The notes under the pieces are model-generated. The model was given only the letters and a program-made list of their open reading frames with translations, had not been told where the DNA came from and made no database searches. Of a stretch of 64,000 nt of DNA, positions 1-64,000 are shown one piece after another (the stretch's first letter is position 1; every line of letters begins with the position of its first letter). Both the position numbers and the translations under genes were made by a program. The DNA lies in assembly GCA_900112915.1 (NCBI GenBank), contig FONK01000001.1, forward strand, positions 124,001 to 188,000, in the 5' to 3' direction. The stretch is from Peptostreptococcaceae bacterium pGA-8. Its GTDB lineage: Bacteria; Bacillota; Clostridia; Peptostreptococcales; Anaerovoracaceae.

Positions 1-1
1 C

Positions 2-307
2 GGCAAGAAGATATACAGTCAGAAGCTGTCAAAGGACAATAACTGGCAGTACAGCTTCAAAGACCTTGAACAGTACAAGGACGGTAAGGAGATCACTTAC
101 ACCATTGAAGAAGAAAAGGTAATGGGATATTCCACAAGCATTACCGGTGATGCTGGGAATGGATTTGTGATTACTAACACCAAAGACAAGCCTAAGCTGC
201 CGAAAACAGGTGATTCATCCGATGTAGAATTTTTTGCAGGTCTGTTGCTGTTATCAGGTACGCTTCTCACAGCTATTGGTTTGAAGCGAAGAAAAGAAGT
301 TAGATAA
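2..307 (+). CDS. C-terminal end of a CnaB-repeat, LPXTG-anchored surface protein (5' partial)
   Basis: The reading frame is open from the window edge. It encodes the end of a CnaB-type beta-sandwich (segment ending GNGFVITNT, the usual final strand), then LPKTGDSS, a hydrophobic stretch (FFAGLLLLSGTLLTAIGL) and the basic tail KRRKEVR. LPXTG, hydrophobic span and basic tail together form a cell-wall sorting signal cut by sortase. CnaB domains are stalk modules of Gram-positive adhesins and pilins, often with intramolecular isopeptide bonds. The N-terminus and any ligand-binding head lie outside the window. It sits upstream of another anchored protein on the same strand, so this looks like a surface-protein locus. 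Confidence 0.85.
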   Translation, partial: GKKIYSQKLSKDNNWQYSFKDLEQYKDGKEITYTIEEEKVMGYSTSITGDAGNGFVITNTKDKPKLPKTGDSSDVEFFAGLLLLSGTLLTAIGLKRRKEVR

Positions 308-419
308 GATTGCATTGTGGAATTGGAGATTAAAAACCCCTGTAGTACAAGCTTTTTTGCCACAAAAACCAAAAACTGAATAAAGACCATATAACAGAAA
401 ACATTTTTGCTGTTGTATC

Positions 420-461
420 AGGAGGACTTCTTATACCAAAGTGTATGGGTCCTCCTTTTTT
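420..461 (+). terminator. Rho-independent terminator after the CnaB protein gene
   Basis: An inverted repeat AGGAGGAC / GTCCTCCT flanks a loop of about 21 bases and is followed by a T run. It lies about 110 bases after the stop codon of the preceding gene. The rest of the 308-749 interval is AT-rich and shows no convincing gene, apart from the ribosome binding site AAGGAGG just before the adhesin start at 750. Confidence 0.75.
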
Positions 462-749
462 ATTATCAAAACAAACATGTTAAGGGATACCTAATAGCCG
501 GAAAAATTTTAATCAAAACTCCTGAGCACTCAAAGAAAAATCAACATTCAATCAAAACCCAATCAAAAAATAATCAAAAAAATATCGCATCAGCAGGAAA
601 AATAATGGACAAAGGCAATCACACCGGATATGATTTTAGTGGATATGTTTGCACGGAGAAGTAGAGCAGGTCTGATAGTGACATGGGAGAACGGAAAGTG
701 TGGGCGCATCTGAACAAAAAGTAGGTTCATTAAATAAGGAGGAAAAAAC

Positions 750-3140
750 ATGAGCGCAAAACAAAATCGGAAAAACCGATTACGATCCGGTGTGGCGATA
801 GTGCTGTCGGTGATGCTGTGTCTAGTTGGGATGCTTCCCCACATTTCAGCATTTGCAAACGGCGATGCCAACATCGATCTGACACTGACCAGCAAGACCC
901 CTGAGATTAAATCAGGAGCTACGGGAGTGTATGAACTGGACGTTAAGATTGCCGGTTCACAGGAAAGTATCCGAGAGAAGTTTCAGGGAAATACAACATT
1001 AAAGGTACAGCTTCCAACAGGGGATGCAGTAGAAATTTACGATTTGCAGACTCCGCTGGAGGATCTGGCAATCGCTGGAGTAGTACCTGAATATAGTGAG
1101 GGTGCAAGGACACTGACATATACATTTCCGAATATTGAAACCGGGATTTCCGGAAAAGTTAGTATTGGAATCACAACAAAGAACGGGATTACACCTAATG
1201 ATACACAGCTTCCGGCAGCTGCAATGCTGATTAGTGAGGCAAATGTAGGGTTGGCACAAAGCGAGGAAGCGACTGTTCTGGTAAAATCAGATTATTCGCA
1301 AAGCATCGGAAAAGAATATCTTTATGTGGAGCGTGATCATACGCTGAATGCGGCACGTCTGGGAGATGCTGTGGTGTGGAAGATTAAGGCGGAGGTGACA
1401 CTCCCCAATGTAGTAGGAACATATGTTGATCCGCAGTCAGATATCGTTATAAAAGATATTTTGGATCCAAGACTCTCATATGTGAAAGCCTCTGTGGTTT
1501 CCGGACCTGCAGCAAAGAGTACGGTAGATGATAACGGTACTGTGACATGGACCTTTGATGCTCCCGCTCTTGCAGAACAGGAAGGCAAAGATCAATTGTT
1601 TACTGTTGAGATTGAAGTGGTAACCAAGACTGACTCTGCTATTGATAAATATACAAAGATTCCAAACAGCGCATCTATTCAATCGAAGACACTGTTTGGA
1701 AGACTTTATGAGAAGAAGTCGGGAGAGCCTACGGCAGTTGTTGTTCCGACAGGAGTACCGCTGACGTCAGGAGACGGCGGTTATTTCCCGCTGGTGGTAT
1801 ATGGTCCGGCTGATGGAATGGGGAACGTTGGAAACACTAAAAATATGAATCCAAACCCGGCAGTGGCGTATATTGAACGTTTGAGATTTCATGATCAGTA
1901 TTTCGTGGGACTGCGGACAGACGAGGTTCTTACGGATGCGAATGGAGCCACACTGGACAGCAGCAAATGGAATATAGAAAAAGTTCTTAGTGATGGATAT
2001 AAGAAGATCGTGAAAGAATATACCTTTGACAGTGATAAACTGAACTTTGGTGCAGTCACCGTTTTTGTACCGAATTCTTACTATCATTCGTCTATGGGAA
2101 TAGACAAGCTTCGCGAACTGCCGAAGGCAACAGTCACAGTGAGCCTGAAAGACGGAAGCACGAAGAGTGCTGTGGTTGACTGGAACAAGACGGACAATAA
2201 AGTACAGGGGAATGGACAGATGAGCCGTCAGGATCTGGGACTGGCTGATACAGATAAGGTGGTCAGCTACACCATTGCCTACGAAAATGAGGACAAGAGC
2301 CCTATTTTTGGAGGAGTGCATCTTCAAACACAGACTATTTTTACTATCGAAAAAGGGGCAGAAGCAGAAGTGTGGTGGAAGCCATCCTTCGTAGCGACCG
2401 AAGTGTGGTGGAAGCCATCCTTCGTAGCGACCCTGGCAGATGGAACAGTGATTCGCAGGACCGGAGGAGATGAGAAGACCACGACCGGAAAGCGGGCAGC
2501 CGTTATCGTGCAGAAAGAAGCGGAAGCACCGACTGTCAGAGGTACGGTTTCTTTCGTTGAAAAAGATGGAAATGCTGTAAAAACGGGAGATAACAAGGTA
2601 CAGGTATGGCTGAATGATTACAGCACATCCCATGCAGCGCTGAGAAAAGATATCAGCACTACAGTATTGCTTCCTTTGGGCGTTACTGTGAAGGGAGACG
2701 GATCGGCAGTATATACCCTGATGTCCGGTCGGGCAGGAATAGTGAAGAAAGACCTGACAGGAAAGCTTGAAATCCTGGACAAGGATTACCAGGGAAGCGG
2801 ACAGCAACTGGTAAAGGCTGTCTGGGATGTAGGCAGCGTTCTTCCGGCAGAGCGTCTGGAGCTGTACTTTGATGTGACAATCTCAAAGAATTCACCTGAT
2901 CAGCTGCCGCTGGTGGCATATGGAACAAGCTCGACAGATACAGAGCTTAAGACCGATGCAGGCAATGTAACGATTGAAGAAGACGCAAGCGATGTAGATA
3001 AGAATGGGGACAATACTCAGAAACGTGCAAAGCTGCAGGCAGAGTATGTGAAGTATTCCAGAAACGATCTGAAGATTAAGAAGTATGTGAAGGGAAGCCT
3101 GGACAGCGAATACTCCACTTTCGGATATACGACTCCGTGA
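750..3140 (+). CDS. Large sortase-anchored adhesin, N-terminal part (gene interrupted by in-frame TGA)
   Basis: Start ATG follows AAGGAGG. Residues 1 to about 36 form a signal peptide (basic start, hydrophobic VAIVLSVMLCLVGMLP, cleavage near AFA). The rest is beta-rich and threonine/aspartate-rich, like the stacked immunoglobulin-like or isopeptide-forming domains of Gram-positive adhesins. No catalytic motif is visible. The frame stops at codon 797 (TGA, 3138-3140), but translation in the same frame continues at once with KDISYKLEMTN and leads into the 443-residue part with MucBP-like repeats and the sorting signal. The two parts are therefore one gene of about 1248 codons carrying a nonsense codon, probably GGA (Gly) to TGA. 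Without readthrough the product would be secreted but not anchored. Confidence 0.85.
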   Translation: MSAKQNRKNRLRSGVAIVLSVMLCLVGMLPHISAFANGDANIDLTLTSKTPEIKSGATGVYELDVKIAGSQESIREKFQGNTTLKVQLPTGDAVEIYDLQTPLEDLAIAGVVPEYSEGARTLTYTFPNIETGISGKVSIGITTKNGITPNDTQLPAAAMLISEANVGLAQSEEATVLVKSDYSQSIGKEYLYVERDHTLNAARLGDAVVWKIKAEVTLPNVVGTYVDPQSDIVIKDILDPRLSYVKASVVSGPAAKSTVDDNGTVTWTFDAPALAEQEGKDQLFTVEIEVVTKTDSAIDKYTKIPNSASIQSKTLFGRLYEKKSGEPTAVVVPTGVPLTSGDGGYFPLVVYGPADGMGNVGNTKNMNPNPAVAYIERLRFHDQYFVGLRTDEVLTDANGATLDSSKWNIEKVLSDGYKKIVKEYTFDSDKLNFGAVTVFVPNSYYHSSMGIDKLRELPKATVTVSLKDGSTKSAVVDWNKTDNKVQGNGQMSRQDLGLADTDKVVSYTIAYENEDKSPIFGGVHLQTQTIFTIEKGAEAEVWWKPSFVATEVWWKPSFVATLADGTVIRRTGGDEKTTTGKRAAVIVQKEAEAPTVRGTVSFVEKDGNAVKTGDNKVQVWLNDYSTSHAALRKDISTTVLLPLGVTVKGDGSAVYTLMSGRAGIVKKDLTGKLEILDKDYQGSGQQLVKAVWDVGSVLPAERLELYFDVTISKNSPDQLPLVAYGTSSTDTELKTDAGNVTIEEDASDVDKNGDNTQKRAKLQAEYVKYSRNDLKIKKYVKGSLDSEYSTFGYTTP
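2367..2432 (+). repeat. Exact 33-bp tandem duplication inside the adhesin gene
   Basis: Two head-to-tail copies of a 33-bp unit occupy 2367-2399 and 2400-2432. They add the 11-residue segment EVWWKPSFVAT twice in frame (residues about 540-561). Complete identity of the copies points to a recent slippage duplication. Confidence 0.95.
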
Positions 3141-3164
3141 AAAGATATCAGCTACAAGCTTGAG

Positions 3165-4496
3165 ATGACCAATACAACAGGAAAAGACATCTTCAAGATG
3201 GGCTTCATGGATGTCCTGCCTGGAATCGGCGACCTGGGGATTGTGGACGGAACCAACCGAGGAAGCGCCTTTACGCCTACACTGAAGGGAGCAATCAAGC
3301 TGCCGCAGGAATGGAAAGACAAGGTTGATGTATATTACAGCACAGTGCAGAATCCGGAAAGGGCAGACCTATATGGAACAGTGAGCTATCCGAAAGATTC
3401 TTATGTACATGTAGAGCCGGCAGGCGCTGAGGCTCCGGGATGGACCAAGGATACTACAGGATGGACGACTGATGACTGGGCAAAGGTACGCAGCTTCAAG
3501 TTGGAGTTTAAAGATGGAGTCAAATGGGTCAAAGGTCAGGATATTACGCTGACATTTGAAATGACAGCGCCGAAGGAAACCGAGGTTGATGCTGCTTTGC
3601 TTTCGGAAGGTAAGCCAAAGAGAACGGAAGAAATCGAAACAAAGGCAGCATGGAATTCTTTTGCAGTGACCACCAATGGACTGCTTCCGACGGAACCTGA
3701 AAGAGTCGGTGTTATTTTGTCAAAGGTAAAAGGAGAGCCGGTGGAGGTTGCCTATTATATCCAGGGAACATCCACAAAGCTTCAGCCAAATAAGGATTTG
3801 GTAAAGGACAAGTATGTGGGAACACCTTACAGCGTGCCGGAATCTGCAAAGACAGATTCAACCCTGCTTCCTAAGGAGCTGACCGATGAAGATGGAAAAG
3901 TCTATGAGCTGGTATCTACAGATGTAAAACCGAACGGAGACTATCCGTCAGCCAAGGATCCTGATGGAGAAAAAACAACAGTAAACTCTTCTCCGGCGGA
4001 AGGGGAAGTTACCGAAGAACACCAGGTGATTAATTACGATTATGCACCAAAGAAAGGTGGCGAGGTCCTAGTGAAGTATATCATTGAGGGAACAGAGGAG
4101 GTCCTGGAAAATCCGGCTGTGCAGGAAAAGGATGCCGACGGCAACTATATTGTAAAGAAGCGCGGAACTCAGGTAGGAACAGCTTATGATACAACAGACG
4201 AGATCTTCCAGCCAAAGAAGTTGACAAAAAATGGAAAGACCTATGTGTTGACGGCAAGAAAGGTAGATCCTAAGACGGACCCTATCACCGGGAAGGTGAC
4301 AGAAGAAAAGCAGCTGATCATCTACGAGTACAGGTTGCTGGAAGACGAAACACCGGTAGATCCGCCAAAACCGACAAAAACAACGAAAACCGGCAGCGTA
4401 AAAACGGGAGATTTTGCAAATACAGCCGCCTATGCGGGCGCAATGGGACTGGCTCTGGCAGTTTTAGCTTCCGGGAAAAGAAAAAAATCCAGGTAA
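3165..4496 (+). CDS. Large sortase-anchored adhesin, C-terminal part (MucBP-like repeats, sorting signal)
   Basis: This is in the same frame as the 750-3140 part and is separated from it only by the TGA at 3138-3140. The ATG at 3165 is internal and has no ribosome binding site, so this is the 3' half of one broken gene. It contains further beta-rich adhesin domain, then two MucBP-like modules of the kind found in mucin- and matrix-binding proteins (one near VEVAYYIQGTSTKL, one near GGEVLVKYIIEGTEEVL). A proline/threonine-rich spacer follows. The end is VKTGDFAN, a hydrophobic span and KRKKSR, a sorting signal in which the first residues differ from canonical LPXTG. Cell-wall anchoring is inferred. 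Confidence 0.82.
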   Translation: MTNTTGKDIFKMGFMDVLPGIGDLGIVDGTNRGSAFTPTLKGAIKLPQEWKDKVDVYYSTVQNPERADLYGTVSYPKDSYVHVEPAGAEAPGWTKDTTGWTTDDWAKVRSFKLEFKDGVKWVKGQDITLTFEMTAPKETEVDAALLSEGKPKRTEEIETKAAWNSFAVTTNGLLPTEPERVGVILSKVKGEPVEVAYYIQGTSTKLQPNKDLVKDKYVGTPYSVPESAKTDSTLLPKELTDEDGKVYELVSTDVKPNGDYPSAKDPDGEKTTVNSSPAEGEVTEEHQVINYDYAPKKGGEVLVKYIIEGTEEVLENPAVQEKDADGNYIVKKRGTQVGTAYDTTDEIFQPKKLTKNGKTYVLTARKVDPKTDPITGKVTEEKQLIIYEYRLLEDETPVDPPKPTKTTKTGSVKTGDFANTAAYAGAMGLALAVLASGKRKKSR

Positions 4497-4533
4497 ATTC
4501 CGCAGAGAGTTTCCGAGACGGAGTGCATAAACA

Positions 4534-4572
4534 GGGCAGGTTTCACATGAGAGGGTGAATACCTGCCCTTTC
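4534..4572 (+). terminator. Terminator after the adhesin gene
   Basis: Inverted repeat GGGCAGGT / ACCTGCCC with a loop of about 19 bases, followed by TTTCT, 37 bases after the adhesin stop codon. Confidence 0.75.
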
Positions 4573-4698
4573 TGACTTTCGGTATATGCATATGAATTCC
4601 GACCTATACATCTATGAAACAGCCTTTTCAATCAGGCGGTTTTTTATTGCAATCAAACAAAAATTTCCACCAATCAACCCATAAAAATATGATATAAT

Positions 4699-4809
4699 AT
4701 GACTGAAAAAGCAAGAATTCGTACACAGATTTCTGCAGGACATACCAAGGAAGACTTGGATTTTGCAGTTAAGTGTTTTTGTGAAGTTAAGGCTGAAATG
4801 GGGATTTAA
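4699..4809 (+). pseudogene. 3' fragment of a glycine C-acetyltransferase / KBL-type aminotransferase gene
   Basis: A 36-codon frame encodes ARIRTQISAGHTKEDLDFAV and ends VKAEMGI. This resembles the C-terminus of alpha-oxoamine synthases such as 2-amino-3-ketobutyrate CoA ligase, where RxQISAxHTxEDLD is conserved. There is no ribosome binding site before the chance ATG, and nothing upstream encodes the catalytic domain, so this is a relic. The flanking 4573-4698 stretch is AT-rich and otherwise empty. Confidence 0.55.
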
Positions 4810-4875
4810 CAATGACTAAAGAAGGACTTTATTTTAAAACTTGTTTGAGAATTTGTATGGGAGAGGCGAAGTGGT

Positions 4876-5736
4876 ATGAATAAAAGTAAATTTGAGCCGA
4901 GGGAGTATGTTTTCATTACTCTGGGGATTTTTATAATTACCACAGCCCTGTATTTCTTTATGATTCCCGGGAAGCTGGTTATTGGAGGGGTTGCAGGACT
5001 CAGCTTGGTTTTGGTGAATTTTTTGCCCTTCGAAATGTCGTTGATGACCTTGATTCTTAATGTGGTACTGCTGCTTCTAGGTTTTGTATTGCTGGGGAGA
5101 GAGTTTGGAGCCAAGACAGTTTATGCCTCGGTTCTTTTGCCATTCTTTCTGTTCATTTACGAAAAGCTGATTCCCGATGTTGAATCCCTTACGGGAGATA
5201 TGCTTTCAGACATGCTTTGCTGCATAATAATTATCGGTATGGGGCAGGCGATGCTTTTTCATTCCAATGCGTCATCGGGAGGTCTTGACATAGTCGCAAA
5301 GATTTTAAACAAATACCTGCATATTGCAATCGGTACGGCAGTGACCATTTCCGGAGGCTTGATTGTTTTGTCCAGTGTGTTTGCTTATGAGCCCAAGACT
5401 TGTGTTATCGGTCTTTTAGGGACATATCTAAATGGCATTATGGTTGACTATTTCATCAACGGGTTTACCAGAAAGATCAGGGTTTGCATTTTGTCAAAGC
5501 ATTTTGAGGAAATACAGCGCTTCATCGTTAAGGATATAAATCGTGGGGTAACCTTGTATCCGGCTAGAGGCGGTCATTCCAATAAGGAGATTACGGAGCT
5601 GGTTTCAATTTTGGACAAAACAGAGTATGCTGAGCTGCTGCATTTTATGAGGGAGAAGGATCCAGATGCCTTTATTACAATTTCAACGGTCAATGAGGTT
5701 GTAGGACTTTGGAACAGAAAGTCCGGATTAAGATAG
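4876..5736 (+). CDS. YitT-family membrane protein with C-terminal DUF2179 domain
   Basis: The 286-residue protein has an N-terminal half of five to six membrane segments (beginning VFITLGIFIITTALYFFMIPG) with the glycine-rich SSGGLDIVAKILNKY motif typical of the YitT/YpjC family. From about residue 200 follows a soluble domain of the DUF2179 type (RKIRVCILSKHFEEIQRFIV onward). The substrate of this family is not established, although it is commonly annotated as a transporter. Length matches the family. It begins a run of same-strand genes (csoR-like, tgt, rlmD) with short gaps, 18 bases before the next gene, so cotranscription is plausible. Confidence 0.88.
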   Translation: MNKSKFEPREYVFITLGIFIITTALYFFMIPGKLVIGGVAGLSLVLVNFLPFEMSLMTLILNVVLLLLGFVLLGREFGAKTVYASVLLPFFLFIYEKLIPDVESLTGDMLSDMLCCIIIIGMGQAMLFHSNASSGGLDIVAKILNKYLHIAIGTAVTISGGLIVLSSVFAYEPKTCVIGLLGTYLNGIMVDYFINGFTRKIRVCILSKHFEEIQRFIVKDINRGVTLYPARGGHSNKEITELVSILDKTEYAELLHFMREKDPDAFITISTVNEVVGLWNRKSGLR

Positions 5737-5754
5737 AAAAATAGGAGGTGCCAT

Positions 5755-6030
5755 ATGAGACAGTGTATGGATAGCGAAAATCTGCATCGCAGGCTTAAGA
5801 AAATAATTGGGCAGGTGCAGGCAATAGATAGGATGATTGAGGAGGATGTGCCCTGTGAGGATATTTTGAGCCAGATAAATGCGGCGAAATCAGCTCTTCA
5901 CGGCTGTGGCAAGGTTGTTCTTGAGGGCCATATCAAGCATTGCGTTTTAGATGGTCTTGATCATGGGGATGTTGAAAAGACAATTGACCAGTTTACAACG
6001 GCCGTTGCCAGATTTTCGAAATTAGGATAA
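5755..6030 (+). CDS. CsoR/FrmR-family (DUF156) metal-sensing transcriptional repressor
   Basis: The 91-residue all-helical repressor starts 7 bases after AGGAGGT. The family binds operator DNA as a tetramer and lets go on metal or thiol sensing. The copper-ligand pattern of CsoR is present: Cys34 (VPCED), His59 and Cys63 (GHIKHC), spaced as in Mycobacterium CsoR (Cys-25-His-4-Cys). Extra Cys4 and Cys51 are also present. Its target is not evident, since no copper ATPase is adjacent. It lies between a YitT protein and tgt. Copper specificity is inferred from the ligands only; other DUF156 members sense nickel, formaldehyde or sulfide. Confidence 0.85.
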   Translation: MRQCMDSENLHRRLKKIIGQVQAIDRMIEEDVPCEDILSQINAAKSALHGCGKVVLEGHIKHCVLDGLDHGDVEKTIDQFTTAVARFSKLG

Positions 6031-6050
6031 CAGTTAGGATGGGAGTTTAA

Positions 6051-8436
<2,386 letters not shown>

Positions 8437-8677
8437 AGGCTGAAAAATGACGTATTTCCGGGCTTTTCGGGCATCTGACCATTAACTTCGGAGAGCGAAT
8501 TTGACCGCAAAAACCGCTCCGACAGAACATATCAAAGGAAATGTTCGGAGGGTTGAGTAGGCGGTTTAGATGTTGGCAGGTTGAGTTAGTGATTTGGATA
8601 ACGACAGGTTGTGGCTGTGATTTAGATGTCAGACCGACGGATGATCTGAAAACAAAGGGATGGAGGTGGCAAGGTGT

Positions 8678-9553
8678 ATGAGAATTTTTGCTTTGCAGCT
8701 TAACAATGATATTAAGGGTATAGAAGCCAGAAAAGAGTATATTGAATCATTGATTGCGTCCTTGCCGTCACCGGATCTTGTTGTCCTTCCAGAGTTGGCA
8801 ATATGCAGTTATATGGCCAGTCAGAAAATCTGGAAATATGCAGACGACTGTGGACGGGGCACCTCAGCATGGGCAATACAGATAGCTAAAAAATACAATA
8901 CTTATGTTGGGGTTGGTTATTTAGATAAAGAAAAGGGAGATTACTTTAACCGTTACATGATTGTCGGCACAGATGGTGTTTGTGGAACTATTACAAAATC
9001 AGAGGGTGAATCAGCAGTCTTTAAACGTGGTAGTTTTGGCAGTCTGATAGAAACGCCTTTTGGAAAAGTTGCTGTTGCGATTTGTTATGATTCACGCAGA
9101 AAGCATTTTTATGAGAACATAAAAGAAAAACAGATATCCCTTATTCTGTTTCCTCATGGCGCTCCTGCCGATCCTGCAAAGCCTGACGAAGAGATTAAGA
9201 CCAATGATTACTTCTGCGGATGCTATGCCGAAGCATCCGGTGTTCCTGTGGTATATGTTAACCGCGTCGGTGCACTGGAATATATGCCGGGGAAAATGGG
9301 AAAAATGATGGAAAAAGCAGGGTTCAGAATGAATGGCAGGACGAAAATATACGGAACTGACTGCGCTTCTGTTGACGGTGGTATTGCCGAGGCGTTTGGA
9401 GTAGAAGCAGAACTTGCAAATAAGTGCCGTCAGTTGGATATCCGGTTCTATGGTCAGGATATCAACAAAGGGAACTGTTTTTTTCGTAAATTTATACTTG
9501 AGTCTGATACCAAGAATGGTATTGAGCGGTATGAAAAGAGTAGAAACCGATGA
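8678..9553 (+). CDS. Carbon-nitrogen hydrolase family protein
   Basis: Nitrilase-superfamily amidase fold. The catalytic Glu lies in VVLPELAICSY, the catalytic Cys in VAICYDSRRKHF, and a Lys in the usual middle region (ITKSEG). The family hydrolyses amides or nitriles through a covalent thiol intermediate; the substrate here cannot be told. I start at ATG 8678 (MRIFALQLNN), where the family core begins and GGAGGTGG is well placed; an upstream in-frame ATG at 8660 would add six residues. It is the first gene inside the inferred island. The next gene, for a membrane protein, starts 53 bases on, so they may be cotranscribed. Confidence 0.82.
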   Translation: MRIFALQLNNDIKGIEARKEYIESLIASLPSPDLVVLPELAICSYMASQKIWKYADDCGRGTSAWAIQIAKKYNTYVGVGYLDKEKGDYFNRYMIVGTDGVCGTITKSEGESAVFKRGSFGSLIETPFGKVAVAICYDSRRKHFYENIKEKQISLILFPHGAPADPAKPDEEIKTNDYFCGCYAEASGVPVVYVNRVGALEYMPGKMGKMMEKAGFRMNGRTKIYGTDCASVDGGIAEAFGVEAELANKCRQLDIRFYGQDINKGNCFFRKFILESDTKNGIERYEKSRNR

Positions 9554-9605
9554 CAGACAGATAAAGGCTCCCACACTGCCATCAGCGGCGGGGAGTTGAA
9601 TAAAG

Positions 9606-10295
9606 ATGAAAATGCAAGAAAGATTAAATCATATGGCGAAAACAAAAACAATCAAAGAAAGGTTAAATCGAATACGTACACCGAAACAATGTTCTGTAAA
9701 AAATGCTATCATTTCTGCCGCATTATTTTTTGTTGGAGGCATTGCCCTCGGTATTATTGCCAAGTGGCTGGACAACCTCGCGCTTGACAGTACAATTTGG
9801 TGGCATAGACTGTTTGAAACGATGGATCTTGGCAACTTTTTTTCCGATTTTGCCATTTGGCTGCTGATTGCTTTGGTGATAGCTGCTTTCAGCCCATCGG
9901 CTCTGCGGGCGGCATTTAACGTTTTCGTCTTTTTTGCCGGAATGTGTGTTGCTTATCATGCTTATACTGTATTATTCAGCGGATTCAATCCGTCATCCTA
10001 TATGATGATATGGTATGGCGTCACATTGCTTTCGCCGATTCTTGCAGTGCTTTGCTGGTATGCGAAAGGTACGGGAACGGTGCCTGTTATTATTGATATC
10101 GCGATAATTACTGTATTTTCGCTTTCTTGCTTTGCGATAGGATTGTTCTATATTTCCTTTAGAGGGGTTCTGTATTTCTTGGTATTTGCGGGTGTAGTTG
10201 TCGTTCTATACAGGGATCCAAAACAACTGCTGATATCGTTGCCAGCCGGCTTTCTGCTTTCGTTTCTGATAAGTCCAATCTGGCCTTACCGTTAA
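9606..10295 (+). CDS. Six-helix integral membrane protein of unknown function
   Basis: The 229-residue protein has a basic N-terminus of about 35 residues followed by about six hydrophobic spans. These include AIISAALFFVGGIALGIIA, FAIWLLIALVIAAFS, MMIWYGVTLLSPILAVLCW and VLYFLVFAGVVVVLY, with the end PIWPYR. No catalytic or transport motif is visible and I do not recognise the family with confidence. A GGGGAG ribosome binding site supports ATG 9606. It follows the carbon-nitrogen hydrolase gene closely. Plasma-membrane location is inferred from the spans. Confidence 0.7.
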   Translation: MKMQERLNHMAKTKTIKERLNRIRTPKQCSVKNAIISAALFFVGGIALGIIAKWLDNLALDSTIWWHRLFETMDLGNFFSDFAIWLLIALVIAAFSPSALRAAFNVFVFFAGMCVAYHAYTVLFSGFNPSSYMMIWYGVTLLSPILAVLCWYAKGTGTVPVIIDIAIITVFSLSCFAIGLFYISFRGVLYFLVFAGVVVVLYRDPKQLLISLPAGFLLSFLISPIWPYR

Positions 10296-10322
10296 TACTG
10301 AACTTGTAAAGGGGATTGTATT

Positions 10323-10515
10323 ATGATCGAATTGAAACCGCTTACTTTTTCCAATCGGGAGCAGTTTATCAGGAACAATCAAGAAGCGAACAATTACGGC
10401 GCTCTGGAGAAGTTCGGACGCAGGGACGATCACTTTGAAGAATATGGTACGATTATCTCCCGTGAGACGATTGAGAACTCCATTGACGGTAGCGAGGCTT
10501 ATCGTATCATGCAGG
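10323..10515 (+). pseudogene. N-terminal fragment of a GNAT-type acetyltransferase gene
   Basis: A frame with a good ribosome binding site (AAGGGG) encodes MIELKPLTFSNREQFIRNNQ through SEAYRIMQ. This looks like the first 60 or so residues of a GNAT N-acetyltransferase, where RIMQ-DG-K introduces the acetyl-CoA-binding sheet. At about 10512 the sequence switches to a TfoX-like fragment, so the acetyl-CoA site is absent. The family call is from sequence impression only. Confidence 0.5.
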
Positions 10516-10641
10516 GAGGCAAAGAATACTTGAATTTCATACATATTAGAGCAGCTATCGGAATTTGATGACGTATCTTATCGGACGATGATGGGAGAAT
10601 ACATCCTCCGAAGAAAAAGGAATAGAATTAAGATTGTATAA
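10509..10641 (+). pseudogene. Fragment of a TfoX/Sxy N-terminal-domain gene, frameshifted
   Basis: From the ATG at 10509 the sequence encodes GGKEYLNFI. After an apparent 4-base insertion it continues as LEQLSEFDDVSYRTMMGEYI in another frame. Together these match the N-terminal pattern of TfoX-like proteins (KEYLxFIxEQLSxLxDxSYRxMMGEYI). The core glycine-rich strand that follows in the family is missing, and the frame ends at TAA 10639-10641. It is fused to a GNAT gene fragment, so this is a recombination scar and not a functional gene. Confidence 0.55.
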
Positions 10642-10807
10642 TCAGAATAATTAGGCCATCAGGCTTGATTATAAATATTCATAAAAGGAGAATTGCTTTT
10701 TGAATATTAGCAAATCAATGGAGATTGTGGCATAACCGGGAGGTTTGCCAGCAGTCTTGCAAGCCTCCCAGAAGGTTTATGATTTTACTTTTAGGAGGAC
10801 AATCCTC

Positions 10808-11236
10808 ATGAATCGGGAAAACAGGAAAAAATCATTCGAGAAGAATTACTATAAGACACACCCATGCAATGAGTCTTTCGTCTGTAAGGTTTGCGGCAAG
10901 ATCGTTGTGCCGACAGAAGCAGGGAGTGATAATCGGAACCACTGTCCGTACTGCTTGTCAAGCCAACCTCTGGACAATGAACCGGGAGACCGGGCGGCAG
11001 ACTGCGGTGGCGTGATGGAGCCGATTGCAGTATGGGTAAGGAAGAATGGCGAATGGGTGATCATCCATCGCTGCAGGGTATGTGGAGCGTTAAGCTCTAA
11101 CCGAATTGCAGCGGATGACAATCCTATGAAGCTAATGTCACTTGCCATGAAGCCAGTTTCATGTCCTCCGTTCCCGTTGGAACGGATCGAAGAAATGACG
11201 CGGCTGATGGGCGGAGACGGAGAACTAAAATGGTAG
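10808..11236 (+). CDS. RNHCP domain protein (zinc-ribbon)
   Basis: The 142-residue protein has two cysteine pairs that suggest zinc ribbons: CKVCGKIV with RNHCPYC, and CGGVM with HRCRVCGALSSNR. The RNHCP tetrapeptide names a small family of uncharacterised bacterial proteins. I start at ATG 10808, preceded by AGGAGG; the frame is open farther upstream but without a site. Function is unknown; zinc-dependent nucleic acid binding is a guess. It is an isolated plus-strand gene beside minus-strand phage/ICE relics. Confidence 0.75.
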   Translation: MNRENRKKSFEKNYYKTHPCNESFVCKVCGKIVVPTEAGSDNRNHCPYCLSSQPLDNEPGDRAADCGGVMEPIAVWVRKNGEWVIIHRCRVCGALSSNRIAADDNPMKLMSLAMKPVSCPPFPLERIEEMTRLMGGDGELKW

Positions 11237-11246
11237 TCTAAACAGA

Positions 11247-11630
11247 CTAAAGCTCATCACTACCGGTAAGTGCGTCGGCGGTTCCGAAGCCTTCCTCCAC
11301 CCAACGGGAGAAGTCGACGCGCTGCTCGATCAGGACGACCGGGTCGCTACAAGTCTCCTTGGCGGCCTCGACCTGCTCCAGAACGTAGGCTGCGTAGCCG
11401 GTCGGGTGGTCGTCCATCTCCTGATTGAACCAGTTGAGGCGTTCGGTAGGGTCGTCTGCCTCTATACCCAGCGCCTTCTTCAGCTTGTACTCACACAGGC
11501 TGCGGGCGTCGGTGCCTTCGGTAGCATAGTCGCTTCCTTTATCCTCGTAGGTCTCAGAGAGTCTCGCGGAGGGTGGACAGTGAATCCAGCGGTCTGACGA
11601 TGATGCGGAGAGTAATGCGTGTTTAGGCAT
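11247..11630 (-). pseudogene. 5' fragment of a phage DUF2800 nuclease-like gene
   Basis: On the minus strand, MPKHALLSASSSDRWIHCPP is the start typical of phage/ICE DUF2800 proteins, which carry a PD-(D/E)XK-like exonuclease fold. The product breaks off after GFGTADALTGSDEL. In the family the catalytic Asp and ExK motif come just after this point, so the fragment lacks the active site. I take ATG at 11630 as the start; the longer frame to 11648 has no support. It belongs with the two other minus-strand phage-type genes to its right. Confidence 0.7.
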
Positions 11631-11931
11631 GATCCAGTCCCTCCACATCCTTCAGAAGAGCTTTGTAGTTTGCCGGGTCGACTCCGGAGAGCTTAACTGC
11701 GCCGTACTTCTGGAGCAGGGCACGGATCTCAGCCGTGTGGCCTTTCCGGGACATATCCGCCAGCACTGCGCGAACATCCTCCAGCTTCAGTTCCGGCTCC
11801 TTCAGTTGCTCCACAGTCTCATCGGCGTTGCCGGAGAACTGCTGGGCAAGCCAGTTGGCGGTGTCGTTAATAGCGGCAGCAGCACTGCGGAGTTCTTCGA
11901 TGGTCATAGCCATATCGCTCATTCCGCTCAT
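11623..11931 (-). CDS. Small phage/ICE protein of unknown function
   Basis: This 102-residue protein starts at MSGMSDMAM (11931) after AGGAGGAAAA. It is acidic and helical with MTIEELRSAAAAINDTANWL and ends VKLSGVDPANYKALLKDVEGL. Small proteins with this ending are common beside DUF2800 genes in Clostridial prophages, sometimes misannotated as an rRNA biogenesis protein. The stop overlaps the DUF2800 fragment by 8 bases. Role unknown; a helper for phage recombination functions is an inference from gene order. Confidence 0.65.
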   Translation of the reverse strand: MSGMSDMAMTIEELRSAAAAINDTANWLAQQFSGNADETVEQLKEPELKLEDVRAVLADMSRKGHTAEIRALLQKYGAVKLSGVDPANYKALLKDVEGLDHA

Positions 11932-12075
11932 GTGTTTTTCCTCCTTCCTCGTATTGGCTTGCGGCAAGGAGTGAGAGGTTCCTTGCCAGTCTGTGGATAC
12001 GCGGCTGATGGAGTTCAGAAGCTTAATCTCCTCATTCACGTTGCCGCCGGTGTCTGCGTAACTGCGGTACATCAT
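11867..12075 (-). pseudogene. Small phage-type gene with a one-base frameshift
   Basis: MMYRSYADTGGNVNEEIKLL starts after a good GAGGTGAAC site. The expected continuation (RLARNLSLLAAS and then GGKTHERNERYGY) is found in the next frame, as if one A were lost near 12001. It overlaps the 5' part of the downstream gene, as small phage genes often do. Moderate confidence, because the family is known to me only by its recurring sequence. Confidence 0.4.
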
Positions 12076-12227
12076 GTTCACCTCGCTTTCTGAAGGCCTG
12101 TGTTTTCTTGCCTTCACCTTCCACTAGAGATGAACTGCCGATTTGAGCGGAGGATTTATAAAAAAATTCCGACCACCATCCGATTGAGGGACAGTGGCCG
12201 GAACGGGTGTGGTCCTTAGCCTTGGTA

Positions 12228-12752
12228 TTACTTGTTGCCGGTGATCCTGCGAAGGTCGGTGCGATACTTCTTCATCTGATCCGCGAAGGTCTTTTGCGGG
12301 CGACCGAGCTTTCTTGCGATGGCGTGGTCGGAAATGCCCTCCGGGTGATCCTTCCAAAGTTGGATGATGGTGTCGGCCTCCGGGTCGAGCTCACGCAGTC
12401 TGGCAAAGAGCTGGTCAAGCTCTGCCCTGTCGCAGATAACCTTCTCGATGGAAAGTGTCGCGTCCGCCAGCATGTCGAGCGGTGAGCACATATCGCCGTC
12501 TTCATTCTCTGTCGTGTAATCAAGGGAGATGTGATCTCCAGCACAACGAAATTCACAGGTCAGGCAGTCTGCGTCACAGAGCCAGAACTTATTCTTCGGG
12601 CAGACACACTGTCCATGAGACTGGTGACGTTTACGATAAGCGTCGTGAAAACGGATGTGCTCCTTGTAAACTTCTTCGGATACCTCCACCCATTCACGGG
12701 TGGCTTTGAGATAGACACGGTACTGTTTACTCTGATTTTCTTTCTTTGACAT
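12228..12752 (-). CDS. Phage/ICE sigma-factor-like DNA-binding protein
   Basis: The 174-residue protein starts at MSKKENQSKQYRVYL (12752), after AAAGGAG. The N-terminal part begins with the YRVYLKATREWVEVSEEVYK strand seen in phage and ICE proteins, then a cysteine-rich segment (CVCPKNKFWLCDADCLTCEF) that may bind zinc. The C-terminal half has a helix-turn-helix of sigma-70 region 4 type (IIQLWKDHPEGISDHAIARKL). Such proteins are thought to regulate late or transfer genes. The longer frame to 12884 has no ribosome binding site. Confidence 0.72.
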   Translation of the reverse strand: MSKKENQSKQYRVYLKATREWVEVSEEVYKEHIRFHDAYRKRHQSHGQCVCPKNKFWLCDADCLTCEFRCAGDHISLDYTTENEDGDMCSPLDMLADATLSIEKVICDRAELDQLFARLRELDPEADTIIQLWKDHPEGISDHAIARKLGRPQKTFADQMKKYRTDLRRITGNK

Positions 12753-13221
12753 AAAACACGGGGCTCCTTTATCCCCACAGCCGCTGGGTCTTGTGGAGAA
12801 GCGGAGATCCCGTGTTTGGGTGCCAGCAGCGAAAATGGACGCAAAAATCCTACCCGTCGCGGGAGAACGAAGTCTCCGCTTCAAGTTGCGTCCAGCTGTT
12901 CGCGTGCTGGTCTCTTATTCAGTTGTCAGCGTCACCGCCATGGAGAACAGTTCCTCTTTGTGCACTTGGAACGATCACGTTGGTGGGCTAGGATAGTTTA
13001 ACGTCGTATTCGGGACGATGGATTTGGTTAAAAATCTAAGCGAAAGCGCAAATATTCATTAAAAAGCATAGATTTCTGCTTGATAATGTGCTATAATAGA
13101 TTTTACGCTGGTGACTTTTACAGTCCTTCCATCCATGCTTACATCTTAAAGAAGCGAGCATGAGAAGTATTTGCCACTGTTTTGCCAGTGTTTTTCCGAG
13201 AGCATGAAAGGAGATGTGGAT
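12753..13221. other. Intergenic region between divergent phage relic and defence island
   Basis: No gene is convincing here. The left half shows GC-rich frames in several phases that look like decayed phage DNA. The right half turns AT-rich and has a perfect TATAAT at 13092-13097, but the hexamer 17 bases upstream (TAGATT) is a poor -35, so promoter assignment for the ABC-3C operon is tentative. Confidence 0.4.
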
Positions 13222-14277
13222 TTGTTGAACGAGTTGAATATGTCATCTTTTATCCAGACCATGCAGTCCGGATTTATGGAACACGACAAACAGGAATCGG
13301 CTGGCGTCTTTTTACTGAGTGCAATTAATGATCAGGAGTATGTCGGATTACACGGTTATCGAACCGATAATCTGAGCTCAAAGAAGATAAGCCGAATCGT
13401 CAGTCGAATCGATCATGTCCCTGATGGGATTAAGCAGGCCTCGCAGCTTCAGAATGTAATAGACGATACGATTAAGTATTTCCGCGAAGAGGCCATGAAG
13501 GATCTCAATCCACATCTAAAAGACGACACCATAGGAAATGTAATAAAGCTGATCAATGTAGATACAACCATCTTCGATAGTAAGAAAAAGAGCCTCCCCT
13601 CATTCCATGAGGAAGGTGATGACGCTCGTTTCCTCGCAGAGGTATTCCTATATGCAGTGAACCGGAACAATAAGAAGGTTGATGAGACCGTCGAGTATGA
13701 GGATGCACCGCTTCTTGCAGAGGCAAATTACGAGTGTCCGCTCTGCCATAAGAAGTTGGTGGACATGGTTAAGGGCAAAGCCATAAAGAAGTACTGCATT
13801 ACGCAGATATTCCCCGACGACCTCGATGACGCAACTGCAGGCAAATTCAGTAAGGTGTCTGCTGCTCCAGCCGATTATGACATTACGGAGAATCTGATCG
13901 CGTTGGACGAGGATTGTTACGACTGCTACCTGCTCAGTCCAACGGTCGAGGAATATAAACAGTTCCGCGAGATCAAGGAAGCAATCTCACGAAATTTTGC
14001 TGCAAAGGCATCGGTAAAAAGCATCCAACTGGAGGACGATATCAGGACGGTGCTCGATGCTCTTAGCCAGATCAGGGATGCATCAGAGATGGTTCAGCTT
14101 GAGTATGACGCCCTGCATGTTGAGGAAAAGTTTGAGCCAGAGAACTTTATCCTGAAGAACGAGACGCAGTTGCAGGTCGTCATGTACTACCGTTACATCG
14201 AGAAGGTATTATCGGAATCCGATGTGGACTTCGACACGATCGCCTCGGAGGTCAAGCTAAGTTCGCAGAAGCTGTAG
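13222..14277 (+). CDS. ABC-3C system effector-type protein with degenerate HNH-like zinc domain
   Basis: First gene of an ABC-three-component locus. The N-terminal 160 or so residues resemble the shared ABC-3C domain of uncharacterised function. A cysteine-rich centre follows: YECPLCHKKLV, then KYCITQIFP, then NLIALDEDCYDCYLLSP. Spacing and context recall an HNH endonuclease fold (CxxC, xDHIxP, NLIxLCxxC), but the catalytic His of DHI is Gln here, so cleavage is doubtful. The remainder is helical. I prefer a TTG start at 13222, 8 bases after AAAGGAG; upstream ATGs at 13204 and 13171 lack sites. ABC-3C systems are predicted conflict/anti-phage systems. Confidence 0.65.
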   Translation: MLNELNMSSFIQTMQSGFMEHDKQESAGVFLLSAINDQEYVGLHGYRTDNLSSKKISRIVSRIDHVPDGIKQASQLQNVIDDTIKYFREEAMKDLNPHLKDDTIGNVIKLINVDTTIFDSKKKSLPSFHEEGDDARFLAEVFLYAVNRNNKKVDETVEYEDAPLLAEANYECPLCHKKLVDMVKGKAIKKYCITQIFPDDLDDATAGKFSKVSAAPADYDITENLIALDEDCYDCYLLSPTVEEYKQFREIKEAISRNFAAKASVKSIQLEDDIRTVLDALSQIRDASEMVQLEYDALHVEEKFEPENFILKNETQLQVVMYYRYIEKVLSESDVDFDTIASEVKLSSQKL

Positions 14278-14286
14278 AAGGCAGGA

Positions 14287-14421
14287 ATGAGTCAGGCAGA
14301 AGTTATCGCTCAGCTTGCGGAATGGATACGAAACAAGTCCGAGCTGGATGCCAGCAGGCAGCTGGCGTGCAAAATCGTTGTCTCATTCTTCATACAGAAT
14401 TGCGAGATGTTCCATAAATGA
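14287..14421 (+). CDS. 44-residue small protein within the ABC-3C operon
   Basis: Between the effector and middle-component genes an ATG frame encodes MSQAEVIAQLAEWIRNKSEL through IQNCEMFHK. It begins 9 bases after the effector stop and ends in an ATGA overlap with the next start at 14418, so it is almost certainly translated. It looks like two amphipathic helices. It may be a subunit or a split-off piece of the neighbouring middle component. No homologue is recognised. Confidence 0.6.
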   Translation: MSQAEVIAQLAEWIRNKSELDASRQLACKIVVSFFIQNCEMFHK

Positions 14422-14642
14422 AAGTGCCAAGCAAGGTGACTCCATATAAGGAAAGCACCATCGCAAAGTTTCCGGTTGTGCTGTCACTTCTTGAAAAGAA
14501 TGACATGACACCATCGGAGCTGTATGCGAAGGTGCGGAAAAGCAAGATTAAAGATATAACCGAGTTCGTTGAGGTATTGGACTGCCTCTATGCGATGAAC
14601 AAGATAGAGATCAGGGAGGAGGTGCTCCACTATGTTGGTTGA
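14418..14642 (+). CDS. ABC-3C middle component (MC6-like)
   Basis: The 74-residue protein begins MKVPSKVTPYKESTIAKFPV and ends with a small winged-helix-like pattern (TPSELYAKVRK, then FVEVLDCLYAMNKIEI). The size, the LDxLYAxxxI ending and the position just before a DUF2326-type ATPase match the middle components of ABC-three-component systems, which probably link the ATPase to the effector. It overlaps the 44-residue gene before it and the ATPase gene after it, indicating tight translational coupling. Confidence 0.7.
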   Translation: MKVPSKVTPYKESTIAKFPVVLSLLEKNDMTPSELYAKVRKSKIKDITEFVEVLDCLYAMNKIEIREEVLHYVG

Positions 14643-16209
14643 AGTTCAGTGCGATAAGTTCGTAAAGTACGGACAGATCCGGAAGCCCATCCGCTTCCAT
14701 AGTGGATTGAATGCCGTTCTTGGCGACGACAATGGATCTAACTCCATCGGAAAATCTACCTTCCTGATGATCCTCGACTTTGTCTTCGGAGGCTCAGATT
14801 ACGTAAAGAAGTGCACGGATGTTCAGGAGAATGTTAAGGAGCACACGATCAACTTCACGTTCGAGTTCGACGAGATTCCATTTCATTTTGCAAGGAATAC
14901 TGTTGATTACAATAAGGTCGTGAGTTGCGATGAGAACTACAAGCCTCTGGAGGATGAGAAGCCACTGTCGATTTCAGAGTATTGGGCGTTCCTTTGCGAA
15001 AAGTACGGCCTCACGGCAGATGGAATCACTTGGAGGGGTGTCGTCTCGAGGTTCATCCGTGTCTACAAGCGCGACACGCTCGACGAGGAGCGTCCACTTC
15101 GTTCAGCCAAGGACGAGAAGGCCGCTGACGTCATCAAGAATTATATGTGCTTATTTGACAGGTACGCTGCGGTAGAGACACAGACCAAAATGGCTGTGGA
15201 TGCGGAGGATGAAAAAGAGGCCTGTCATAAGACGACGCAGCAATACAACCGCGTTCGTGCAGCGAAGAACGACAAAGAGAAGGTCGCCAACGAGACGCGG
15301 ATCTTGGAACTGGAGCAGCAGGAAAAAGAGCTGGCAGAAAACAGCAATCAGGGACTTCTCGATCTTGATAGCATGACGGCACGCAGGCTTACAGAGTTGA
15401 ACGAGCAGTTGATCAACTACCGTAGGCAGAGAGCACGTGTGCAGACACAGCTGAATGCCGTCCGTCGTGACATGACCGAGGAGAAAAAAGGCTTCAAAAG
15501 AACATTCACAGAGCTGGTGCGCTTTTTTCCAAGTGAGGAGTTCCGAACACTTGAGGATATAGAACGCTTTCACTCTAAGCTTGCAAAGATCCTTGCGGAG
15601 GAATTCGCGGAAACAGAAAAGGATCTCGCAACCACCTATGTGCTCCTGAATAATGAGATAGTCAAACTTCAGAACGAGGTCACAGAAATACAGAACATCC
15701 CAAATGTATCACAGGCAATATTGAAGGAATTTGCAAGAATCACGACAGAGCTGAATAATCTGCGCGAGGCAAATGAGAACTTTGATGAGCTTGAGAGACT
15801 AAAGAAGGTAGCTGCTGATTACGCAGAGACAAGGGACGCGGTCATTCATGATCAGTTGATAGGAATTGAGTCTTCTGTCAATCAGGCGATGAGGGAGATT
15901 AGCCTTTCCATCTTAAAGGACGCGACACACTTACCACCGATTCTTCGTATGGAGAAGTTGAACAAATATACCTTCAACACACCTAACGATGGTGGCACCG
16001 GAGCTCAGTATCGTGGACTGATCACCTTTGATCTGGCGAATATGGAGGTTGCAACTGTTCCCTTCGTCGTTCATGACTCCGTTCTGCTTAAGAATATCGA
16101 AAGACCAGTATTCTCTGAAATAATGAGGGTGTATGAAGCTGAAAAAGATAAAGATAAACAGGTTTTTATGGCTTATGACACACTTGATTCCTATGGAGAG
16201 GATACATGA
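14632..16209 (+). CDS. ABC-3C SMC-like ABC ATPase (DUF2326 type)
   Basis: The 525-residue ATPase has its Walker A in the N-terminus (residues about 30-45, GDDNGSNSIGKSTFL, with the long insert typical of DUF2326 proteins). A coiled coil runs at about 185-330 (charged heptads around EKEKVANETRILELEQQEK). The C-terminal ATPase half has VPFVVHDSVLL and MAYDTLDS. The architecture is like SMC/RecN proteins. In ABC-3C systems, ATP-driven dimerisation is thought to sense or move on nucleic acid and control the effector. Last gene of the four-gene overlapping operon; the regulator gene follows 84 bases on. Confidence 0.82.
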   Translation: MLVEVQCDKFVKYGQIRKPIRFHSGLNAVLGDDNGSNSIGKSTFLMILDFVFGGSDYVKKCTDVQENVKEHTINFTFEFDEIPFHFARNTVDYNKVVSCDENYKPLEDEKPLSISEYWAFLCEKYGLTADGITWRGVVSRFIRVYKRDTLDEERPLRSAKDEKAADVIKNYMCLFDRYAAVETQTKMAVDAEDEKEACHKTTQQYNRVRAAKNDKEKVANETRILELEQQEKELAENSNQGLLDLDSMTARRLTELNEQLINYRRQRARVQTQLNAVRRDMTEEKKGFKRTFTELVRFFPSEEFRTLEDIERFHSKLAKILAEEFAETEKDLATTYVLLNNEIVKLQNEVTEIQNIPNVSQAILKEFARITTELNNLREANENFDELERLKKVAADYAETRDAVIHDQLIGIESSVNQAMREISLSILKDATHLPPILRMEKLNKYTFNTPNDGGTGAQYRGLITFDLANMEVATVPFVVHDSVLLKNIERPVFSEIMRVYEAEKDKDKQVFMAYDTLDSYGEDT

Positions 16210-16293
16210 AAATTGGTAAGGGGCATATGGTATTAGAATTGTCACCGGATGGAAACGAATTGTTTGGATGGGCTTGGAAAAAGGAGAAAAAAG

Positions 16294-16557
16294 ATGAAGC
16301 AAGCGAGCAGGCATAAGAAAGAATTAAAAACACAGTTTAGCTATAACCGTTTGTGGAAGCTGTTGATTGACCGCAATATTCAGAAGCAGGAGCTCCAAAA
16401 GATGAGCGAGGTTAGTGCTGCTTCAATTGCAAAAATGGGACGAAGTGAGAATGTTACCACAGATGTACTCCTCAGAATTTGTGAAGCCCTCGATTGTAAT
16501 ATTGAGGATATTATGGAGCGTGTTCCAATCAAAGAATTGAATGAGAGAGATGAGTGA
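16294..16557 (+). CDS. XRE-family helix-turn-helix regulator
   Basis: The 87-residue protein is a Cro/C1-type HTH of the YozG-like branch (YNRLWKLLIDRNIQKQELQK, recognition region SAASIAKMGRSENVTTDVLL, then ICEALDCNIEDIMERV). I start at ATG 16294 (AAAGGAG just upstream); an in-frame upstream ATG at 16249 lacks a site. It lies between the ABC-3C genes and the DUF4338/Dpt operon on the same strand. Regulators of this type often control restriction-modification and defence operons. It probably controls the downstream operon. Confidence 0.85.
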   Translation: MKQASRHKKELKTQFSYNRLWKLLIDRNIQKQELQKMSEVSAASIAKMGRSENVTTDVLLRICEALDCNIEDIMERVPIKELNERDE

Positions 16558-16673
16558 TTATGATCGTTTTATATAAATTATTTGTTTCAGATATGCAAAT
16601 TCAAATTAAAAGTAGCAGGTGGGATGCTTAATTATGACTTGCCTGATAATAACGGAGAGAGAGGTATCCTGTC

Positions 16674-19367
16674 ATGTTAAACCGGGAAATTCCATTTAGG
16701 CCTAAACTGGAGGGCGACTTCAGAATTAGGTTCTATAATGCCGTGTCCGGCATAGATGAAGAGACATCGCCAGTAGAAACAGAAAAAATTTCTAATGACG
16801 AGATTAATTGGGTACAGGACGTGTGTACCTATAATTTGGGACAAAGAAAAAAATACAGAGCTGTATGGATGCTATTTCGAGATTTAACTCGCGCTTCATG
16901 GAAGGCTTGTTATCGAGATGGTGTTCTATATATGAGTCTGCCGAGTCTGAACGGAGCGGATATACACGATTCCTCTTCACCAGAAGTAAAAAAGCTTCTG
17001 AGAAGTTGGATGAGTGAGAGCAGACATGAGCGCTTAGTTTCATATACTGATTTTATTCAGAGAATGGAACGGGCAAACACAAGTGGTCACAGTATCGATG
17101 AATTGGTAGCTGATGGAGAAGAATTAATCCTTCGATTAGAGCGTGCTCGTGATGGCGAGATACCCATCGCAGAAGCGATAGATCCTTATTTACAGCTGGT
17201 TGTCGAAAACGAAAGAGACCCGTTTACTGGTATAAAAACATCTGAAATATGGCGGTATTTCAGGCTAACATGGTCTACTCCAGCGGAGACTACTCCGGGG
17301 AGAACTATGCAGTATTTAATTCGTGACGCGGCTCATCCGATGCATGCTGTGATGGGAATTGCTTCACTGGAAAATTGTGCTGTGCAAATTACCTGCAGAG
17401 ATGACTACATTGGATGGAACCAAAAAGCATTTATTGACAGAATTACATTACTCAATTCCAATGACGCTAAAGCAGAATTTGAACAACTTCTAAAATATCT
17501 TGAGTTGGGAATCTCAGGAATTGACTATTCAGAGCTTTGCACTAAAGCAACTGTTTATAACCCATGCGACGAGGATATACAGCAACTGCTTGATTTTGCA
17601 AATAGTGCAGAGCAACGTCGGCAGGAGCTTTTGAAGGAGGCGCTTGAGGAAGGTATTGATGAAGATGAGAAAAGCGAGCTCGGAAGCATTTCAAAGGATA
17701 CAGAGGATGCTCTGTATAGGAGAAAAAGAGCAGAACAGCTTGCACGTCTTCTCATGGCAAAGAAATCTCTTTTAGAGATCTATTCATCTGATCGGTTTGA
17801 CGAAATATGGGTGGAATATTGCAGGAGCGAGATCGGCAATTCAGCTGTAAGAAGTGCGCTGGTCGCACAAAAGACACAGCACATTGGATCAAGCTTAATG
17901 GAATTAAACGTCTGTGGAGCAATTCCTCCATATAACGAGGTTTTGGGTGGAAAACTGGTTGCTCTCCTTGCAACATCGCCTCAGGTGATACATGATTACA
18001 AGGAGCGTTATTCTGATAAAGCCAGTATGATAGCCAGTCGGCTTAAAGGTGAGAATGTTATCAGACCAGCAGATCTGGTTTATATAGGAACTACCTCCTT
18101 GTACTATGTTGGTTCAAGCCAGTACAACAGATTGAAGATTCCGAGCGGTGTCTTTAACTCTGATTTCGATATCGTTTGGAAGAAGCTTGGAATGACCATA
18201 GGCTTTGGCACAATGCACATTAGCAAAGCCACTACTTTGAGCCTTACAGAAGCTACAAGCGATGGCTTCAACAGAATTAATCATGTATTTGGAGAGGGAG
18301 CAAGTCCTAAAATGCGTCTTCTCACCATGTCCATAAGGGAACTGCTTGAATCAACAAATGAAGATTCAAAGGATTTTTCTAAGCATTCAATGTCCCGAAT
18401 TGTATATGGGGCTTGCCTTGCTTCAAATACGTTGGACTATTTGCTCGGAAAGGCAGACGCTCCTGAATATTATACGGATATTGAGTATTATCAAGAGGGA
18501 ACTGAAAAAATAATCAATTATTGGAGAGAAAGATGGCTCAGAAGTAGGTTGAACTATGATCCGATTTTCGAGCGAATCCGAAGCTTTAATAAAGAAACCC
18601 TTCTTGTGGGAAATCAAATAGACGAAGATGAGGAATGGACATTTAAGAAACTGAAGGAGGTATCACATATGCCTGTAAACGATGATAAGAAAGTGGGACT
18701 GCAATTCATTCGTGACTTCTATCGCGGAACAAGCGCATATGCTGATCACGTAGATGAAGAGCTTCTTGCTCACATTCATCTGAAAACCAAGCTTGATGAT
18801 GCGATCATCAAAGCAGCGAAGCAGGGGAAAGACATTGTTCTTACTGGCAGCCCCGGGGACGGGAAGACTCACATTATCAGAATGCTAAAGAAAAAGCTGG
18901 AGAAACTTCCCAATTCTGCGATTGTCGAATTAGATGCAAGCACACGCTCGAATGAGGGAATTTACAAGTCTTGGAGGACTGCTCGGGAAAAGCAGGTTCC
19001 GTTTGTGATCGCTATTAATGCTGCTGTGCTGTATGCCGTTTATTGCGCATACCCCGATTTTGAACCGGTGAGAAATGCCTATTTGCAGATGATTAATTCG
19101 GTTGTCTTTCATAATGAGGAACAGCAGACGGATTCTCTTGTTGTGGTTGATCTTAGTAAGAGAGAGGCTTTGACAAGTGAGATTCTCAAGCAAGCAATTA
19201 TAAAGATGACTGATGAAAAGCATTATAAGGAATGCAAGGATTGTCCGTTTTTTGACACCTGTGTTGTCAAGAAGAACAGAGAACTGCTTAATACGGAGTT
19301 GTTTCAGGAAAGGCTTGATATTATATTGCGACGCGTATCGCTGCAGGGCTATCATGCGACCCTATGA
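16674..19367 (+). CDS. DUF4338 (DruA-like) domain fused to DptF-like AAA+ ATPase, 5' part (gene interrupted by TGA)
   Basis: Residues 1 to about 640 match DUF4338, the domain of Druantia protein DruA: YLIRDAAHPMHAVMGIASL with RDDYIGWN near 210-245, GAIPPYNEVLGGKLVALLA near 416, and TTSLYYVGSSQYNRL near 473. From about 650 begins a DptF-like ATPase, with Walker A at Thr724-Thr732 (TGSPGDGKT), a hydrophobic strand and Asp near 826 (SLVVVDLS), and a CKDCPFFDTC cluster near 854. DptF is the ATPase of phosphorothioation-dependent restriction. The frame meets TGA at codon 898, then continues in the same frame with ELQSFIAYLIFGNRTC, so the product here is truncated. Role: predicted anti-phage component. 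The fusion itself is unusual. Confidence 0.72.
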   Translation: MLNREIPFRPKLEGDFRIRFYNAVSGIDEETSPVETEKISNDEINWVQDVCTYNLGQRKKYRAVWMLFRDLTRASWKACYRDGVLYMSLPSLNGADIHDSSSPEVKKLLRSWMSESRHERLVSYTDFIQRMERANTSGHSIDELVADGEELILRLERARDGEIPIAEAIDPYLQLVVENERDPFTGIKTSEIWRYFRLTWSTPAETTPGRTMQYLIRDAAHPMHAVMGIASLENCAVQITCRDDYIGWNQKAFIDRITLLNSNDAKAEFEQLLKYLELGISGIDYSELCTKATVYNPCDEDIQQLLDFANSAEQRRQELLKEALEEGIDEDEKSELGSISKDTEDALYRRKRAEQLARLLMAKKSLLEIYSSDRFDEIWVEYCRSEIGNSAVRSALVAQKTQHIGSSLMELNVCGAIPPYNEVLGGKLVALLATSPQVIHDYKERYSDKASMIASRLKGENVIRPADLVYIGTTSLYYVGSSQYNRLKIPSGVFNSDFDIVWKKLGMTIGFGTMHISKATTLSLTEATSDGFNRINHVFGEGASPKMRLLTMSIRELLESTNEDSKDFSKHSMSRIVYGACLASNTLDYLLGKADAPEYYTDIEYYQEGTEKIINYWRERWLRSRLNYDPIFERIRSFNKETLLVGNQIDEDEEWTFKKLKEVSHMPVNDDKKVGLQFIRDFYRGTSAYADHVDEELLAHIHLKTKLDDAIIKAAKQGKDIVLTGSPGDGKTHIIRMLKKKLEKLPNSAIVELDASTRSNEGIYKSWRTAREKQVPFVIAINAAVLYAVYCAYPDFEPVRNAYLQMINSVVFHNEEQQTDSLVVVDLSKREALTSEILKQAIIKMTDEKHYKECKDCPFFDTCVVKKNRELLNTELFQERLDIILRRVSLQGYHATL

Positions 19368-19421
19368 GAACTTCAGAGCTTTATTGCCTATCTGATCTTT
19401 GGCAATCGAACCTGTAAGCAG

Positions 19422-20264
19422 TTGAATCAAACTGCTGGAAATAATCAATATGACCTTGTGAATTTGGTTTATTCCGGCAAGGGGAATTTGTTCACGGCTA
19501 TCAATAACGCAATTGATCCGATCAACATTTCGCATCCGGTTTGGGATGAAAAAATCCTTTTAAATGAGATCTCGACTGACTCTTGGATTGAAGGATATGC
19601 GGTTCCGGCGGAGGCAATCGCATATGACAATGATGATATGTTCAATCTGAGAAAACGGCAGTTTTTCTTCTTTAATCTTTATGGGGATGAACTGTTAAAA
19701 ATTCTCGATGACGATGCAGCAAGATTCCAAAAGTTTTTGGAGCAGGATAACGGGAGAATCATCAAGGATTTGATATCAAAGCTCAATGGTTTCTTTGGGG
19801 CGGTGAACGCGTCAAACACTAAACTGCAGATATGGTCGGGGCACCGCTACAATAACGAGCCCAGAAAGGTTTTGGTATCTGCAGGAGTTATAAAGAAGAA
19901 CGAATTTAGCGTTGGGAGACCGACACTTCTAAGTAGCATGCAGTCTGGTATTGATATGACATCTAATTATATTAGGCTGGAGAAAAAGGATTCTCCCAAT
20001 ATATTCCTTAAGGTGGATTTTGAGATGTATCTGCTTCTAAATGAAGCGGAGCGAGGCGTGCCAGTGTTGTTCATGGAATCTGACTTGGTGAAGAAGGTTT
20101 GGCGATTTATTGAACAACTACAGTCATATGGTGATATTGATGAGGAAGATTCCGTTGAGATTGGTCTAATGGATGTTCAGAATAAGCGTACAATCATGGT
20201 CGATGTTGATAGAGAGGATCAGAAGTATTCATCCATTGACAGCGAAAGAGCAAGGGAGGTGTAA
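19422..20264 (+). CDS. DptF-like ATPase, 3' part of the interrupted gene
   Basis: This frame is in phase with 16674-19367. Coding resemblance starts right after the TGA at 19365-19367 (ELQSFIAYLIFGNRTC), so the listed TTG at 19422 is not a true start and lacks a site. It supplies the C-terminal lid/helical part of DptF-like ATPases (segments YSGKGNLFTAINNAIDPINI, ILLNEISTDSWIEG). Joined to the upstream part, the whole gene encodes about 1196 residues, of which the last 556 or so equal the usual size of a free-standing DptF. The stop lies 5 bases before the next start. Expression in this strain would need readthrough, reversion or reinitiation. Confidence 0.65.
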   Translation: MNQTAGNNQYDLVNLVYSGKGNLFTAINNAIDPINISHPVWDEKILLNEISTDSWIEGYAVPAEAIAYDNDDMFNLRKRQFFFFNLYGDELLKILDDDAARFQKFLEQDNGRIIKDLISKLNGFFGAVNASNTKLQIWSGHRYNNEPRKVLVSAGVIKKNEFSVGRPTLLSSMQSGIDMTSNYIRLEKKDSPNIFLKVDFEMYLLLNEAERGVPVLFMESDLVKKVWRFIEQLQSYGDIDEEDSVEIGLMDVQNKRTIMVDVDREDQKYSSIDSERAREV

Positions 20265-20269
20265 GCGAG

Positions 20270-21754
20270 ATGGAACAGATTTATCTTCGTGCTGCACGCA
20301 AAGCGGTTGATAAGACGTACATAGGCTTTACTCCGAATGGGAGTTCTATTAAGCCTGTGCATATTGCAGGCGGATCACTTCGCTGTATTTATGGCTCATA
20401 TAATCGGACAAAGAATATTAAACGGATGGCATTGGTATCTGATGCAAAAGGTAATATTCCTACAGGAAACGAAGCGGAGACCATTTATAGACTTTTATCC
20501 TACGAAGAAAAGATAGAGGACAACATCTCCGAAAATGCTCTGGAGTCGATGCGAAATGTAATGCAGAGACTGCTTTCTGTTGATAAAGGCGTATATGTGG
20601 TAAAAGGCCTAAAGGATGTAATGATATCGTATTCGGCTGGATCAAAATACTTCTTAACCAGCAGAGCTATGTATGAGGATGCTGGCGAATTTGTTGGAGG
20701 TGTTATAAGGGCATATTGTCCAGATCTTGCCAATTACGTCAGGGATGTACTTGATGCAGGTAACGATCCTATTACGCTGCTGTTTGAGCCAGTCCTTGAA
20801 GCAGATATGGAGGTTTTTGCTGATCAAAATCAGCACGAGGAACTTCCTGCATTTAAAACTATGAACGATAGCACTCGCTGGTTTGTTGAGGGAATAAAGG
20901 AAGGGGGAAATTGCCTGTTAGATAATTTCCACCATCATCCAAATCCACTGACCCAACTTCGCCTTTTCAACTTTTTCTGTATTGTGAACCTTATTCGTTA
21001 CATGACATTGCTGGAAGCCTTCTATTGTGATGAGAGCGTCAGACCTATTCTTTTGGACTTTAGTGGGAAAAGTCCAAGCTTTAGCAGCGTAGCAAGAATG
21101 TCCGAGATGTCATACACACAAATGTATAAATCAATAAACCGCTTTTATGCATGGGGCTACGCAAAATGGCTTGACGAGCAGGGCTTTTCAAAGAACGATC
21201 TTTTAAATTCAGAAACTCCTGTGTATGAGAAGGGAAAGTCCGTTTCTAAGGCAAGCAAGGAGGAGTTAGATGCCCTATGGTCACTTGCAAAGGAACGAGC
21301 AAGTAATGCGAACGGTGAGGATGTTTACCTTGAATTTGGAGAGACTATGTATGACATGCTCGCTTTAGAGGCATCCTCTCATCCAGTGACATATATTAAG
21401 GCTCTCGGCACATCGTCTGGACTGTTATATCCCCCAGATAAGCTTCATCCCAACAAGCGTTTTGTTATCTCACAGGACATTCTCGAAATGTTACTGCGTA
21501 GTTGCGTAAAATCTGGAGAAGTGATTAGTGGCATGGAAATTAGAGAACGGCTTTGGAATCGATTTGGAATTGTTGTAGGTGGAAGCCAATTCGAAATGCG
21601 AATGCTTCAGTCTGGTGGAATGATTCTGCAAGCAGATGAAGATGCATTGGAGGAAAATTTTTCTTCGTTTGCCGCGACGTTAGAGTCGATGGATTTTGCA
21701 GAGGTTATGGCAGATGGCATTCTGCAAATTAGAATGGGAGGTGTTGCAAGATGA
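20270..21754 (+). CDS. DptG-position protein of the DUF4338/Dpt operon
   Basis: The 494-residue protein follows the DptF-like gene by 5 bases and overlaps the DptH-like gene by 4 bases (ATGA type). Its size and place match DptG, the poorly characterised middle partner in DptFGH systems. I see no catalytic motif. It appears mostly alpha-helical, with HHHPNPLTQLRLFNFFCIVN in the centre and a predicted winged-helix-like C-terminus (EMLLRSCVKSGEVISGMEIR). Sequence alone did not let me name the family, so DptG is inferred from context. It probably bridges the two ATPases. Confidence 0.55.
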   Translation: MEQIYLRAARKAVDKTYIGFTPNGSSIKPVHIAGGSLRCIYGSYNRTKNIKRMALVSDAKGNIPTGNEAETIYRLLSYEEKIEDNISENALESMRNVMQRLLSVDKGVYVVKGLKDVMISYSAGSKYFLTSRAMYEDAGEFVGGVIRAYCPDLANYVRDVLDAGNDPITLLFEPVLEADMEVFADQNQHEELPAFKTMNDSTRWFVEGIKEGGNCLLDNFHHHPNPLTQLRLFNFFCIVNLIRYMTLLEAFYCDESVRPILLDFSGKSPSFSSVARMSEMSYTQMYKSINRFYAWGYAKWLDEQGFSKNDLLNSETPVYEKGKSVSKASKEELDALWSLAKERASNANGEDVYLEFGETMYDMLALEASSHPVTYIKALGTSSGLLYPPDKLHPNKRFVISQDILEMLLRSCVKSGEVISGMEIRERLWNRFGIVVGGSQFEMRMLQSGGMILQADEDALEENFSSFAATLESMDFAEVMADGILQIRMGGVAR

Positions 21755-24700
21755 TGGACAAGCAATCCTTAGTAACAGAACTGCTACGAGAGCAGCTTGA
21801 GGTCGCAAAGACCGGGATAATTATAAAAGGGATAGATGGCATTAATCCAAGCGCCATTGCCAAGAGGATCCTCGATGCATATAAGCCTCTTTATATTGCT
21901 GTGATTGGATATGGTTCTATATTGGAAAATGATCAGGATGATTTTTCCATTACGGATTCAATTGAAAAGGCGGTTTTGTGGAGAAGTAACCCTGAGTGTG
22001 CAGGGAATATTCTTGTATTTATAAAAAATGATACAGATAAGCTGCATTCCTTAGCGGAGTTTGACGTCGTGACGACAAGGGATATCTCGCGCTATTTATT
22101 GGATCAGCAGCTGAAGGGCGATAATAATACCCCTACTCACAATTTCTGGGAGGCACTTCGAGACACATCTGATTACTACAACTTCGACGCTTTATATGAA
22201 TTTGTTGAGGCGGTAGTGGAAGCAGAGAGTCCGGCTGAGGCGATTCCCAATAATATGTGGAGAATCAACTTGTTGTTGGACGCGTCTATTTTGGGAACAA
22301 AGAACGACCCAAAGGAACGTCTTGCCAAAAATAGAGACCTTATATTTGCAATCGGACAGTTGAGCGAGGACTCGAGAAAGAAGCTGAGCCGCTCCCTTGC
22401 AAGGACAAAGCCCGGAGATAAGGACAGACTGCAAAAGGCCTATCACAGTCTGCAGAGCCTGTATAAATACGGTAAGCGCGAAACACTTAAGGACTTAGAT
22501 TTAGAGACAGTTCAGGAGTTGTTCTCTGCATCTCAAAAAAAGAGCAAGAAGGCAGAAACGACTCAAAGTAATCCATCAGGTGATAATCCAGAGATAACAA
22601 TAGAAAATACGCCTATTAAGCCAAAGGAATTAGATAATCTTATTTCTGATGCGGTCGTTTTTGGCGACGAAGAAGAATTGGATAACATTCAGGAACTTCT
22701 TAAGGAATTAAGCAAGCATTATGATACTGAGACGGAGGAAAATGATGATGAAATTCCTCCTGTAGGAGGAATTTTTGGCGACAGAAATATTGTTCTTGAA
22801 TCTCATCAGACTGACCTTCGGAAGTTGGTTGGGAAGTTCTGCAATCTATCCTCTTGGGGCGGATTGATGGAAACTGATGAGAGTGTTTTGAAGGATGCAA
22901 TATCTGCTGATATATCCGAATCAAAATACTTCGACCCAGAAAGCAAGCAATCCATCATAGCCTTTTCAGGAGGCATTGATGGGAGTCAGGCTCTCTTTGA
23001 TTTCATCGTGCAATTCGATGCGCAGTTTGACGCAAAGGGACTGGATGGTGCCGAGCATTTTGCACCAATCATCAATAATCTTAAGACACAACGGGAAAAG
23101 CTCTTTTCCTCTATCGATATGATCATGTACCATCCGGTGCTTTTCTTTGGCGCATCGGAGGATAATAGAAAAAATCTTATAGGCTATATCCAAGCATGGG
23201 AAAGCCTTTATCATGCATTTTGTGTGAATGAGCCTACCATGAGACAGATCAGTGCCGGAGGGACAAACTTTATTGCGAGGGCTATCCTTTTACTTGATGT
23301 CCTCTATGTTAAAACACCAAAGGAGTGGAAGGGAATTCTGCTTCCTCTACATCCCATATATCTTTGGCGGTTTTATGAGGTATTCCGTACCTTGCCCAAC
23401 AAGAAGGCATCCTTGAGCGGCGAGGATAAGGAGGCGTTGTCCTCTGTGCTTTCACAGTTGCCACAGGTACTTAGCTTTATTATTGCAAATGGCGTTGTTA
23501 CAGAATCCTCCGAGGATCGTGTGCTACCGTGCTCTGGAAGTATTGAGATGCTGCCAACCTTCGAGAACAAGACAAATCGTTATTTAGGAAATGACGGAAC
23601 TGAATCAATTGAAGAAATTCTCACAAGGTGGGTAGGCTTTGCACCTTATACAAGAAATGAGATCAGGATCTGCTCAGTAGATGCACCGGATCTTATTGGA
23701 ATTCTACGACAGATCAAAAGCTTCATGGACAAAAACGCCTGCAGGCGTGTTGTGTACGATATGTATCTGACCAGAAATCAAAACGGTAATACAGAGCTTT
23801 CTAAGTTGGATTATGCTGGTAAGGATTATGAGATTGGCGAGTATATTAAGCAAGACAGAATCTCTATCAGCGTACGCAACGTTCGTTCAGCGAATGATGT
23901 AAAAGCTGCGTTGGATTCTAGGCCGGTTCATGTTGCGTTTTACTTTGATCAGTCCTCATACGCTATTGAATTCGGACCAAATAGTCATAATCTGTACATC
24001 AACCCTTTGGTTATTACCTATGACTATGATTTTGATGAGATCCAGCATAAGGGCAGCATATTCCCTTCATCCGAGATGGATTCCGGATTGATAGGCGATT
24101 ATCACAAGCTAATGAAATCTGCGGATGTCATTAGCAACAACATGAATCCGCGTACAACCTACAATGGCAGCGCAGATATGACAGCGGTGGTATCAACTAT
24201 TGAAGCTGGTTTAACACAGTGGCTTGTCGTTGCTGATAGAGATACCAACAACTATCAGCCAGAGAACGCTATTCCCATTGGGGAGATGCAATATGATAAG
24301 CGAATGGTAAACGCGTGGGCTTCAGATAGCTCGAGAATAATCTCTCAATATCTGACACTTCTTCGCGGATATAATCTGTACCCCAAGGCAGAAACGCTAA
24401 TAAACATATTGCGTCAGTTTGGGCATATTGCATCTAATGGACTCATCAGCATTCCAAAGTTTGGTGCCGATGCACAAGCGATTGACAATAAGAAGAAGGG
24501 CTTAATAGGAACGTTATTTGCAGCCTCTTGGTATGTGAGAAAGCACGAGGATGCTCTTATAGCCTCCTTGGATGATGATAAGGCAAGACTGTGGCTGCAA
24601 AATCGTAAGGACAGTAATGAACGGGCGGATCTTGTCGGGCTTTATTACGACAAAGACAGCAACATATTACACATACAGCCCATTGAGGTTAAGACTCGTG

Positions 24701-26487
24701 ATGAGTCACCTGATGCGACATTCACTAAGGATGAAATTGACTCAAGGAGCTTTAACATTACTGGGCATGCTGCTGACCAGATAGCTTCCGTTGTTGAGAC
24801 GCTGAGAGAAATATTCGCAATGGGCGAAAATACAGCTGATATGTTTACTTCAGCTCGCCGTGAGGTTTTAAAGTATCAGATAGTATCTGAATGCTTTAGA
24901 AATGTGCACGACGCGGAATGGCAGAAAAGGTGGTACGACATTTTAAAGAAGGCTTTTTCAAATAGTCAGAGAAAGAATGTCACCATAGATGTTTCCGGAC
25001 TTCTAATGCACATCAAGCTTAATGAAGCCTCTGGTGGAGATCATATTACATGCCGTCACCCGGAATATGATGACTGCCAAATTGATTATTGGAAGTTGAC
25101 AGCCAAGGAGATTCAAAGAGATGTTCTTGGTGATGGAACACCAGTAAAGGAAATGTGGACACCAGATTTTGATGTTTCAGAGGAAGGTGATCAATCAGCA
25201 CAGGATAACGATGCTATAGTTGATTCTGATGTTGAAGAAGTAACTGAGGTAGCACAACAAGACGCTGCTAAGACCTACAAGTACACATTTCCCTCTACAG
25301 ACGATGTCGGTATGGTTGCGGCGACCGCCGTCTCATTCCTTGGGAAAAAGGATAAGCAAAACGAGGAAGCGGAAAAAACAGTAAACGGCGTTAGCTACGA
25401 TGAAATCGAGCAGCTTGTAAAGGATTTTAAGAGGTCGTGCGGAGATTATCATGTATCGCTTAGGGAATGCGATGCTAAAAACACGGTTGTCGGCCCGAGT
25501 GTAATTCGTTTGAAGTTCAGACTGGGAAGAGGACAGGCACTTCAGGGATTATCGAGTCACTTGGAGGATATTGGCAGAGAAATGAAGCGCACTGGTGTGA
25601 TAATTCAGCAGGTGCCAAACTCCGATGAGTTGCTCCTTGATGTGCCGAGACTCAGGCGTGAAAAAGTATTATTTAAGAATGTCATATCATCACTGCCAGA
25701 GGTCAAATCACCAGAGCAGCTTTTCTTCCCACTTGGCCTGACTCCAAATGGTAAGGATCTGGTTGAGGATCTTGGGCAAATGCCTCATATGCTCGTCGGT
25801 GGTAGTACAGGCTCCGGTAAATCTGTGTTCCTGTTTACCATGCTTGCAGCGATGCTGATGACTCATCCGCACAGGGAGGATCTGCAGTTAATCCTATCAT
25901 CCTCTAAGCTTGAGGACTTTATCCACTTTGAAGGATTACCTCACCTTTATTCTGGTAGTGTCATTTCCGATGCAACAGAGGCTACGAGAGTTATTAAAGA
26001 GGTGGTCTTCGAAGAATCAGAACGTAGAGGGAAGCTCTTGGCAGAGGCGAGGGTTGCAAACATTAGCGAATATAACAAAATCGCTGAGGAAAAGCTTGCG
26101 CCTATCGTTGTTGTTATAGATGAATTTGCTGACCTTGCAGACCAATTAGAGTCCAAGAAGGAGCAAAATGCATTTTATAAGCCTGTACAGCGTATCGCGC
26201 AAGCAGGAAGGAGCAGAGGCATTCACCTTGTGATTTGCACCCAGCGACCTGAAGCAAAATTAGTGCCTTCAACAACAAAAGCGCAGTTAAATGGTAGAGT
26301 TGCTTTACGAGTTAATGATGGGATTTCTTCACGAATGATAATCGAAGCTCCAGATGCTCAATACCTTCAGAAGCATGGGGATATGATTTATAAAAACGGA
26401 GATGTTGTTGAGAGAGCGCAGGGCTATTTGATAGAAACACCGGAGCTTGATGAAATCGTGAGGGATGTAATCAACGGAAAAAATTAA
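21751..26487 (+). CDS. dptH: DptH-like protein: PD-(D/E)XK-type centre plus FtsK/HerA-type ATPase
   Basis: This 1578-residue protein has a C-terminal FtsK/HerA-family motor: Walker A GGSTGSGKS at residues 1350-1358, Walker B VVVIDEFADLAD around 1453-1464, and GRSRGIHLVICTQRP, the arginine/sensor region of FtsK-like DNA pumps. Residues 1-900 are large and uncharacterised. At 960-981, ADLVGLYY and then PIEVKT give Asp960 and Glu979-x-Lys981, the layout of a PD-(D/E)XK nuclease. A low-complexity acidic linker (around 1145-1180) separates the halves. DptH is the DNA-translocating partner in phosphorothioation-dependent restriction. It overlaps the gene before it by 4 bases. Confidence 0.75.
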   Translation: MMDKQSLVTELLREQLEVAKTGIIIKGIDGINPSAIAKRILDAYKPLYIAVIGYGSILENDQDDFSITDSIEKAVLWRSNPECAGNILVFIKNDTDKLHSLAEFDVVTTRDISRYLLDQQLKGDNNTPTHNFWEALRDTSDYYNFDALYEFVEAVVEAESPAEAIPNNMWRINLLLDASILGTKNDPKERLAKNRDLIFAIGQLSEDSRKKLSRSLARTKPGDKDRLQKAYHSLQSLYKYGKRETLKDLDLETVQELFSASQKKSKKAETTQSNPSGDNPEITIENTPIKPKELDNLISDAVVFGDEEELDNIQELLKELSKHYDTETEENDDEIPPVGGIFGDRNIVLESHQTDLRKLVGKFCNLSSWGGLMETDESVLKDAISADISESKYFDPESKQSIIAFSGGIDGSQALFDFIVQFDAQFDAKGLDGAEHFAPIINNLKTQREKLFSSIDMIMYHPVLFFGASEDNRKNLIGYIQAWESLYHAFCVNEPTMRQISAGGTNFIARAILLLDVLYVKTPKEWKGILLPLHPIYLWRFYEVFRTLPNKKASLSGEDKEALSSVLSQLPQVLSFIIANGVVTESSEDRVLPCSGSIEMLPTFENKTNRYLGNDGTESIEEILTRWVGFAPYTRNEIRICSVDAPDLIGILRQIKSFMDKNACRRVVYDMYLTRNQNGNTELSKLDYAGKDYEIGEYIKQDRISISVRNVRSANDVKAALDSRPVHVAFYFDQSSYAIEFGPNSHNLYINPLVITYDYDFDEIQHKGSIFPSSEMDSGLIGDYHKLMKSADVISNNMNPRTTYNGSADMTAVVSTIEAGLTQWLVVADRDTNNYQPENAIPIGEMQYDKRMVNAWASDSSRIISQYLTLLRGYNLYPKAETLINILRQFGHIASNGLISIPKFGADAQAIDNKKKGLIGTLFAASWYVRKHEDALIASLDDDKARLWLQNRKDSNERADLVGLYYDKDSNILHIQPIEVKTRDESPDATFTKDEIDSRSFNITGHAADQIASVVETLREIFAMGENTADMFTSARREVLKYQIVSECFRNVHDAEWQKRWYDILKKAFSNSQRKNVTIDVSGLLMHIKLNEASGGDHITCRHPEYDDCQIDYWKLTAKEIQRDVLGDGTPVKEMWTPDFDVSEEGDQSAQDNDAIVDSDVEEVTEVAQQDAAKTYKYTFPSTDDVGMVAATAVSFLGKKDKQNEEAEKTVNGVSYDEIEQLVKDFKRSCGDYHVSLRECDAKNTVVGPSVIRLKFRLGRGQALQGLSSHLEDIGREMKRTGVIIQQVPNSDELLLDVPRLRREKVLFKNVISSLPEVKSPEQLFFPLGLTPNGKDLVEDLGQMPHMLVGGSTGSGKSVFLFTMLAAMLMTHPHREDLQLILSSSKLEDFIHFEGLPHLYSGSVISDATEATRVIKEVVFEESERRGKLLAEARVANISEYNKIAEEKLAPIVVVIDEFADLADQLESKKEQNAFYKPVQRIAQAGRSRGIHLVICTQRPEAKLVPSTTKAQLNGRVALRVNDGISSRMIIEAPDAQYLQKHGDMIYKNGDVVERAQGYLIETPELDEIVRDVINGKN

Positions 26488-26509
26488 TTGAAGATTGGGG
26501 TGGTAGAGA

Positions 26510-27190
26510 GTGTCTGAGCCTATATTTGTACAAGGCGTATTTAAAGAAGAATTAAAGAACAGATTTCTTTGCCTTGTAGAGGTGGATGGCAAGGATACTC
26601 TCTGCTATATCCCATCGTCCTGCAGACTGAGTAACTTTGTTAATTTGGTTGGGAAAGATGTATTGCTTGCGCACAATCAGTCATCTAATACCAGAACAGA
26701 GTATGCGGTTTATGCGTTCCGTGACAAAAGACAGTTTGTCTTGCTCAACATGTCTCAGGCCAATAGAGTAATCGAAAGAGGAATTAAGGGCAGGAGGTTC
26801 TCCTTCCTCGGAAAGAGAGTTAACGTAAAAAAGGAATACCGCATTGAGGGGTACAAGAGTGATCTCTATATTGATGATTCTCATACGATAGTTGAGATAA
26901 AAAGTATTCTATCCTTCGATAGGAATGCGCTTTTCCCAACGGTGTATTCCGAGAGGGCAATTGATCAGCTAACAAAGCTCAGTGACCTCATGGATAAGGG
27001 CTACAAGGCATGTTACCTATTTGCGTCATTAAGTCCAAGGGTGAAAGAAGTAAAAATAAATGGGGAAATAACAAGGTATCACGAGTTGTTTATGGAATGC
27101 GTCAATAAAGGAATGGTATTAAAAGGGTATTCAATAAGGCTTATTGATAATGAGCCCGTAATACACTCTGAAATTAAAGTTATTGTCTGA
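26510..27190 (+). CDS. SfsA-family nuclease-like protein linked to the Dpt operon
   Basis: The 226-residue product has SfsA features in order: an OB-fold-like N-terminal part (FKEELKNRFLCLVEVDGKD), a PxxxRLxxF-type segment (SSCRLSNFVNLVG), KKEYRIEGYKSDLYI, then VEIKSILSF, the ExK nuclease strand, and FPTVYSERAIDQLTKL. SfsA proteins are PD-(D/E)XK-fold DNA/RNA nucleases, better known as a sugar-fermentation stimulation factor. The GTG start at 26510 lies 22 bases after dptH. In this setting it is most likely an accessory effector of the defence operon. Standard SfsA is a little longer and more conserved, so this is a divergent member. Confidence 0.72.
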   Translation: MSEPIFVQGVFKEELKNRFLCLVEVDGKDTLCYIPSSCRLSNFVNLVGKDVLLAHNQSSNTRTEYAVYAFRDKRQFVLLNMSQANRVIERGIKGRRFSFLGKRVNVKKEYRIEGYKSDLYIDDSHTIVEIKSILSFDRNALFPTVYSERAIDQLTKLSDLMDKGYKACYLFASLSPRVKEVKINGEITRYHELFMECVNKGMVLKGYSIRLIDNEPVIHSEIKVIV

Positions 27191-27201
27191 TCCAAAAGGT
27201 A

Positions 27202-27405
27202 ATGGGACTAACGAAGCATAAGGTGCAGGTCATGGTAGAAACGGAAAAGCGCGGTCTCTTCGGCAAGAAGAAGGTGCTGGAGAAACTCACCATCGAGGTC
27301 GACGGCAAGACCTATAAGATAATGCAGAAGGAACAGAGAAATCGTCCGTACAGTATTGAGGAGATGATGCTGTATGACGAGATCTTTGATGAGTGGGACG
27401 ATTAG
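27202..27405 (+). CDS. Small protein of unknown function, KTYKIMQKEQRNRPYSIEEM
   Basis: The 67-residue product is charged, with a beta-hairpin-like start (HKVQVMVETEKRGLFGKKKV) and an acidic tail (LYDEIFDEWDD). AAAGGT precedes ATG 27202. Its stop is immediately followed by the next start at 27406, so the pair is coexpressed. No family is recognised. It follows the SfsA gene by 11 bases and may belong to the same operon, though the more GC-rich codon use resembles the flanking ICE-type DNA. Confidence 0.55.
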   Translation: MGLTKHKVQVMVETEKRGLFGKKKVLEKLTIEVDGKTYKIMQKEQRNRPYSIEEMMLYDEIFDEWDD

Positions 27406-27720
27406 ATGTTTGGATTCAGAAAGAAGAAAATTGATAAGGCAGCGTGGGCGGAGGCAATCTACGGTCAGAGACTGAAGCATCCGAAGAAAGAATCTGAGGA
27501 GCAACTTTCGGCATTGACCACCGGAATGCTGATGCAGCATCACCGTATTATCATGGACAGCGTCCGCATCGTGCGCACCACAAAGAATCCTGATACCCGG
27601 CAAGGCAGAGTCGAACTTTGCCACAGGCATTATCAGGACATGCTAAAGTTGAAGCCGTTCTGTAACAAGGAGCAGTTGGCCATGATCCAGAATGCCGAGG
27701 ATGCTATGAAGGGCATCTGA
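27406..27720 (+). CDS. Small helical protein of unknown function
   Basis: The 104-residue product is rich in helix-forming residues (FRKKKIDKAAWAEAIYGQRL, LTTGMLMQHHRIIMDSVRIV). No signal peptide, membrane segment or known motif is visible. It starts directly after the stop of the 67-residue gene. The pair lies at the end of the defence operon. Its function cannot be told from sequence. Confidence 0.55.
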   Translation: MFGFRKKKIDKAAWAEAIYGQRLKHPKKESEEQLSALTTGMLMQHHRIIMDSVRIVRTTKNPDTRQGRVELCHRHYQDMLKLKPFCNKEQLAMIQNAEDAMKGI

Positions 27721-27771
27721 ACCTTTTAACGATTCTACACTTTTTAACGATTGCAGAAAGGGGTGTCGCTT

Positions 27772-27918
27772 TTGAGCACAGCTACAGCAATAGCATATGA
27801 TTACCGTGCCGCGTGGCACCCTTCCTTCGGTGTGCAAAAGGCAGAAAAACCCAGAAATCAAACGGTTTCCGGGCTAATGGCACATATAGGGCTTGTATCA
27901 AAGATAACGTCTTGTTAG
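27772..27918 (+). CDS. 48-residue small ORF with good ribosome binding site
   Basis: A TTG frame preceded by AAAGGGG encodes STATAIAYDYRAAWHPSFGV and ends LVSKITSC. It is too small for family assignment and could be a remnant. The surrounding 27721-27979 interval otherwise holds only this and the Fic gene leader. Confidence 0.35.
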   Translation: MSTATAIAYDYRAAWHPSFGVQKAEKPRNQTVSGLMAHIGLVSKITSC

Positions 27919-27979
27919 ATGATACCTTTGGAAGAGGTGGGTTTCTTATGAGTACAAAAAAGCAGCGAGGTGATATGGA

Positions 27980-29077
27980 GTGAATAAAGATCCATTTAAG
28001 GACTATATCAAAGAATCTGAACCGGGCAAGCGGGACAAGGGCTATGCGTGGCATACGGCCATTGGCTTGCAGGCGGTTGACGGGTTGAAAACATCGGAAT
28101 ATCTGGTGCATACTGCCGTTCGGAATATCGAAGGTGAGATTTCCTTTGAAGAGGCAAATGCACTTTTACAGACCTACTATGAGGAAAATCCTGCCAGTGA
28201 TGCATCAGATCGTACTGAGGAAGCCGACAAGGTTTCTGCGCGTATTGCTGCGCTTCTTTCAGAGCGTGCATTTAGCTTTACACCAAACGAGTATCTCTCC
28301 GTTCACAGGAAGCTGTTTACCGGCATTTATTCTCATGCTGGGCGCATTCGGGATTACAATATCACGAAGAAGGAATGGGTGCTGAACAGAGCGACTGTGC
28401 TATATGGCAGCGCCACAGAGCTGCGGGCGACACTTGACTATGATTTCTCAGAGGAGAAGAAGTTTTCCTATAAGAATCTTACGATGGAAGAAATCATTCA
28501 CCATCTTGCCGTGTTCGTATCAAGACTATGGCAGATCCATGTTTTCGGTGAAGGTAATACCAGAACGACAGCGGTGTTCTTCATCAAGTATTTACGCACG
28601 CTGGGCTTTGATGTGACAAATGATATTTTCGCCGAGAATGCATGGTATTTTCGGAATTCACTCGTCAGGGCAAATTACAATGACCTGAAAAACGGCATTC
28701 ACGAAACGACGGAGTTCCTTGAGGTATTCCTCCGCAATCTTCTACTGAATGAGAATCACCCGCTTCATAACCGGACATTGCATATCAGCGGCACCTTTAA
28801 GGAAGCAGAAAAACCGGACATTGAAACTGCAAAAGCGGACATTGACGCTTTAAAAGCGGATATTGAGGCTGTTTTTCAACCGAAAACTGCAAGCCATATT
28901 TTGAAGTTACATGAGGCATTTCCGGGTCAGACGATCTTTGGAAGGTCTGATGTGATGAGGGTGATTGATATTAAAGCATCCAGAGCCTCTGATCTATTAA
29001 AGGAAATGGCAGAGCGAGGGATTATTGAGCCTGTGTCCGGACAGGGAAAGGGCAGATATCAATTTCGACACCAGTAG
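27980..29077 (+). CDS. Fic-domain AMP-transferase-like protein
   Basis: The 365-residue protein has the Fic motif HVFGEGNTRT starting at His187, which fits the HxFx(D/E)GNxR pattern needed for transfer of a nucleotide to a target hydroxyl. Upstream, RNIEGEISFEEANALL resembles the (S/T)xxxE(G/N) inhibitory helix of class II Fic proteins in position, so it may be self-inhibited. The C-terminal 80 residues look like a winged helix (ASHILKLHEAFPGQTIFGRS, SRASDLLKEMAERGIIEPVS). Between them is a repeated KADI(D/E) segment. The start is GTG 27980, a weak site. There is no partner antitoxin beside it. Confidence 0.85.
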   Translation: MNKDPFKDYIKESEPGKRDKGYAWHTAIGLQAVDGLKTSEYLVHTAVRNIEGEISFEEANALLQTYYEENPASDASDRTEEADKVSARIAALLSERAFSFTPNEYLSVHRKLFTGIYSHAGRIRDYNITKKEWVLNRATVLYGSATELRATLDYDFSEEKKFSYKNLTMEEIIHHLAVFVSRLWQIHVFGEGNTRTTAVFFIKYLRTLGFDVTNDIFAENAWYFRNSLVRANYNDLKNGIHETTEFLEVFLRNLLLNENHPLHNRTLHISGTFKEAEKPDIETAKADIDALKADIEAVFQPKTASHILKLHEAFPGQTIFGRSDVMRVIDIKASRASDLLKEMAERGIIEPVSGQGKGRYQFRHQ

Positions 29078-29304
29078 AGTTGAGACGATGAGATTTCAGA
29101 CTTATTCCCTCAGAGTGAGGTCTTGAGACGATTGGGAAATCTGTGTGGCTGCATATAATAAGTAGGAGCAAGGCCTTTGAACTGTTTCCGAGAACGCACA
29201 AGGGTAAAAATCGGTGTGTTTTACAAAAAAACACGCTTTGCTAAATTCCCGCGAACGGACGCAAATCTGGCTACACACTCGACATCAAGATGAAGCAATC
29301 AAGC

Positions 29305-29352
29305 CATGTTGAGTGTGTTGTATTGATGCCAAGGGTTGCACCCACTAAGTAG
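29305..29352 (+). repeat. Relic of the rlmD 3'-end attachment site
   Basis: CATGTTGAGTGTGTTGTATT and the bases after it encode H-V-E-C-V-V-L-M-P-R-V-A and end in TAG, the C-terminal pattern of RlmD. The upstream frame reads DIKMKQSS. The interval 29078-29631 otherwise contains a hairpin (AAAAGGTATCGG area to GGCCTTATTTTTT) and no gene. Confidence 0.5.
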
Positions 29353-29631
29353 AAAAAGAGTTGAAAATAAAGGCTTATTCAAAGGCTATCGTTAAAAGGT
29401 ATCGGTAGCTTGGGATAGGCCTTATTTTTTAGGGGAAAATAGTAGTAAGTGGGAACATATCCACAGGGTAGAGTGACACTAGGGAATGGATAACAAGAAA
29501 AGATGGGCTTATAGGACAAAAAGATGCACCCACTTGCACCCACCTAAAAATTTGATAATTGAAAAATAGCCTAATTAACATTATAATTTAATTGAAGAAT
29601 AATTATACTAAAATATGGTTGGAGAATCTCT

Positions 29632-30582
29632 ATGAAGGGAAGAAAAGATATAGCTGAAAATGTAACGGTAATACAGAAACAGAGAGGTATAAAAGATTAT
29701 GCAGTTGGAATATACGCTCGTGTAAGTACAAGCCATAAAGCTCAAATGGATAGTTTATCGGCACAAGTATCGGGGTTGACGAGACTGGCAGTTGCACATA
29801 GAACATGGTTTGTTGCGGATGTTTTTATTGATGTTTCATCTGCTAAGACAGACTCGACAAGATCAGAATTTAATAGAATGATAAATGAGTGCGAGCAAGG
29901 GAATTTAGATATTATTCTTACTAAAAGTCTTAGCCGTTTTGGACGTGATGCTAAAGAAGGCTTAGAAGCTATTAGAAAAATTCGAGCAGCAGGGAAAAGA
30001 ATTATCTTTGAGAAAGATAAGATAGATACAGAGACCGTTAAAGATGAACTCCTGGTTAGCATAATTGAAGCATGTGACCAAGCAGAAAATGACTGGAGAA
30101 GTGAGAACATACGCTTAGGCTTGAAATGCAGAGCCGAGGATGGAACATCAGGACTTTACAATAGAGTCTGTTACGGCTATAGAAAAGATAAAAATGGAAT
30201 GCTTATCATTAATGATGAAGAGGCAAAAGTTGTTAAAATTATTTTTGACTGGTATCTTGAAGGATACAGTATCGGTGGAATAATCGATAAACTGGCAGAA
30301 AAGAAGATACAGACATCTAAAGGTAAAGAACGATGGAGTAAAAGAGCAATTGAATCCATGTTAACACGAGAAAAATATACAGGTGATGTGGCAATTGCTG
30401 ATTCTGGAGGATCTGATAATCGATATTTGAATAATAATCATCACGAAGGGATAATTTCAAAAGAGCAATTTGAAGCAGTTCAACTAGAAATGGAACTGCG
30501 TAGTAATGTGGAAATTGGAGAAGATGGAAAGGCTCGAAGAAAGAGTAGGAAATATAGTTCGAAGAGAGGTGATAAATTATGA
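29632..30582 (+). CDS. Large serine recombinase, C-terminally truncated
   Basis: Site-specific recombinase. Catalytic Ser32 sits in YARVST and the arginine set in LTKSLSRFGRD and ENDWRSENIRLGL. A recombinase domain follows, from about 150 to 300 (GYSIGGIIDKLAEKKIQTSK, TREKYTGDVAIADSG). At about residue 310, after RRKSRKYSSK, where full-length relatives enter a zinc ribbon and coiled coil of 150-200 more residues, the product stops. The catalytic domain is intact, but DNA-target binding by the zinc domain is lost. The stop overlaps the ATG of the next gene by 4 bases. It may be a relic kept for coupling or a minimal recombinase. Confidence 0.85.
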   Translation: MKGRKDIAENVTVIQKQRGIKDYAVGIYARVSTSHKAQMDSLSAQVSGLTRLAVAHRTWFVADVFIDVSSAKTDSTRSEFNRMINECEQGNLDIILTKSLSRFGRDAKEGLEAIRKIRAAGKRIIFEKDKIDTETVKDELLVSIIEACDQAENDWRSENIRLGLKCRAEDGTSGLYNRVCYGYRKDKNGMLIINDEEAKVVKIIFDWYLEGYSIGGIIDKLAEKKIQTSKGKERWSKRAIESMLTREKYTGDVAIADSGGSDNRYLNNNHHEGIISKEQFEAVQLEMELRSNVEIGEDGKARRKSRKYSSKRGDKL

Positions 30583-32537
30583 TGAAAAAATTAAAATACA
30601 GATTATTGTATTTATCATACTCATGTTTAAGAAAGTTTATGAGATTGTTATTTTTCATTTATGAAATTGTAAGACACCCAATTAAAAATATTTCAATATG
30701 GTTAGTAGGATTGTTAGCATTATTGATTTATGGAAGTCTATCTATAGAAATAAAAGGAAAAGACATGTTTTTTATGTCTGCTGGATTGGTATCAATAATT
30801 ACATTTATATCGAACTTTTTAGAGAAGCAGACGATTGATATTGAGAATAAAGATAATTTCTACTTGGGCTATAATATAAAAAAATTGAAATTTCATAATA
30901 ATTTTTGGTTTAAAAGATTTAATGAACTCCCAGTTAAACTTCTATTTTGGATAATTGCTATTCTTCCGATTATTTCTATTGGTGTTGAGTTAGATTATAA
31001 CTCTAAAGTATTAAATAAAATGCTTGGAATAATAGTTGCACATATTAAATATATAGATTCAATATGGCTTTCTGCATTCATAGTTGGTTCATTTTATTGC
31101 ATCGCCCTTTTGATAGAGACAGTAGATTTATCAAGAAAAAATTTCTCGCAAAGTTATTTGTATAAAATTACTAATAAATTTGAAAAACTCAAAATAAAAA
31201 TTGAGATAGAGCAGGACTTTGAAGAAATATTTAATAATATTTTCAATATTAAAAATATATTAGGATTAGAAAATAATTATTATAGCAATGTTGAAAGAGT
31301 CATTAATTACATTATTAACAAGGGGAATGAAGTTAGTGCAAGTGATTATGAAATTATAGAATTTTATAACATTGCATTTGAATGTGAAGGGAATAAAATT
31401 GATGAACTGCTAAATAGGGTATACAAATATACAAGGTGTGAAACAGACAAAAAGATAAAATTGTATATTGATACTTATCTACTTAGCAAAACTTTGAAAC
31501 TGCTTGAATTGTACTATCACATAAAATGGAATACAATAATTAAATTAAATGTGTTACCGATAGAAATTGTGAATATTGCAATTCAAGATTTAAGTAGATT
31601 GTTGGAAATAGAGACGAACTTGTATCAAAATGAAGATTATAAAAATATATTCTGGGGAATTTACACAGAATATAAATACAATTTATATAGCAAAGAAAAG
31701 GTAGAAAGTAATCTGCGTATTTCAGAAATATGTACAATTTTAGAAGAAAAGTTTAGAGATGTTAATTTCCTAAATCGAACTAATGATATAGATAGGATTA
31801 TTAAATTATTTGATGTTTTAAATAGAATAGATAATCAGATTACAAATCATGGATATTTATCCTCAATAATTAAAATTTCATTTGAACATATTATTGATAA
31901 TGAAAATAAAGATAATGAGTTTATTAAATTGTTTTTTGATAAGATGAAAAAACAGGGTTTACCAGAATATCTTATTTGCAAAAGAAATGCGGTTAGTAAG
32001 AACATATTATTGAGTGGGAACTTGATGTCAAATAATATTCTCGAGTATCTTCTGGGCTTTATGCAATTAGAAGATGTTATCGTGATATTGATTTTTAGAC
32101 TTGCATATGCAGAACGCTCTGGTAGAGCAATAATGGAAATTGATGAATTTAAAGTTTGGGAAAGTGCGATTAATAAACTTATAGTAAGAAAAGATATTGA
32201 TGATTTGAAAGAATCAAAATTTATTGATGAGTTGTGTTGCGAAATTTCGAAGTCACATGTTTCTCATTTTATATTCGAACAATTTATTAAATGGATGTGG
32301 TTTTCATTATTTGAAAGATTTGATGAAAATAGATATGAGGAATTCATAAAACTTGGCGAAGAAGGAATTAGAAGAAATTTTAGTTTAGATAGTTATATTA
32401 TTGTAAGACTGCTATTATGTAATTATTCCTACAGGACATTATGGGTGTTTGAGTTTAAAGAGGAAAATAAAAAGCAAATAGAAAATGAACTCTGTAGTAT
32501 TAAAGATATATTAAATATAAAAGGCGTACATATCTAG
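30579..32537 (+). CDS. 652-residue membrane protein of unknown function (recombinase cargo)
   Basis: The protein has about four N-terminal membrane spans within residues 37-180 (ISIWLVGLLALLIYGSL, MSAGLVSIITFIS, LLFWIIAILPIISIGVEL, WLSAFIVGSFYCIALLI). A 470-residue hydrophilic, Asn/Ile/Lys-rich, helical cytoplasmic part follows (for example KKIKLYIDTYLLSKTLKLLE). No motif is recognised. ATG 30579 overlaps the recombinase stop as ATGA, so translation is coupled. It is very AT-rich compared with 11-28 kb. Position as cargo of a recombinase module suggests an accessory or defence role, but that is inference only. Confidence 0.75.
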   Translation: MMKKLKYRLLYLSYSCLRKFMRLLFFIYEIVRHPIKNISIWLVGLLALLIYGSLSIEIKGKDMFFMSAGLVSIITFISNFLEKQTIDIENKDNFYLGYNIKKLKFHNNFWFKRFNELPVKLLFWIIAILPIISIGVELDYNSKVLNKMLGIIVAHIKYIDSIWLSAFIVGSFYCIALLIETVDLSRKNFSQSYLYKITNKFEKLKIKIEIEQDFEEIFNNIFNIKNILGLENNYYSNVERVINYIINKGNEVSASDYEIIEFYNIAFECEGNKIDELLNRVYKYTRCETDKKIKLYIDTYLLSKTLKLLELYYHIKWNTIIKLNVLPIEIVNIAIQDLSRLLEIETNLYQNEDYKNIFWGIYTEYKYNLYSKEKVESNLRISEICTILEEKFRDVNFLNRTNDIDRIIKLFDVLNRIDNQITNHGYLSSIIKISFEHIIDNENKDNEFIKLFFDKMKKQGLPEYLICKRNAVSKNILLSGNLMSNNILEYLLGFMQLEDVIVILIFRLAYAERSGRAIMEIDEFKVWESAINKLIVRKDIDDLKESKFIDELCCEISKSHVSHFIFEQFIKWMWFSLFERFDENRYEEFIKLGEEGIRRNFSLDSYIIVRLLLCNYSYRTLWVFEFKEENKKQIENELCSIKDILNIKGVHI

Positions 32538-32654
32538 TGCCTTTAAATAGCCTAATCGAAATTTTAAAACTAGACTTAATATTAAAGTTGGAACATTAGT
32601 AAAATCAATACTTTTATGATTCTTATGAAGAACTTGTAAATAGTCTAATAATCT

Positions 32655-32910
32655 CATGTGGAGACGGTCGTATTGATGTCAAGAGTTAAAGGCTAAACAG
32701 TCCAGAAAAGGCTTGAAATCAAGGGATTCCGATAAATCGTTCTATTTTGAACGATTGTCGGAATCCCTTTTTTAGACCGTTTGACAATAGTTCTGACCAC
32801 TGGAAAATAGAGAGTTGTGGCAACAGAACTGCTTTTTGTGCTTATGAGACTACAGAACTATTGTCAGAACCATTTTTTGAGGTGTTGAGACTATAGAACT
32901 GTTGTTAAAA
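32655..32910 (+). repeat. Attachment-site relic plus structured repeat (copy 1)
   Basis: Begins CATGTGGAGACGGTCGTATT, encoding H-V-E-T-V-V-L-M-S-R-V-K-G-stop. A strong hairpin at 32721-32773 follows (AAGGGATTCCGA / TCGGAATCCCTTTTTT). A second inverted repeat, TGACAATAGTTCTG (32782-32795) / CAGAACTATTGTCA (32853-32866), is exact over 14 bases. Similar sequences occur at 36333 and 49942. The rest of 32538-33002 has no gene. Confidence 0.6.
32721..32773 (+). terminator. Strong hairpin with T tail in the repeat
   Basis: A stem of about 22 bases (AAGGGATTCCGATAAATCGT half) with a six-base loop and seven T residues. It can act as terminator for the module to its left. Confidence 0.7.
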
Positions 32911-33002
32911 AAATGAAAAAATATAATTGTAAAATAGACTAATAATCATTATAATAAAAAACGACATATTATTATGCTAAAATTTATCATTAAGGAAATC
33001 CG

Positions 33003-33968
33003 TGTATAGATGAGATAAATGGGATTTCTGAAAATATAACAGTAATACAGCCTCGACGAGTAATAAAAGATTATGCCGTTGGAATTTATGTCATAGTCAG
33101 TACAAACTATAAAGAACAAATGAATAGTGTGGCAATACAGGCGTCAGGACTGACAAGACTTGCGTCTGCACATAGAACATGGTTCGTGGCGGATATCTTT
33201 ATTGATGTTGCTTCTGCTTCTGCAAAGGCAGATTCATATAGGTCTGAGTTTAGCCGTATGACTAGTGAATGTGAGAATGGGAGCATTGATATTATTCTTA
33301 CAAAAAGCATCAGCCGATTTGGACGCGATACACAGGAATGTCTTGAAGGCATCCGAAAGATTCGTGCCGCAGGAAAAAGAATTATTTTTGAAGGAGATAA
33401 GAGTGACACAGAAGCAATATGTGATGAACCACTTATCAGCGTTATTGAAGCCTGTGAACAGTCTGAGAATGAATGGAGAAGTGAAAATATACGCTGGGGA
33501 CTGAAGAAGAGAGCAGAGAGTGGTACATCAGGATTATATAATCGTCCTTGCTATGGATATAAAAAAGATAAACACGGGATGCTTGTCATAGACGATGAGC
33601 AGGCGAAGGTAGTCATAAATATTTTTAACTGGTATTTGGAAGTGTACAGCATTGGCGGGATTATAAATAGATTGGAAACAAACGGTATTAAATCGCCGAA
33701 AGGAAAAGACCGCTGGAGCAAGAAAGGAATTGAATCTACATTGACCAGGAGGAAGTATACCGGAGATGTGGCAATTGCTGATCCCGGTAGCTCTGAGAAT
33801 CAGTATTTGAATAAGGATCATCATGAGGGAATAATATCAAAAGAACAATTTGAAGCAGTCCAACTTGAAATGGCATCTCGTAGCAATGTGGAAATTGGAG
33901 AAGATGGAAAGATTCGGAGAAAGAGTAGGAAATATAGTTCGAAAAATAGGAAATGGGACTTGATATAA
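33003..33968 (+). pseudogene. Degenerate second serine recombinase copy, also C-terminally truncated
   Basis: A close homologue of the 29632 recombinase, collinear from SENITVIQ to SKEQFEAVQLEM and RRKSRKYSSK, where it too breaks off. Two defects show. The counterpart of the first start codon is absent (the frame is open to 33003 without a good start before ATG 33120). And the motif YARVST has become YVIVST, which changes the conserved Arg near the catalytic Ser. It is probably inactive. A different cargo follows: a 78-residue protein and a restriction-endonuclease-like pair. Confidence 0.8.
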
Positions 33969-34020
33969 TATGAAAATAGAGCGTATATAAACATACCAAA
34001 ACAAAGGAGGAGAACTATAT

Positions 34021-34257
34021 ATGCTGTATATAAAATTTGAGAGCTTTGATGATATTGAGGTTATGGGAGGTAAAAAGGATCACGGAATGTTTGTTCCCAT
34101 AATGGATGATAATGTTCATGCCGAGTGCGAAAGGTGTGGAGCCATAGAAAACATTATTCTCCTTTCAGTTTTATTGTCATGTCAGTATCGGCAAGAACTA
34201 CCTTCAAAGAAGGCAATGAATTTTGCAGAAAATATATGGAGAAAGTCGAACAATTAA
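34021..34257 (+). CDS. 78-residue protein of unknown function
   Basis: Starts just after AAAGGAGGAGAA with ATG 34021. It contains MLYIKFESFDDIEVMGG and an ECERCG cysteine pair. Proteins starting this way are small ICE/transposon-associated products of unknown role. The frame is complete and the ribosome binding site is strong. The following 34258-34534 has no gene, apart from a weak attachment-site-like sequence (CATGTGAAGGTGTAG at 34390). Confidence 0.5.
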   Translation: MLYIKFESFDDIEVMGGKKDHGMFVPIMDDNVHAECERCGAIENIILLSVLLSCQYRQELPSKKAMNFAENIWRKSNN

Positions 34258-34534
34258 TGAAGTGCTTAAAGCTGGATGAAAAATAGCTTAATTGAAAATA
34301 ATAGGCTTGAAAAAATCGAAAGGTTATGAGGATTGAAAAATCAATGGATTTTGTACCAATCTGTAATTTTTCAAATAGTATAAAAATCTCATGTGAAGGT
34401 GTAGTTTTAATTAAGAGGGGAGAAATGATGAGAATAGTTTAATAACTGACTATGCGATAGCTGTCAGAGAAAAAATGCGGTAACAGAGATCCTCTAAAAT
34501 TTCCAGGTTATATGCAAGGAGGTTAGTTATAATA

Positions 34535-35338
34535 ATGAATTTTTTACAAAATATTTTTCGTAAAAAGAATCAATTGAAAGATAGTATAGGAAACAATAAA
34601 AATCAGGGAATGGAGTTGATTGATTTAGTATTCTCTCTATACGATTATAGGATAAATAGAGAAAATTTAATCAATCCTAAACTTTTTAAAAACATTAGAG
34701 TTCAAGGGAAAAATATTGAACACAAAATAGATATATACATCGAATTTGTTCAGATGAATAATTTAGAAAGAACGGTTATAAAAATAATAGATAACAAAAT
34801 TGTAAAAGATGAAGATGTATGGCAGTTCGATAACCTCTTAAAAGATTTAGGTTACTTCCCTAAAGGAGTTTTATATTATAACGATAAAATAGATGAAAAA
34901 GCATTGAATATTGCTAATGACAAACATATTCAAGCTATATATTTTGATATTATGGAAGAAATAAGAACAAATGTTTTACAATCTATAAGTAAAGTTTTAC
35001 CTGATGAAAATGTTATTGGTGATCCTTTTTGGACGTTAATGCAAATTGATGAACGAACAAAAAATAATACAGGAAATTATTTTATTACAGGGAATTCTTT
35101 ACCACTTTTTACATCAAAAAAGCTCGCCGATGTATGCTGTAAACAACAAAAGGGTTACGCTGTATTTGGTATTTCACAACGTCATTTAGTATTTTTGATT
35201 TCTCTTGCAGAGTGTGGGCTTTTGCCATATAAATTAGGTCTTATTCAACCAAGTAAACAAAGCTCTTCCACAATAGACTATAATGTAAAAATGTATAGCG
35301 TAGATTATAACATTATTAGAGAAGTATATGTGAGGTGA
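34535..35338 (+). CDS. Restriction-endonuclease-like protein, probably catalytically degenerate
   Basis: The 267-residue protein starts after AAGGAGG. Its N-terminal part aligns in layout with the next gene's PD-(D/E)XK domain: HKIDIYIEF gives an Asp (residue 66), but the ExK strand reads VIKIIDN, so the Glu and Lys appear lost. The C-terminal half has IGDPFWTLM and LPLFTSKKLADVC, GISQRHLVFL, shared with the downstream protein. The pair thus looks like a gene duplication with one inactive copy, perhaps a heterodimer. It is followed after 4 bases by the active-looking partner. Confidence 0.65.
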   Translation: MNFLQNIFRKKNQLKDSIGNNKNQGMELIDLVFSLYDYRINRENLINPKLFKNIRVQGKNIEHKIDIYIEFVQMNNLERTVIKIIDNKIVKDEDVWQFDNLLKDLGYFPKGVLYYNDKIDEKALNIANDKHIQAIYFDIMEEIRTNVLQSISKVLPDENVIGDPFWTLMQIDERTKNNTGNYFITGNSLPLFTSKKLADVCCKQQKGYAVFGISQRHLVFLISLAECGLLPYKLGLIQPSKQSSSTIDYNVKMYSVDYNIIREVYVR

Positions 35339-35342
35339 AGAT

Positions 35343-36053
35343 ATGGGAAGAGGTGATGATTTTGAAAAAGTAGTTGAAGATATTTATTCACTACTTTCTG
35401 AGAAAGAGAGAATAAATGCAAAAATCCAAACGAAAGTCAAAATGGTGGGTGATGATGGAGCGACTCATGAAATAGATGTTCTTTATTCATTTGAGCACTT
35501 TGGTGTATTTTATCAAGTTGGTATAGAATGTAAAAATTGGAAAAAAACAATAAATGTTAGTGAATTAAGAAATTTCGATTACAAGCTGAAACATATTGGT
35601 GGAATTAATGGGATATTTATTTCTGCAGAAAGTGAATTTCAAAATGGTGCTTGTAAGGTATCGGAGTATAATGGAATTAAATTGATAAAATATGATGATT
35701 TTGATGCTTTTGCTATGTCTGAATATACTGAGTACTTAAAACCAGATTTCAATACAATAGGAGATCCTTTTTGGATGCTAATGAATACAGATGGTAAAAC
35801 ATCTATAGAAAAAAACAGTGTATTCTCAAATAAGATTTTACTATTTTCAAGTAAAAAATTGGCTGAAGATTACAAGTATAAAAATTTTGAGCAGAAATGT
35901 AATATTATTGTGGTTGGTGTTTCACAGGAACATTTAAAAGAAATAAAAAAAATTAATGAGTATAATAAGATTCGTGTGTATTTGATAGATTTTACTTTAG
36001 AAATTGCTGAATTAAGTCGATGGGATATAGATTTATATATACGACGGGATTAG
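35343..36053 (+). CDS. PD-(D/E)XK (Mrr-like) restriction endonuclease-type protein
   Basis: The 236-residue protein has a Mrr/PF04471-like nuclease core: HEIDVLYSF with Asp45, then VGIECKNWK with Glu62-x-Lys64, and later IFISAESEFQNGACKVSEYN, the typical third strand and helix. Its C-terminus, from IGDPFWMLM onward, matches the upstream protein. No methyltransferase is adjacent, so it is either a modification-dependent nuclease or the effector of a defence pair. The ribosome binding site AGGTGA is within the upstream stop. The module ends at the 36333 repeat. Confidence 0.75.
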   Translation: MGRGDDFEKVVEDIYSLLSEKERINAKIQTKVKMVGDDGATHEIDVLYSFEHFGVFYQVGIECKNWKKTINVSELRNFDYKLKHIGGINGIFISAESEFQNGACKVSEYNGIKLIKYDDFDAFAMSEYTEYLKPDFNTIGDPFWMLMNTDGKTSIEKNSVFSNKILLFSSKKLAEDYKYKNFEQKCNIIVVGVSQEHLKEIKKINEYNKIRVYLIDFTLEIAELSRWDIDLYIRRD

Positions 36054-36332
36054 AGGAGAGTTAGTTAAAATTTTTGAAATGGATAAGAAACTATGAATTG
36101 GATAGAATTAATATAGAATATTGATATTCTGCAAAATAAAATCCGCGATATGAAAGATCAACAAGGAAATACAATAGAATCTTACTTTTAGAAAATGCTA
36201 AAATGAGGGCATGGTTTTATAAAATAGCCTAATTGAGATTTGCAAAGACTGAGTGTACAGAATAGATGTAACATAAGTAAAATTAGCATTTTTACAAGTG
36301 TAGCGATAAGTTGAGAAATAGCCTAAAAATCT

Positions 36333-36600
36333 CATGTTGAGCCTGTTGTTCTACTGTCAAAAACAAAGGCTTAAAACCGTATAAAAGCCTTGAAATTAAG
36401 GGATTTCATGTAAATGAAAAATTTATCAGACTCGCTTTTTTGTGTTATGACAATAGCTTTATCCACTGGAAAATTGCAGGTCGTAGCAATAGAACTGCTT
36501 GTTTTGCTTGGTGTAACAACAGTGCTATTGTCAAAAGCGGGTCTTATGGGTATGTGACTATAGAACTATTGCCAAGAAAATAAAAATTAAAATTGTTAAA
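36333..36600 (+). repeat. Attachment-site relic plus structured repeat (copy 2)
   Basis: Starts CATGTTGAGCCTGTTGTTCT, encoding H-V-E-P-V-V-L-L-S-K-T-K-A-stop. As in copy 1, an imperfect hairpin region and the pair GACAATAGC / GCTATTGTC follow. The base change C/G in both arms relative to copy 1 keeps pairing. The interval 36054-36660 has no gene. Confidence 0.55.
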
Positions 36601-36732
36601 ATTAAGTAATTACTATGGATTCATAACAACTATTCTTACTTTGAAGTTAATATAATATAAATTGGTGTCCATGAATTATCCGCATGGACATGGGGGGATG
36701 CGGACAAAAACCTGGACACCTTCATTAACGGA

Positions 36733-36918
36733 TTAAGCTGAACACATGGATGCATCTCTATATTTAACAGGAAGCATCCATTTTGTTTTGAATTGAGTTC
36801 TATCGTTGTTGTAATAATTTATATATTCATCTATCGCATTTGAGAAAGTCTCAAATGATTCATAATTTTTTTCATATCCGTAATAACAAATTGATGTTAA
36901 GTTTAACTCTATAGACAA
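36733..36918 (-). pseudogene. C-terminal fragment of an IS3-family transposase
   Basis: Minus-strand frame with EYINYYNNDRTQFKTKWMLP, then KYRDASMCSA at the end. This is the end of an IS3/IS150-type OrfB integrase, after the catalytic E. The DDE residues are missing. On the right side of the gene end, an inverted pair around 36664 (GGTGTCC) and 36714 (GGACACC) looks like the element terminus. It is a left-over IS end. Confidence 0.75.
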
Positions 36919-36997
36919 CCATTAAGCACCTCAGAAAATGCTATAATTAAATCAGTATATTAGATTAGAATTTTTAGAATAAAATTTTCAAAATATA

Positions 36998-37028
36998 TTG
37001 ACCTGTCCGTTGGGGACAATGCTATATT
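36998..37028 (+). promoter_or_regulatory. MerR-type promoter with 19-bp spacer
   Basis: TTGACC (36998-37003) and TATATT (37023-37028) are separated by 19 bases that contain the dyad TGTCC-GTT-GGGGACA. An over-long spacer with a central palindrome is the hallmark of MerR-family promoters. It lies 24 bases before the MerR gene, so autoregulation is likely. Confidence 0.65.
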
Positions 37029-37051
37029 TCAATTAAAGGAGGTAGCAAACT

Positions 37052-37900
37052 ATGTTAAGAAATGAAATTCAAAGTAAAACAGGTTTAACAAGAAAAGCAA
37101 TCGAGTATTATGAGGAAAAAGGGCTTGTAAGTCCTAAAAAAGCTGAAAATGGCTATAGAGATTATAGCGATAAAGATTTGGAGATTTTAACTGAAATATC
37201 TCTATTTAGAAAAATTGGAATGAATATAGCTGAAATAGAAAGTTATTTGTTTTCTGAAAGAAACTCCTTATCTTCAGTTTTAAGAAGGAAACAACATCAA
37301 TTAGGCATTGAAGAAAAAAGAAAAGCAGTTCTTGAATTAATGATAAAAGATGAAAATCAGGAAATTATAAATGAGAAGATCGAATTGATTGAAGCAGAAG
37401 AATCAATCTATGAAAGATTAGAGAAATCATTTCCCAGCTATTTTGGACAAATGATGTTTGCAGCATACCAACCATTTTTGAATGAACCATTGGACAAAGA
37501 TGGGAAAGAAGCTTATGAAAAGTTTGTGAATTATTTAGATAATTTACCAACATTTGAATTGAGCAAGGACGAACAAAATTATATCGATGATGTCAGTTCA
37601 ACTTTTGATATGTTGATGCTGAAAAAAGCTAATGAAGATAAGATAAATGTGGTTGAAAATGCTGAAGAATGGATAAAAGCAAATTATAATAATATCTCAC
37701 AATATGAGGCGTATAAAAACAGTGCAGAATATCAAGATAGCCTGATGAAGCAAATTCAAGATAAGTTACAAAAGTTTATGCAAGACAATAAGTATTATGA
37801 AATAGCAATTCCCCTTATTAGAAAATTCAGCAAGAGTTATAATGAATATTATGAGAAATTGTTAAAAGTAAATGATATATACCTTGATATAAATAACTAA
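37052..37900 (+). CDS. MerR-family transcriptional regulator with long C-terminal domain
   Basis: The N-terminus is a MerR winged HTH (TGLTRKAIEYYEEKGLVSPKK, then GYRDYSDKDLEILTEISLF). A dimerising helix follows, and a C-terminal segment of about 150 residues of unknown type. It is longer than simple metal sensors, so it may bind a drug or peptide, as BmrR/TipA relatives do. Start ATG 37052 follows AAAGGAGG. No target operon is adjacent on the same strand; the next gene is a convergent adhesin. Confidence 0.85.
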   Translation: MLRNEIQSKTGLTRKAIEYYEEKGLVSPKKAENGYRDYSDKDLEILTEISLFRKIGMNIAEIESYLFSERNSLSSVLRRKQHQLGIEEKRKAVLELMIKDENQEIINEKIELIEAEESIYERLEKSFPSYFGQMMFAAYQPFLNEPLDKDGKEAYEKFVNYLDNLPTFELSKDEQNYIDDVSSTFDMLMLKKANEDKINVVENAEEWIKANYNNISQYEAYKNSAEYQDSLMKQIQDKLQKFMQDNKYYEIAIPLIRKFSKSYNEYYEKLLKVNDIYLDINN

Positions 37901-37966
37901 CTAGCCTCATTTTTTCACTTTATCTAGTGTGGTGCTATGGTACAAATGATGGATTCATAAAATTAT

Positions 37967-38012
37967 AAGGGGCTGTTACTCTAACGATTAGAAATTAGTG
38001 CGACAGCCCCTT
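37967..38012. terminator. Bidirectional hairpin between the MerR and adhesin genes
   Basis: The inverted repeat AAGGGGCTGT / ACAGCCCCTT (37967-37976 and 38003-38012) is exact. The minus-strand adhesin gene reads into it and stops in its loop. Confidence 0.6.
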
Positions 38013-39678
38013 GAAAATATTGACGATCCAAATTGGATTTATTTTTTGGTTTCACTTCCCTACGAAGAACAATGAGTGAAGCTACAGACAACAGTATTGT
38101 AATACTATATAGGAGAAAAGCATTGTTGTCGCCGGTCTTAGGAGTATTCTCCTTCTTGATATTTGTTGTGGTGTTTTTGGTTTCAGGTATGACAGGATCA
38201 GCCGCATATGTCCATGTGCCGGTGACCGTTTCCGTCGCACCCTTCAGCGTTACGCTTTCTTTATCCCAGCCTGTGAAGGTCCAAGTGCCGCCCTTTACCT
38301 TGACAGCGTCAAAGGTTTTCGGCTCTGTTACAACGGTGGAGCCGTCCTTCTGTCCCGTCTTTGCAGCAGGCAGGAGTTTGGTCACATCCGCCGGGAGATT
38401 CCGGCCATCCGTGTCGGAAGCGAAACGGTAGATTGCATCGTAGACTTTCGGATCGACTACCTTCAGTGAATAAGAGATCTGCTTCGGTTTATTTGCTTCG
38501 GCTCCCTGGTCAAGACCGGCAGTGCTCTGCTGGGCAACTGCGTATAGATACGCATGTGATGTAACCGGATCGTTGTCTTTAAAATCTGATACGGCAAAAT
38601 CAAAAAGTCCGGAAGCAGTGCCTCGCAGCTGGATGTCTTTCCCGGCTTCCGCATTGTTATCAATAGATAAACCGGAAATGGTCAATTGAATCTTACCATC
38701 AAAAGCATTTATTTTCTTGACTACATCCTGCCAAGAAGTCTTGTTTTCTTGACTCAAACGGGCAGATATGATCAGCTTTTGCCCATCTATATGCGTAGTC
38801 GTAGTAACGCCGTTTAATCCGCTTAATGTTGCTGCAGGATCATTGACAGTAATGCCTTCGGGAATATCAATGGTGAAAACCAGTTGAGCGTCGTATTGCC
38901 CTTTTGCCTCGGCATAGAATCGCTGAATACTTTCGGTGCTCATGTATCCGGTTCGAGTGTAATTAAGTGTCAAACCGTTCATGAATCGTCTGAAACCGGA
39001 GATATCCATTGAAAATTCAAGGTTGAGCGCATCTCCGGGTGCGTATTCTCCAATAGATTTAGAGTCAGTGCTGTTTGCTGCCCTCAAATCCGCAGATGGA
39101 GTAAGCAATCCCATGTCTTTGATTTCAGCCTGTGTAAGAAGATCGCTCTCCTTAAATCCATACGGATTCACATAATCCGGAATGGGATCGGTTTTTGCAA
39201 GTCCTGTATTCGGAGGGCCGTAAGTGTCATTTCCAACTAAGTAGCCAAAGCGATAGGCGCCCAGTTCATCTAGCACACTGGACATATCAATGGTGGCTAA
39301 ACTTAATCCGCTAGGTGATATACCAACATTTGGCGTTGCTGCGATGCCGGTGTTTTCGTCAAAGCCAATACTGCTTATAGCTGTTTCATTCGGCCTTAAG
39401 AGGTACTTTGGAAATACGCCGTAATAAGTTGCTCCGGCCTTATTTGTGAGGCTTCCGGCCTCGAGGTCTGCCCAGTATGTGTTGCTTATCACTTCATCCG
39501 GTGATAAAAATGTCATCCCATTACTAAGCAAACTCGATAGAGAATTGTCTGCTTTGTAGTCTCCTGGCTGTAAGCTCTCCGCATATGTGTGCATAGGCGT
39601 GAGTCCCAGCACGAACAAAGAGGCCAACACTACACTAAGAACTTTCCATAGTCCTGTCCGATACGTTCGTTTTTTCAT
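37981..39678 (-). CDS. LPXTG-like anchored surface adhesin with SHIRT-like domain
   Basis: A 565-residue minus-strand protein. The signal peptide (residues about 1-33, VLSVVLASLFVLGL, ending TYAES) is followed by a beta-rich adhesin domain. A SHIRT-like module near 440-495 (GGTWTFTGWDKESVTLKG) follows, then TPKTGDNN with hydrophobic span LLYSITILLSVASLIVL and a basic region. The sorting motif starts TPKTG, a small departure from LPXTG. The final residues DRQYFQGAVALISNR come from reading into the terminator hairpin, so the normal stop may have been lost. Its genomic-island location suggests horizontal gain of an adhesin. Confidence 0.8.
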   Translation of the reverse strand: MKKRTYRTGLWKVLSVVLASLFVLGLTPMHTYAESLQPGDYKADNSLSSLLSNGMTFLSPDEVISNTYWADLEAGSLTNKAGATYYGVFPKYLLRPNETAISSIGFDENTGIAATPNVGISPSGLSLATIDMSSVLDELGAYRFGYLVGNDTYGPPNTGLAKTDPIPDYVNPYGFKESDLLTQAEIKDMGLLTPSADLRAANSTDSKSIGEYAPGDALNLEFSMDISGFRRFMNGLTLNYTRTGYMSTESIQRFYAEAKGQYDAQLVFTIDIPEGITVNDPAATLSGLNGVTTTTHIDGQKLIISARLSQENKTSWQDVVKKINAFDGKIQLTISGLSIDNNAEAGKDIQLRGTASGLFDFAVSDFKDNDPVTSHAYLYAVAQQSTAGLDQGAEANKPKQISYSLKVVDPKVYDAIYRFASDTDGRNLPADVTKLLPAAKTGQKDGSTVVTEPKTFDAVKVKGGTWTFTGWDKESVTLKGATETVTGTWTYAADPVIPETKNTTTNIKKENTPKTGDNNAFLLYSITILLSVASLIVLRREVKPKNKSNLDRQYFQGAVALISNR

Positions 39679-39893
39679 AAGTTTTCTCCTTTAATTTGCA
39701 AATGATTTCTCTGATGCAAACACATGGCCTGTATGAGAGATACTAATATAACTATATTTTATCAGGGGGGTACCACATGCAAGTGAAAGTTTCTGCTTTA
39801 TACAAGCAGGCCTTAGGCTTTGAGCAGGAGCGACGCATGCAAGTGGGACTTTCCTTAAAGATAGTTCTTATCATGACTTTTTGATTTATAAAA

Positions 39894-39960
39894 CCTATTG
39901 AACCTATAGTTCTTTTGTAAAAACCAAAGACTAAAAACTGTATAAAAGGCTTGAAAGTTG
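39894..39960 (+). repeat. Weak relic of the attachment-site repeat
   Basis: ATTGAACCTATAGTTCTTTT and the following AAACCAAAGACTAAAAACTG resemble the 36333 copy (GAGCCTGTTGTTCTACTGTC, then AAACAAAGGCTTAAAACC). Only this section is kept. The interval 39679-39893 holds the presumed adhesin promoter and a direct repeat of CATGCAAGTG (39776 and 39837), with no gene. Confidence 0.45.
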
Positions 39961-39982
39961 AATTAGAATAGTAATCTGTGCA

Positions 39983-40903
39983 CTATTTGTCGTTGATTTT
40001 CAGTTCAAGTACGTCAGGACGTGCATAATGACCAACCACGTCATGCTCCATTTTGCACGAAGCAGGCAAGCTCATGTCAAGCTCGGCGTAGATGATGGTT
40101 TCTTTGTCCCAAACCGGTTCTGTCAAATAATGTCCATATGGATCAATAATGCAGCTTCCTCCCCTGCAAACGAACTCCGGCAATTGTGATACTATACCCC
40201 CTTCATATAGATCAGAAGGATATGAGTTGCGTCTGATAATCATATCAGCGTTAATAAAGTAGCACTTGCCTTCTATTGCGATGTGTTGAATGGTAGCCTG
40301 CCATTCCGGATTGTCATTGGTATTTGGTGAAATGTAAATTGTGATCCCTTTTTCGTAAAGAGCAACACGAGCAAGAGGCATGTAACTTTCCCAACAAATC
40401 AGACTGCCAATCGGTCCCCATGGCGTTGTCGTAACAGGGAAGTATCCCTTATTGGCATCTCCCCACACAACACGTTCTGAGCCTGTCGGTTTCAATTTTC
40501 TATGTACCTTATAGGAGCCATCCGGCTCAAAAATGACATTGCTGTTATAAAGTGTACCATTAACAGCATCTCTCTCGGAAAAGCCAAGACTGATATATGC
40601 TCCGGTTTCCTTAGCTGCCTCTGCAAGCTGTTGAAACTCCGTCTCTCCGGCAATAATAGACGCATCGTAATAGCGTTTCCAATCCTTTCGTCCATCCTCG
40701 CTTCGTTTCCCCATACTGAAGCCAAAATTCATCCCAACAGGATATCCGGGAATAAATAGCTCGGGAAAAACAATTAAATCCGGCTCTTGTATTGCAGCCT
40801 CGCTAATGCATTGAAGAGCCTTTTTAAGTGATTCGTTTTTATTAAACATTATAGGTTCTGCTTGTACCAGTGCGATTTTACAAATGTTTTTTATGTCCTT
40901 CAT
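39983..40903 (-). CDS. Nitrilase / cyanide-hydratase-type enzyme
   Basis: The 306-residue protein has the nitrilase triad: Glu in IVFPELFIPGYP, Lys in HRKLKPTGSER, and Cys in SLICWESYMPLAR. The last motif, with W-E-x-Y-M-P after the Cys, marks branch 1 (true nitrilases, EC 3.5.5.1). Spiral oligomers are typical of the branch. It would convert a nitrile to acid and ammonia; the substrate is unknown. The start is ATG 40903. It is alone on its strand between an adhesin and a divergent ankyrin gene. Confidence 0.88.
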   Translation of the reverse strand: MKDIKNICKIALVQAEPIMFNKNESLKKALQCISEAAIQEPDLIVFPELFIPGYPVGMNFGFSMGKRSEDGRKDWKRYYDASIIAGETEFQQLAEAAKETGAYISLGFSERDAVNGTLYNSNVIFEPDGSYKVHRKLKPTGSERVVWGDANKGYFPVTTTPWGPIGSLICWESYMPLARVALYEKGITIYISPNTNDNPEWQATIQHIAIEGKCYFINADMIIRRNSYPSDLYEGGIVSQLPEFVCRGGSCIIDPYGHYLTEPVWDKETIIYAELDMSLPASCKMEHDVVGHYARPDVLELKINDK

Positions 40904-41161
40904 ATTAATGGTTTACTCCTCGTCGAATTCTGATTTATAGTTCTATTATAACTGCCACTTCCTTATTCGACAACACAAATGCGGAGAATGTATACGACAG
41001 CAGAGGAACTTTGCTTATGAAAAAATTATCATTTCGTTATGGTGATTAACATTACTTCGGTAAAATGATATAATACAAAAGGATGGATTTATATTTGTCG
41101 ATTTTGAATGAGTAAGAACAAAAAAGCAGCAAGATAAAGCAGAATTTGAGGAGGAACTTTC

Positions 41162-42229
41162 ATGGGAAAAAAGAAAAGAGTCACATTACCTAAAACCTTT
41201 AAAGAAATTGTTGCAGCCGGCGATATGGAAATGCTGAAAAAGGTTTATGAACAGTGTGAGCTTTATGCATATGACGATCGCTATGGAAAAAATACAGCAC
41301 TTCATCATTATGATGTACCCGATGAACTTGTTCGTTGGCTTGTTGAGCAGGGTTTAGATATCAACACTGAGAATTATTACGGGCGGACAGCTTTAGATCG
41401 ACATGCCGCTTTAGGAGATGATACAGTGAAATTGCTCGTTGAGCTAGGTAGCGATATTGGAAAAACTGATAGTTATGGAAATAGTCCTCTCCATACGGCG
41501 GCAAGCTTTTTTCACGCGGATACCGTTAAATTTTTGGTGGAAAATGGAGCAAATGTTCAATTGAAAAATGATATGGGTGAAACACCGCTTGCTTATTCAC
41601 TTTCACGTTGCAGTAATTTCGCTATTCCTAAAGTCGCTAAAATTGCCGATATATTGTTGCAGGCGGGCGATAAAGTTACACCTGATATGATGGAAAGCGT
41701 TAAGAGGATTGGTCAAGAGTTTGAATTCCACAGAGAAAATTTTAATAAGGATTATCTTTCCGAAACGGATGCAGGACTTAAAAAGCTCTATTTATTGTTT
41801 TCCGTGGAGCCTGTTGCAAAACGCAAAATTCACGATGGGGTTTCTCCTATTATTGTTGAAGACTCTCCTTGGGAAAAACAATATGAGATGCTTTGGGACT
41901 TTTTGGTTCCATCCCAAGGAGCGGCAAAAACCGTACAGGGAGAGGTCATTCGTATAACGGGTCGAGTACGAGATGAATTATACAGAAACGGCGGCGTAAA
42001 TTGGGATAGGAATTATCGCAAAATGCTTATAGAACTTGTGAAATTCTTTGCGTCAGGGAAGTCACTTTCCAAAATAGAATTAGAGGAAGCAAAAAAATTA
42101 ACATCGGCGATTAATGCAAAAGGCGAAGATGAGGATTTTATCACGGATCGACTGTGCGAGCTCTCTGTTTTATGGGTGCGGTCAAATCCGGATCCGATTC
42201 CTTTGGAGAAACCAAATTATAACAGATGA
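41162..42229 (+). CDS. Ankyrin-repeat protein
   Basis: The 355-residue protein has three to four ankyrin repeats at about residues 40-150, with the typical GRTALDRHAALGDDTVKLLV, GNSPLHTAASFFHADTVKFL and GETPLAYSLS segments. No signal peptide is seen, so it is likely cytoplasmic. The C-terminal 180 residues (from about 170) have no recognised domain, with ITGRVRDELYRNGGVNWDRN in the centre. AGGAGG precedes the start. Ankyrin proteins bind partner proteins. The next gene, an AraC regulator, is 100 bases downstream. Confidence 0.8.
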   Translation: MGKKKRVTLPKTFKEIVAAGDMEMLKKVYEQCELYAYDDRYGKNTALHHYDVPDELVRWLVEQGLDINTENYYGRTALDRHAALGDDTVKLLVELGSDIGKTDSYGNSPLHTAASFFHADTVKFLVENGANVQLKNDMGETPLAYSLSRCSNFAIPKVAKIADILLQAGDKVTPDMMESVKRIGQEFEFHRENFNKDYLSETDAGLKKLYLLFSVEPVAKRKIHDGVSPIIVEDSPWEKQYEMLWDFLVPSQGAAKTVQGEVIRITGRVRDELYRNGGVNWDRNYRKMLIELVKFFASGKSLSKIELEEAKKLTSAINAKGEDEDFITDRLCELSVLWVRSNPDPIPLEKPNYNR

Positions 42230-42329
42230 TTGAAACTATAAGCCTATACAGGATAGTCCATGGTTTTAATTGAGGTATATGCTAAGCCTGCTTATTTTTA
42301 GAAAATCAATGGCACGAATTGATTACTGA

Positions 42330-43226
42330 TTGGAATGTTATGATGTTCTAAATCACAAATCAATAAAAATAAGTGAAAAAGAGTATTATCAGTTATTGAC
42401 GGCTGTTGAAGAAATTTCTGAAGACCCTGAATTACCAATTAAAATGGCAACAATGAGCCAAATCGAATCCTTCTCGCCTCCTATTTATGCTTCATATTGC
42501 AGTAAAAACGGAGCAGTTTGCATAGATAGACTTTCTAAATATAAGAAATTAGTAGGACCGATGTCAATGATAAGTAAAATTGAAGACAGCCAAATTACTG
42601 TATTATATGAATCCGGTGAAGCAGGGTTAAAGCTGCCTGCGTTTCTTGTACAGTCAGAGTTTGCCTTTTTGATTGGCATAATTAGAAAAGCTACCAAGTT
42701 AGATATAAAGCCTACATCAATTATTATGGAAGAGCTTCCCGATTCAAATGCTTTCAGAGACTTTGCAGGGACAGAGCTGATTCGTGGAAATGTAAATGCT
42801 ATTTCATTTTCAAAAGTGGACCTGAACGAGCCCTTTGTCAGTTACAACAAATCCATGTGGTCATACTTTGAACCGGAATTAAATAAAAGGCTATCAGAGC
42901 TTGATGTAGATGATTCAGTTAGTGCAAGAGTCAGAAGTGCTTTGGCGGAGCTGTTGCCGGGTGGCAGCGGAAGCATTGAAGACGTGGCGACAAAGCTTGG
43001 CACTACCAAAAGAACTTTGCAAAGAAAATTATCTGAAGAAGGGACTACCTTTCAAAAACAGCTAAATAGCACTAGAGAGGTTATGGCTTTGCATTATGTA
43101 AAAAATACGGATATGAACACAAATGATATAGCATATCTTCTGGGCTATGCAGAGGTAAATTCCCTCCTGAGGGCTTTCGCAATCTGGACCGGAAAAAGCC
43201 TAACTGAGTTTAAGAAATCCGATTGA
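42330..43226 (+). CDS. AraC-family regulator, start uncertain
   Basis: The N-terminal half is like the arabinose-binding-type domain of OruR/ArgR regulators (SPPIYASYCSKNGAVCIDRL). The C-terminal AraC HTH is clear (VATKLGTTKRTLQRKLSEEG, then HYVKNTDMNTNDIAYLLGYA and SLLRAFAIWTGKSLTEF). The frame begins with TTG at 42330 directly after an in-frame TGA. There is no strong ribosome binding site, so the first residues may be missing or altered. It precedes the BceAB operon by 125 bases and may regulate it. Confidence 0.82.
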   Translation: MECYDVLNHKSIKISEKEYYQLLTAVEEISEDPELPIKMATMSQIESFSPPIYASYCSKNGAVCIDRLSKYKKLVGPMSMISKIEDSQITVLYESGEAGLKLPAFLVQSEFAFLIGIIRKATKLDIKPTSIIMEELPDSNAFRDFAGTELIRGNVNAISFSKVDLNEPFVSYNKSMWSYFEPELNKRLSELDVDDSVSARVRSALAELLPGGSGSIEDVATKLGTTKRTLQRKLSEEGTTFQKQLNSTREVMALHYVKNTDMNTNDIAYLLGYAEVNSLLRAFAIWTGKSLTEFKKSD

Positions 43227-43351
43227 TATGCACCCTCTGCATTGTATACCTGATATGTACCAGCTTTACTGAATTCTTACATCATCCGTAAGTGTTATTC
43301 TGCTGTTTTCCATAATAAAATAAGAATAACAAAACTGAGGAGGTGTCGCAT

Positions 43352-44125
43352 ATGGAAACAATCTTAAAAGTAGAATCATTAAAAAAGCACTATGGAAAAG
43401 AACCCAATATAACACGGGCATTGAACAGCATATCATTTCAGGTTATAAAAGGTGAATTCTTAGGTATTATGGGAAGCAGCGGTTCAGGGAAAACTACACT
43501 TCTGAATTGTCTTGCCACAATAATCAAGCCTACCGACGGCTTGATTCAAATGCAGAATAAAGACTTAAGTGAATTGAAAGGAAAGGAGTTGGCTGATTAT
43601 AGAGGCAAGGAAATTGGATATCTGTTTCAAAACTTTGAGCTTTTAGACAATCTGACAGCAAAAGAAAATATTTTGTTACCCTTATCCTTACATAATGTGA
43701 ATGAAAGAGAAAGCAAGCGGAGGTTGGGGCTGCTTGCAGGATATCTGGATATTTCCGAGCTTCTAAATAAATTTCCTTCTCAGATGTCAGGAGGACAAAG
43801 ACAGAGAGTAGCTGCTGCACGAGCTTTAATTTTAGACCCTAAGATTGTATTTGCCGATGAGCCTACAGGGGCGTTAGATTCAAAAAATGCAAATGTTTTG
43901 ATGCAAAAGCTGTCGGCAATGAATGAAATAGAGGACACAACAATTCTTATGGTTACTCATGATTCAGTGGCGGCAAGTTTCTGCAACCGGATTTTGTTTA
44001 TTCAGGACGGGAAACTATTTCATGAAATAAGACGAGATTATCCAAGAGAAACTCAAGAAGACTTTTATCATAGGATACTGAAGGTTATGTCCACACTTGC
44101 CGGAGGTGAACTTAATGTTTTCTAA
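43352..44125 (+). CDS. bceA: BceA-type ABC transporter ATP-binding protein
   Basis: ATPase of a peptide-antibiotic resistance ABC transporter. Visible motifs are Walker A GSSGSGKTT, Q-loop in LFQNFELLDN, signature MSGGQRQR, Walker B IVFADEPTG, and His-switch in TILMVTHDS. Start ATG 43352 is 8 bases after GAGGAGGT; the GTG at 43343 would add three residues. It precedes and overlaps bceB by 11 bases. The four-gene order ATPase, permease, regulator, kinase is the BceAB-BceRS module that senses and detoxifies cell-wall-active peptides such as bacitracin. Confidence 0.9.
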   Translation: METILKVESLKKHYGKEPNITRALNSISFQVIKGEFLGIMGSSGSGKTTLLNCLATIIKPTDGLIQMQNKDLSELKGKELADYRGKEIGYLFQNFELLDNLTAKENILLPLSLHNVNERESKRRLGLLAGYLDISELLNKFPSQMSGGQRQRVAAARALILDPKIVFADEPTGALDSKNANVLMQKLSAMNEIEDTTILMVTHDSVAASFCNRILFIQDGKLFHEIRRDYPRETQEDFYHRILKVMSTLAGGELNVF

Positions 44126-46169
44126 ATTAGTTGCAAGAAACAGCAAGAGAGATAGGAAAAATAATGGACTATATTTCGGTTCGATGATTATATCGATTAT
44201 TGCTTTTTATATTATTCTTTCATTATCACATCAGGACATTATGATTTTTTTGAAGAAAATGGAGAGCGATGCGGTAAATAGACTTCTTACCATAGTTCCG
44301 ATCTTTTATGTGGCGACCTTGGTAATACTGTTTTTTTTAGTATATTTTGCAAGCAGCATGCAGATGGAAAGAAGAAACCATGAGTTTGGTGTCTATCTCA
44401 CATTAGGAATGCGCAGAAAAAAGTTCTTTTCAATGCTCCTGCTGGAAGATTTGAGAAGTAACATAACTGCTCTTGGAATAGGGCTTCCCATTGCAATAAT
44501 GATTTCAGAACTGATAAGCCTTGTAACAGCAAAAATAGTGGGATTGGGTATTATCGGTCATAGATTTTCACTATCATTGACGGCTGTGGCGTTTACCATA
44601 ATCGGATTTATGGTTGTAAAATTTATTGCCTTTGTATTCTTAAGTATAAGAACAGCAAGAAAAGAAATAGGAGAGCTTCTTACACAGGCTCCTTCCGGAG
44701 TTAAAAGAAGGCTTCCGAAAGGCATTTATTTGCTTGGCTCTATTGTAGGGAGTATGCTTCTTGTAAAAGCATATCATTATGGAATCAGTGGTGAAGCATG
44801 GGACAGTACAAGAAATATGGGAATCACAGTTCTGTTGGGAGCATCAGGTACAATTTTGCTATTCTTCGGAATGCGTCTGTTCATAGATATTTTAGTGAAT
44901 TTTGGAAGGAAAGGGCAGCTTCATGCCTATAATTTCAGGCAGATTCAGGAATTAGTTATCCATCGGTCTACTATACTTGCCATATGTTCACTTTTGATTT
45001 TTTCCGCTTTATGCTTATTTGGAGCAGGAGTTGCAATTTCGGCTAACAGTTCAAATAAACAAGTGCATATTTTGGATTACACATTTAAGGACAATGATCT
45101 TGAAGCAGATGAGAAAATTGATGCGGACAAAGTAATAAGGAAGCTTAAAGAAGCAGGTTTGGAGTCTGAGTTTGAAAAAATAGTTGAAATTAAGATAGGG
45201 GATCTAAAGGGCAATGGGGAAATATCATTTGAAAATCTTCTAGGCATTCTAAAAGGCTTTAAAGATAGCAAAGACAGAAAAACTTTAATTCATAACTTGG
45301 AGCAATATAGTGATTGTAAGTTGATTTCTCTTTCCGGGTATAACGAATTAAGGGAGGCTGCAGATCTAAAACCAATTAAGTTAAAAAAGAATGAAGCTTC
45401 TTTATACATGGATAAGGAGTTTATGCTTGATGAAGATTTGATGAATGATGTTGTTAAAGCTAATCTGCAAATAGAAGTTATGGGAAAAGCTTTTAAAATT
45501 ATCGGCGATGTTCAATCTTTACCAATCGTGACTGATCGTGAAATAACACTTGCGGTGGCAATGATAGTTCCGGACGATGTTTTCATAGAATATACGGGCG
45601 GCAAGTATTCAAATTATGTAAGTGGAATTTTGGCTTCCGACCTCGTTAAAGAAAAGGGATTGATGAAGGCTATTTCAAAAACAAATGAAAAACTTGATCA
45701 GAGCTATATCGGGTATGAAAGCTACATACAAAATATGGGGAGACAGTTATTTTTCATCATATCAGCAAGCTATATTACTATTTATCTTGCGATTATCTTC
45801 CTTGTGGTTGCAAACACAATAATAGGTGTGCAGTTCTTGATGGCACAAAGAAAATCTTACAGGCGGTATCAAACCTTGATTCACCTTGGTGCCACCTATG
45901 AGACAATTTGCAAGTCATCTAGGAAGCAAATCAATTGGTATTTCGGCTTACCAATAGTTATTGCACTTGCAAACAGTTTTTTTGGGGTTCGATCATTGTT
46001 TACGGGCATTTTACCATCAACTGTACGGGCAAACGCATCGCAGGTATTTGTTATAGCAATGCTTATGATTTTTTTATTAGGAATATTTGAAGTTATATAT
46101 ATGGGAATTGTAAAGCGGAATAGCAACAAATATTTATTGTCGTTGATGGAACCTCAAAGAGAAGAATAA
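44115..46169 (+). CDS. bceB: BceB-type ABC transporter permease
   Basis: A FtsX-like permease of 684 residues when started at ATG 44115 (GGAGGTGA upstream; a TTG six codons earlier is possible). It has ten predicted spans, with the N-terminal pair (GSMIISIIAFYIILSLS, IVPIFYVATLVILFFLV). A large extracellular loop of about 200 residues between the two bundles (from KQVHILDYTFKDND onward) is the ligand-sensing part in this family. The C-terminal spans follow. It works with BceA and passes the signal to the sensor kinase. Confidence 0.88.
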   Translation: MFSKLVARNSKRDRKNNGLYFGSMIISIIAFYIILSLSHQDIMIFLKKMESDAVNRLLTIVPIFYVATLVILFFLVYFASSMQMERRNHEFGVYLTLGMRRKKFFSMLLLEDLRSNITALGIGLPIAIMISELISLVTAKIVGLGIIGHRFSLSLTAVAFTIIGFMVVKFIAFVFLSIRTARKEIGELLTQAPSGVKRRLPKGIYLLGSIVGSMLLVKAYHYGISGEAWDSTRNMGITVLLGASGTILLFFGMRLFIDILVNFGRKGQLHAYNFRQIQELVIHRSTILAICSLLIFSALCLFGAGVAISANSSNKQVHILDYTFKDNDLEADEKIDADKVIRKLKEAGLESEFEKIVEIKIGDLKGNGEISFENLLGILKGFKDSKDRKTLIHNLEQYSDCKLISLSGYNELREAADLKPIKLKKNEASLYMDKEFMLDEDLMNDVVKANLQIEVMGKAFKIIGDVQSLPIVTDREITLAVAMIVPDDVFIEYTGGKYSNYVSGILASDLVKEKGLMKAISKTNEKLDQSYIGYESYIQNMGRQLFFIISASYITIYLAIIFLVVANTIIGVQFLMAQRKSYRRYQTLIHLGATYETICKSSRKQINWYFGLPIVIALANSFFGVRSLFTGILPSTVRANASQVFVIAMLMIFLLGIFEVIYMGIVKRNSNKYLLSLMEPQREE

Positions 46170-46199
46170 AGCAGAAAATTAAGCGAAGGTGGAACTGAT

Positions 46200-46883
46200 A
46201 TGAAGCGTATTTTGGTAATTGAAGATGAACCGTTGATTAGAGACGAGATTGTGCTACTGTTAGAACAATCCGAATACCAGGTTGATAAAATAACTGATTT
46301 CCGTGAGACAACACAGCAAGCATTGGAATATGAAGTAGATTTAATTATACTGGACTTAAATTTACCGGGAGAAACAGGATTTCAAATTTGTCGAAACTTG
46401 AAGTCTAAAACTTCTTTGCCCATATTGGTTCTTACCTCTCGTGAACAGCTAAAGGATGAGATCTTTGCTTTGAGGTTGGGAGCAGATGAATACTTGACAA
46501 AGCCTTTCAAAAAAGAGAGGCTTTTGGTGCGTATAGAAAATCTATTAAAACGTTACGAGGGCAGAAACAGTTTGCTTGAGAGGGATAATTTCTTGCTTGA
46601 CAGGAATACATATACTCTCTATATAAATGGGAATTCAATTTTGCTCCCTAAGAATCAGGGAAAGCTGCTGGAGGCATTGTTGACAGCGGGTGGTACTGTA
46701 GTAACAAAAGAAAAGCTTAGTATGAAGCTTTGGAACACCACTGAATTTATCGATGAAAACGCTCTTCAAGTTAATATTGCAAGATTGAAAAAAGTGATGA
46801 GGGATGCCGGGATTACTATTCAGGTTCAATCTGTAAGAGGTATAGGTTACAAATTAGAAGAGGCGGGCAAATATGAAAAATAA
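46200..46883 (+). CDS. bceR: BceR-type OmpR-family response regulator
   Basis: The 227-residue protein has a receiver domain (phospho-acceptor Asp in LIILDLNLPGETGF, Thr/Ser in VLTSRE, Lys in LTKPF) and a winged-helix effector (LLPKNQGKLLEALLTAGGTV, then QVNIARLKKVM, RGIGYKL). It receives phosphate from the adjacent kinase and drives the transporter operon. The start of the kinase overlaps its end by 11 bases. Confidence 0.9.
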   Translation: MKRILVIEDEPLIRDEIVLLLEQSEYQVDKITDFRETTQQALEYEVDLIILDLNLPGETGFQICRNLKSKTSLPILVLTSREQLKDEIFALRLGADEYLTKPFKKERLLVRIENLLKRYEGRNSLLERDNFLLDRNTYTLYINGNSILLPKNQGKLLEALLTAGGTVVTKEKLSMKLWNTTEFIDENALQVNIARLKKVMRDAGITIQVQSVRGIGYKLEEAGKYEK

Positions 46884-47871
46884 TATAAAATATCTATACG
46901 CCTATATGCCTTGGTTACTTGTTCTTTGTGCATTCGATATATTCACTGCCATTCTGCTTTGGCTTTCAGATATGAGGGCGCTTCAGGCACTTTTTGTTCT
47001 TTTAATTTCAACCACCGTAATATTATTCTTAAGTATATCATCTATACTTATAGGGAAAGAGCGAAAAAAAGCCGATGCATACAAAGAATTTTTATCTAAC
47101 CCTGATAAAAGTGTTGAACTGGAGTTGCTTCGATTATGCAACACAGCAGAACGAGAGAGCGTTAAAGAAGTCATAGATGCCTTTCATAAAAAACAGGCGG
47201 ATGTAGAAAAGGCGAATTCACTGTTATTAGAATATGAAGAGTATGTTGAAATGTGGGCCCATGAAATAAAATTGCCCATTTCCCTTTTTTCTCTGGTTCT
47301 GGAAAATCAAAGTGACAATATACCAAAAGAAGTTGCTTTCAAGCTGGATTATGTAAAAAATCAGCTTCAAGGGAATGTAGCGCAGATATTGTTCTATTAC
47401 AGGGTAAAAAGTGATAAAACAGATTTCTTATTTGAAGATGTTGACTTAAAAGAAAGCATACATGAGGTTTTGGAAAATTTTAGGCCTTTATTGGAAGAAA
47501 AGAATTTCAAAGTCGTTGTAAATGATGTGTATGGAACATCTTATACCGATTATCGCAGCTTTGAGTTTATTATTTCTCAAATCATTTCTAATGCGGTTAA
47601 ATATAGTTCAGAGAGTCCGGAGCTATATGTTTCAATGAAAAAAGATGATAAAAAGAATGTTATTGTCATCAGGGATAATGGCTGCGGTGTTAAAGCTTGC
47701 GACTTACCGCATTTATTTGAAAGGGGATTTACAGGAGATTCGGGAGCCACAAGAAAAAAATCAACCGGCATGGGACTATATCTGGTAAAGCAATTAGCGG
47801 ATGCTTTGAAAATAGACATTGAAGTGGAGTCCGATTGGATGGAAGGGTTTGAAATTAGCCTACATCTTTAG
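46873..47871 (+). CDS. bceS: BceS-type intramembrane-sensing histidine kinase
   Basis: The 332-residue kinase has two membrane helices at the N-terminus (YMPWLLVLCAFDIFTAILLW, LFVLLISTTVILFLSI) with almost no extracytoplasmic loop. That is the hallmark of intramembrane-sensing kinases paired with Bce transporters. HisKA phospho-His is in MWAHEIKLPIS, then the N box (IISNAVKYS), G1 (IRDNGCGV) and G2 (STGMGLYLVKQL). The overlap with bceR indicates cotranscription. Confidence 0.9.
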   Translation: MKNNIKYLYAYMPWLLVLCAFDIFTAILLWLSDMRALQALFVLLISTTVILFLSISSILIGKERKKADAYKEFLSNPDKSVELELLRLCNTAERESVKEVIDAFHKKQADVEKANSLLLEYEEYVEMWAHEIKLPISLFSLVLENQSDNIPKEVAFKLDYVKNQLQGNVAQILFYYRVKSDKTDFLFEDVDLKESIHEVLENFRPLLEEKNFKVVVNDVYGTSYTDYRSFEFIISQIISNAVKYSSESPELYVSMKKDDKKNVIVIRDNGCGVKACDLPHLFERGFTGDSGATRKKSTGMGLYLVKQLADALKIDIEVESDWMEGFEISLHL

Positions 47872-47910
47872 GATTTAAAGAATATTATGTACCGATGAAA
47901 GGATATTTAA

Positions 47911-49746
47911 ATGGTGACTATTGAGAAAACAGAAAAACTTGCTCATTTTGATAAAGAAACTAATTCATCTCAACCTTTAATAGAACATTTAGTTAATACA
48001 GCAAATTCATCTAGGTCTATCGGACAAAAAATTAATTTTGCTAAAACCTCATTTTTGCTTGGAATACTGCATGATATAGGAAAGGCTGATCCGCTCTTTC
48101 AAGATTATTTACAAAGCGAGAAGAAAAATATGCGGGTTGTTCATTCCACAGTAGGTGCGTGCATATTATATAAATATTGGAAAAACATCGACGAAATAAA
48201 CGTATTTAAGAGTGATAAAGGCAGAATGCAATCATTCAGACGATATTTAGAAATATGCATGTATGTCATAGAGGCTCACCATGGACTCTTCGACATTATA
48301 GGCAAAAAACAAAAGCTGACAGAAGAAAAGCACGTATATGAATGTACTGTTAATACTATATTTAGCAGACTTGAAGACTATATTAATGACAAGAAGTATT
48401 CCTATCAGGAAATTGAAGAATTTCTTGAGAATATCGTTGAACCAACCATTGCAAAAGAATTCAACGACCAATTCACCGATATGGAACAGTTTGTAATTTC
48501 TGCCTTTGATGAGTATGCAAGCTTTGAAGAGATATTTGAGAAATATTGGTTATCAATTGAGAGTTCGGAGAATGATTTATTTAACAGCTCTGAAGATGAA
48601 ACCGTAATATTGAAGTTCTTGGAAAGAAACTTTTTCGATGCAATGCTTATACGCCTGCTGCTTTCTATTCTTAAAACGGAAGATATAAAAGATACAATAA
48701 ATGCATATGATATGATTATTTTAGACGAAGATGAAAGCAAAATTAGTGACTTGAAAAAGGAGTATTTGCAAAAAATAGAGTTAGAGTATGAAAAATATAG
48801 CAATTTAGATAATTGTGATAATCCAATTAATTGTATAAGAAATAAAATTGCAGAATCAGCCAAGGATCGAGGTATGAGCGATGATTCCGGCATTTACAAA
48901 TTGGATGTGCCGACCGGTTCCGGAAAAACTAAAAGTGCTATTAGGTATGCTATGCATCAGATGACAAATAAGTCGAAGGACAGGTTCTTCTACATTACGG
49001 CTTTTTTGTCTGTATTGGAGCAGAATGCATCTGAAATTAAGGCAATTTTAGGAGAGAAAGGGGTCATTGAGCATCACTCAAATATTATTGGCTCTAATAA
49101 GGATGGCCGTGCAGAGCTTGAGACTTCGGACATGGAAGACTTGGATTATGCGAAGCATCAATATTTGTTAGATACATGGGATAGTCCTGTTGTATTATCC
49201 ACAATGGTGCAATTCTTTCAAACATTGTTAAAAGGAAGGTCTGAAAATATAAGAAGATTTGCTTCTTTGATAAATAGTGTCATAGTAATTGATGAAGTGC
49301 AGTCACTTCCAATTGAGGTAATGTATTTTTTCAATCTAATTATGAATTTCCTGAAAAATGTAATGAATTGCAATGTAATACTGTGCACAGCAACTCAGCC
49401 TTTGTATGACTATCAAGGTATAAAGCATAGGATGTCATATGGCAGTAAAGAGGTGAATGACAACTGCGATATTGTAAAACTTAGGCATGAAGAGCTGAAA
49501 GTATTTAAGCGATGTAATGTCAAGCTGTTCAAGGATAATGAAAATGCCAATGATTTTGCATCTATTGAAGAAGTTAAGGAAGCCATTATTGATAGAGGTG
49601 ATAAATCTATTTTGGCTGTTGTTAATACTAAAAAGACTGCACGCAACATATTTAAGGCTACTCTAAATCAAAGACGAGGTGATGTCGCACCCCTTGCGGG
49701 TGCGTGGATTGAAATTTGTAGCAATGGCCCCCAATGTTACATTTAG
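47911..49746 (+). pseudogene. cas3: Truncated type I-C CRISPR helicase-nuclease Cas3, fused to the CRISPR array
   Basis: The N-terminal HD nuclease is intact (HDIGKADPLF with His54-Asp55, then VHSTVG, EAHHGLF). Helicase domain 1 has Walker A PTGSGKT near residue 334, DEVQSLPIE near 464 and CTATQP. Sequence resemblance ends at about VVNTKKTARNIFKAT, before helicase domain 2. The final 27 or so residues (from about LNQRRGDVAPL) are read from a CRISPR repeat and spacer. A deletion has removed the cas3 end and the rest of a type I-C operon, leaving an interference nuclease without cascade genes. Confidence 0.88.
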
Positions 49747-49916
49747 CAGCAGTCGCACCCCTTGCGGGTGCGTGGATTGAAATAAAGCTGTACTTTCGGG
49801 TTCCGAAGCCAAACATTGGTCGCACCCCTTGCGGGTGCGTGGATTGAAATCTGAGGGCGGCACCCACAATACAACATTATTTTAGTCGCACCCCTTGCGG
49901 GTGCGTGAATTGAAAT
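49684..49916 (+). CRISPR. Type I-C-like CRISPR array, 4 repeats and 3 spacers, without leader
   Basis: The 32-bp repeats begin GTCGCACCCCTTGCGGGTGC and end GTGGATTGAAAT, at 49684-49715, 49752-49783, 49819-49850 and 49885-49916. The last repeat has one change (GTGAATTG), as expected of a terminal repeat, so the leader side is to the left. The spacers are 36, 35 and 34 bases. The leader is gone: the first repeat abuts the broken cas3 gene. With no cas genes in the window, the array is orphaned unless another I-C system is encoded elsewhere. Confidence 0.95.
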
Positions 49917-49941
49917 AATCAATACATTCAATAACTTAACA

Positions 49942-50200
49942 CATGTTGAGACTATCTGTTTGATGTCGAGAGTGAAGGACTAAACAGTATAGAAAAGACT
50001 TGAAATCAAGGGATTTCGACAAATCGTTATGCTTTTGAATGATTGCAGGAATTCCTTTTTTTAGACCGTTTGACAACAGTTCTAACCACTGGAAAATAGA
50101 GGGTTGTAACTATGGAACTGCTTTTTGCGTATATTGAGACTACAGAAATATTGTCAAAGGTGGTTATGTAGATATTGAGACTATGAAACTGTTATCTGTG
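49942..50200 (+). repeat. Putative attR copy plus structured repeat (copy 3)
   Basis: CATGT, then the same 21 bases as in the rlmD 3' end (49947-49967), then a hairpin at 50008-50061 (AAGGGATTTCGACAAATCGT with a degenerate partner). Motifs similar to copy 1 follow (TGACAACAGTTCT, ACAGAAATATTGTCA). It lies 26 bases right of the CRISPR array and forms the right junction of the inferred 41.5-kb island. Apart from this, 49917-50295 has no gene. Confidence 0.6.
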
Positions 50201-50295
50201 ATTTTGATGAAGAAAAATTTAATTATAGCAAATTGAAAGTCAATGAATAAATAATAAAAATCCATAGGTGTATTTATAATATTTTGAGGCTTAAA

Positions 50296-50519
50296 ATGGC
50301 AAAAGCTTTTACAGAAGAAGAGAAGATTAAAATAAAAGAAGATATTATGGAAACGGCTCTTGATTTGTTTCATGAAAATGGAAAAATCCCTTAGTATTTC
50401 AGAACTGAAAAAAAGAGTAGGGATTAGTTAATTAAAAGGGGGATATAATAATATATCCTTAAAAGGAATTCCAAGTTTTTATGTTAGTTCTTATGAAAAA
50501 TTTGAGAGTTTATTGTAAA
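50296..50519 (+). pseudogene. Decayed TetR-family regulator
   Basis: MAKAFTEEEKIKIKEDIMET followed by ALDLFHENGK is a TetR N-terminus. The frame then shifts, and SLSISELKKRVGIS, the recognition helix region, continues in the next frame. A TAA follows, and the remains of the third helix (near PSFYVSSYEKFESL) can be traced before the frame ends at 50519. The ligand domain is absent. Confidence 0.7.
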
Positions 50520-50650
50520 AAAATATTTTTTTCATTAAAGTTATAGATGTTATAGATTATGGAAAGAATTAAAAATGCTTTATTGAAAAATGTAGGATAA
50601 AATTAAGGTGTATAGAGTAGTATATATCATATAAAGAAGGGGAGAGATTA

Positions 50651-51748
50651 TTGAAAAATAGTAGTATGCAAAAGCAATTAACTTTATTAGTAGGAGTAAT
50701 TTTACTTATTTGTAATTTAGTTTTGATAGCACTGCTTAATTATTCACTGTCGTTGGTTTTAAAGGACTTGGTTATTCCAATCGGAGATACAAGAATTGAA
50801 ATATACAATATTGACAATTTCAGCGCCAAGTTAAAAATGTATGGATATATATTTGCTTTTTCCACGACAAGTTTAGGCACATTAATCACATATATTATCT
50901 TGGGCAGATATTTATCTCCTTTAAATAAGTTGTCAAAACATATGGACAGTATGGACAGACAAAATTTAAGTGAGACTGTAGAGATTTCATCTTGTGCAAT
51001 TGAGATTAAAAGTTTAGTAAATTCTTTTAACAATTTAATGAGTAAACTTAAAAAATCATTTGAGATGCAAAAAGATTTTTCATCTTATGTTGCCCATCAG
51101 CTAAAAACTCCCCTTGCTGTGCTTCAAACCCGAATAGAGGTATTTAATAAAAATGGACATAAAAAAGAAGACGTTGAAGAGTTATTGAATACTCTGTCTG
51201 TTCAGGTAAGTAAACTCAATAATATTATCGGTAAAATTTTAGAACTGTCTCATATTGAAAGAATGGAGTTAAAAGAAGATATACCTCTTGATATTTTACT
51301 TGAAGATTTACTTGTGGATTTTGAAGAAAGAGCAGAAAGAGAAAATATAAAATTGGAGTTTGAAAATTTAGTTTTAATTGAAAATCAGGAATATAAAAAA
51401 TTTAATGTAATAGGAAATTATACACTTTTATATCAAGCGTTTTTTAATTTAATAGATAATGCTATAAAGTACAGCTACAAAGGAGGAAATATAAAAGTAG
51501 TTTTGAAAGGTTGTAAAGATAATATTTGCATAAAAGTATCCGATACAGGAATGGGAATTAAAGACATAGATAGAGAATATATTTTTGAACCGTTTTTCAG
51601 AGGAGAGGATTTTGAAAAGTTAAAAAAAGACGGTATAGGAATGGGGCTGTCCTTTTCTAAGAAAGTATTCGATCATCATAGGGCGAAAATGCAAATTAAG
51701 GAAAATCAACCAAAGGGGACGGTTGTAGAAATATATTTTGAAAGGTAA
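50651..51748 (+). CDS. Sensor histidine kinase
   Basis: The 365-residue kinase has two spans (LTLLVGVILLICNLVLIALL, IFAFSTTSLGTLITYIILG) around a short external loop. A HAMP-like linker follows, then HisKA (phospho-His near 147 in YVAHQLKTPLAVLQ) and HATPase motifs (FFNLIDNAIKYSY, VSDTGMGI, GIGMGLSFSKK). The start is TTG 50651, 7 bases after GGGGAGA. The regulator follows 9 bases downstream, so they form a two-component pair. Context with the redox operon to the right suggests it controls that operon. Confidence 0.87.
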   Translation: MKNSSMQKQLTLLVGVILLICNLVLIALLNYSLSLVLKDLVIPIGDTRIEIYNIDNFSAKLKMYGYIFAFSTTSLGTLITYIILGRYLSPLNKLSKHMDSMDRQNLSETVEISSCAIEIKSLVNSFNNLMSKLKKSFEMQKDFSSYVAHQLKTPLAVLQTRIEVFNKNGHKKEDVEELLNTLSVQVSKLNNIIGKILELSHIERMELKEDIPLDILLEDLLVDFEERAERENIKLEFENLVLIENQEYKKFNVIGNYTLLYQAFFNLIDNAIKYSYKGGNIKVVLKGCKDNICIKVSDTGMGIKDIDREYIFEPFFRGEDFEKLKKDGIGMGLSFSKKVFDHHRAKMQIKENQPKGTVVEIYFER

Positions 51749-51757
51749 GGTTTTGTA

Positions 51758-52426
51758 ATGAAAATACTGCTTGTAGAAGATGAAACGGAACTGTTAAAAT
51801 CAATTGCGGAAGGATTAAGTACAATAGGGTATTATGTAGATACAGCATCTTCGGGTGAGGAAGCATTGGAATATATCTTGGCAGAAGAGCATGATTTATA
51901 TATATTTGATTTGAATCTTCCTGATATGACAGGTTTTGATATATTAAAGTATCTAAATAAGGAAAGGGGAAATTCCAAAGTACTTATCTTAACCGCAAAT
52001 TCAAATATAGAATCAAAGGTGGAAGGTTTTGAACTTGGAGCAAGCGACTACTTGACAAAGCCCTTTTACTTTGAAGAACTTGAAATGAGAGTAAAGGCAC
52101 TTCTCAGAAGAAATTTTAATTTAGAAGATGTGAAAATATCTTGCGGAGAGCTTGAATTTGATACGAAAAAAAGAATTCTTTATGTTAGAGGCGAAGAGTT
52201 GAAATTAACAAAAAAAGAAACGGCTATTATAGAATATCTGCTTTTTAATAAAGAAAGAATTGTAACGACAGAAGATCTGTTAGCACACGCATGGGACAGT
52301 GAGGTTGATTATTTCAGCAATTCCATAAGAGTCCATTTAGCTACTCTCAGGAAAAAAATAAAAGAGGTTTTAGGGTATAATCCGATTATTAATAAAATAG
52401 GAGAAGGTTATTTTTTGAAAAAGTAA
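51758..52426 (+). CDS. OmpR-family response regulator
   Basis: The 222-residue regulator has a receiver domain with Asp in LYIFDLNLPDMTGF, LILTANS and LTKPF, and a winged-helix DNA-binding domain (ELKLTKKETAIIEYLLFNKE, SIRVHLATLRKKIKEVLG, IGEGYFL). It partners the kinase just upstream. The promoter of the redox lipoprotein is 72 bases downstream and is a likely target. Confidence 0.9.
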   Translation: MKILLVEDETELLKSIAEGLSTIGYYVDTASSGEEALEYILAEEHDLYIFDLNLPDMTGFDILKYLNKERGNSKVLILTANSNIESKVEGFELGASDYLTKPFYFEELEMRVKALLRRNFNLEDVKISCGELEFDTKKRILYVRGEELKLTKKETAIIEYLLFNKERIVTTEDLLAHAWDSEVDYFSNSIRVHLATLRKKIKEVLGYNPIINKIGEGYFLKK

Positions 52427-52497
52427 AGTTTTTCTTAACATGGATTTAACATCTCAAGTGATAAAATTATATTAAATTAATCAATGGAGGTCATATT

Positions 52498-53109
52498 ATG
52501 AGTAAAAAATTTATGTTGAAGAAGGTATTCGTATTTTGTTTGATAGGGATTATGGTATTTGGGCTGGCTGCTTGTGGGCAAAAAAATGATAAAAAAGCTT
52601 CATCCGACAAGTCATCTGTTGCAAGTGAACCCCAAAAGAAAAGTTCCGGTGGAAACATAGGAAAATTTGAAACTACAGATTTAGAAAATAACAAGGTTAC
52701 ACAAGACATATTTAAAGAAAATGATTTAACTTTAGTAAATCTGCTTTCATCAACATGTAATCCTTGTATGGAGGAAGTACCGCACTTAGCTGAATTATCT
52801 AATGAATATAAGGATAAAAAAGTCGGAGTGTTAGGTGTTAATATTGATATGGATTCGAAAGGCAATCCTGATGAAGATTCGAAAAAGGCACTGTTAAAAA
52901 TTTTAGGCAAGAAAAAGAATAATATGAAAGTTATTTTTATGGATCAGAACTTAATAAGTAATTTGATGAAAAAAACAGAGGCTATTCCTTATACATTTTT
53001 TGTAGATAAAAACGGAAATATTGTAGGAGAAGAATATTTGGGAGATCGTTCAAAAGAGGATTGGGCAAAAATAATTGATAAAGAACTTAAAAATATTTCC
53101 AAAAAATAA
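52498..53109 (+). CDS. TlpA/ResA-like extracytoplasmic thioredoxin lipoprotein
   Basis: A 203-residue lipoprotein. The signal peptide ends in the lipobox GLAAC (lipidated Cys26). After a Ser/Lys-rich tether comes a thioredoxin fold with the active site STCNPCMEEVPHL, Cys87 and Cys90. The family reduces disulfides outside the membrane, as ResA does for cytochrome c and other TlpA proteins for metal or peptide targets. cis-Pro appears in EAIPYTFFVDKNG. It is the first gene of an operon with the CXXC peptide and the polyferredoxin. Confidence 0.88.
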   Translation: MSKKFMLKKVFVFCLIGIMVFGLAACGQKNDKKASSDKSSVASEPQKKSSGGNIGKFETTDLENNKVTQDIFKENDLTLVNLLSSTCNPCMEEVPHLAELSNEYKDKKVGVLGVNIDMDSKGNPDEDSKKALLKILGKKKNNMKVIFMDQNLISNLMKKTEAIPYTFFVDKNGNIVGEEYLGDRSKEDWAKIIDKELKNISKK

Positions 53110-53124
53110 ATAGGCGGTGAGGAT

Positions 53125-53268
53125 ATGAAAAGAAAAAATGTAATATCTTCAGCTATATTTTTAACGGGAATAGGATTTTTATTATATGGAGTACTTGCAA
53201 AAGATGAAAATCTTATAGTATTGAATAAGGCTATCAGGATTTGTATGGAATGTATAGGGATTGGATAG
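53125..53268 (+). CDS. CD1871A-type CXXC-motif small membrane protein
   Basis: This 47-residue protein has one membrane span (VISSAIFLTGIGFLLYGVL) and ends KAIRICMECIGIG. It matches the small CD1871A-type protein that lies between TlpA-like and 4Fe-4S genes in several Clostridia. The ribosome binding site is GGTGAGGAT. It probably passes electrons or holds a cofactor between its two neighbours; this role is inferred from location and the CXXC motif. Confidence 0.78.
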   Translation: MKRKNVISSAIFLTGIGFLLYGVLAKDENLIVLNKAIRICMECIGIG

Positions 53269-53277
53269 GTGTATTTT

Positions 53278-54147
53278 ATGAAAAAGAAAAATAAACTTAA
53301 TTCTTTCAGGCATAAAATCCAAACTCTGGCGACATTAATAACAAACGGAAATGTAGCCGGCTATATTTCAGGGAAAATATATAAAGGAAATATAAAAAAT
53401 GCCTGTGTTCCCGGACTTAATTGTTATTCTTGTGTAGGAGCTTTGGGGTCTTGCCCCATAGGCTCCCTGCAGGCTGTCATAGGAAAAAGCGGAGGGAGAT
53501 TTCCTTTTTATGTCGTCGGCTTTTTACTTCTTATAGGAAGTTTGTTTGGAAGACTTGTATGCGGTTTTTTATGTCCTTTCGGTTTCTTTCAGGATTTACT
53601 ACATAAAATACCTTTTCCGAAAAAGATAAGAAAATTACCAAAGGAAAAAATACTTGTGAAATTAAAGTACTTGATTTTACTTGTATTTGTAATAATCCTT
53701 CCCATGTATTTGGTAAATGATATAGGAAACGGATATCCATACTTTTGTAAATTTATATGTCCGGCAGGAACTTTGGAAGGTGGTATACCTTTAGTATTAT
53801 TAAATAAAGCAATGAGAGGCTCAATTGGATTTTTATTTGCATGGAAGAATGTAATACTTATTATCACAATTATTTTATCAATTATGGTCTATAGACCGTT
53901 TTGTAAACTGATATGCCCATTAGGAGCTATATATTCTTTATTTAATAAGGTTTCTTTTTACAGATATCATGTAAACTCTGATAAATGTATAAATTGCGGC
54001 AAATGTTCAAAGGTATGTTTGATGAATGTGGATCCTGTAAAGGATGCAAATCACTTGGAGTGCATTCGTTGTGGAAATTGCAGAAATGCTTGCCCTAAAG
54101 GAGCTATAGATCTTTTGATAGCTAACAGAAAATTTGAGAAAAAATAA
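53278..54147 (+). CDS. Membrane-bound 4Fe-4S polyferredoxin (NapH/NosR-like)
   Basis: The 289-residue protein has about four to five spans with two cytoplasmic CxxxCP signatures (CGFLCPFGFFQDL and CKLICPLGAIYSLF) typical of the NapH/NosR/CcoG superfamily. Then come two ferredoxin-like clusters at the C-terminus (CINCGKCSKVCLMNVDP and CIRCGNCRNACPKGAI). It would carry electrons from a cytoplasmic donor across the membrane to the TlpA-like protein. ATG 53278 is preferred; an upstream GTG at 53269 overlaps the previous stop. The operon ends here. Confidence 0.85.
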   Translation: MKKKNKLNSFRHKIQTLATLITNGNVAGYISGKIYKGNIKNACVPGLNCYSCVGALGSCPIGSLQAVIGKSGGRFPFYVVGFLLLIGSLFGRLVCGFLCPFGFFQDLLHKIPFPKKIRKLPKEKILVKLKYLILLVFVIILPMYLVNDIGNGYPYFCKFICPAGTLEGGIPLVLLNKAMRGSIGFLFAWKNVILIITIILSIMVYRPFCKLICPLGAIYSLFNKVSFYRYHVNSDKCINCGKCSKVCLMNVDPVKDANHLECIRCGNCRNACPKGAIDLLIANRKFEKK

Positions 54148-54594
54148 ATGATATAATATCAAGATAATATATTGTCTTAAATTGTTATATAAAATCACTG
54201 AACGAGAAACATTGAGGAAGCATAACAAATGTAGGATGTGTATTTATAAATGTTACAACACATTGACCAAATTTGGAGTTGAGGGAAGTATATTAAGCGT
54301 ATTAGTAAAAGTTTTCCATATAGTATGGCCTCGACATGACTTATTTATAAAATAGAAAATGAATACTTTAAATAAATTTTATATAGAAACACAAATTGAT
54401 TATGGAGGCTAAAATGGATAATTAAAAAAGATAAATTATTTAAGACGATATAATATATCAATGTCACAATATTCGTATAATATATATATTTATCAATATT
54501 GTCAATTTTACTTGCAAGATTTGAACACAACACAAACTACTGAATTTACGACAAATATGAATTTGAAAGAGAGGGGAATGTTTAGTTTTCAAAC
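54148..54594. other. AT-rich intergenic region
   Basis: Contains many stops in all frames. One stretch (54247-54350) reads NTLTKFGVEGSILSVLVKVF but has no start or site, and I cannot assign it. A promoter for the CPBP gene probably lies near its right end. Confidence 0.3.
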
Positions 54595-55317
54595 ATGGTA
54601 AATATGAAAAGGATTTATAACACAGCGGTAATTTACACAACTATCATGGCGATAGGTATTTTTATATGCAAGCAATTTAAAAATGTATCTTATTTGGATT
54701 CAAATTTCATTAACACATTTATTCCGTTTTTAATAGCATTAACACCATTTTCTGTAATATGCTATAAGAAATATAATGAAAATGTAGGAAATCATAAGTC
54801 GAAACATACGATATTTATGTTATTGTTTACGCCCGTCATATTAATAAGCTTATTTACAATAATGAAAAAATTTGAGTTTTCTAATTTGTTTTTTATCCCG
54901 TTAGTAGGAGCGTTATTAGTCGGACTAAACGAAGAACTTATATATAGAGGGGTAATTTTTACCAATGTAACGGAAGAAAAAGGACTTAAGAAAGGAATCT
55001 TTATATCTGCATTTCTTTTTTCCTTGTTGCATACAGTTAACATTTTGGGAGGATTATCGTTTAGTCAGGTTGCTACACAATTAGTAACTACATTTATAGC
55101 AGGTATATTTCTTGCTCTTAGTTACAGAAATACAAAAAATATATGGCTTCTTGTAGTTTATCATGGCCTATGGGACTATATATCTCTTAGTGGAATAGGC
55201 AAGATTTATCCAATTGTAGATATAATTGTAGTTATTCTTAGTATAGTGGAATTAACAGTAAGTTTAGTTTTGTTAAAAAATATCAGAAAGAAGTCAATCA
55301 GTGTAATAAAAAATTAA
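54595..55317 (+). CDS. CPBP-family intramembrane metalloprotease (Abi)
   Basis: The 240-residue membrane protein has the CPBP/CAAX-protease motifs: EELIYRG (EExxxR), FSLLHT (FxxxH) and YHGLWDYIS (HxxxD). About six to seven spans are visible. Bacterial members function in bacteriocin immunity or peptide maturation. ATG 54595 is used; ATG 54604 is equally possible, since the ribosome binding site is weak. No bacteriocin gene is beside it, so its client is unknown. Confidence 0.85.
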   Translation: MVNMKRIYNTAVIYTTIMAIGIFICKQFKNVSYLDSNFINTFIPFLIALTPFSVICYKKYNENVGNHKSKHTIFMLLFTPVILISLFTIMKKFEFSNLFFIPLVGALLVGLNEELIYRGVIFTNVTEEKGLKKGIFISAFLFSLLHTVNILGGLSFSQVATQLVTTFIAGIFLALSYRNTKNIWLLVVYHGLWDYISLSGIGKIYPIVDIIVVILSIVELTVSLVLLKNIRKKSISVIKN

Positions 55318-55505
55318 TATACAGGAAAAATTCACAAGAAGAAGTTTTATAGATAAATAAAATCTAAAAGACTTCTTTTTTTGGAGGAAACATGTTTTTA
55401 CTAGATATATCCATATAACATTAAATTGCAATATCAAATTGAACTAATTCTCCAAGTGTATCACATAGTCCTAAATTATTAAGTTCTTCTACAAATAATT
55501 CTATA

Positions 55506-56924
55506 GAACACTATACCTCTTACATTAAGAGCAATCCAGAATGGGAACTGGTAGAAATCTATGCGGATGATGGTATTTCTGCAACCAGTACAACCAAACG
55601 AGAAGCGTTTAATCGTATGATTCAGGATGCCAGAGATGGAAAAATCGATATGATACTAACCAAATCCATCAGCAGATTTTCTAGAAACACAGTGGATTGC
55701 TTAAAGTATACTAGAGAACTTAAAGATCTTAATATTGCTGTATTTTTTGAAAAGGAAAATATCAATACTTTAGATGCCAAGGGAGAAGTATTGATGACTA
55801 TCATGGCTGCACTTGCACAGCAAGAATCAGAATCTCTTTCAGCAAATGTGAGGCTTGGAATACAATTCCGTAATCAGCAAGGGAAAGTACAGATAAATCA
55901 TAATCGATTTCTTGGCTATACCAAGGATGAAGAAGGTAACCTTGTTATAGTTCCAGAAGAAGCAAAAATCGTAAGACGCATTTATGCTGAGTATATGGAC
56001 GGTAGAAGTTTTTTACAAATAAAAAGAAGTTTAGAGAAAGATAGGATATTAAATAGAGCACATAATAAAAGATGGCATGAAAGCAATATAAGACAGATAC
56101 TTACAAACGAAAAATATATAGGTGATACACTTCTTCAAAAAACATTTACACTTAATACTTTGGAAAAGAAGAGGGTAGCTAATAATGGAATTGCACCAAA
56201 GTATTATGTTGAAGAGAGTCATGAGGCTATCATTGATAGAGATGTATTTCTAAGGGTGCAAGCTGAAATTAGCAGAAGAGCAAATATATTAAACGGTGGT
56301 AAAAAGAGAATTTACAGTTCAAAATACGCTTTATCCAGTATAGTTTTTTGTGGTCACTGTGGAGATATATTTCGTAGAATAAAATGGAATAATAGAGGAT
56401 GTAAATCAACGGTTTGGAGGTGCGTGAGTAGAGTTTTGAAAAAAACGAGTGGAATTGATTGCCCTGCTAAGACAATCAGAGAGGAAGATTTGCAGGCGGC
56501 AGTGCTTACTGCTGTAAATGATACATTTAATAAAAAAGAAGAAATTATTCCTATATTAATGGAGATTATTCAGGACGTTATAAATGAGGATTCACAGGAA
56601 AGCTTGGAAAAGTTAGATATAAAGATAAAGGATCTACAGGTAAAACTTCTTGAAGCAGGGAAGGAACAAAAAATAATCGATGAAATCGGAGATAAGATCA
56701 TAACTCTTAGAAAAGAAAAACACGATATTATGACCAAGGCCGCCAAAAATATAGAACTTCAGGAAAGAATAAATGATATGTTTTCTTTTTTGGAAGAGCA
56801 GACACAAGCCATTACAGAGTATTCAGATACGCTGGTTAGGAGGCTTATTGAGAAAATAACTATATATGATAATAAGGTAGTTGTTGAATTCAAATCCGGA
56901 CTTCAGTCTGAAGTTGAGATATAG
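55506..56924 (+). pseudogene. 5'-truncated large serine recombinase (TnpX-like)
   Basis: Homology starts abruptly at about 55506 with [20 protein letters not shown], so the first 60 or so residues with the catalytic Ser are lost. The frame is then intact: [21 protein letters not shown], a recombinase domain, the zinc ribbon [10 protein letters not shown] to CP, and a coiled coil ([20 protein letters not shown]) and C-terminus. The gene is the mirror image of the 29.6 kb case, which keeps the N-terminus but lacks the zinc ribbon. An in-frame ATG at 55617 could start a shorter protein, but without a catalytic Ser. Confidence 0.85.
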
Positions 56925-56937
56925 AATAAATATTTTT

Positions 56938-56970
56938 AGTCCGTAGGATAGAAACTACGGGCTTTTTTGT
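56938..56970 (+). terminator. Terminator after the recombinase
   Basis: AGTCCGTAG / CTACGGGCT with an AGATAGAAA-type loop and six T residues, 14 bases after the stop codon. Confidence 0.75.
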
Positions 56971-57076
56971 ATTTCTATGATAAAATATACATAGTGATAT
57001 TTTTCCTATTACTATAATAATTTTAGATTTATTTCCCTTTACGGTAGACATTCATAATGGTGTCTCAAGGAATATA

Positions 57077-57120
57077 GAGACAGTAGCGCTATTGTCAAGA
57101 ACATAGGCTTAAAGGTCCAT
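57077..57120 (+). repeat. Relic of the attachment site, rightmost
   Basis: GAGACAGTAGCGCTATTGTC, then AAGAACATAGGCTTAAAGG, corresponds to the E-T-V-A-L-L-S-R-T-stop version of the site. It suggests the 49.97-57.08 kb segment was a further insertion. The remaining part of 56971-57177 has no gene. Confidence 0.5.
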
Positions 57121-57177
57121 ATGGGTCTTGAAATAAAAAATTTTCATAAATTCATAATAGAAAGGATATAATTAATT

Positions 57178-57678
57178 ATGAAAAGGCGTAAATTAACCAT
57201 TATAACCGTTATTCTGATGCTGCTATTGACTCAGAGCATAATATTAACCGGTTGTAAAGATGAGAAAAACAACGAAAGCGGGACAAATACCGAGGACAAT
57301 GAAAATATTGACTACGGCAATGACCCTGTATATTTTAAACACCAGATATGCAAAAAATACAAACTGGTCATTCCTATAGAAATTCCTATGAGCTGGACAT
57401 CCCCGTACAGAGGAACGGAAGGTATCTCACTTGCCGGAAGAATTGAAAAGGGAAAGATAAAAGTTGGCGACAAAATTGAGATTATCGGACAGGATCCTGA
57501 AAGCGGCAAAGAGGTGACTTATTTCAAAGACATAGAAGTACTTGAATTATACGGAAATAATGAAAAGCATGAGCCGCAATTATTTGATGAATTAAAAGAG
57601 GAAGATAATGCCGGAGTATACATTGAAGGCATAGAGCGCAATAAATTAGAAGGAAATAAGTACGTTATAATACGCTAA
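57178..57678 (+). CDS. Lipoprotein with EF-Tu domain 2-like segment
   Basis: A 166-residue secreted lipoprotein (lipobox ILTGC, Cys26). Residues about 75-160 read GRIEKGKIKVGDKIEIIGQ, then DNAGVYIEGIERNKLEGNKY. This is the layout of the beta-barrel domain 2 of translation factor EF-Tu (GRVERGxIKVGDxVEIVG, GDNVGxxLRGxxRxxVxRG). There is no GTPase domain. Probably a captured beta-barrel used outside the cell; ligand and role unknown. The closest parallel I know is unconfirmed. Confidence 0.65.
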   Translation: MKRRKLTIITVILMLLLTQSIILTGCKDEKNNESGTNTEDNENIDYGNDPVYFKHQICKKYKLVIPIEIPMSWTSPYRGTEGISLAGRIEKGKIKVGDKIEIIGQDPESGKEVTYFKDIEVLELYGNNEKHEPQLFDELKEEDNAGVYIEGIERNKLEGNKYVIIR

Positions 57679-57810
57679 AGAGAGAATTGAATATATTTGA
57701 AGAAAGAAATATCAAATTTCAACTATATACATTTTGTTGTATAGCAACAATATAAATGTTAAAATATTGATAAGTAATTTAAAGCAAGGCAATTAAGACA
57801 GGTGTACACA

Positions 57811-58086
57811 ATGAAAATAAACAAGTATGGAGTAGCATTATTATTTATAGCTGTATTATGTATATTGCTAAAGATTATGAAGCCATCAATTCCAATTTTG
57901 GAAAATTTATTGTTTATGAAAATAGTTATAATAGCGCTACTACTTTTTTTAGTATGGGCTTGCATTAAAATCGTTTTTGACTGGAGAAATAACGAGATTA
58001 ATCTCCAGCAGATGATTATCACATCCATTTTGGTTATTATTTCCTTAATTTTAGTAGGGGTAGTATCAATAGGGATTCTATTTTAG
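57811..58086 (+). CDS. Small three-helix membrane protein
   Basis: The 91-residue protein has three hydrophobic spans (YGVALLFIAVLCILLKIM, IVIIALLLFLVWACIKIVFD, IITSILVIISLILVGVVS). A GGTG element precedes ATG 57811; an upstream in-frame ATG at 57802 is less likely. No family is recognised. A terminator follows at 58152. Confidence 0.5.
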   Translation: MKINKYGVALLFIAVLCILLKIMKPSIPILENLLFMKIVIIALLLFLVWACIKIVFDWRNNEINLQQMIITSILVIISLILVGVVSIGILF

Positions 58087-58151
58087 ATTAAGAATAAGTG
58101 TATTTAAGATGATTAAATAGTAGCTATACTATCGGCTTGTGACTATGAAGT

Positions 58152-58199
58152 AAAAGGACATCTTTCGCATTGAGATTCATGCGGAAAATGTCCTTTTTT
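58152..58199 (+). terminator. Strong terminator before the YibE/F gene
   Basis: AAAAGGACATCTTTCGCAT pairs with ATGCGGAAAATGTCCTTTT with few mismatches, followed by T residues. Confidence 0.75.
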
Positions 58200-58320
58200 A
58201 TGCCATTCTTCCTTGAAAGAGAAGGACTATGAAGTTCATCAATTTTTCTATGAAAACAAGAGGTTTTAAAATCCCAATATTTCTAGTATAATAGAAATGC
58301 AAATATGTGTGGGAGGAATT

Positions 58321-59496
58321 ATGGGCAGTAAAAAAAACAAGCTAAAAAGAGTTGTGTTATGGATTGTAGTTGTTGCAATTTCTTCAGCAATTATATTCTT
58401 TGGAAACAGGTTTTCGGCAGACGGTCTCAATATTTTCGTTAACGGTACAGGTGACAATGTCAGGGGGAATGTAGTTAAAATCATCGGGAAAGAAACCACT
58501 GAAAATGTCGGAGGAAGCCTTGGAAATTACAAAACGGAAACCATTAGATTTACTGCCGTCATAAGCGATGGAAAAGACAAGGGCAAGCAGGTGATGGCTA
58601 CCCAGTCATTAAATAATATGTATGCAGGCGCTGATACCATTAGGGAAGTAAAGGAAGGGGATAGGATTCTTTTGATGGAGGTCAATATCCCGGGAACGGA
58701 GAAAAATGAATGGAAATTTATGGACTATTACAGAATGGACAAGATTTTCATGTTGGCAGGAGCTTTCGCCTTGCTGTTGGTGCTTCTGGGAGGCATTAAG
58801 GGAATAAACACCATTGTGTCCTTGGGATTTACTTTCGGCTTTGTATTTTTTGTCTTCGTACCTTGGATAATGAATGGATATAATGTTTACCTGGGAGTAA
58901 TAGGGACCTGCCTGTTTACCATAGTGATGACCTTGCTTTTAATAAACGGGGCAACAAAAAAGTCCTTCGTCACAATGGCAGGATGTGCCTCAGGTACCAT
59001 AGTTGCAGCGGGCGTAACCTACATCATGAACTATTTTCTGCACCTAAGCGGATTTATAGATGAGCATTCCGTTTATTTAACCATGGTGAACCCTAATAAG
59101 CCGGTGGATTTGGTGGCAATAGTTTTTGCGGCAATAATAATTGGAGCATTGGGAGCAATTATGGATGTGGCAATGGATATATCCTCATCCCTGTATGAGC
59201 TCTCTGAGCATGTTCCGGATATAAGCTTTAAAAAACTCGTAAGCAGTGGTATGCGCATAGGAAGTGACATAATGGGAACCATGGCAAATACTCTGGTGCT
59301 TGCGTATATTGGAAGCTCACTGTGCAGTGTGATGCTCCTAATAACATATTCGGCATCCATAGATGTGCTGTTAAATAGAGAATTGGTCATAGTTGAGATA
59401 CTTCAGGCACTTACAGGCAGTGTAGCAATTTTGCTTACCGCGCCTTTGACAGTTTTGATTTCAGGTATGGTTTACATAAAAAAGAAAGGCAGGTAG
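58321..59496 (+). CDS. YibE/F family membrane protein
   Basis: The 391-residue protein begins with one span, then an extracellular beta-rich segment (about 50-140), then a bundle of six to seven spans with the conserved GALGAIMDVAMDISSSLYEL and SGMRIGSDIMGTMANTLVLAY motifs of the YibE/F family. The function of the family is unknown, with a possible exporter role. The start is ATG 58321, preceded by GGGAGGA; an earlier ATG at 58297 lies upstream of that site. The mntP gene follows after 7 bases, so the two are one transcript. Confidence 0.87.
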   Translation: MGSKKNKLKRVVLWIVVVAISSAIIFFGNRFSADGLNIFVNGTGDNVRGNVVKIIGKETTENVGGSLGNYKTETIRFTAVISDGKDKGKQVMATQSLNNMYAGADTIREVKEGDRILLMEVNIPGTEKNEWKFMDYYRMDKIFMLAGAFALLLVLLGGIKGINTIVSLGFTFGFVFFVFVPWIMNGYNVYLGVIGTCLFTIVMTLLLINGATKKSFVTMAGCASGTIVAAGVTYIMNYFLHLSGFIDEHSVYLTMVNPNKPVDLVAIVFAAIIIGALGAIMDVAMDISSSLYELSEHVPDISFKKLVSSGMRIGSDIMGTMANTLVLAYIGSSLCSVMLLITYSASIDVLLNRELVIVEILQALTGSVAILLTAPLTVLISGMVYIKKKGR

Positions 59497-59503
59497 GTTT
59501 AGT

Positions 59504-60073
59504 TTGGGAATAATTGAAGTGTTGCTAATTGGCGTCGGGTTATCCATGGATGCCTTTGCAGTATCGATTTGCAAGGGGCTGTCAATGGAGAAGGTCAGAT
59601 ATGGATATGCTGCATGGGTTGCTGTTTTCTTTGGAGTTTTCCAAGGGGTAATGCCGATTTTGGGATGGCTTTTAGCCGGTCAATTTGCAGATATAATTTC
59701 TGATGTTGATCACTGGATAGCATTTTTTCTTCTTTCCGGTCTTGGAATTAAGATGATTATGGAGGGTAAAAAAGGAGAAGGAGGAGTCTGTAGTCCGGCA
59801 AGGGATGTGGACTTCAAGGAGCTCACATTACTTGCCATAGCTACAAGCATAGATGCAATGGCAGTTGGAATTTCAATGGCATTTTTAAAGGTCAGCGTAT
59901 ATTCTCCGGCGGCTATAATTGGAATTATAACCTTTGTAATATCCTTTATCGGAGTTGTCCTTGGACATCTGTTCGGAATTAAGCTACAGCAGAAGTCATT
60001 AATAGTAGGGGGGTTGATTCTCCTCCTAATAGGTATAAAGATATTACTTGAACACATGGGTGTTATTTCATAG
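59504..60073 (+). CDS. mntP: MntP-type manganese efflux pump
   Basis: The 189-residue membrane protein is of DUF204 type. The conserved acidic pairs are present: LSMDAFAVSI near the start and IATSIDAMAVGIS in the second repeat, each of which supplies the ion-binding Asp. Six spans result. It exports manganese. TTG 59504 is the start; it is directly followed by the family motif. No manganese riboswitch is recognisable upstream; transcription is probably from the YibE/F promoter. Confidence 0.9.
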   Translation: MGIIEVLLIGVGLSMDAFAVSICKGLSMEKVRYGYAAWVAVFFGVFQGVMPILGWLLAGQFADIISDVDHWIAFFLLSGLGIKMIMEGKKGEGGVCSPARDVDFKELTLLAIATSIDAMAVGISMAFLKVSVYSPAAIIGIITFVISFIGVVLGHLFGIKLQQKSLIVGGLILLLIGIKILLEHMGVIS

Positions 60074-60079
60074 TAAGGA

Positions 60080-60163
60080 GCTTTCAGCAGAAAAGGGCTT
60101 TAAGCGGTAAAAAGCTTTAAGAAATAAAAAGCTTTAAGCAATAAAAAGTTTTAAGGGGAAAAT
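60080..60163 (+). repeat. 17-bp tandem repeats before the NYN gene
   Basis: Five head-to-tail units start at 60080, 60097, 60114, 60131 and 60148. The consensus is GCTTTAAGCAATAAAAA; the first and last units are degenerate. The last unit ends in AAGGGGAAA, the ribosome binding site of the next gene. Confidence 0.85.
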
Positions 60164-60164
60164 A

Positions 60165-60890
60165 ATGGCAGATAACAGATACGCTGTGTTAATTGATGCA
60201 GATAATATATCAGAGAAATACATAAAGATAATAATGGAGGAAATATCCAATTACGGAGTCGCAACCTATAAGAGAATTTATGGGGATTGGACTAAGCCTA
60301 ATGTGAACAAGTGGAAAAGTGTCCTGCTTGAAAATTCCATTATGCCGGTACAACAATATAGCTATACCAGTGGAAAAAATGCCACCGACTCAGCCATGAT
60401 AATAGATGCCATGGATATTTTATATTCAGGCAACGTGGAGGGCTTTTGTTTAGTGACCAGTGACAGCGACTTTACCAGACTTGCAGCAAGGCTTAGAGAA
60501 GCCGGCATGGATGTGGTTGGAATGGGTGAGGTGAAGACTCCTGCAGCATTTAAGAGCGCTTGTAATGTTTACAGATATCTTGACCTTCTATCTGACGAAG
60601 AGGAAAAGGCTATTGAAAACAAGCCGGTTACAAATGCGGTTTCAAGGGTTGGACGAAAGAAACTGAGAAAAGCCCTTGTGGATATTGTTGAAGAGAATTC
60701 CGATGGAGATGGATGGATGAATATAGGTGACCTGGGTAACAAGGTTCAGAAAAGATTTCCGGACTTTGATGTAAGAAACTATGGATACAAGAAATTCTCT
60801 CTATTCGTGGAAGCCCTTGGACTTTTTCAAATTAAGAAGGAAGACCAAATCGGCGGTACAGGAGTAATAATCTACTGCAAGCTGAAATAG
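60165..60890 (+). CDS. NYN-domain putative RNase with OST-HTH/LOTUS domain
   Basis: The N-terminal NYN (PIN-like) nuclease fold has acidic residues in VLIDADNIS, TDSAMIIDAMD and LVTSDSDF, the three-Asp metal site. The C-terminal half, from about residue 155, is a LOTUS/OST-HTH domain (KALVDIVEENSDGDGWMNIG, VRNYGYKKFSLFVEAL), a module that binds RNA. The family is LabA/DUF88-like and predicted to cleave RNA. ATG 60165 follows AAGGGGAAA, partly in the tandem repeats. It is convergent with dinB. Confidence 0.88.
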   Translation: MADNRYAVLIDADNISEKYIKIIMEEISNYGVATYKRIYGDWTKPNVNKWKSVLLENSIMPVQQYSYTSGKNATDSAMIIDAMDILYSGNVEGFCLVTSDSDFTRLAARLREAGMDVVGMGEVKTPAAFKSACNVYRYLDLLSDEEEKAIENKPVTNAVSRVGRKKLRKALVDIVEENSDGDGWMNIGDLGNKVQKRFPDFDVRNYGYKKFSLFVEALGLFQIKKEDQIGGTGVIIYCKLK

Positions 60891-60901
60891 CTTTGGATAA
60901 A

Positions 60902-62092
60902 TTAGCGTAAGCTGCTTTTTCCAAAGCTTATGGAATTTTTTCCGAATTTTTTCCGGATTTGATCCATCGTTCTTTCCATTGTCTCATTGGATTTTTCATC
61001 CTTATCTGAATGAAAAAATGAGAACTGGAATTCTTCATCCTCAGGAACCAAATTTATACCTGTAATGGTAATAAGTCTAATGGGACGACAGGTGTCTTTA
61101 AGGCCCCATTGTGCTTCAATCAGCTCAATGGCGGCTTTTTTTATTGTTAAAGTTAAATTTGTGGGATTATCAAGCTGCTTCTGTCTGGAAATGGTGACAA
61201 AGTTCGGGTCCTTAATGTCAACCTTGATACCAAAGGCTTTCAGCTGATGCTTTCTAAGGCGGGCTGCAACGGTTTCGGAAAGAGAGGTTACCGCACTCAG
61301 AACCTCATCCCTTTCCGTTAGGTTATGGGGAAGAGTCCAACCGTTACCTATGGACTTAATAGGCTCTCTTTCGCCGAATTTACATACGGGAGAGTCGTCA
61401 AGGCCGTTGGCATATTTAAATAGCTGAATTCCATGCTTTCCAAGAGCTGTATACAGGGCATCCTCTCTGGAGTTGGCGATATCGCCTATAGTATAAATCC
61501 CCAATGAATTAAGCTTTTCCGCAGTGGCTCTTCCGACAAAAAACAGCTCCCTGGCAGCCATAGGCCATAGAATTTCTTTATAGTTTTCTCGGCTTATCTC
61601 TGTAGCTGCAAAGGGCTTCTTATACTCGCTGCCCATTTTAGCAAAAATCTTGTTAAAGGAAACTCCTGCAGAAAGAGTCAGCCCCAGCTCCCTATATACG
61701 GTTTCTCTTATGGAGTCGGCAATTTCCTTTCCGGAGCCGAATAATCTTCGGCTGCCTGTAACATCAAGCCAAGATTCATCTATACTGAATGGTTCCACCA
61801 GGTCTGTGTACCTTAAATATATTTCGTTAATTTTCTTTGAAAAATGAGAATACTTCTCGTGATGAGGCGGAAGCAGAATAAGCTCCGGGCATTTTCTTTT
61901 CGCCTGCCATATGGTTTCGGCAGTGACAACACCATAGGATTTGGCAATCTGATTTTTTGCCAATATAATACCATGCCTGGCCTCCTGGGAGCCTGAGATA
62001 GCCACAGGTAAATCCTTCAGCTCAGGATGCTCCAGAAGCTCGACGCTGGCATAAAAATTATTCATATCACAATGTAAAATTACTCTATCCAT
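60902..62092 (-). CDS. dinB: DNA polymerase IV, Y family
   Basis: Error-prone translesion polymerase. The palm catalytic residues are in HCDMNNFYASVE (Asp near residue 9) and SIDESWLDVTG (Asp-Glu). Fingers, thumb with two helix-hairpin-helix motifs (GRATAEKLNSLGIYTIGDIA) and little-finger domain follow (residues 240-360). The C-terminal tail SFGKSSLR has no clear beta-clamp box. I start at ATG 62092 (MDRVILHCD). The frame is open farther upstream but lacks a site, and the extra 61 residues are not family-like. Confidence 0.93.
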   Translation of the reverse strand: MDRVILHCDMNNFYASVELLEHPELKDLPVAISGSQEARHGIILAKNQIAKSYGVVTAETIWQAKRKCPELILLPPHHEKYSHFSKKINEIYLRYTDLVEPFSIDESWLDVTGSRRLFGSGKEIADSIRETVYRELGLTLSAGVSFNKIFAKMGSEYKKPFAATEISRENYKEILWPMAARELFFVGRATAEKLNSLGIYTIGDIANSREDALYTALGKHGIQLFKYANGLDDSPVCKFGEREPIKSIGNGWTLPHNLTERDEVLSAVTSLSETVAARLRKHQLKAFGIKVDIKDPNFVTISRQKQLDNPTNLTLTIKKAAIELIEAQWGLKDTCRPIRLITITGINLVPEDEEFQFSFFHSDKDEKSNETMERTMDQIRKKFGKNSISFGKSSLR

Positions 62093-62208
62093 AACCAAAT
62101 TATAACTCAAGAACATATGTTTGTAAATGACGAAAATAAGTTTTTCTTGCACTGTTAATCTATAGAGGATATTATTGAAATATGAAAGAAGTAAATTTAG
62201 GTGAACAT

Positions 62209-63339
62209 ATGAGAAAATATGATTTAATAATTGTAGGAGGCGGTGCATCAGCCATGGCAGCTGCAATTTCAGCAAAAAAAATAAATGCCGGTCTGTCGGT
62301 TCTTATGCTGGAAAAGCTGGATGTTCTCGGCAAAAAAGTCGCAGCCTCAGGCAATGGCAGGTGCAATATAAGCAATTTGAATGCCTTTGGAGCTCCTCTT
62401 GTAATTGATTTTTTAAAGGGATGCAATATCCCTCTTAGGGAAAGTGAAGAAGGCAGGCTTTATCCATATAATGAGGACGCAAGGTCTGTAGTTAAGGTAA
62501 TGACAGAAAAATTATGTGATTTGGGCATTGATATTAAACCGGGCGTAAGGGTAGAGTCTGTAGAGAGAAAGCCTGAGGAGGACGGCTTTTTTGTCAGAGG
62601 AAATGGAATGGAGCTGGAGGCAGCCGTGGTTATTATCGCCACCGGTGGAAAATCTATGGCGAATTTAGGGACAACGGGAGATGGCTATGTTATGGCAAGG
62701 AGCTTAGGTCACAGGGTTAATCCTTTAATTCCGGTTTTAGCACCTGTGGAGGTCTATGAAGACATGGGCAGATTGGCGGGAGTTAGAGCGAAGGCCAAGT
62801 TGACCCTATTCAAGGACGGCAGGGAGCTGGTCATTGAAAATGGGGAAGTCCAATTTACGAATAAGGGACTTTCGGGGATTTGCGTGTTTAATATCAGCAG
62901 GTTTTTAACTAAGGATGCTGATGAGTCAATTGCTGAAGCTCTGGGAAGGTATTCAATTGCCGTCAATTATATCCCTGACTTGACTCTTGATGAAGAGGAA
63001 TTAGCTTTATGTGAGGAAGGGCAGTTTGGAGCTCTTGTGAAGGAAGCTGTCGGAGCGGAGATTTTGGCAAGGTCCGGAGGAAGGGCGGAGGAGATACCGG
63101 TTAATTTAAGGGCGATGAAGTTCTCTCCTAAGAGGGTTGAGGGCTGGAATAGGGCGCAGCTTACAAGAGGCGGTGTCGATTTGAGGGAGATAAATGAGGA
63201 AACGGGTGAATCCAAGCTCGTTAAAGGGCTTTACTTCTGTGGAGAGATTTTGGATAGAGATTTTCCATGCGGCGGATATAATCTAAATCATGCGTGGCTT
63301 ACAGGAATTAAAGCAGGAAGGGCAGTGGCTAATGACTAG
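62209..63339 (+). CDS. BaiN/HI0933-family FAD-dependent oxidoreductase
   Basis: A flavoprotein with dinucleotide-binding motif YDLIIVGGGASAMAAA, then KVAASGNGRCNISN, the characteristic family motif, GLYFCGEILDRDFPCGGYNL and HAWLTGIKAGRAV at the end. The family includes BaiN bile-acid reductases, but the general substrate is unknown. I choose ATG 62209 (RKYDLI), with AGGTG 6 bases upstream; ATG 62182 would add nine residues. It overlaps the next flavoprotein gene by 8 bases. Confidence 0.9.
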   Translation: MRKYDLIIVGGGASAMAAAISAKKINAGLSVLMLEKLDVLGKKVAASGNGRCNISNLNAFGAPLVIDFLKGCNIPLRESEEGRLYPYNEDARSVVKVMTEKLCDLGIDIKPGVRVESVERKPEEDGFFVRGNGMELEAAVVIIATGGKSMANLGTTGDGYVMARSLGHRVNPLIPVLAPVEVYEDMGRLAGVRAKAKLTLFKDGRELVIENGEVQFTNKGLSGICVFNISRFLTKDADESIAEALGRYSIAVNYIPDLTLDEEELALCEEGQFGALVKEAVGAEILARSGGRAEEIPVNLRAMKFSPKRVEGWNRAQLTRGGVDLREINEETGESKLVKGLYFCGEILDRDFPCGGYNLNHAWLTGIKAGRAVAND

Positions 63340-64000
63340 AAGATACAGGTATACCGTCAGCGGACTGAAGCTTGATGTTAACAAGTGGTTAGAGGCCGGC
63401 TACGATGACAATAGAGAAGCTAGAATAGTAGATTTTCTTAAGGGGCAGCTGAGCAAAAAACTTGGGATTTCCAAGGATAAGCTTTTTGACCTTCAGCTCA
63501 TTAAGGAATCAATAGATGCGAGAAAAAAAGATAATATTAATTTCACATACACAGTGGATTTTTCTTTGGGATTTACAGCAAAAAAGCTAAAGGAAGCATC
63601 GAAGAGGGTATACGAGGATGTTCCCTATGGAAGTGAAGCTTGTCAGCATAGACCGCTGGTTGTAGGCTTCGGCCCCTGTGGCATGATGGCATCTCTTTTG
63701 TTGGCTGAGAGGGGATTTAAGCCGATTGTAATTGAGAGAGGCAAATCCGTTGATAAGAGAGCTGAAGATGTGGAGAGATTTTGGAATGAGAGAATTCTGG
63801 ATGAAAATTCCAATGTTCAGTTCGGTGCAGGCGGAGCAGGGACATTTTCTGATGGAAAGCTGACTACCGGAATCAAGGATTTACGAATTAGAAAGGTGCT
63901 TAAGGATTTTGTGGAGCTTGGAGCGCCTAAGGATATTTTGTACAAGGGAAAGCCTCATATTGGAACTGATGTGCTGAGAGAGGTTGTAAAAAATCTGGAG
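63332..64000 (+). CDS. FAD-dependent dehydrogenase (COG2509-like), 3' partial
   Basis: Runs off the window. After an N-terminal domain of about 105 residues (RRYRYTVSGLKLDVNKWLEA) comes a Rossmann motif with GFGPCGMMASLLLAERGFKP and IERG, then VQFGAGGAGTFSDGKLTTGI, the mark of the COG2509 FAD-dependent dehydrogenases. The function is unknown. The overlap of 8 bases with the preceding flavoprotein gene suggests coupled translation and a shared redox pathway. The C-terminal half is outside the window. Confidence 0.85.
   Translation, partial: MTRRYRYTVSGLKLDVNKWLEAGYDDNREARIVDFLKGQLSKKLGISKDKLFDLQLIKESIDARKKDNINFTYTVDFSLGFTAKKLKEASKRVYEDVPYGSEACQHRPLVVGFGPCGMMASLLLAERGFKPIVIERGKSVDKRAEDVERFWNERILDENSNVQFGAGGAGTFSDGKLTTGIKDLRIRKVLKDFVELGAPKDILYKGKPHIGTDVLREVVKNLE

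What the first reader, a model, noticed from the sequence alone, without database searches (positions are those of the whole stretch)
16674..27190. Candidate novel defence system: DUF4338 (DruA-like)-DptF fusion with DptG, DptH and SfsA-like genes
One tightly packed operon (gaps of 5, -4 and 22 bases) joins parts of two systems. Residues 1-640 of the first gene carry the DruA-type DUF4338, directly fused to a DptF-size (about 556-residue) ATPase. A 494-residue DptG-position protein and a 1578-residue DptH-like translocase follow, then an SfsA-family nuclease. Druantia types known to me have the DruE helicase, and Dpt systems are partnered with DndBCDE sulfur modification; neither is in this window. 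I know of no described system with this composition. The XRE gene upstream may be its regulator.
Basis: partly seen in the sequence, partly recalled or inferred. Interest (0 to 1): 0.92.

Follow-up and report, generated by a model that had tools for sequence, protein, structure and literature searches.

The report
DruA-fused DndFGH defence operon, broken copy
This looks like a four-gene bacterial anti-phage operon that joins a Druantia-type protein to a DndFGH-type DNA-cutting complex and adds its own SfsA-like nuclease; the copy in this genome has a premature stop, but intact copies exist in other bacteria.

Summary
The operon is real, but its first gene is not intact. 16674-20264 encodes full-length DruA (residues 1-640) fused to a DndF/SspF-type P-loop protein, cut by an in-frame TGA at 19365-19367. 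Eleven homologues have this frame open. Next come a DndG (model matches solved DndG 7exx, Z 13.4), a DndH with REase and FtsK motifs, and an SfsA-family nuclease. The order DruA-F, G, H, SfsA recurs in 11 other loci; a twelfth has a deletion but keeps SfsA. The operon SfsA is a clade apart from housekeeping SfsA. DndC passes its cut-off in 1 of 13 carrier genomes; DruE is strong in 2 of 13. In 4 of 5 haloarchaeal plasmids the split version lies near a DruE helicase.

The fusion is in print: Rakesh et al. 2024 list DUF4338 among N-terminal fusions of DndF and treat DndFGH as stand-alone. I found no mention of the SfsA partner or the DruE link, but supplements were not readable. Verdict: new variant of a known kind, broken here.

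The parts
16249..16557 (+). XRE/Cro-type HTH regulator (HTH_26), possible regulator of the operon; the HMM match was made on the in-frame stretch 16294-16557
   Evidence: PF13443 E 3.5e-18; similar gene upstream of the fusion in 11 of 14 loci incl. window
16674..19367 (+). First piece of the DruA-DndF fusion gene (897 aa), ending at an in-frame TGA
   Evidence: PDLC00001 DruA E 1.2e-116, SspF E 3.8e-12
16674..18593 (+). DruA (DUF4338, PF14236) region, residues 1-640
   Evidence: PF14236 E 3e-32; PDLC00001 residues 46-638
19365..19367 (+). In-frame TGA that interrupts the fusion; the frame is open here in 11 full-length homologues
19368..20264 (+). Second piece of the DndF-like region (298 codons; 280 aa from a possible TTG start at 19422)
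   Evidence: tblastn identity 55-81% to the same region of 12 homologous loci
20270..21754 (+). DndG/DptG/SspG-type subunit (494 aa)
   Evidence: model of homologue L024 G: best PDB match 7exx DndG, Foldseek prob 0.99, E 0.018, VIA Z 13.4, 289 aligned, rmsd 4.9; alignment A3
21751..26487 (+). DndH/DptH/SspH-type subunit (1578 aa) with putative REase and FtsK/HerA translocase
   Evidence: SspH E 2.7e-64; FtsK_SpoIIIE E 3.7e-32; alignment A4
24628..24693 (+). Putative REase motif in H: D960 ... E979-x-K981
   Evidence: invariant in 10 of 10 aligned H proteins incl. the window's; the reading as REase is mine, after the DndH description in PMC10853773
25699..26250 (+). FtsK/SpoIIIE translocase domain of H (residues 1317-1500, Walker A 1350-1357)
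   Evidence: Walker A invariant 10 of 10
26510..27190 (+). SfsA-family PD-(D/E)XK nuclease, operon-specific paralogue (226 aa)
   Evidence: PF03749 E 2.2e-16, PF17746 E 5.7e-8; D118/E129/K131 invariant 12 of 12; own clade, 100/100 support

Best explanation
It is a stand-alone DndFGH-type restriction system with its own accessory parts: DruA fused to the front of DndF, and a dedicated SfsA-like nuclease as fourth gene. Shown: gene order, domain families and conserved putative catalytic motifs. Inferred from DndFGH work: G and H bind invader DNA, H's FtsK motor moves along it, and H's REase domain nicks or cuts it. Also inferred: F binds a nucleotide and acts as a sensor or switch, and DruA acts through F as an added sensor or co-effector. 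The SfsA paralogue then probably degrades the nicked DNA. No phosphorothioate marking is needed. In this genome the F subunit is cut off by a premature stop, so the local copy is probably not working as a complete system.
For: DruA, SspF and SspH matches. DndG fold match well above the other rows (Z 13.4, next 5.6). SfsA is the next gene in 12 of 12 other loci that reach past H, one of which has lost part of F, all of G and part of H. Putative REase and Walker A residues of H invariant 10 of 10. In F, the Walker A positions G725 and G728-T732 are invariant in 10 of 10 homologues (the window is not in that alignment but reads GSPGDGKT). SfsA catalytic residues invariant 12 of 12. The operon SfsA clade is separate from housekeeping SfsA, which 7 of 12 genomes also carry. 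DndC over cut-off in 1 of 13 genomes, and none in the window's genome. DndFGH acting without DndABCDE is argued in PMC10853773. Proteins are constrained across the operon: dN 0.10-0.44 against three homologues with dS saturated.
Against: No activity has been tested for any member. The window copy is interrupted. The SspF match is modest and TIGR03238 is below its cut-off. The G match needed a model of only 63 mean pLDDT, its Foldseek E is 0.018, and the aligner's own note says that Z up to about 13 can be reached by chance in helical proteins. The DruA part could not be modelled (pLDDT mostly 24-40 over residues 402-673), so its role is guesswork. In four haloarchaeal plasmids the same genes lie near DruE, so the bacterial set may lack a partner that matters elsewhere.
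Confidence: 0.62

Rival explanations
1. It is a Druantia variant: DruA is the core sensor, and DndFGH took over the role of the DruE helicase; in haloarchaea both motors work together.
For: The DruA region is the strongest match in the first gene (E 1.2e-116). In 4 of 5 haloarchaeal plasmids with DruA-F-G-H a full-length DruE lies close by. Pseudoflavonifractor sp. 60 has two DruE1 genes, and its only DruA is the fusion.
Against: Strong DruE matches in only 2 of 13 bacterial carrier genomes, and none in the window's genome. No DruB, DruC or DruD match in the operon. Three of the four haloarchaeal plasmids are near-copies (97-100% in DruE), so they give about two independent cases; the fifth, Halobaculum litoreum, has no DruE on its plasmid at E 1e-30.
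Confidence: 0.15
2. DruA and SfsA are suicide effectors: DndFGH is the first line, and the fused DruA domain (proposed GNAT acetyltransferase) or SfsA kills the cell when restriction fails.
For: PMC10853773 proposes back-up co-effector roles for N-terminal domains of DndF, GNAT/DUF4338 included. DruA is strongly conserved, 83-85% identity to the three homologues compared.
Against: Nothing here shows acetyltransferase activity or the GNAT fold. SfsA has a housekeeping paralogue in 7 of 12 genomes, which argues weakly against high toxicity.
Confidence: 0.2
3. The TGA is not a break: the two pieces are made as separate polypeptides, or the stop is read through, and the local system works.
For: The region after the stop is as well conserved as the one before it (identity 77-81% against 63-73%, three homologues). 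DruA and F are separate proteins in haloarchaea.
Against: The stop lies inside the F region, not at the DruA/F border, and none of the 11 full-length homologues has a stop there. TGA ends 4 of the 11 other window genes listed, so it serves as a normal stop. The bases before the TTG at 19422 hold no clear ribosome-binding site.
Confidence: 0.06

Closest known systems
DndFGH (DptFGH) / SspFGH restriction modules
   Same: F P-loop protein, G with the DndG fold, H with putative REase and FtsK/HerA translocase, contiguous in this order. DUF4338 fused to DndF is listed in PMC10853773.
   Different: Adds an SfsA-family nuclease as conserved fourth gene; no DndC over cut-off in 12 of 13 carrier genomes; F and G are diverged beyond easy HMM detection.
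Druantia type I
   Same: Full-length DruA (PDLC00001); in haloarchaeal relatives also DruE1 and a weakly DruD-like gene (tested on Haloplanus; close homologues in two more plasmids).
   Different: No DruB, DruC, DruD or DruE match in the operon; DruA is fused to DndF; no DruE in the window's genome.
SfsA (DNA/RNA nuclease, sugar fermentation stimulation protein)
   Same: OB-type N-terminal and PD-(D/E)XK domains (PF17746, PF03749); resembles solved SfsA 4dap (E 8.5e-6).
   Different: Operon-bound paralogue, separate clade, below the TIGR00230 cut-off (77.8 against 126.45 bits).
HerA/FtsK capture systems incl. BREX-related capture, and MADS
   Same: FtsK/HerA translocase plus winged-helix protein plus nuclease logic (sections read); weak MAD7 match of G (E 7.5e-5) and mad8 match of H (E 5.2e-20).
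   Different: No match to PglZ, Orc/Cdc6-type ATPases or methyltransferases among the operon proteins scanned.

Membership tests
DndFGH/SspFGH | DndF/SspF-type P-loop protein | tested here: met
   SspF models E 3.8e-12; Walker A positions G725 and G728-T732 invariant in 10 of 10 homologues; TIGR03238 only 13.7 bits, below its cut-off 50. Window copy interrupted.
DndFGH/SspFGH | DndG fold (three winged-helix domains) | tested here: met
   Model of the L024 homologue against 7exx DndG: Foldseek prob 0.99, E 0.018, Z 13.4, rmsd 4.9, 289 aligned; mean pLDDT only 63. The count of three winged helices is from PMC10853773, not tested here.
DndFGH/SspFGH | DndH with REase and FtsK/HerA ATPase | tested here: met
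   SspH E 2.7e-64; FtsK_SpoIIIE E 3.7e-32; D960/E979/K981 and Walker A invariant 10 of 10. REase assigned by motif reading, not by an HMM or a fold.
DndFGH/SspFGH | F-G-H contiguous, same order | tested here: met
DndFGH/SspFGH | Partner phosphorothioation genes (not obligatory according to PMC10853773) | tested here: not met
   DndC TIGR03183: none in the window's genome; 1 of 13 carrier genomes over the cut-off, five more with weak matches below it. Other dnd or ssp modification genes were not searched.
Druantia type I | DruA | tested here: met
   PDLC00001 E 1.2e-116; PF14236 E 3e-32
Druantia type I | DruE helicase | tested here: not met
   None in the window's genome; strong in 2 of 13 carrier genomes, both away from this operon; two more genomes had only weak matches. 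Close by in 4 of 5 haloarchaeal plasmids.
Druantia type I | DruB, DruC, DruD | tested here: not met
   No match of the operon proteins at E up to 0.1
SfsA | PD-(D/E)XK catalytic residues | tested here: met
   D118/E129/K131 invariant 12 of 12
SfsA | NCBIfam equivalog cut-off (TIGR00230) | tested here: not met
   77.8 bits against 126.45: family member, not the housekeeping equivalog
GNAT acetyltransferase (claimed for DUF4338 in PMC10853773) | GNAT fold of the DruA region | tested here: inconclusive
   Model unusable in this region; no informative fold or profile match
Working anti-phage defence system | Protection from phage or plasmid | not testable with these tools
   needs bench work

The most novel reading that the evidence does not exclude
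DruA-DndFGH is a defence class of its own that bridges Druantia and Dnd. DruA is a portable sensor or loader that can drive either the DruE helicase or the DndFGH translocating nuclease, with a clade-specific fourth gene: SfsA in the bacterial loci, and in two haloarchaeal plasmids an unassigned 368-aa protein that I read as a CoiA-like PD-(D/E)XK nuclease. In Pseudoflavonifractor two DruE operons without a DruA of their own may even share the DruA of the fusion.
Probability: 0.25. Interest if true: 0.68.

Novelty: new variant of a known kind. Interest (0 to 1): 0.5.

Why it matters
DruA has no agreed function in what I read, and DndFGH without phosphorothioation lacks a known self/non-self signal. 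A conserved system in which both are one protein, with a dedicated nuclease and mostly without DndC in the same genome, is a compact place to test what DruA does. The haloarchaeal loci that add DruE suggest that Druantia type I and DndFGH share a module. Intact copies sit in named organisms (Anaerotruncus colihominis DSM 17241, Pseudoflavonifractor sp. 60), so the test can be set up directly.

Tried and rejected
Considered and rejected: (1) chance neighbourhood: rejected, as the order recurs. (2) Classic Druantia: rejected for this genome, no DruE. (3) Classic Dnd restriction partner: rejected for this genome, no DndC. (4) Housekeeping SfsA caught by accident next to the operon: rejected by the tree. 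(5) A code that reads TGA as a residue: not supported, since TGA ends 4 of the 11 other window genes listed.

Led nowhere: the AF2 model of the whole fusion was poor (mean pLDDT 49), so the GNAT claim stayed untested. Its Foldseek list (50 of 657 matches shown) held mostly generic ATPases, helicases and unrelated proteins, none with E at or under 0.001. No significant profile match of DruA to solved structures, and none of G by sequence. G proteins of five other loci gave no PADLOC match except one weak SspG (E 0.0081, L021). The scans of genome contigs and viral contigs used two short patterns each, so 11 and 1 loci are lower bounds. In 391 class genomes only the window's own had the fusion at full length, six others had short partial matches; in 148 relatives it was full length in the window's genome and G075, with three short partial matches. 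A first SfsA tree contained two wrongly framed rows and was replaced. dS was saturated, so no dN/dS ratio can be given. The DruE search also rings in 12 of 14 control genomes and the DndC search in 5 of 14, none over its cut-off, so only strong matches were counted. Most of the window outside the operon was not annotated: Pfam was run on 20 of its ORFs or pieces.

Literature: eight searches. Seen: PMC10853773 abstract, outline, passages and sections 19-22 and 25; PMC12458937 abstract, outline and passages; PMC12839542 passages and section 36; PMC12904381, PMC8565338, PMC2743648, PMC13192584 and PMC10924106 passages only; PMC11662687 only its abstract's start in the listing. Supplementary files were not open to me (0 look-ups allowed, none tried), so the SfsA gene or the DruE link may be listed there. 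DefenseFinder and unheld papers were not checked.
Full report
What is in the sequence. The window carries a tightly packed operon at 16674-27190. Its first gene begins with full-length DruA: PADLOC model PDLC00001 aligns to residues 46-638 (E 1.2e-116) and PF14236 matches (E 3e-32). It continues into a P-loop protein of DndF/SspF type (SspF E 3.8e-12; the TIGR03238 match is below its cut-off). The frame is interrupted by an in-frame TGA at 19365-19367. The stretch behind it keeps the sequence of the homologues and is no less conserved than the stretch before it, so the break is recent or an assembly error; reads would be needed to decide. TGA ends 4 of the 11 other window genes listed, so it is a normal stop here.

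The other genes. G (494 aa) had no Pfam or PADLOC match and a weak MAD7 match. A model of its homologue in L024, from ten sequences, has solved DndG (7exx) as best match: Foldseek probability 0.99 at E 0.018, and VIA Z 13.4 over 289 residues with the next row at 5.6. The model is middling (mean pLDDT 63), and the aligner warns about helical proteins at such Z. Independent support: a haloarchaeal homologue, related to the window G by tblastn (E 1.3e-19), matches SspG directly (E 1.9e-12). H (1578 aa) matches SspH and FtsK_SpoIIIE, with a weak FtsK-alpha match. That fits the 'clade 2' DndH of Rakesh et al., which I did not test by a tree. Its putative REase residues D960, E979, K981 and its Walker A are invariant in 10 of 10 proteins. 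The last gene is an SfsA-family protein with D118, E129 and K131 invariant in 12 of 12.

How conserved the set is. A genome of the same family (G075) carries the fusion at 72% identity with an open frame of 1199 codons. One scan of a collection of 84,980 species genomes with two short patterns gave 11 loci, and one of viral contigs gave one more. With the window and G075 that makes 14 loci. Eleven homologues keep the full fusion frame open. A similar XRE gene lies upstream in 11 of 14 loci, missing in L018, L022 and L023. The operon SfsA proteins form one clade apart from seven housekeeping SfsA proteins of the same genomes (100/100); both kinds are present in 7 of 12 genomes. So the nuclease belongs to the system.

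Is it Druantia or Dnd? DruE matches are strong in 2 of 13 carrier genomes: two DruE1 genes in Pseudoflavonifractor sp. 60 and a more distant, pieced match in G075; two more genomes had weak matches only, and none is in the window's genome. DndC passes its cut-off in 1 of 13 and is absent here; five further genomes had weak matches. In all 12 genomes tested the only DruA is the fusion. Many of these are metagenome assemblies, so absence is weak evidence for each one.

Relatives elsewhere. A tblastn search of plasmids found 16 records. Five haloarchaeal plasmids carry DruA, F, G and H as separate neighbouring genes; in Halobaculum litoreum several of them look broken. In four of the five a full-length DruE lies close by. 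It was confirmed as DruE1 by HMM in Haloplanus and by tblastn in the others. In three near-identical plasmids DruE is divergent from druA with two genes between; in Natribaculum longum it is 57% identical and lies behind H. The fifth has no DruE on its plasmid at E 1e-30. Two of the five have a homologous 368-aa gene behind H; Pfam gives it only a sub-threshold DUF7830 match, and the CoiA-like nuclease reading is mine. Hymenobacter canadensis carries a DruA-F fusion.

Prior art. Rakesh, Aravind and Krishnan 2024 (PMC10853773; sections 19-22 and 25 read) describe DndFGH as a stand-alone counter-invader system. [quoted passage not shown] The central claim of novelty is therefore anticipated. The words SfsA and Druantia do not occur in that main text, and my searches found no paper joining SfsA or DruE to DndFGH. 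Supplements were not available.

How it probably works. By analogy with DndFGH (PMC10853773; nickase and translocase activity is stated in the abstract of PMC11662687, seen in the listing), G and H would find and track invader DNA, H would nick it, and F would be the nucleotide-bound switch. DruA, fixed to F, would add a sensor or effector. SfsA would finish the degradation. The first half rests on homology, the last two roles are inference. The GNAT assignment of DruA could not be checked.

Verdict. The SfsA partner and the haloarchaeal DruE link are the parts that look new.

Noticed in passing
window 13171-16209: ABC-three-component (ABC-3C) type system directly upstream (CTD11-like, small middle gene near 14418-14621, DUF2326 ATPase); in the window the CTD11 match runs past the end of the 368-aa ORF, so that gene may be frameshifted. 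Similar ABC-3C genes precede the operon in L006, L016 and L027, and a CTD6/MC2 type in L024; the other loci were checked only in part.
   Followed up: partly
window 27980-29077: Fic-domain protein matching PADLOC candidate PDC-S72 very strongly (E 5.2e-196) just after the operon.
   Followed up: no
window 29632-30582: Serine recombinase with Ccr-like matches below their cut-offs at the edge of a sharp drop in GC from about 0.43 to 0.27: a possible mobile-element boundary.
   Followed up: no
L023:10001-14419: One open frame of 1472 codons joins DruA, the start of F and the end of H, with G and the middle lost; deletion or assembly artefact.
   Followed up: no
L046:3395-14019 and L047:6059-14306: Pseudoflavonifractor sp. 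60 has two DruE1 genes; one has a DruD match and a weak CoiA_N match upstream, the other's neighbours were not scanned. No DruA was found in the genome except the fusion.
   Followed up: partly
L030:10028-13782: Roseivivax plasmid: DruA overlapping a gene for an MzaB-like GHKL ATPase, another DruA partnership.
   Followed up: no
L025:2103-3434: PAPS-reductase/DUF3440 gene about 6.5 kb upstream of the operon in Anaerotruncus colihominis.
   Followed up: no
window 37981-39678: Minus-strand gene with a SHIRT domain, a surface-protein repeat by recall.
   Followed up: no

Follow-up and report, generated by a model that had tools for sequence, protein, structure and literature searches.

The question raised by this locus is whether the large protein H, encoded within a stretch of 64,000 nt of DNA from Peptostreptococcaceae bacterium pGA-8 (contig FONK01000001.1, positions 124,001 to 188,000; referred to here as the window), carries a PD-(D/E)XK nuclease centre in the same polypeptide as its FtsK/HerA motor, and what such a nuclease would contribute to the operon in which H is found. 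A preliminary description of the sequence had proposed such a centre at D960, E979, and K981, ahead of the motor, so that one chain might both move on DNA and cut it.

Gene organization and domain order of H

H lies in an operon with the gene order HTH, DruA-F, G, H, and SfsA-like:

16249..16557, forward strand: small HTH-like gene upstream of DruA-F, a presumed regulator; present upstream in most relatives
16674..20264, forward strand: DruA(DUF4338)-F fusion; DruA PF14236, E 3e-32; SspF/DndF-like P-loop
20270..21754, forward strand: G, DptG-like, 494 aa; overlaps the start of H; weak MAD7 match
21751..26487, forward strand: H, DptH/DndH-like, 1578 aa; methyltransferase-like fold, restriction endonuclease (REase) domain, and FtsK motor
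26510..27190, forward strand: SfsA-like PD-(D/E)XK protein, 226 aa; PF03749, 2.2e-16; 22 nt after H

The related clostridial loci share this core order, with G preceding H, in every case where the contig extends far enough to show it, the exception being the rearranged locus L013. In L013 a single ORF (5829-10286) joins residues 1-720 of DruA-F in frame to H from approximately residue 825; this is either a deletion or an assembly fusion, and the REase domain and the motor are retained. The tripartite F-G-H arrangement, similar to that of DndFGH, is present in the window and in the relatives, F being interrupted in the window copy. An in-frame TGA (19365-19367) splits DruA-F into two ORFs, whereas ten relatives have an uninterrupted frame at this place. 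Since TGA terminates other genes of the window, this codon is read as a stop. Either the window copy of DruA-F is damaged or the assembly contains an error there; with F interrupted, a functional complex may not arise from this locus. H itself is uninterrupted.

The SfsA-like gene lies directly 3' of H wherever this could be checked, in 13 of 13 related loci (11 from genomes and two from viral contigs), and its product retains the Asp and the E-x-K in the relatives compared. The housekeeping SfsA is encoded separately, on contig C13 of the same genome. No mention of SfsA in defence was found in the literature searched. Because this protein is a second PD-(D/E)XK candidate within the operon, H is not the sole possible cutter. 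In the genome (99.96% complete), neither DndC (TIGR03183) nor a PAPS-reductase-domain protein (PF01507, a model that detected all 14 controls) was found, i.e., the DndC or SspD-type enzyme by which phosphorothioate-dependent restriction (Dnd/Ssp) is recognized did not turn up, so that Dnd- or Ssp-type phosphorothioation is not expected.

Other genes in the window were noted as well. Upstream of the operon, the gene pair at 13171-16209, which encodes a DUF2326 ATPase and a protein of 368 aa, has a high-identity counterpart only in locus L003 and is probably a separate defence module. Downstream of the operon, serine-recombinase-like genes or fragments (29632-30582, 33120-33968, and 55617-56924, named by eye) are in keeping with a mobile region. 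Two adjacent genes at 34535-36053, one of which has an Mrr-type restriction endonuclease domain, have C-terminal halves that appear similar by eye. At 47911-49919, a Cas3-like ORF, in which HD and helicase motifs were picked out by eye, extends into a CRISPR-type repeat (49684-49919; four copies of 35 nt), which suggests a truncated cas3 beside an array.

Within H, the following domains and residues were located:

23560..24330, forward strand: class I methyltransferase fold, residues ~604-860; VIA Z up to 13.5
24388..25113, forward strand: REase domain of PD-(D/E)XK type, residues ~880-1121; AlphaFold2 model and structural matches
24496..24498, forward strand: K916, in the long helix preceding the active site (model helix 908-931); invariant 22/22
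24571..24573, forward strand: D941, second invariant Asp of the REase domain; invariant 22/22
24628..24630, forward strand: D960, predicted metal-binding Asp; invariant 22/22
24685..24687, forward strand: E979 of ExK, predicted metal ligand; located where a predicted strand ends; invariant 22/22
24691..24693, forward strand: K981 of ExK, predicted catalytic Lys; invariant 22/22
24778..24780, forward strand: Q1010, in the helix after ExK; invariant 22/22; aligned with the invariant Gln of DptH
25699..26466, forward strand: FtsK/HerA-type motor, residues 1317-1572; motor match at 1317-1500; PF01580, E 3.7e-32; FtsK chains 2ius/2iuu

The N-terminus of H is predicted to be alpha/beta in a 1160-residue model. 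For residues ~604-860, the top VIA-align rows are methyltransferases, but sequence inspection recognized neither SAM nor catalytic motifs in this module, and GxG is absent from the loop after strand 1, so it looks like a non-catalytic copy. The motor carries the Walker A sequence GSTGSGKS at residue 1351. The nuclease domain precedes this motor within one chain, as had been described.

Candidate catalytic residues and their conservation

In the translation of 21751-26484, the motifs ADLVGLYY and PIEVKT occupy residues 959-966 and 977-982, and D960, E979, and K981 are placed as previously claimed. By itself the bare D...ExK pattern in H is no better than chance. H contains 14 instances of the loose pattern D-x(10-25)-[DE]-x-K versus 19 in shuffled sequences, and one of the strict pattern with hydrophobic neighbours, at D960, versus 0.66 in shuffles; Asp, Glu, and Lys together make up 347 residues of the protein. 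These counts would fit a chance motif lying within a different fold. That explanation is nevertheless extremely unlikely in view of the strict conservation of the residues, the predicted fold, and the alignment with the motif region of DptH, and a chance origin was rejected on the basis of conservation and fold.

Homologues of H were collected from several sources. A scan of genome contigs yielded 11 relatives from clostridia and other MAGs, at ~68-82% identity. More distant members (38, 26, and 25% identity) came from searches at the phylum level, haloarchaeal and Hymenobacter members from plasmid records, and two further loci from viral contigs. Order-level searches around three of the relatives detected no additional members, and the family is therefore sporadic. 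Two neighbouring genes of the Hymenobacter locus L020 (3677-8508) encode the protein with the REase domain and the FtsK motor as separate polypeptides, which fits two cooperating modules. On the haloarchaeal plasmids L018, L019, and L039, DruA is a separate gene ahead of F-G-H, accompanied by a divergent block of two uncharacterized genes and by a large helicase of DEAD/DEAH type.

Conservation across these homologues, which the preliminary description had named as a test, proved strict. D960, E979, and K981 are kept in all 22 sequences compared, a set that reaches down to ~20% identity and includes haloarchaea and Hymenobacter; four of the 22 (L039-L042) were absent from the profile used to locate the REase domain. 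Fifteen columns of the REase domain are invariant in the 22 sequences, the window copy included: P878, K916, G920, D941, W948, L949, D960, E979, K981, G1005, Q1010, R1036, E1038, L1040, and Q1043. In the full-length H alignment (16 sequences) only 26 columns are invariant, among them D960, E979, and K981. Judged from these alignments, conservation of the three residues exceeds chance. D941 is possibly a further metal ligand.

Predicted fold of the nuclease domain

H residues 840-1160 were modelled with AlphaFold2 from an alignment of 14 sequences that excluded rows from plasmid records (pLDDT 77, pTM 0.80). The model contains, in order, a long helix (908-931), a short strand, a strand following D960, a strand ending in E979-V-K981, and the helix carrying Q1010. 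Such an order of elements is expected for the PD-(D/E)XK fold, and the 1160-residue model reproduces the same elements. Foldseek searches with the domain model gave weak E-values, none of them significant, and VIA-align was therefore run as a second look. Its top rows were HamA (Z 7.8) and McrC (7.1), followed by Nt.BspD6I, FokI, Bse634I, MspJI, Shedu, and Hjc. Nearly all of the rows were PD-(D/E)XK enzymes, although every Z was below 8, where chance arrangements are also encountered and a single match would not suffice. Pfam searches of the REase domain, also carried out member by member, did not match any nuclease family, and PDB sequence-profile searches with the H and DptH domains matched nothing relevant. 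The assignment is thus based on the uniform identity of the structural matches taken together with the invariant residues.

The region therefore has the predicted restriction-endonuclease-like alpha/beta core that the preliminary description anticipated, and the residues and modelled fold together support H residues 880-1121 as a real PD-(D/E)XK nuclease domain, with DNA cleavage as its predicted activity. The domain might in principle have kept the fold and lost catalysis, its conserved acidic residues and Lys serving structural or DNA-binding roles only, as related capture systems include inactive REase domains. We regard this as improbable: D960, E979, K981, and Q1010 never vary in the 22 bacterial and archaeal sequences, and residues of this kind are not usually retained once a domain has been inactivated.

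Relationship to DndH and other known systems

In nine classical DptH proteins collected with TIGR03237 and tblastn, the residues S-D-D ... E-x-K-x-G ... Q are invariant. The REase-domain profiles of H and DptH align on these SDD...ExK...Q residues (E 6.4e-5) with a score of 40.3, versus a maximum of 22.7 in 100 column shuffles and 14.6 with the reversed profile. A comparison of the N-terminal 1160 residues shows the families of H and DptH to be collinear across 480 columns (hhalign probability 91.6%, E 8e-7). On the other hand, H is unmatched by the DptH equivalog model TIGR03237 at its curated cut-off, which finds no protein in the whole genome, and by the PADLOC DndH models. The earlier label "DptH-like" holds; since the equivalog model is unmatched, we describe H from these profile comparisons as a divergent DptH/DndH relative and do not name it DptH.

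DndH has been described as containing, in order, an inactive DAM methyltransferase, an REase domain that keeps its key residues, and a HerA/FtsK motor, and DndF variants with an N-terminal DUF4338 domain, as well as FtsK-type motors, have also been described (Rakesh et al. 2024, PMC10853773; Wu et al. 2022, cited therein). DndH in that scheme also has an inactive SF2 domain at its N-terminus, along with HTH and beta-sandwich domains. DndFGH has been reported as a translocation-coupled nickase (PMC11662687). The domain order of H corresponds to this published layout, and its nuclease is therefore known in kind and not a new invention. It had also been suggested that this nuclease supplies the missing cutting activity of the system; cutting is not missing from such systems, given the published REase domain of DndH and the nickase activity reported for DndFGH.

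Our preferred reading, which we hold with considerable confidence, is that H is a DndH-type restriction subunit in which cutting or nicking by the REase domain (880-1121) is coupled to FtsK translocation. The residues, their conservation, the predicted fold, the domain order, and the collinearity with DptH that underlie it were all computed here. In the proposed mechanism, the N-terminal parts and the non-catalytic methyltransferase-like module of H would contact DNA, and G and F would form a complex with H as its DNA-binding and nucleotide-sensing partners. The C-terminal FtsK motor would move the complex along DNA, so that cutting would be coupled to translocation. The REase domain would cut or nick DNA, probably nicking in preference to double-strand cutting; D960 and E979 would hold the metal, and K981 would serve as the catalytic lysine.

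The SfsA-like protein could instead be the main cutter, the REase domain of H mainly gripping or gating DNA. In all clostridial relatives its gene comes immediately after H, the protein keeps D..ExK, and it is distinct from the housekeeping SfsA. We consider this unlikely, since the haloarchaeal and Hymenobacter loci gave no SfsA-like match, yet the REase residues of H are kept in them, and the invariance of all catalytic-type residues in H argues for catalysis. A wider and more tentative possibility, which we would sooner doubt than accept, is that the operon constitutes a phosphorothioation-independent restriction machine of four components (DruA-F, G, H, and the SfsA-like protein) with two PD-(D/E)XK enzymes, one within the translocase and the other an SfsA-derived partner, in which the DruA domain, and not sulphur modification, would aid in self/non-self discrimination.

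H extends the cut-and-move layout of DndH to divergent, apparently phosphorothioation-free systems that current models do not name as DptH. The exact residues of H are now available for mutation. The constant SfsA-like neighbour offers a testable lead to a defence role for an SfsA-family nuclease; it and the lack of phosphorothioation genes merit further study.

Among known systems, Druantia type I shares the DruA/DUF4338 domain, present here as a fusion with F and in haloarchaea as a gene of its own beside F-G-H; unlike in Druantia type I, a helicase ORF of DruE size was not found beside the operon within the window. SspH of SspFGH (PMC8092258) shares with H the F-G-H logic and the FtsK-like C-terminus, but the PADLOC SspH match is restricted to the motor part of H, and SspABCD is not expected in a genome in which no PAPS-reductase-domain protein was found. 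HamA of Hachiman (PDB 8vx9, 8vxy) is the best structural match to the nuclease of H (over 191 residues) and, like H, is a D/ExK defence nuclease; in contrast to the nuclease of H, it forms a subunit of its own, acting with a helicase and outside any FtsK chain, and the identity is 13%. H differs from DndH/DptH in being missed by TIGR03237 and the PADLOC DndH models, in the lack of phosphorothioation genes in its genome, and in the SfsA-like gene that follows it, and resembles DndH/DptH in the F-G-H operon order, in the succession of inactive methyltransferase, REase, and HerA/FtsK within one chain, in the SDD...ExK...Q motif with its collinear profile match, and in the fusion of DUF4338 (DruA) to F.
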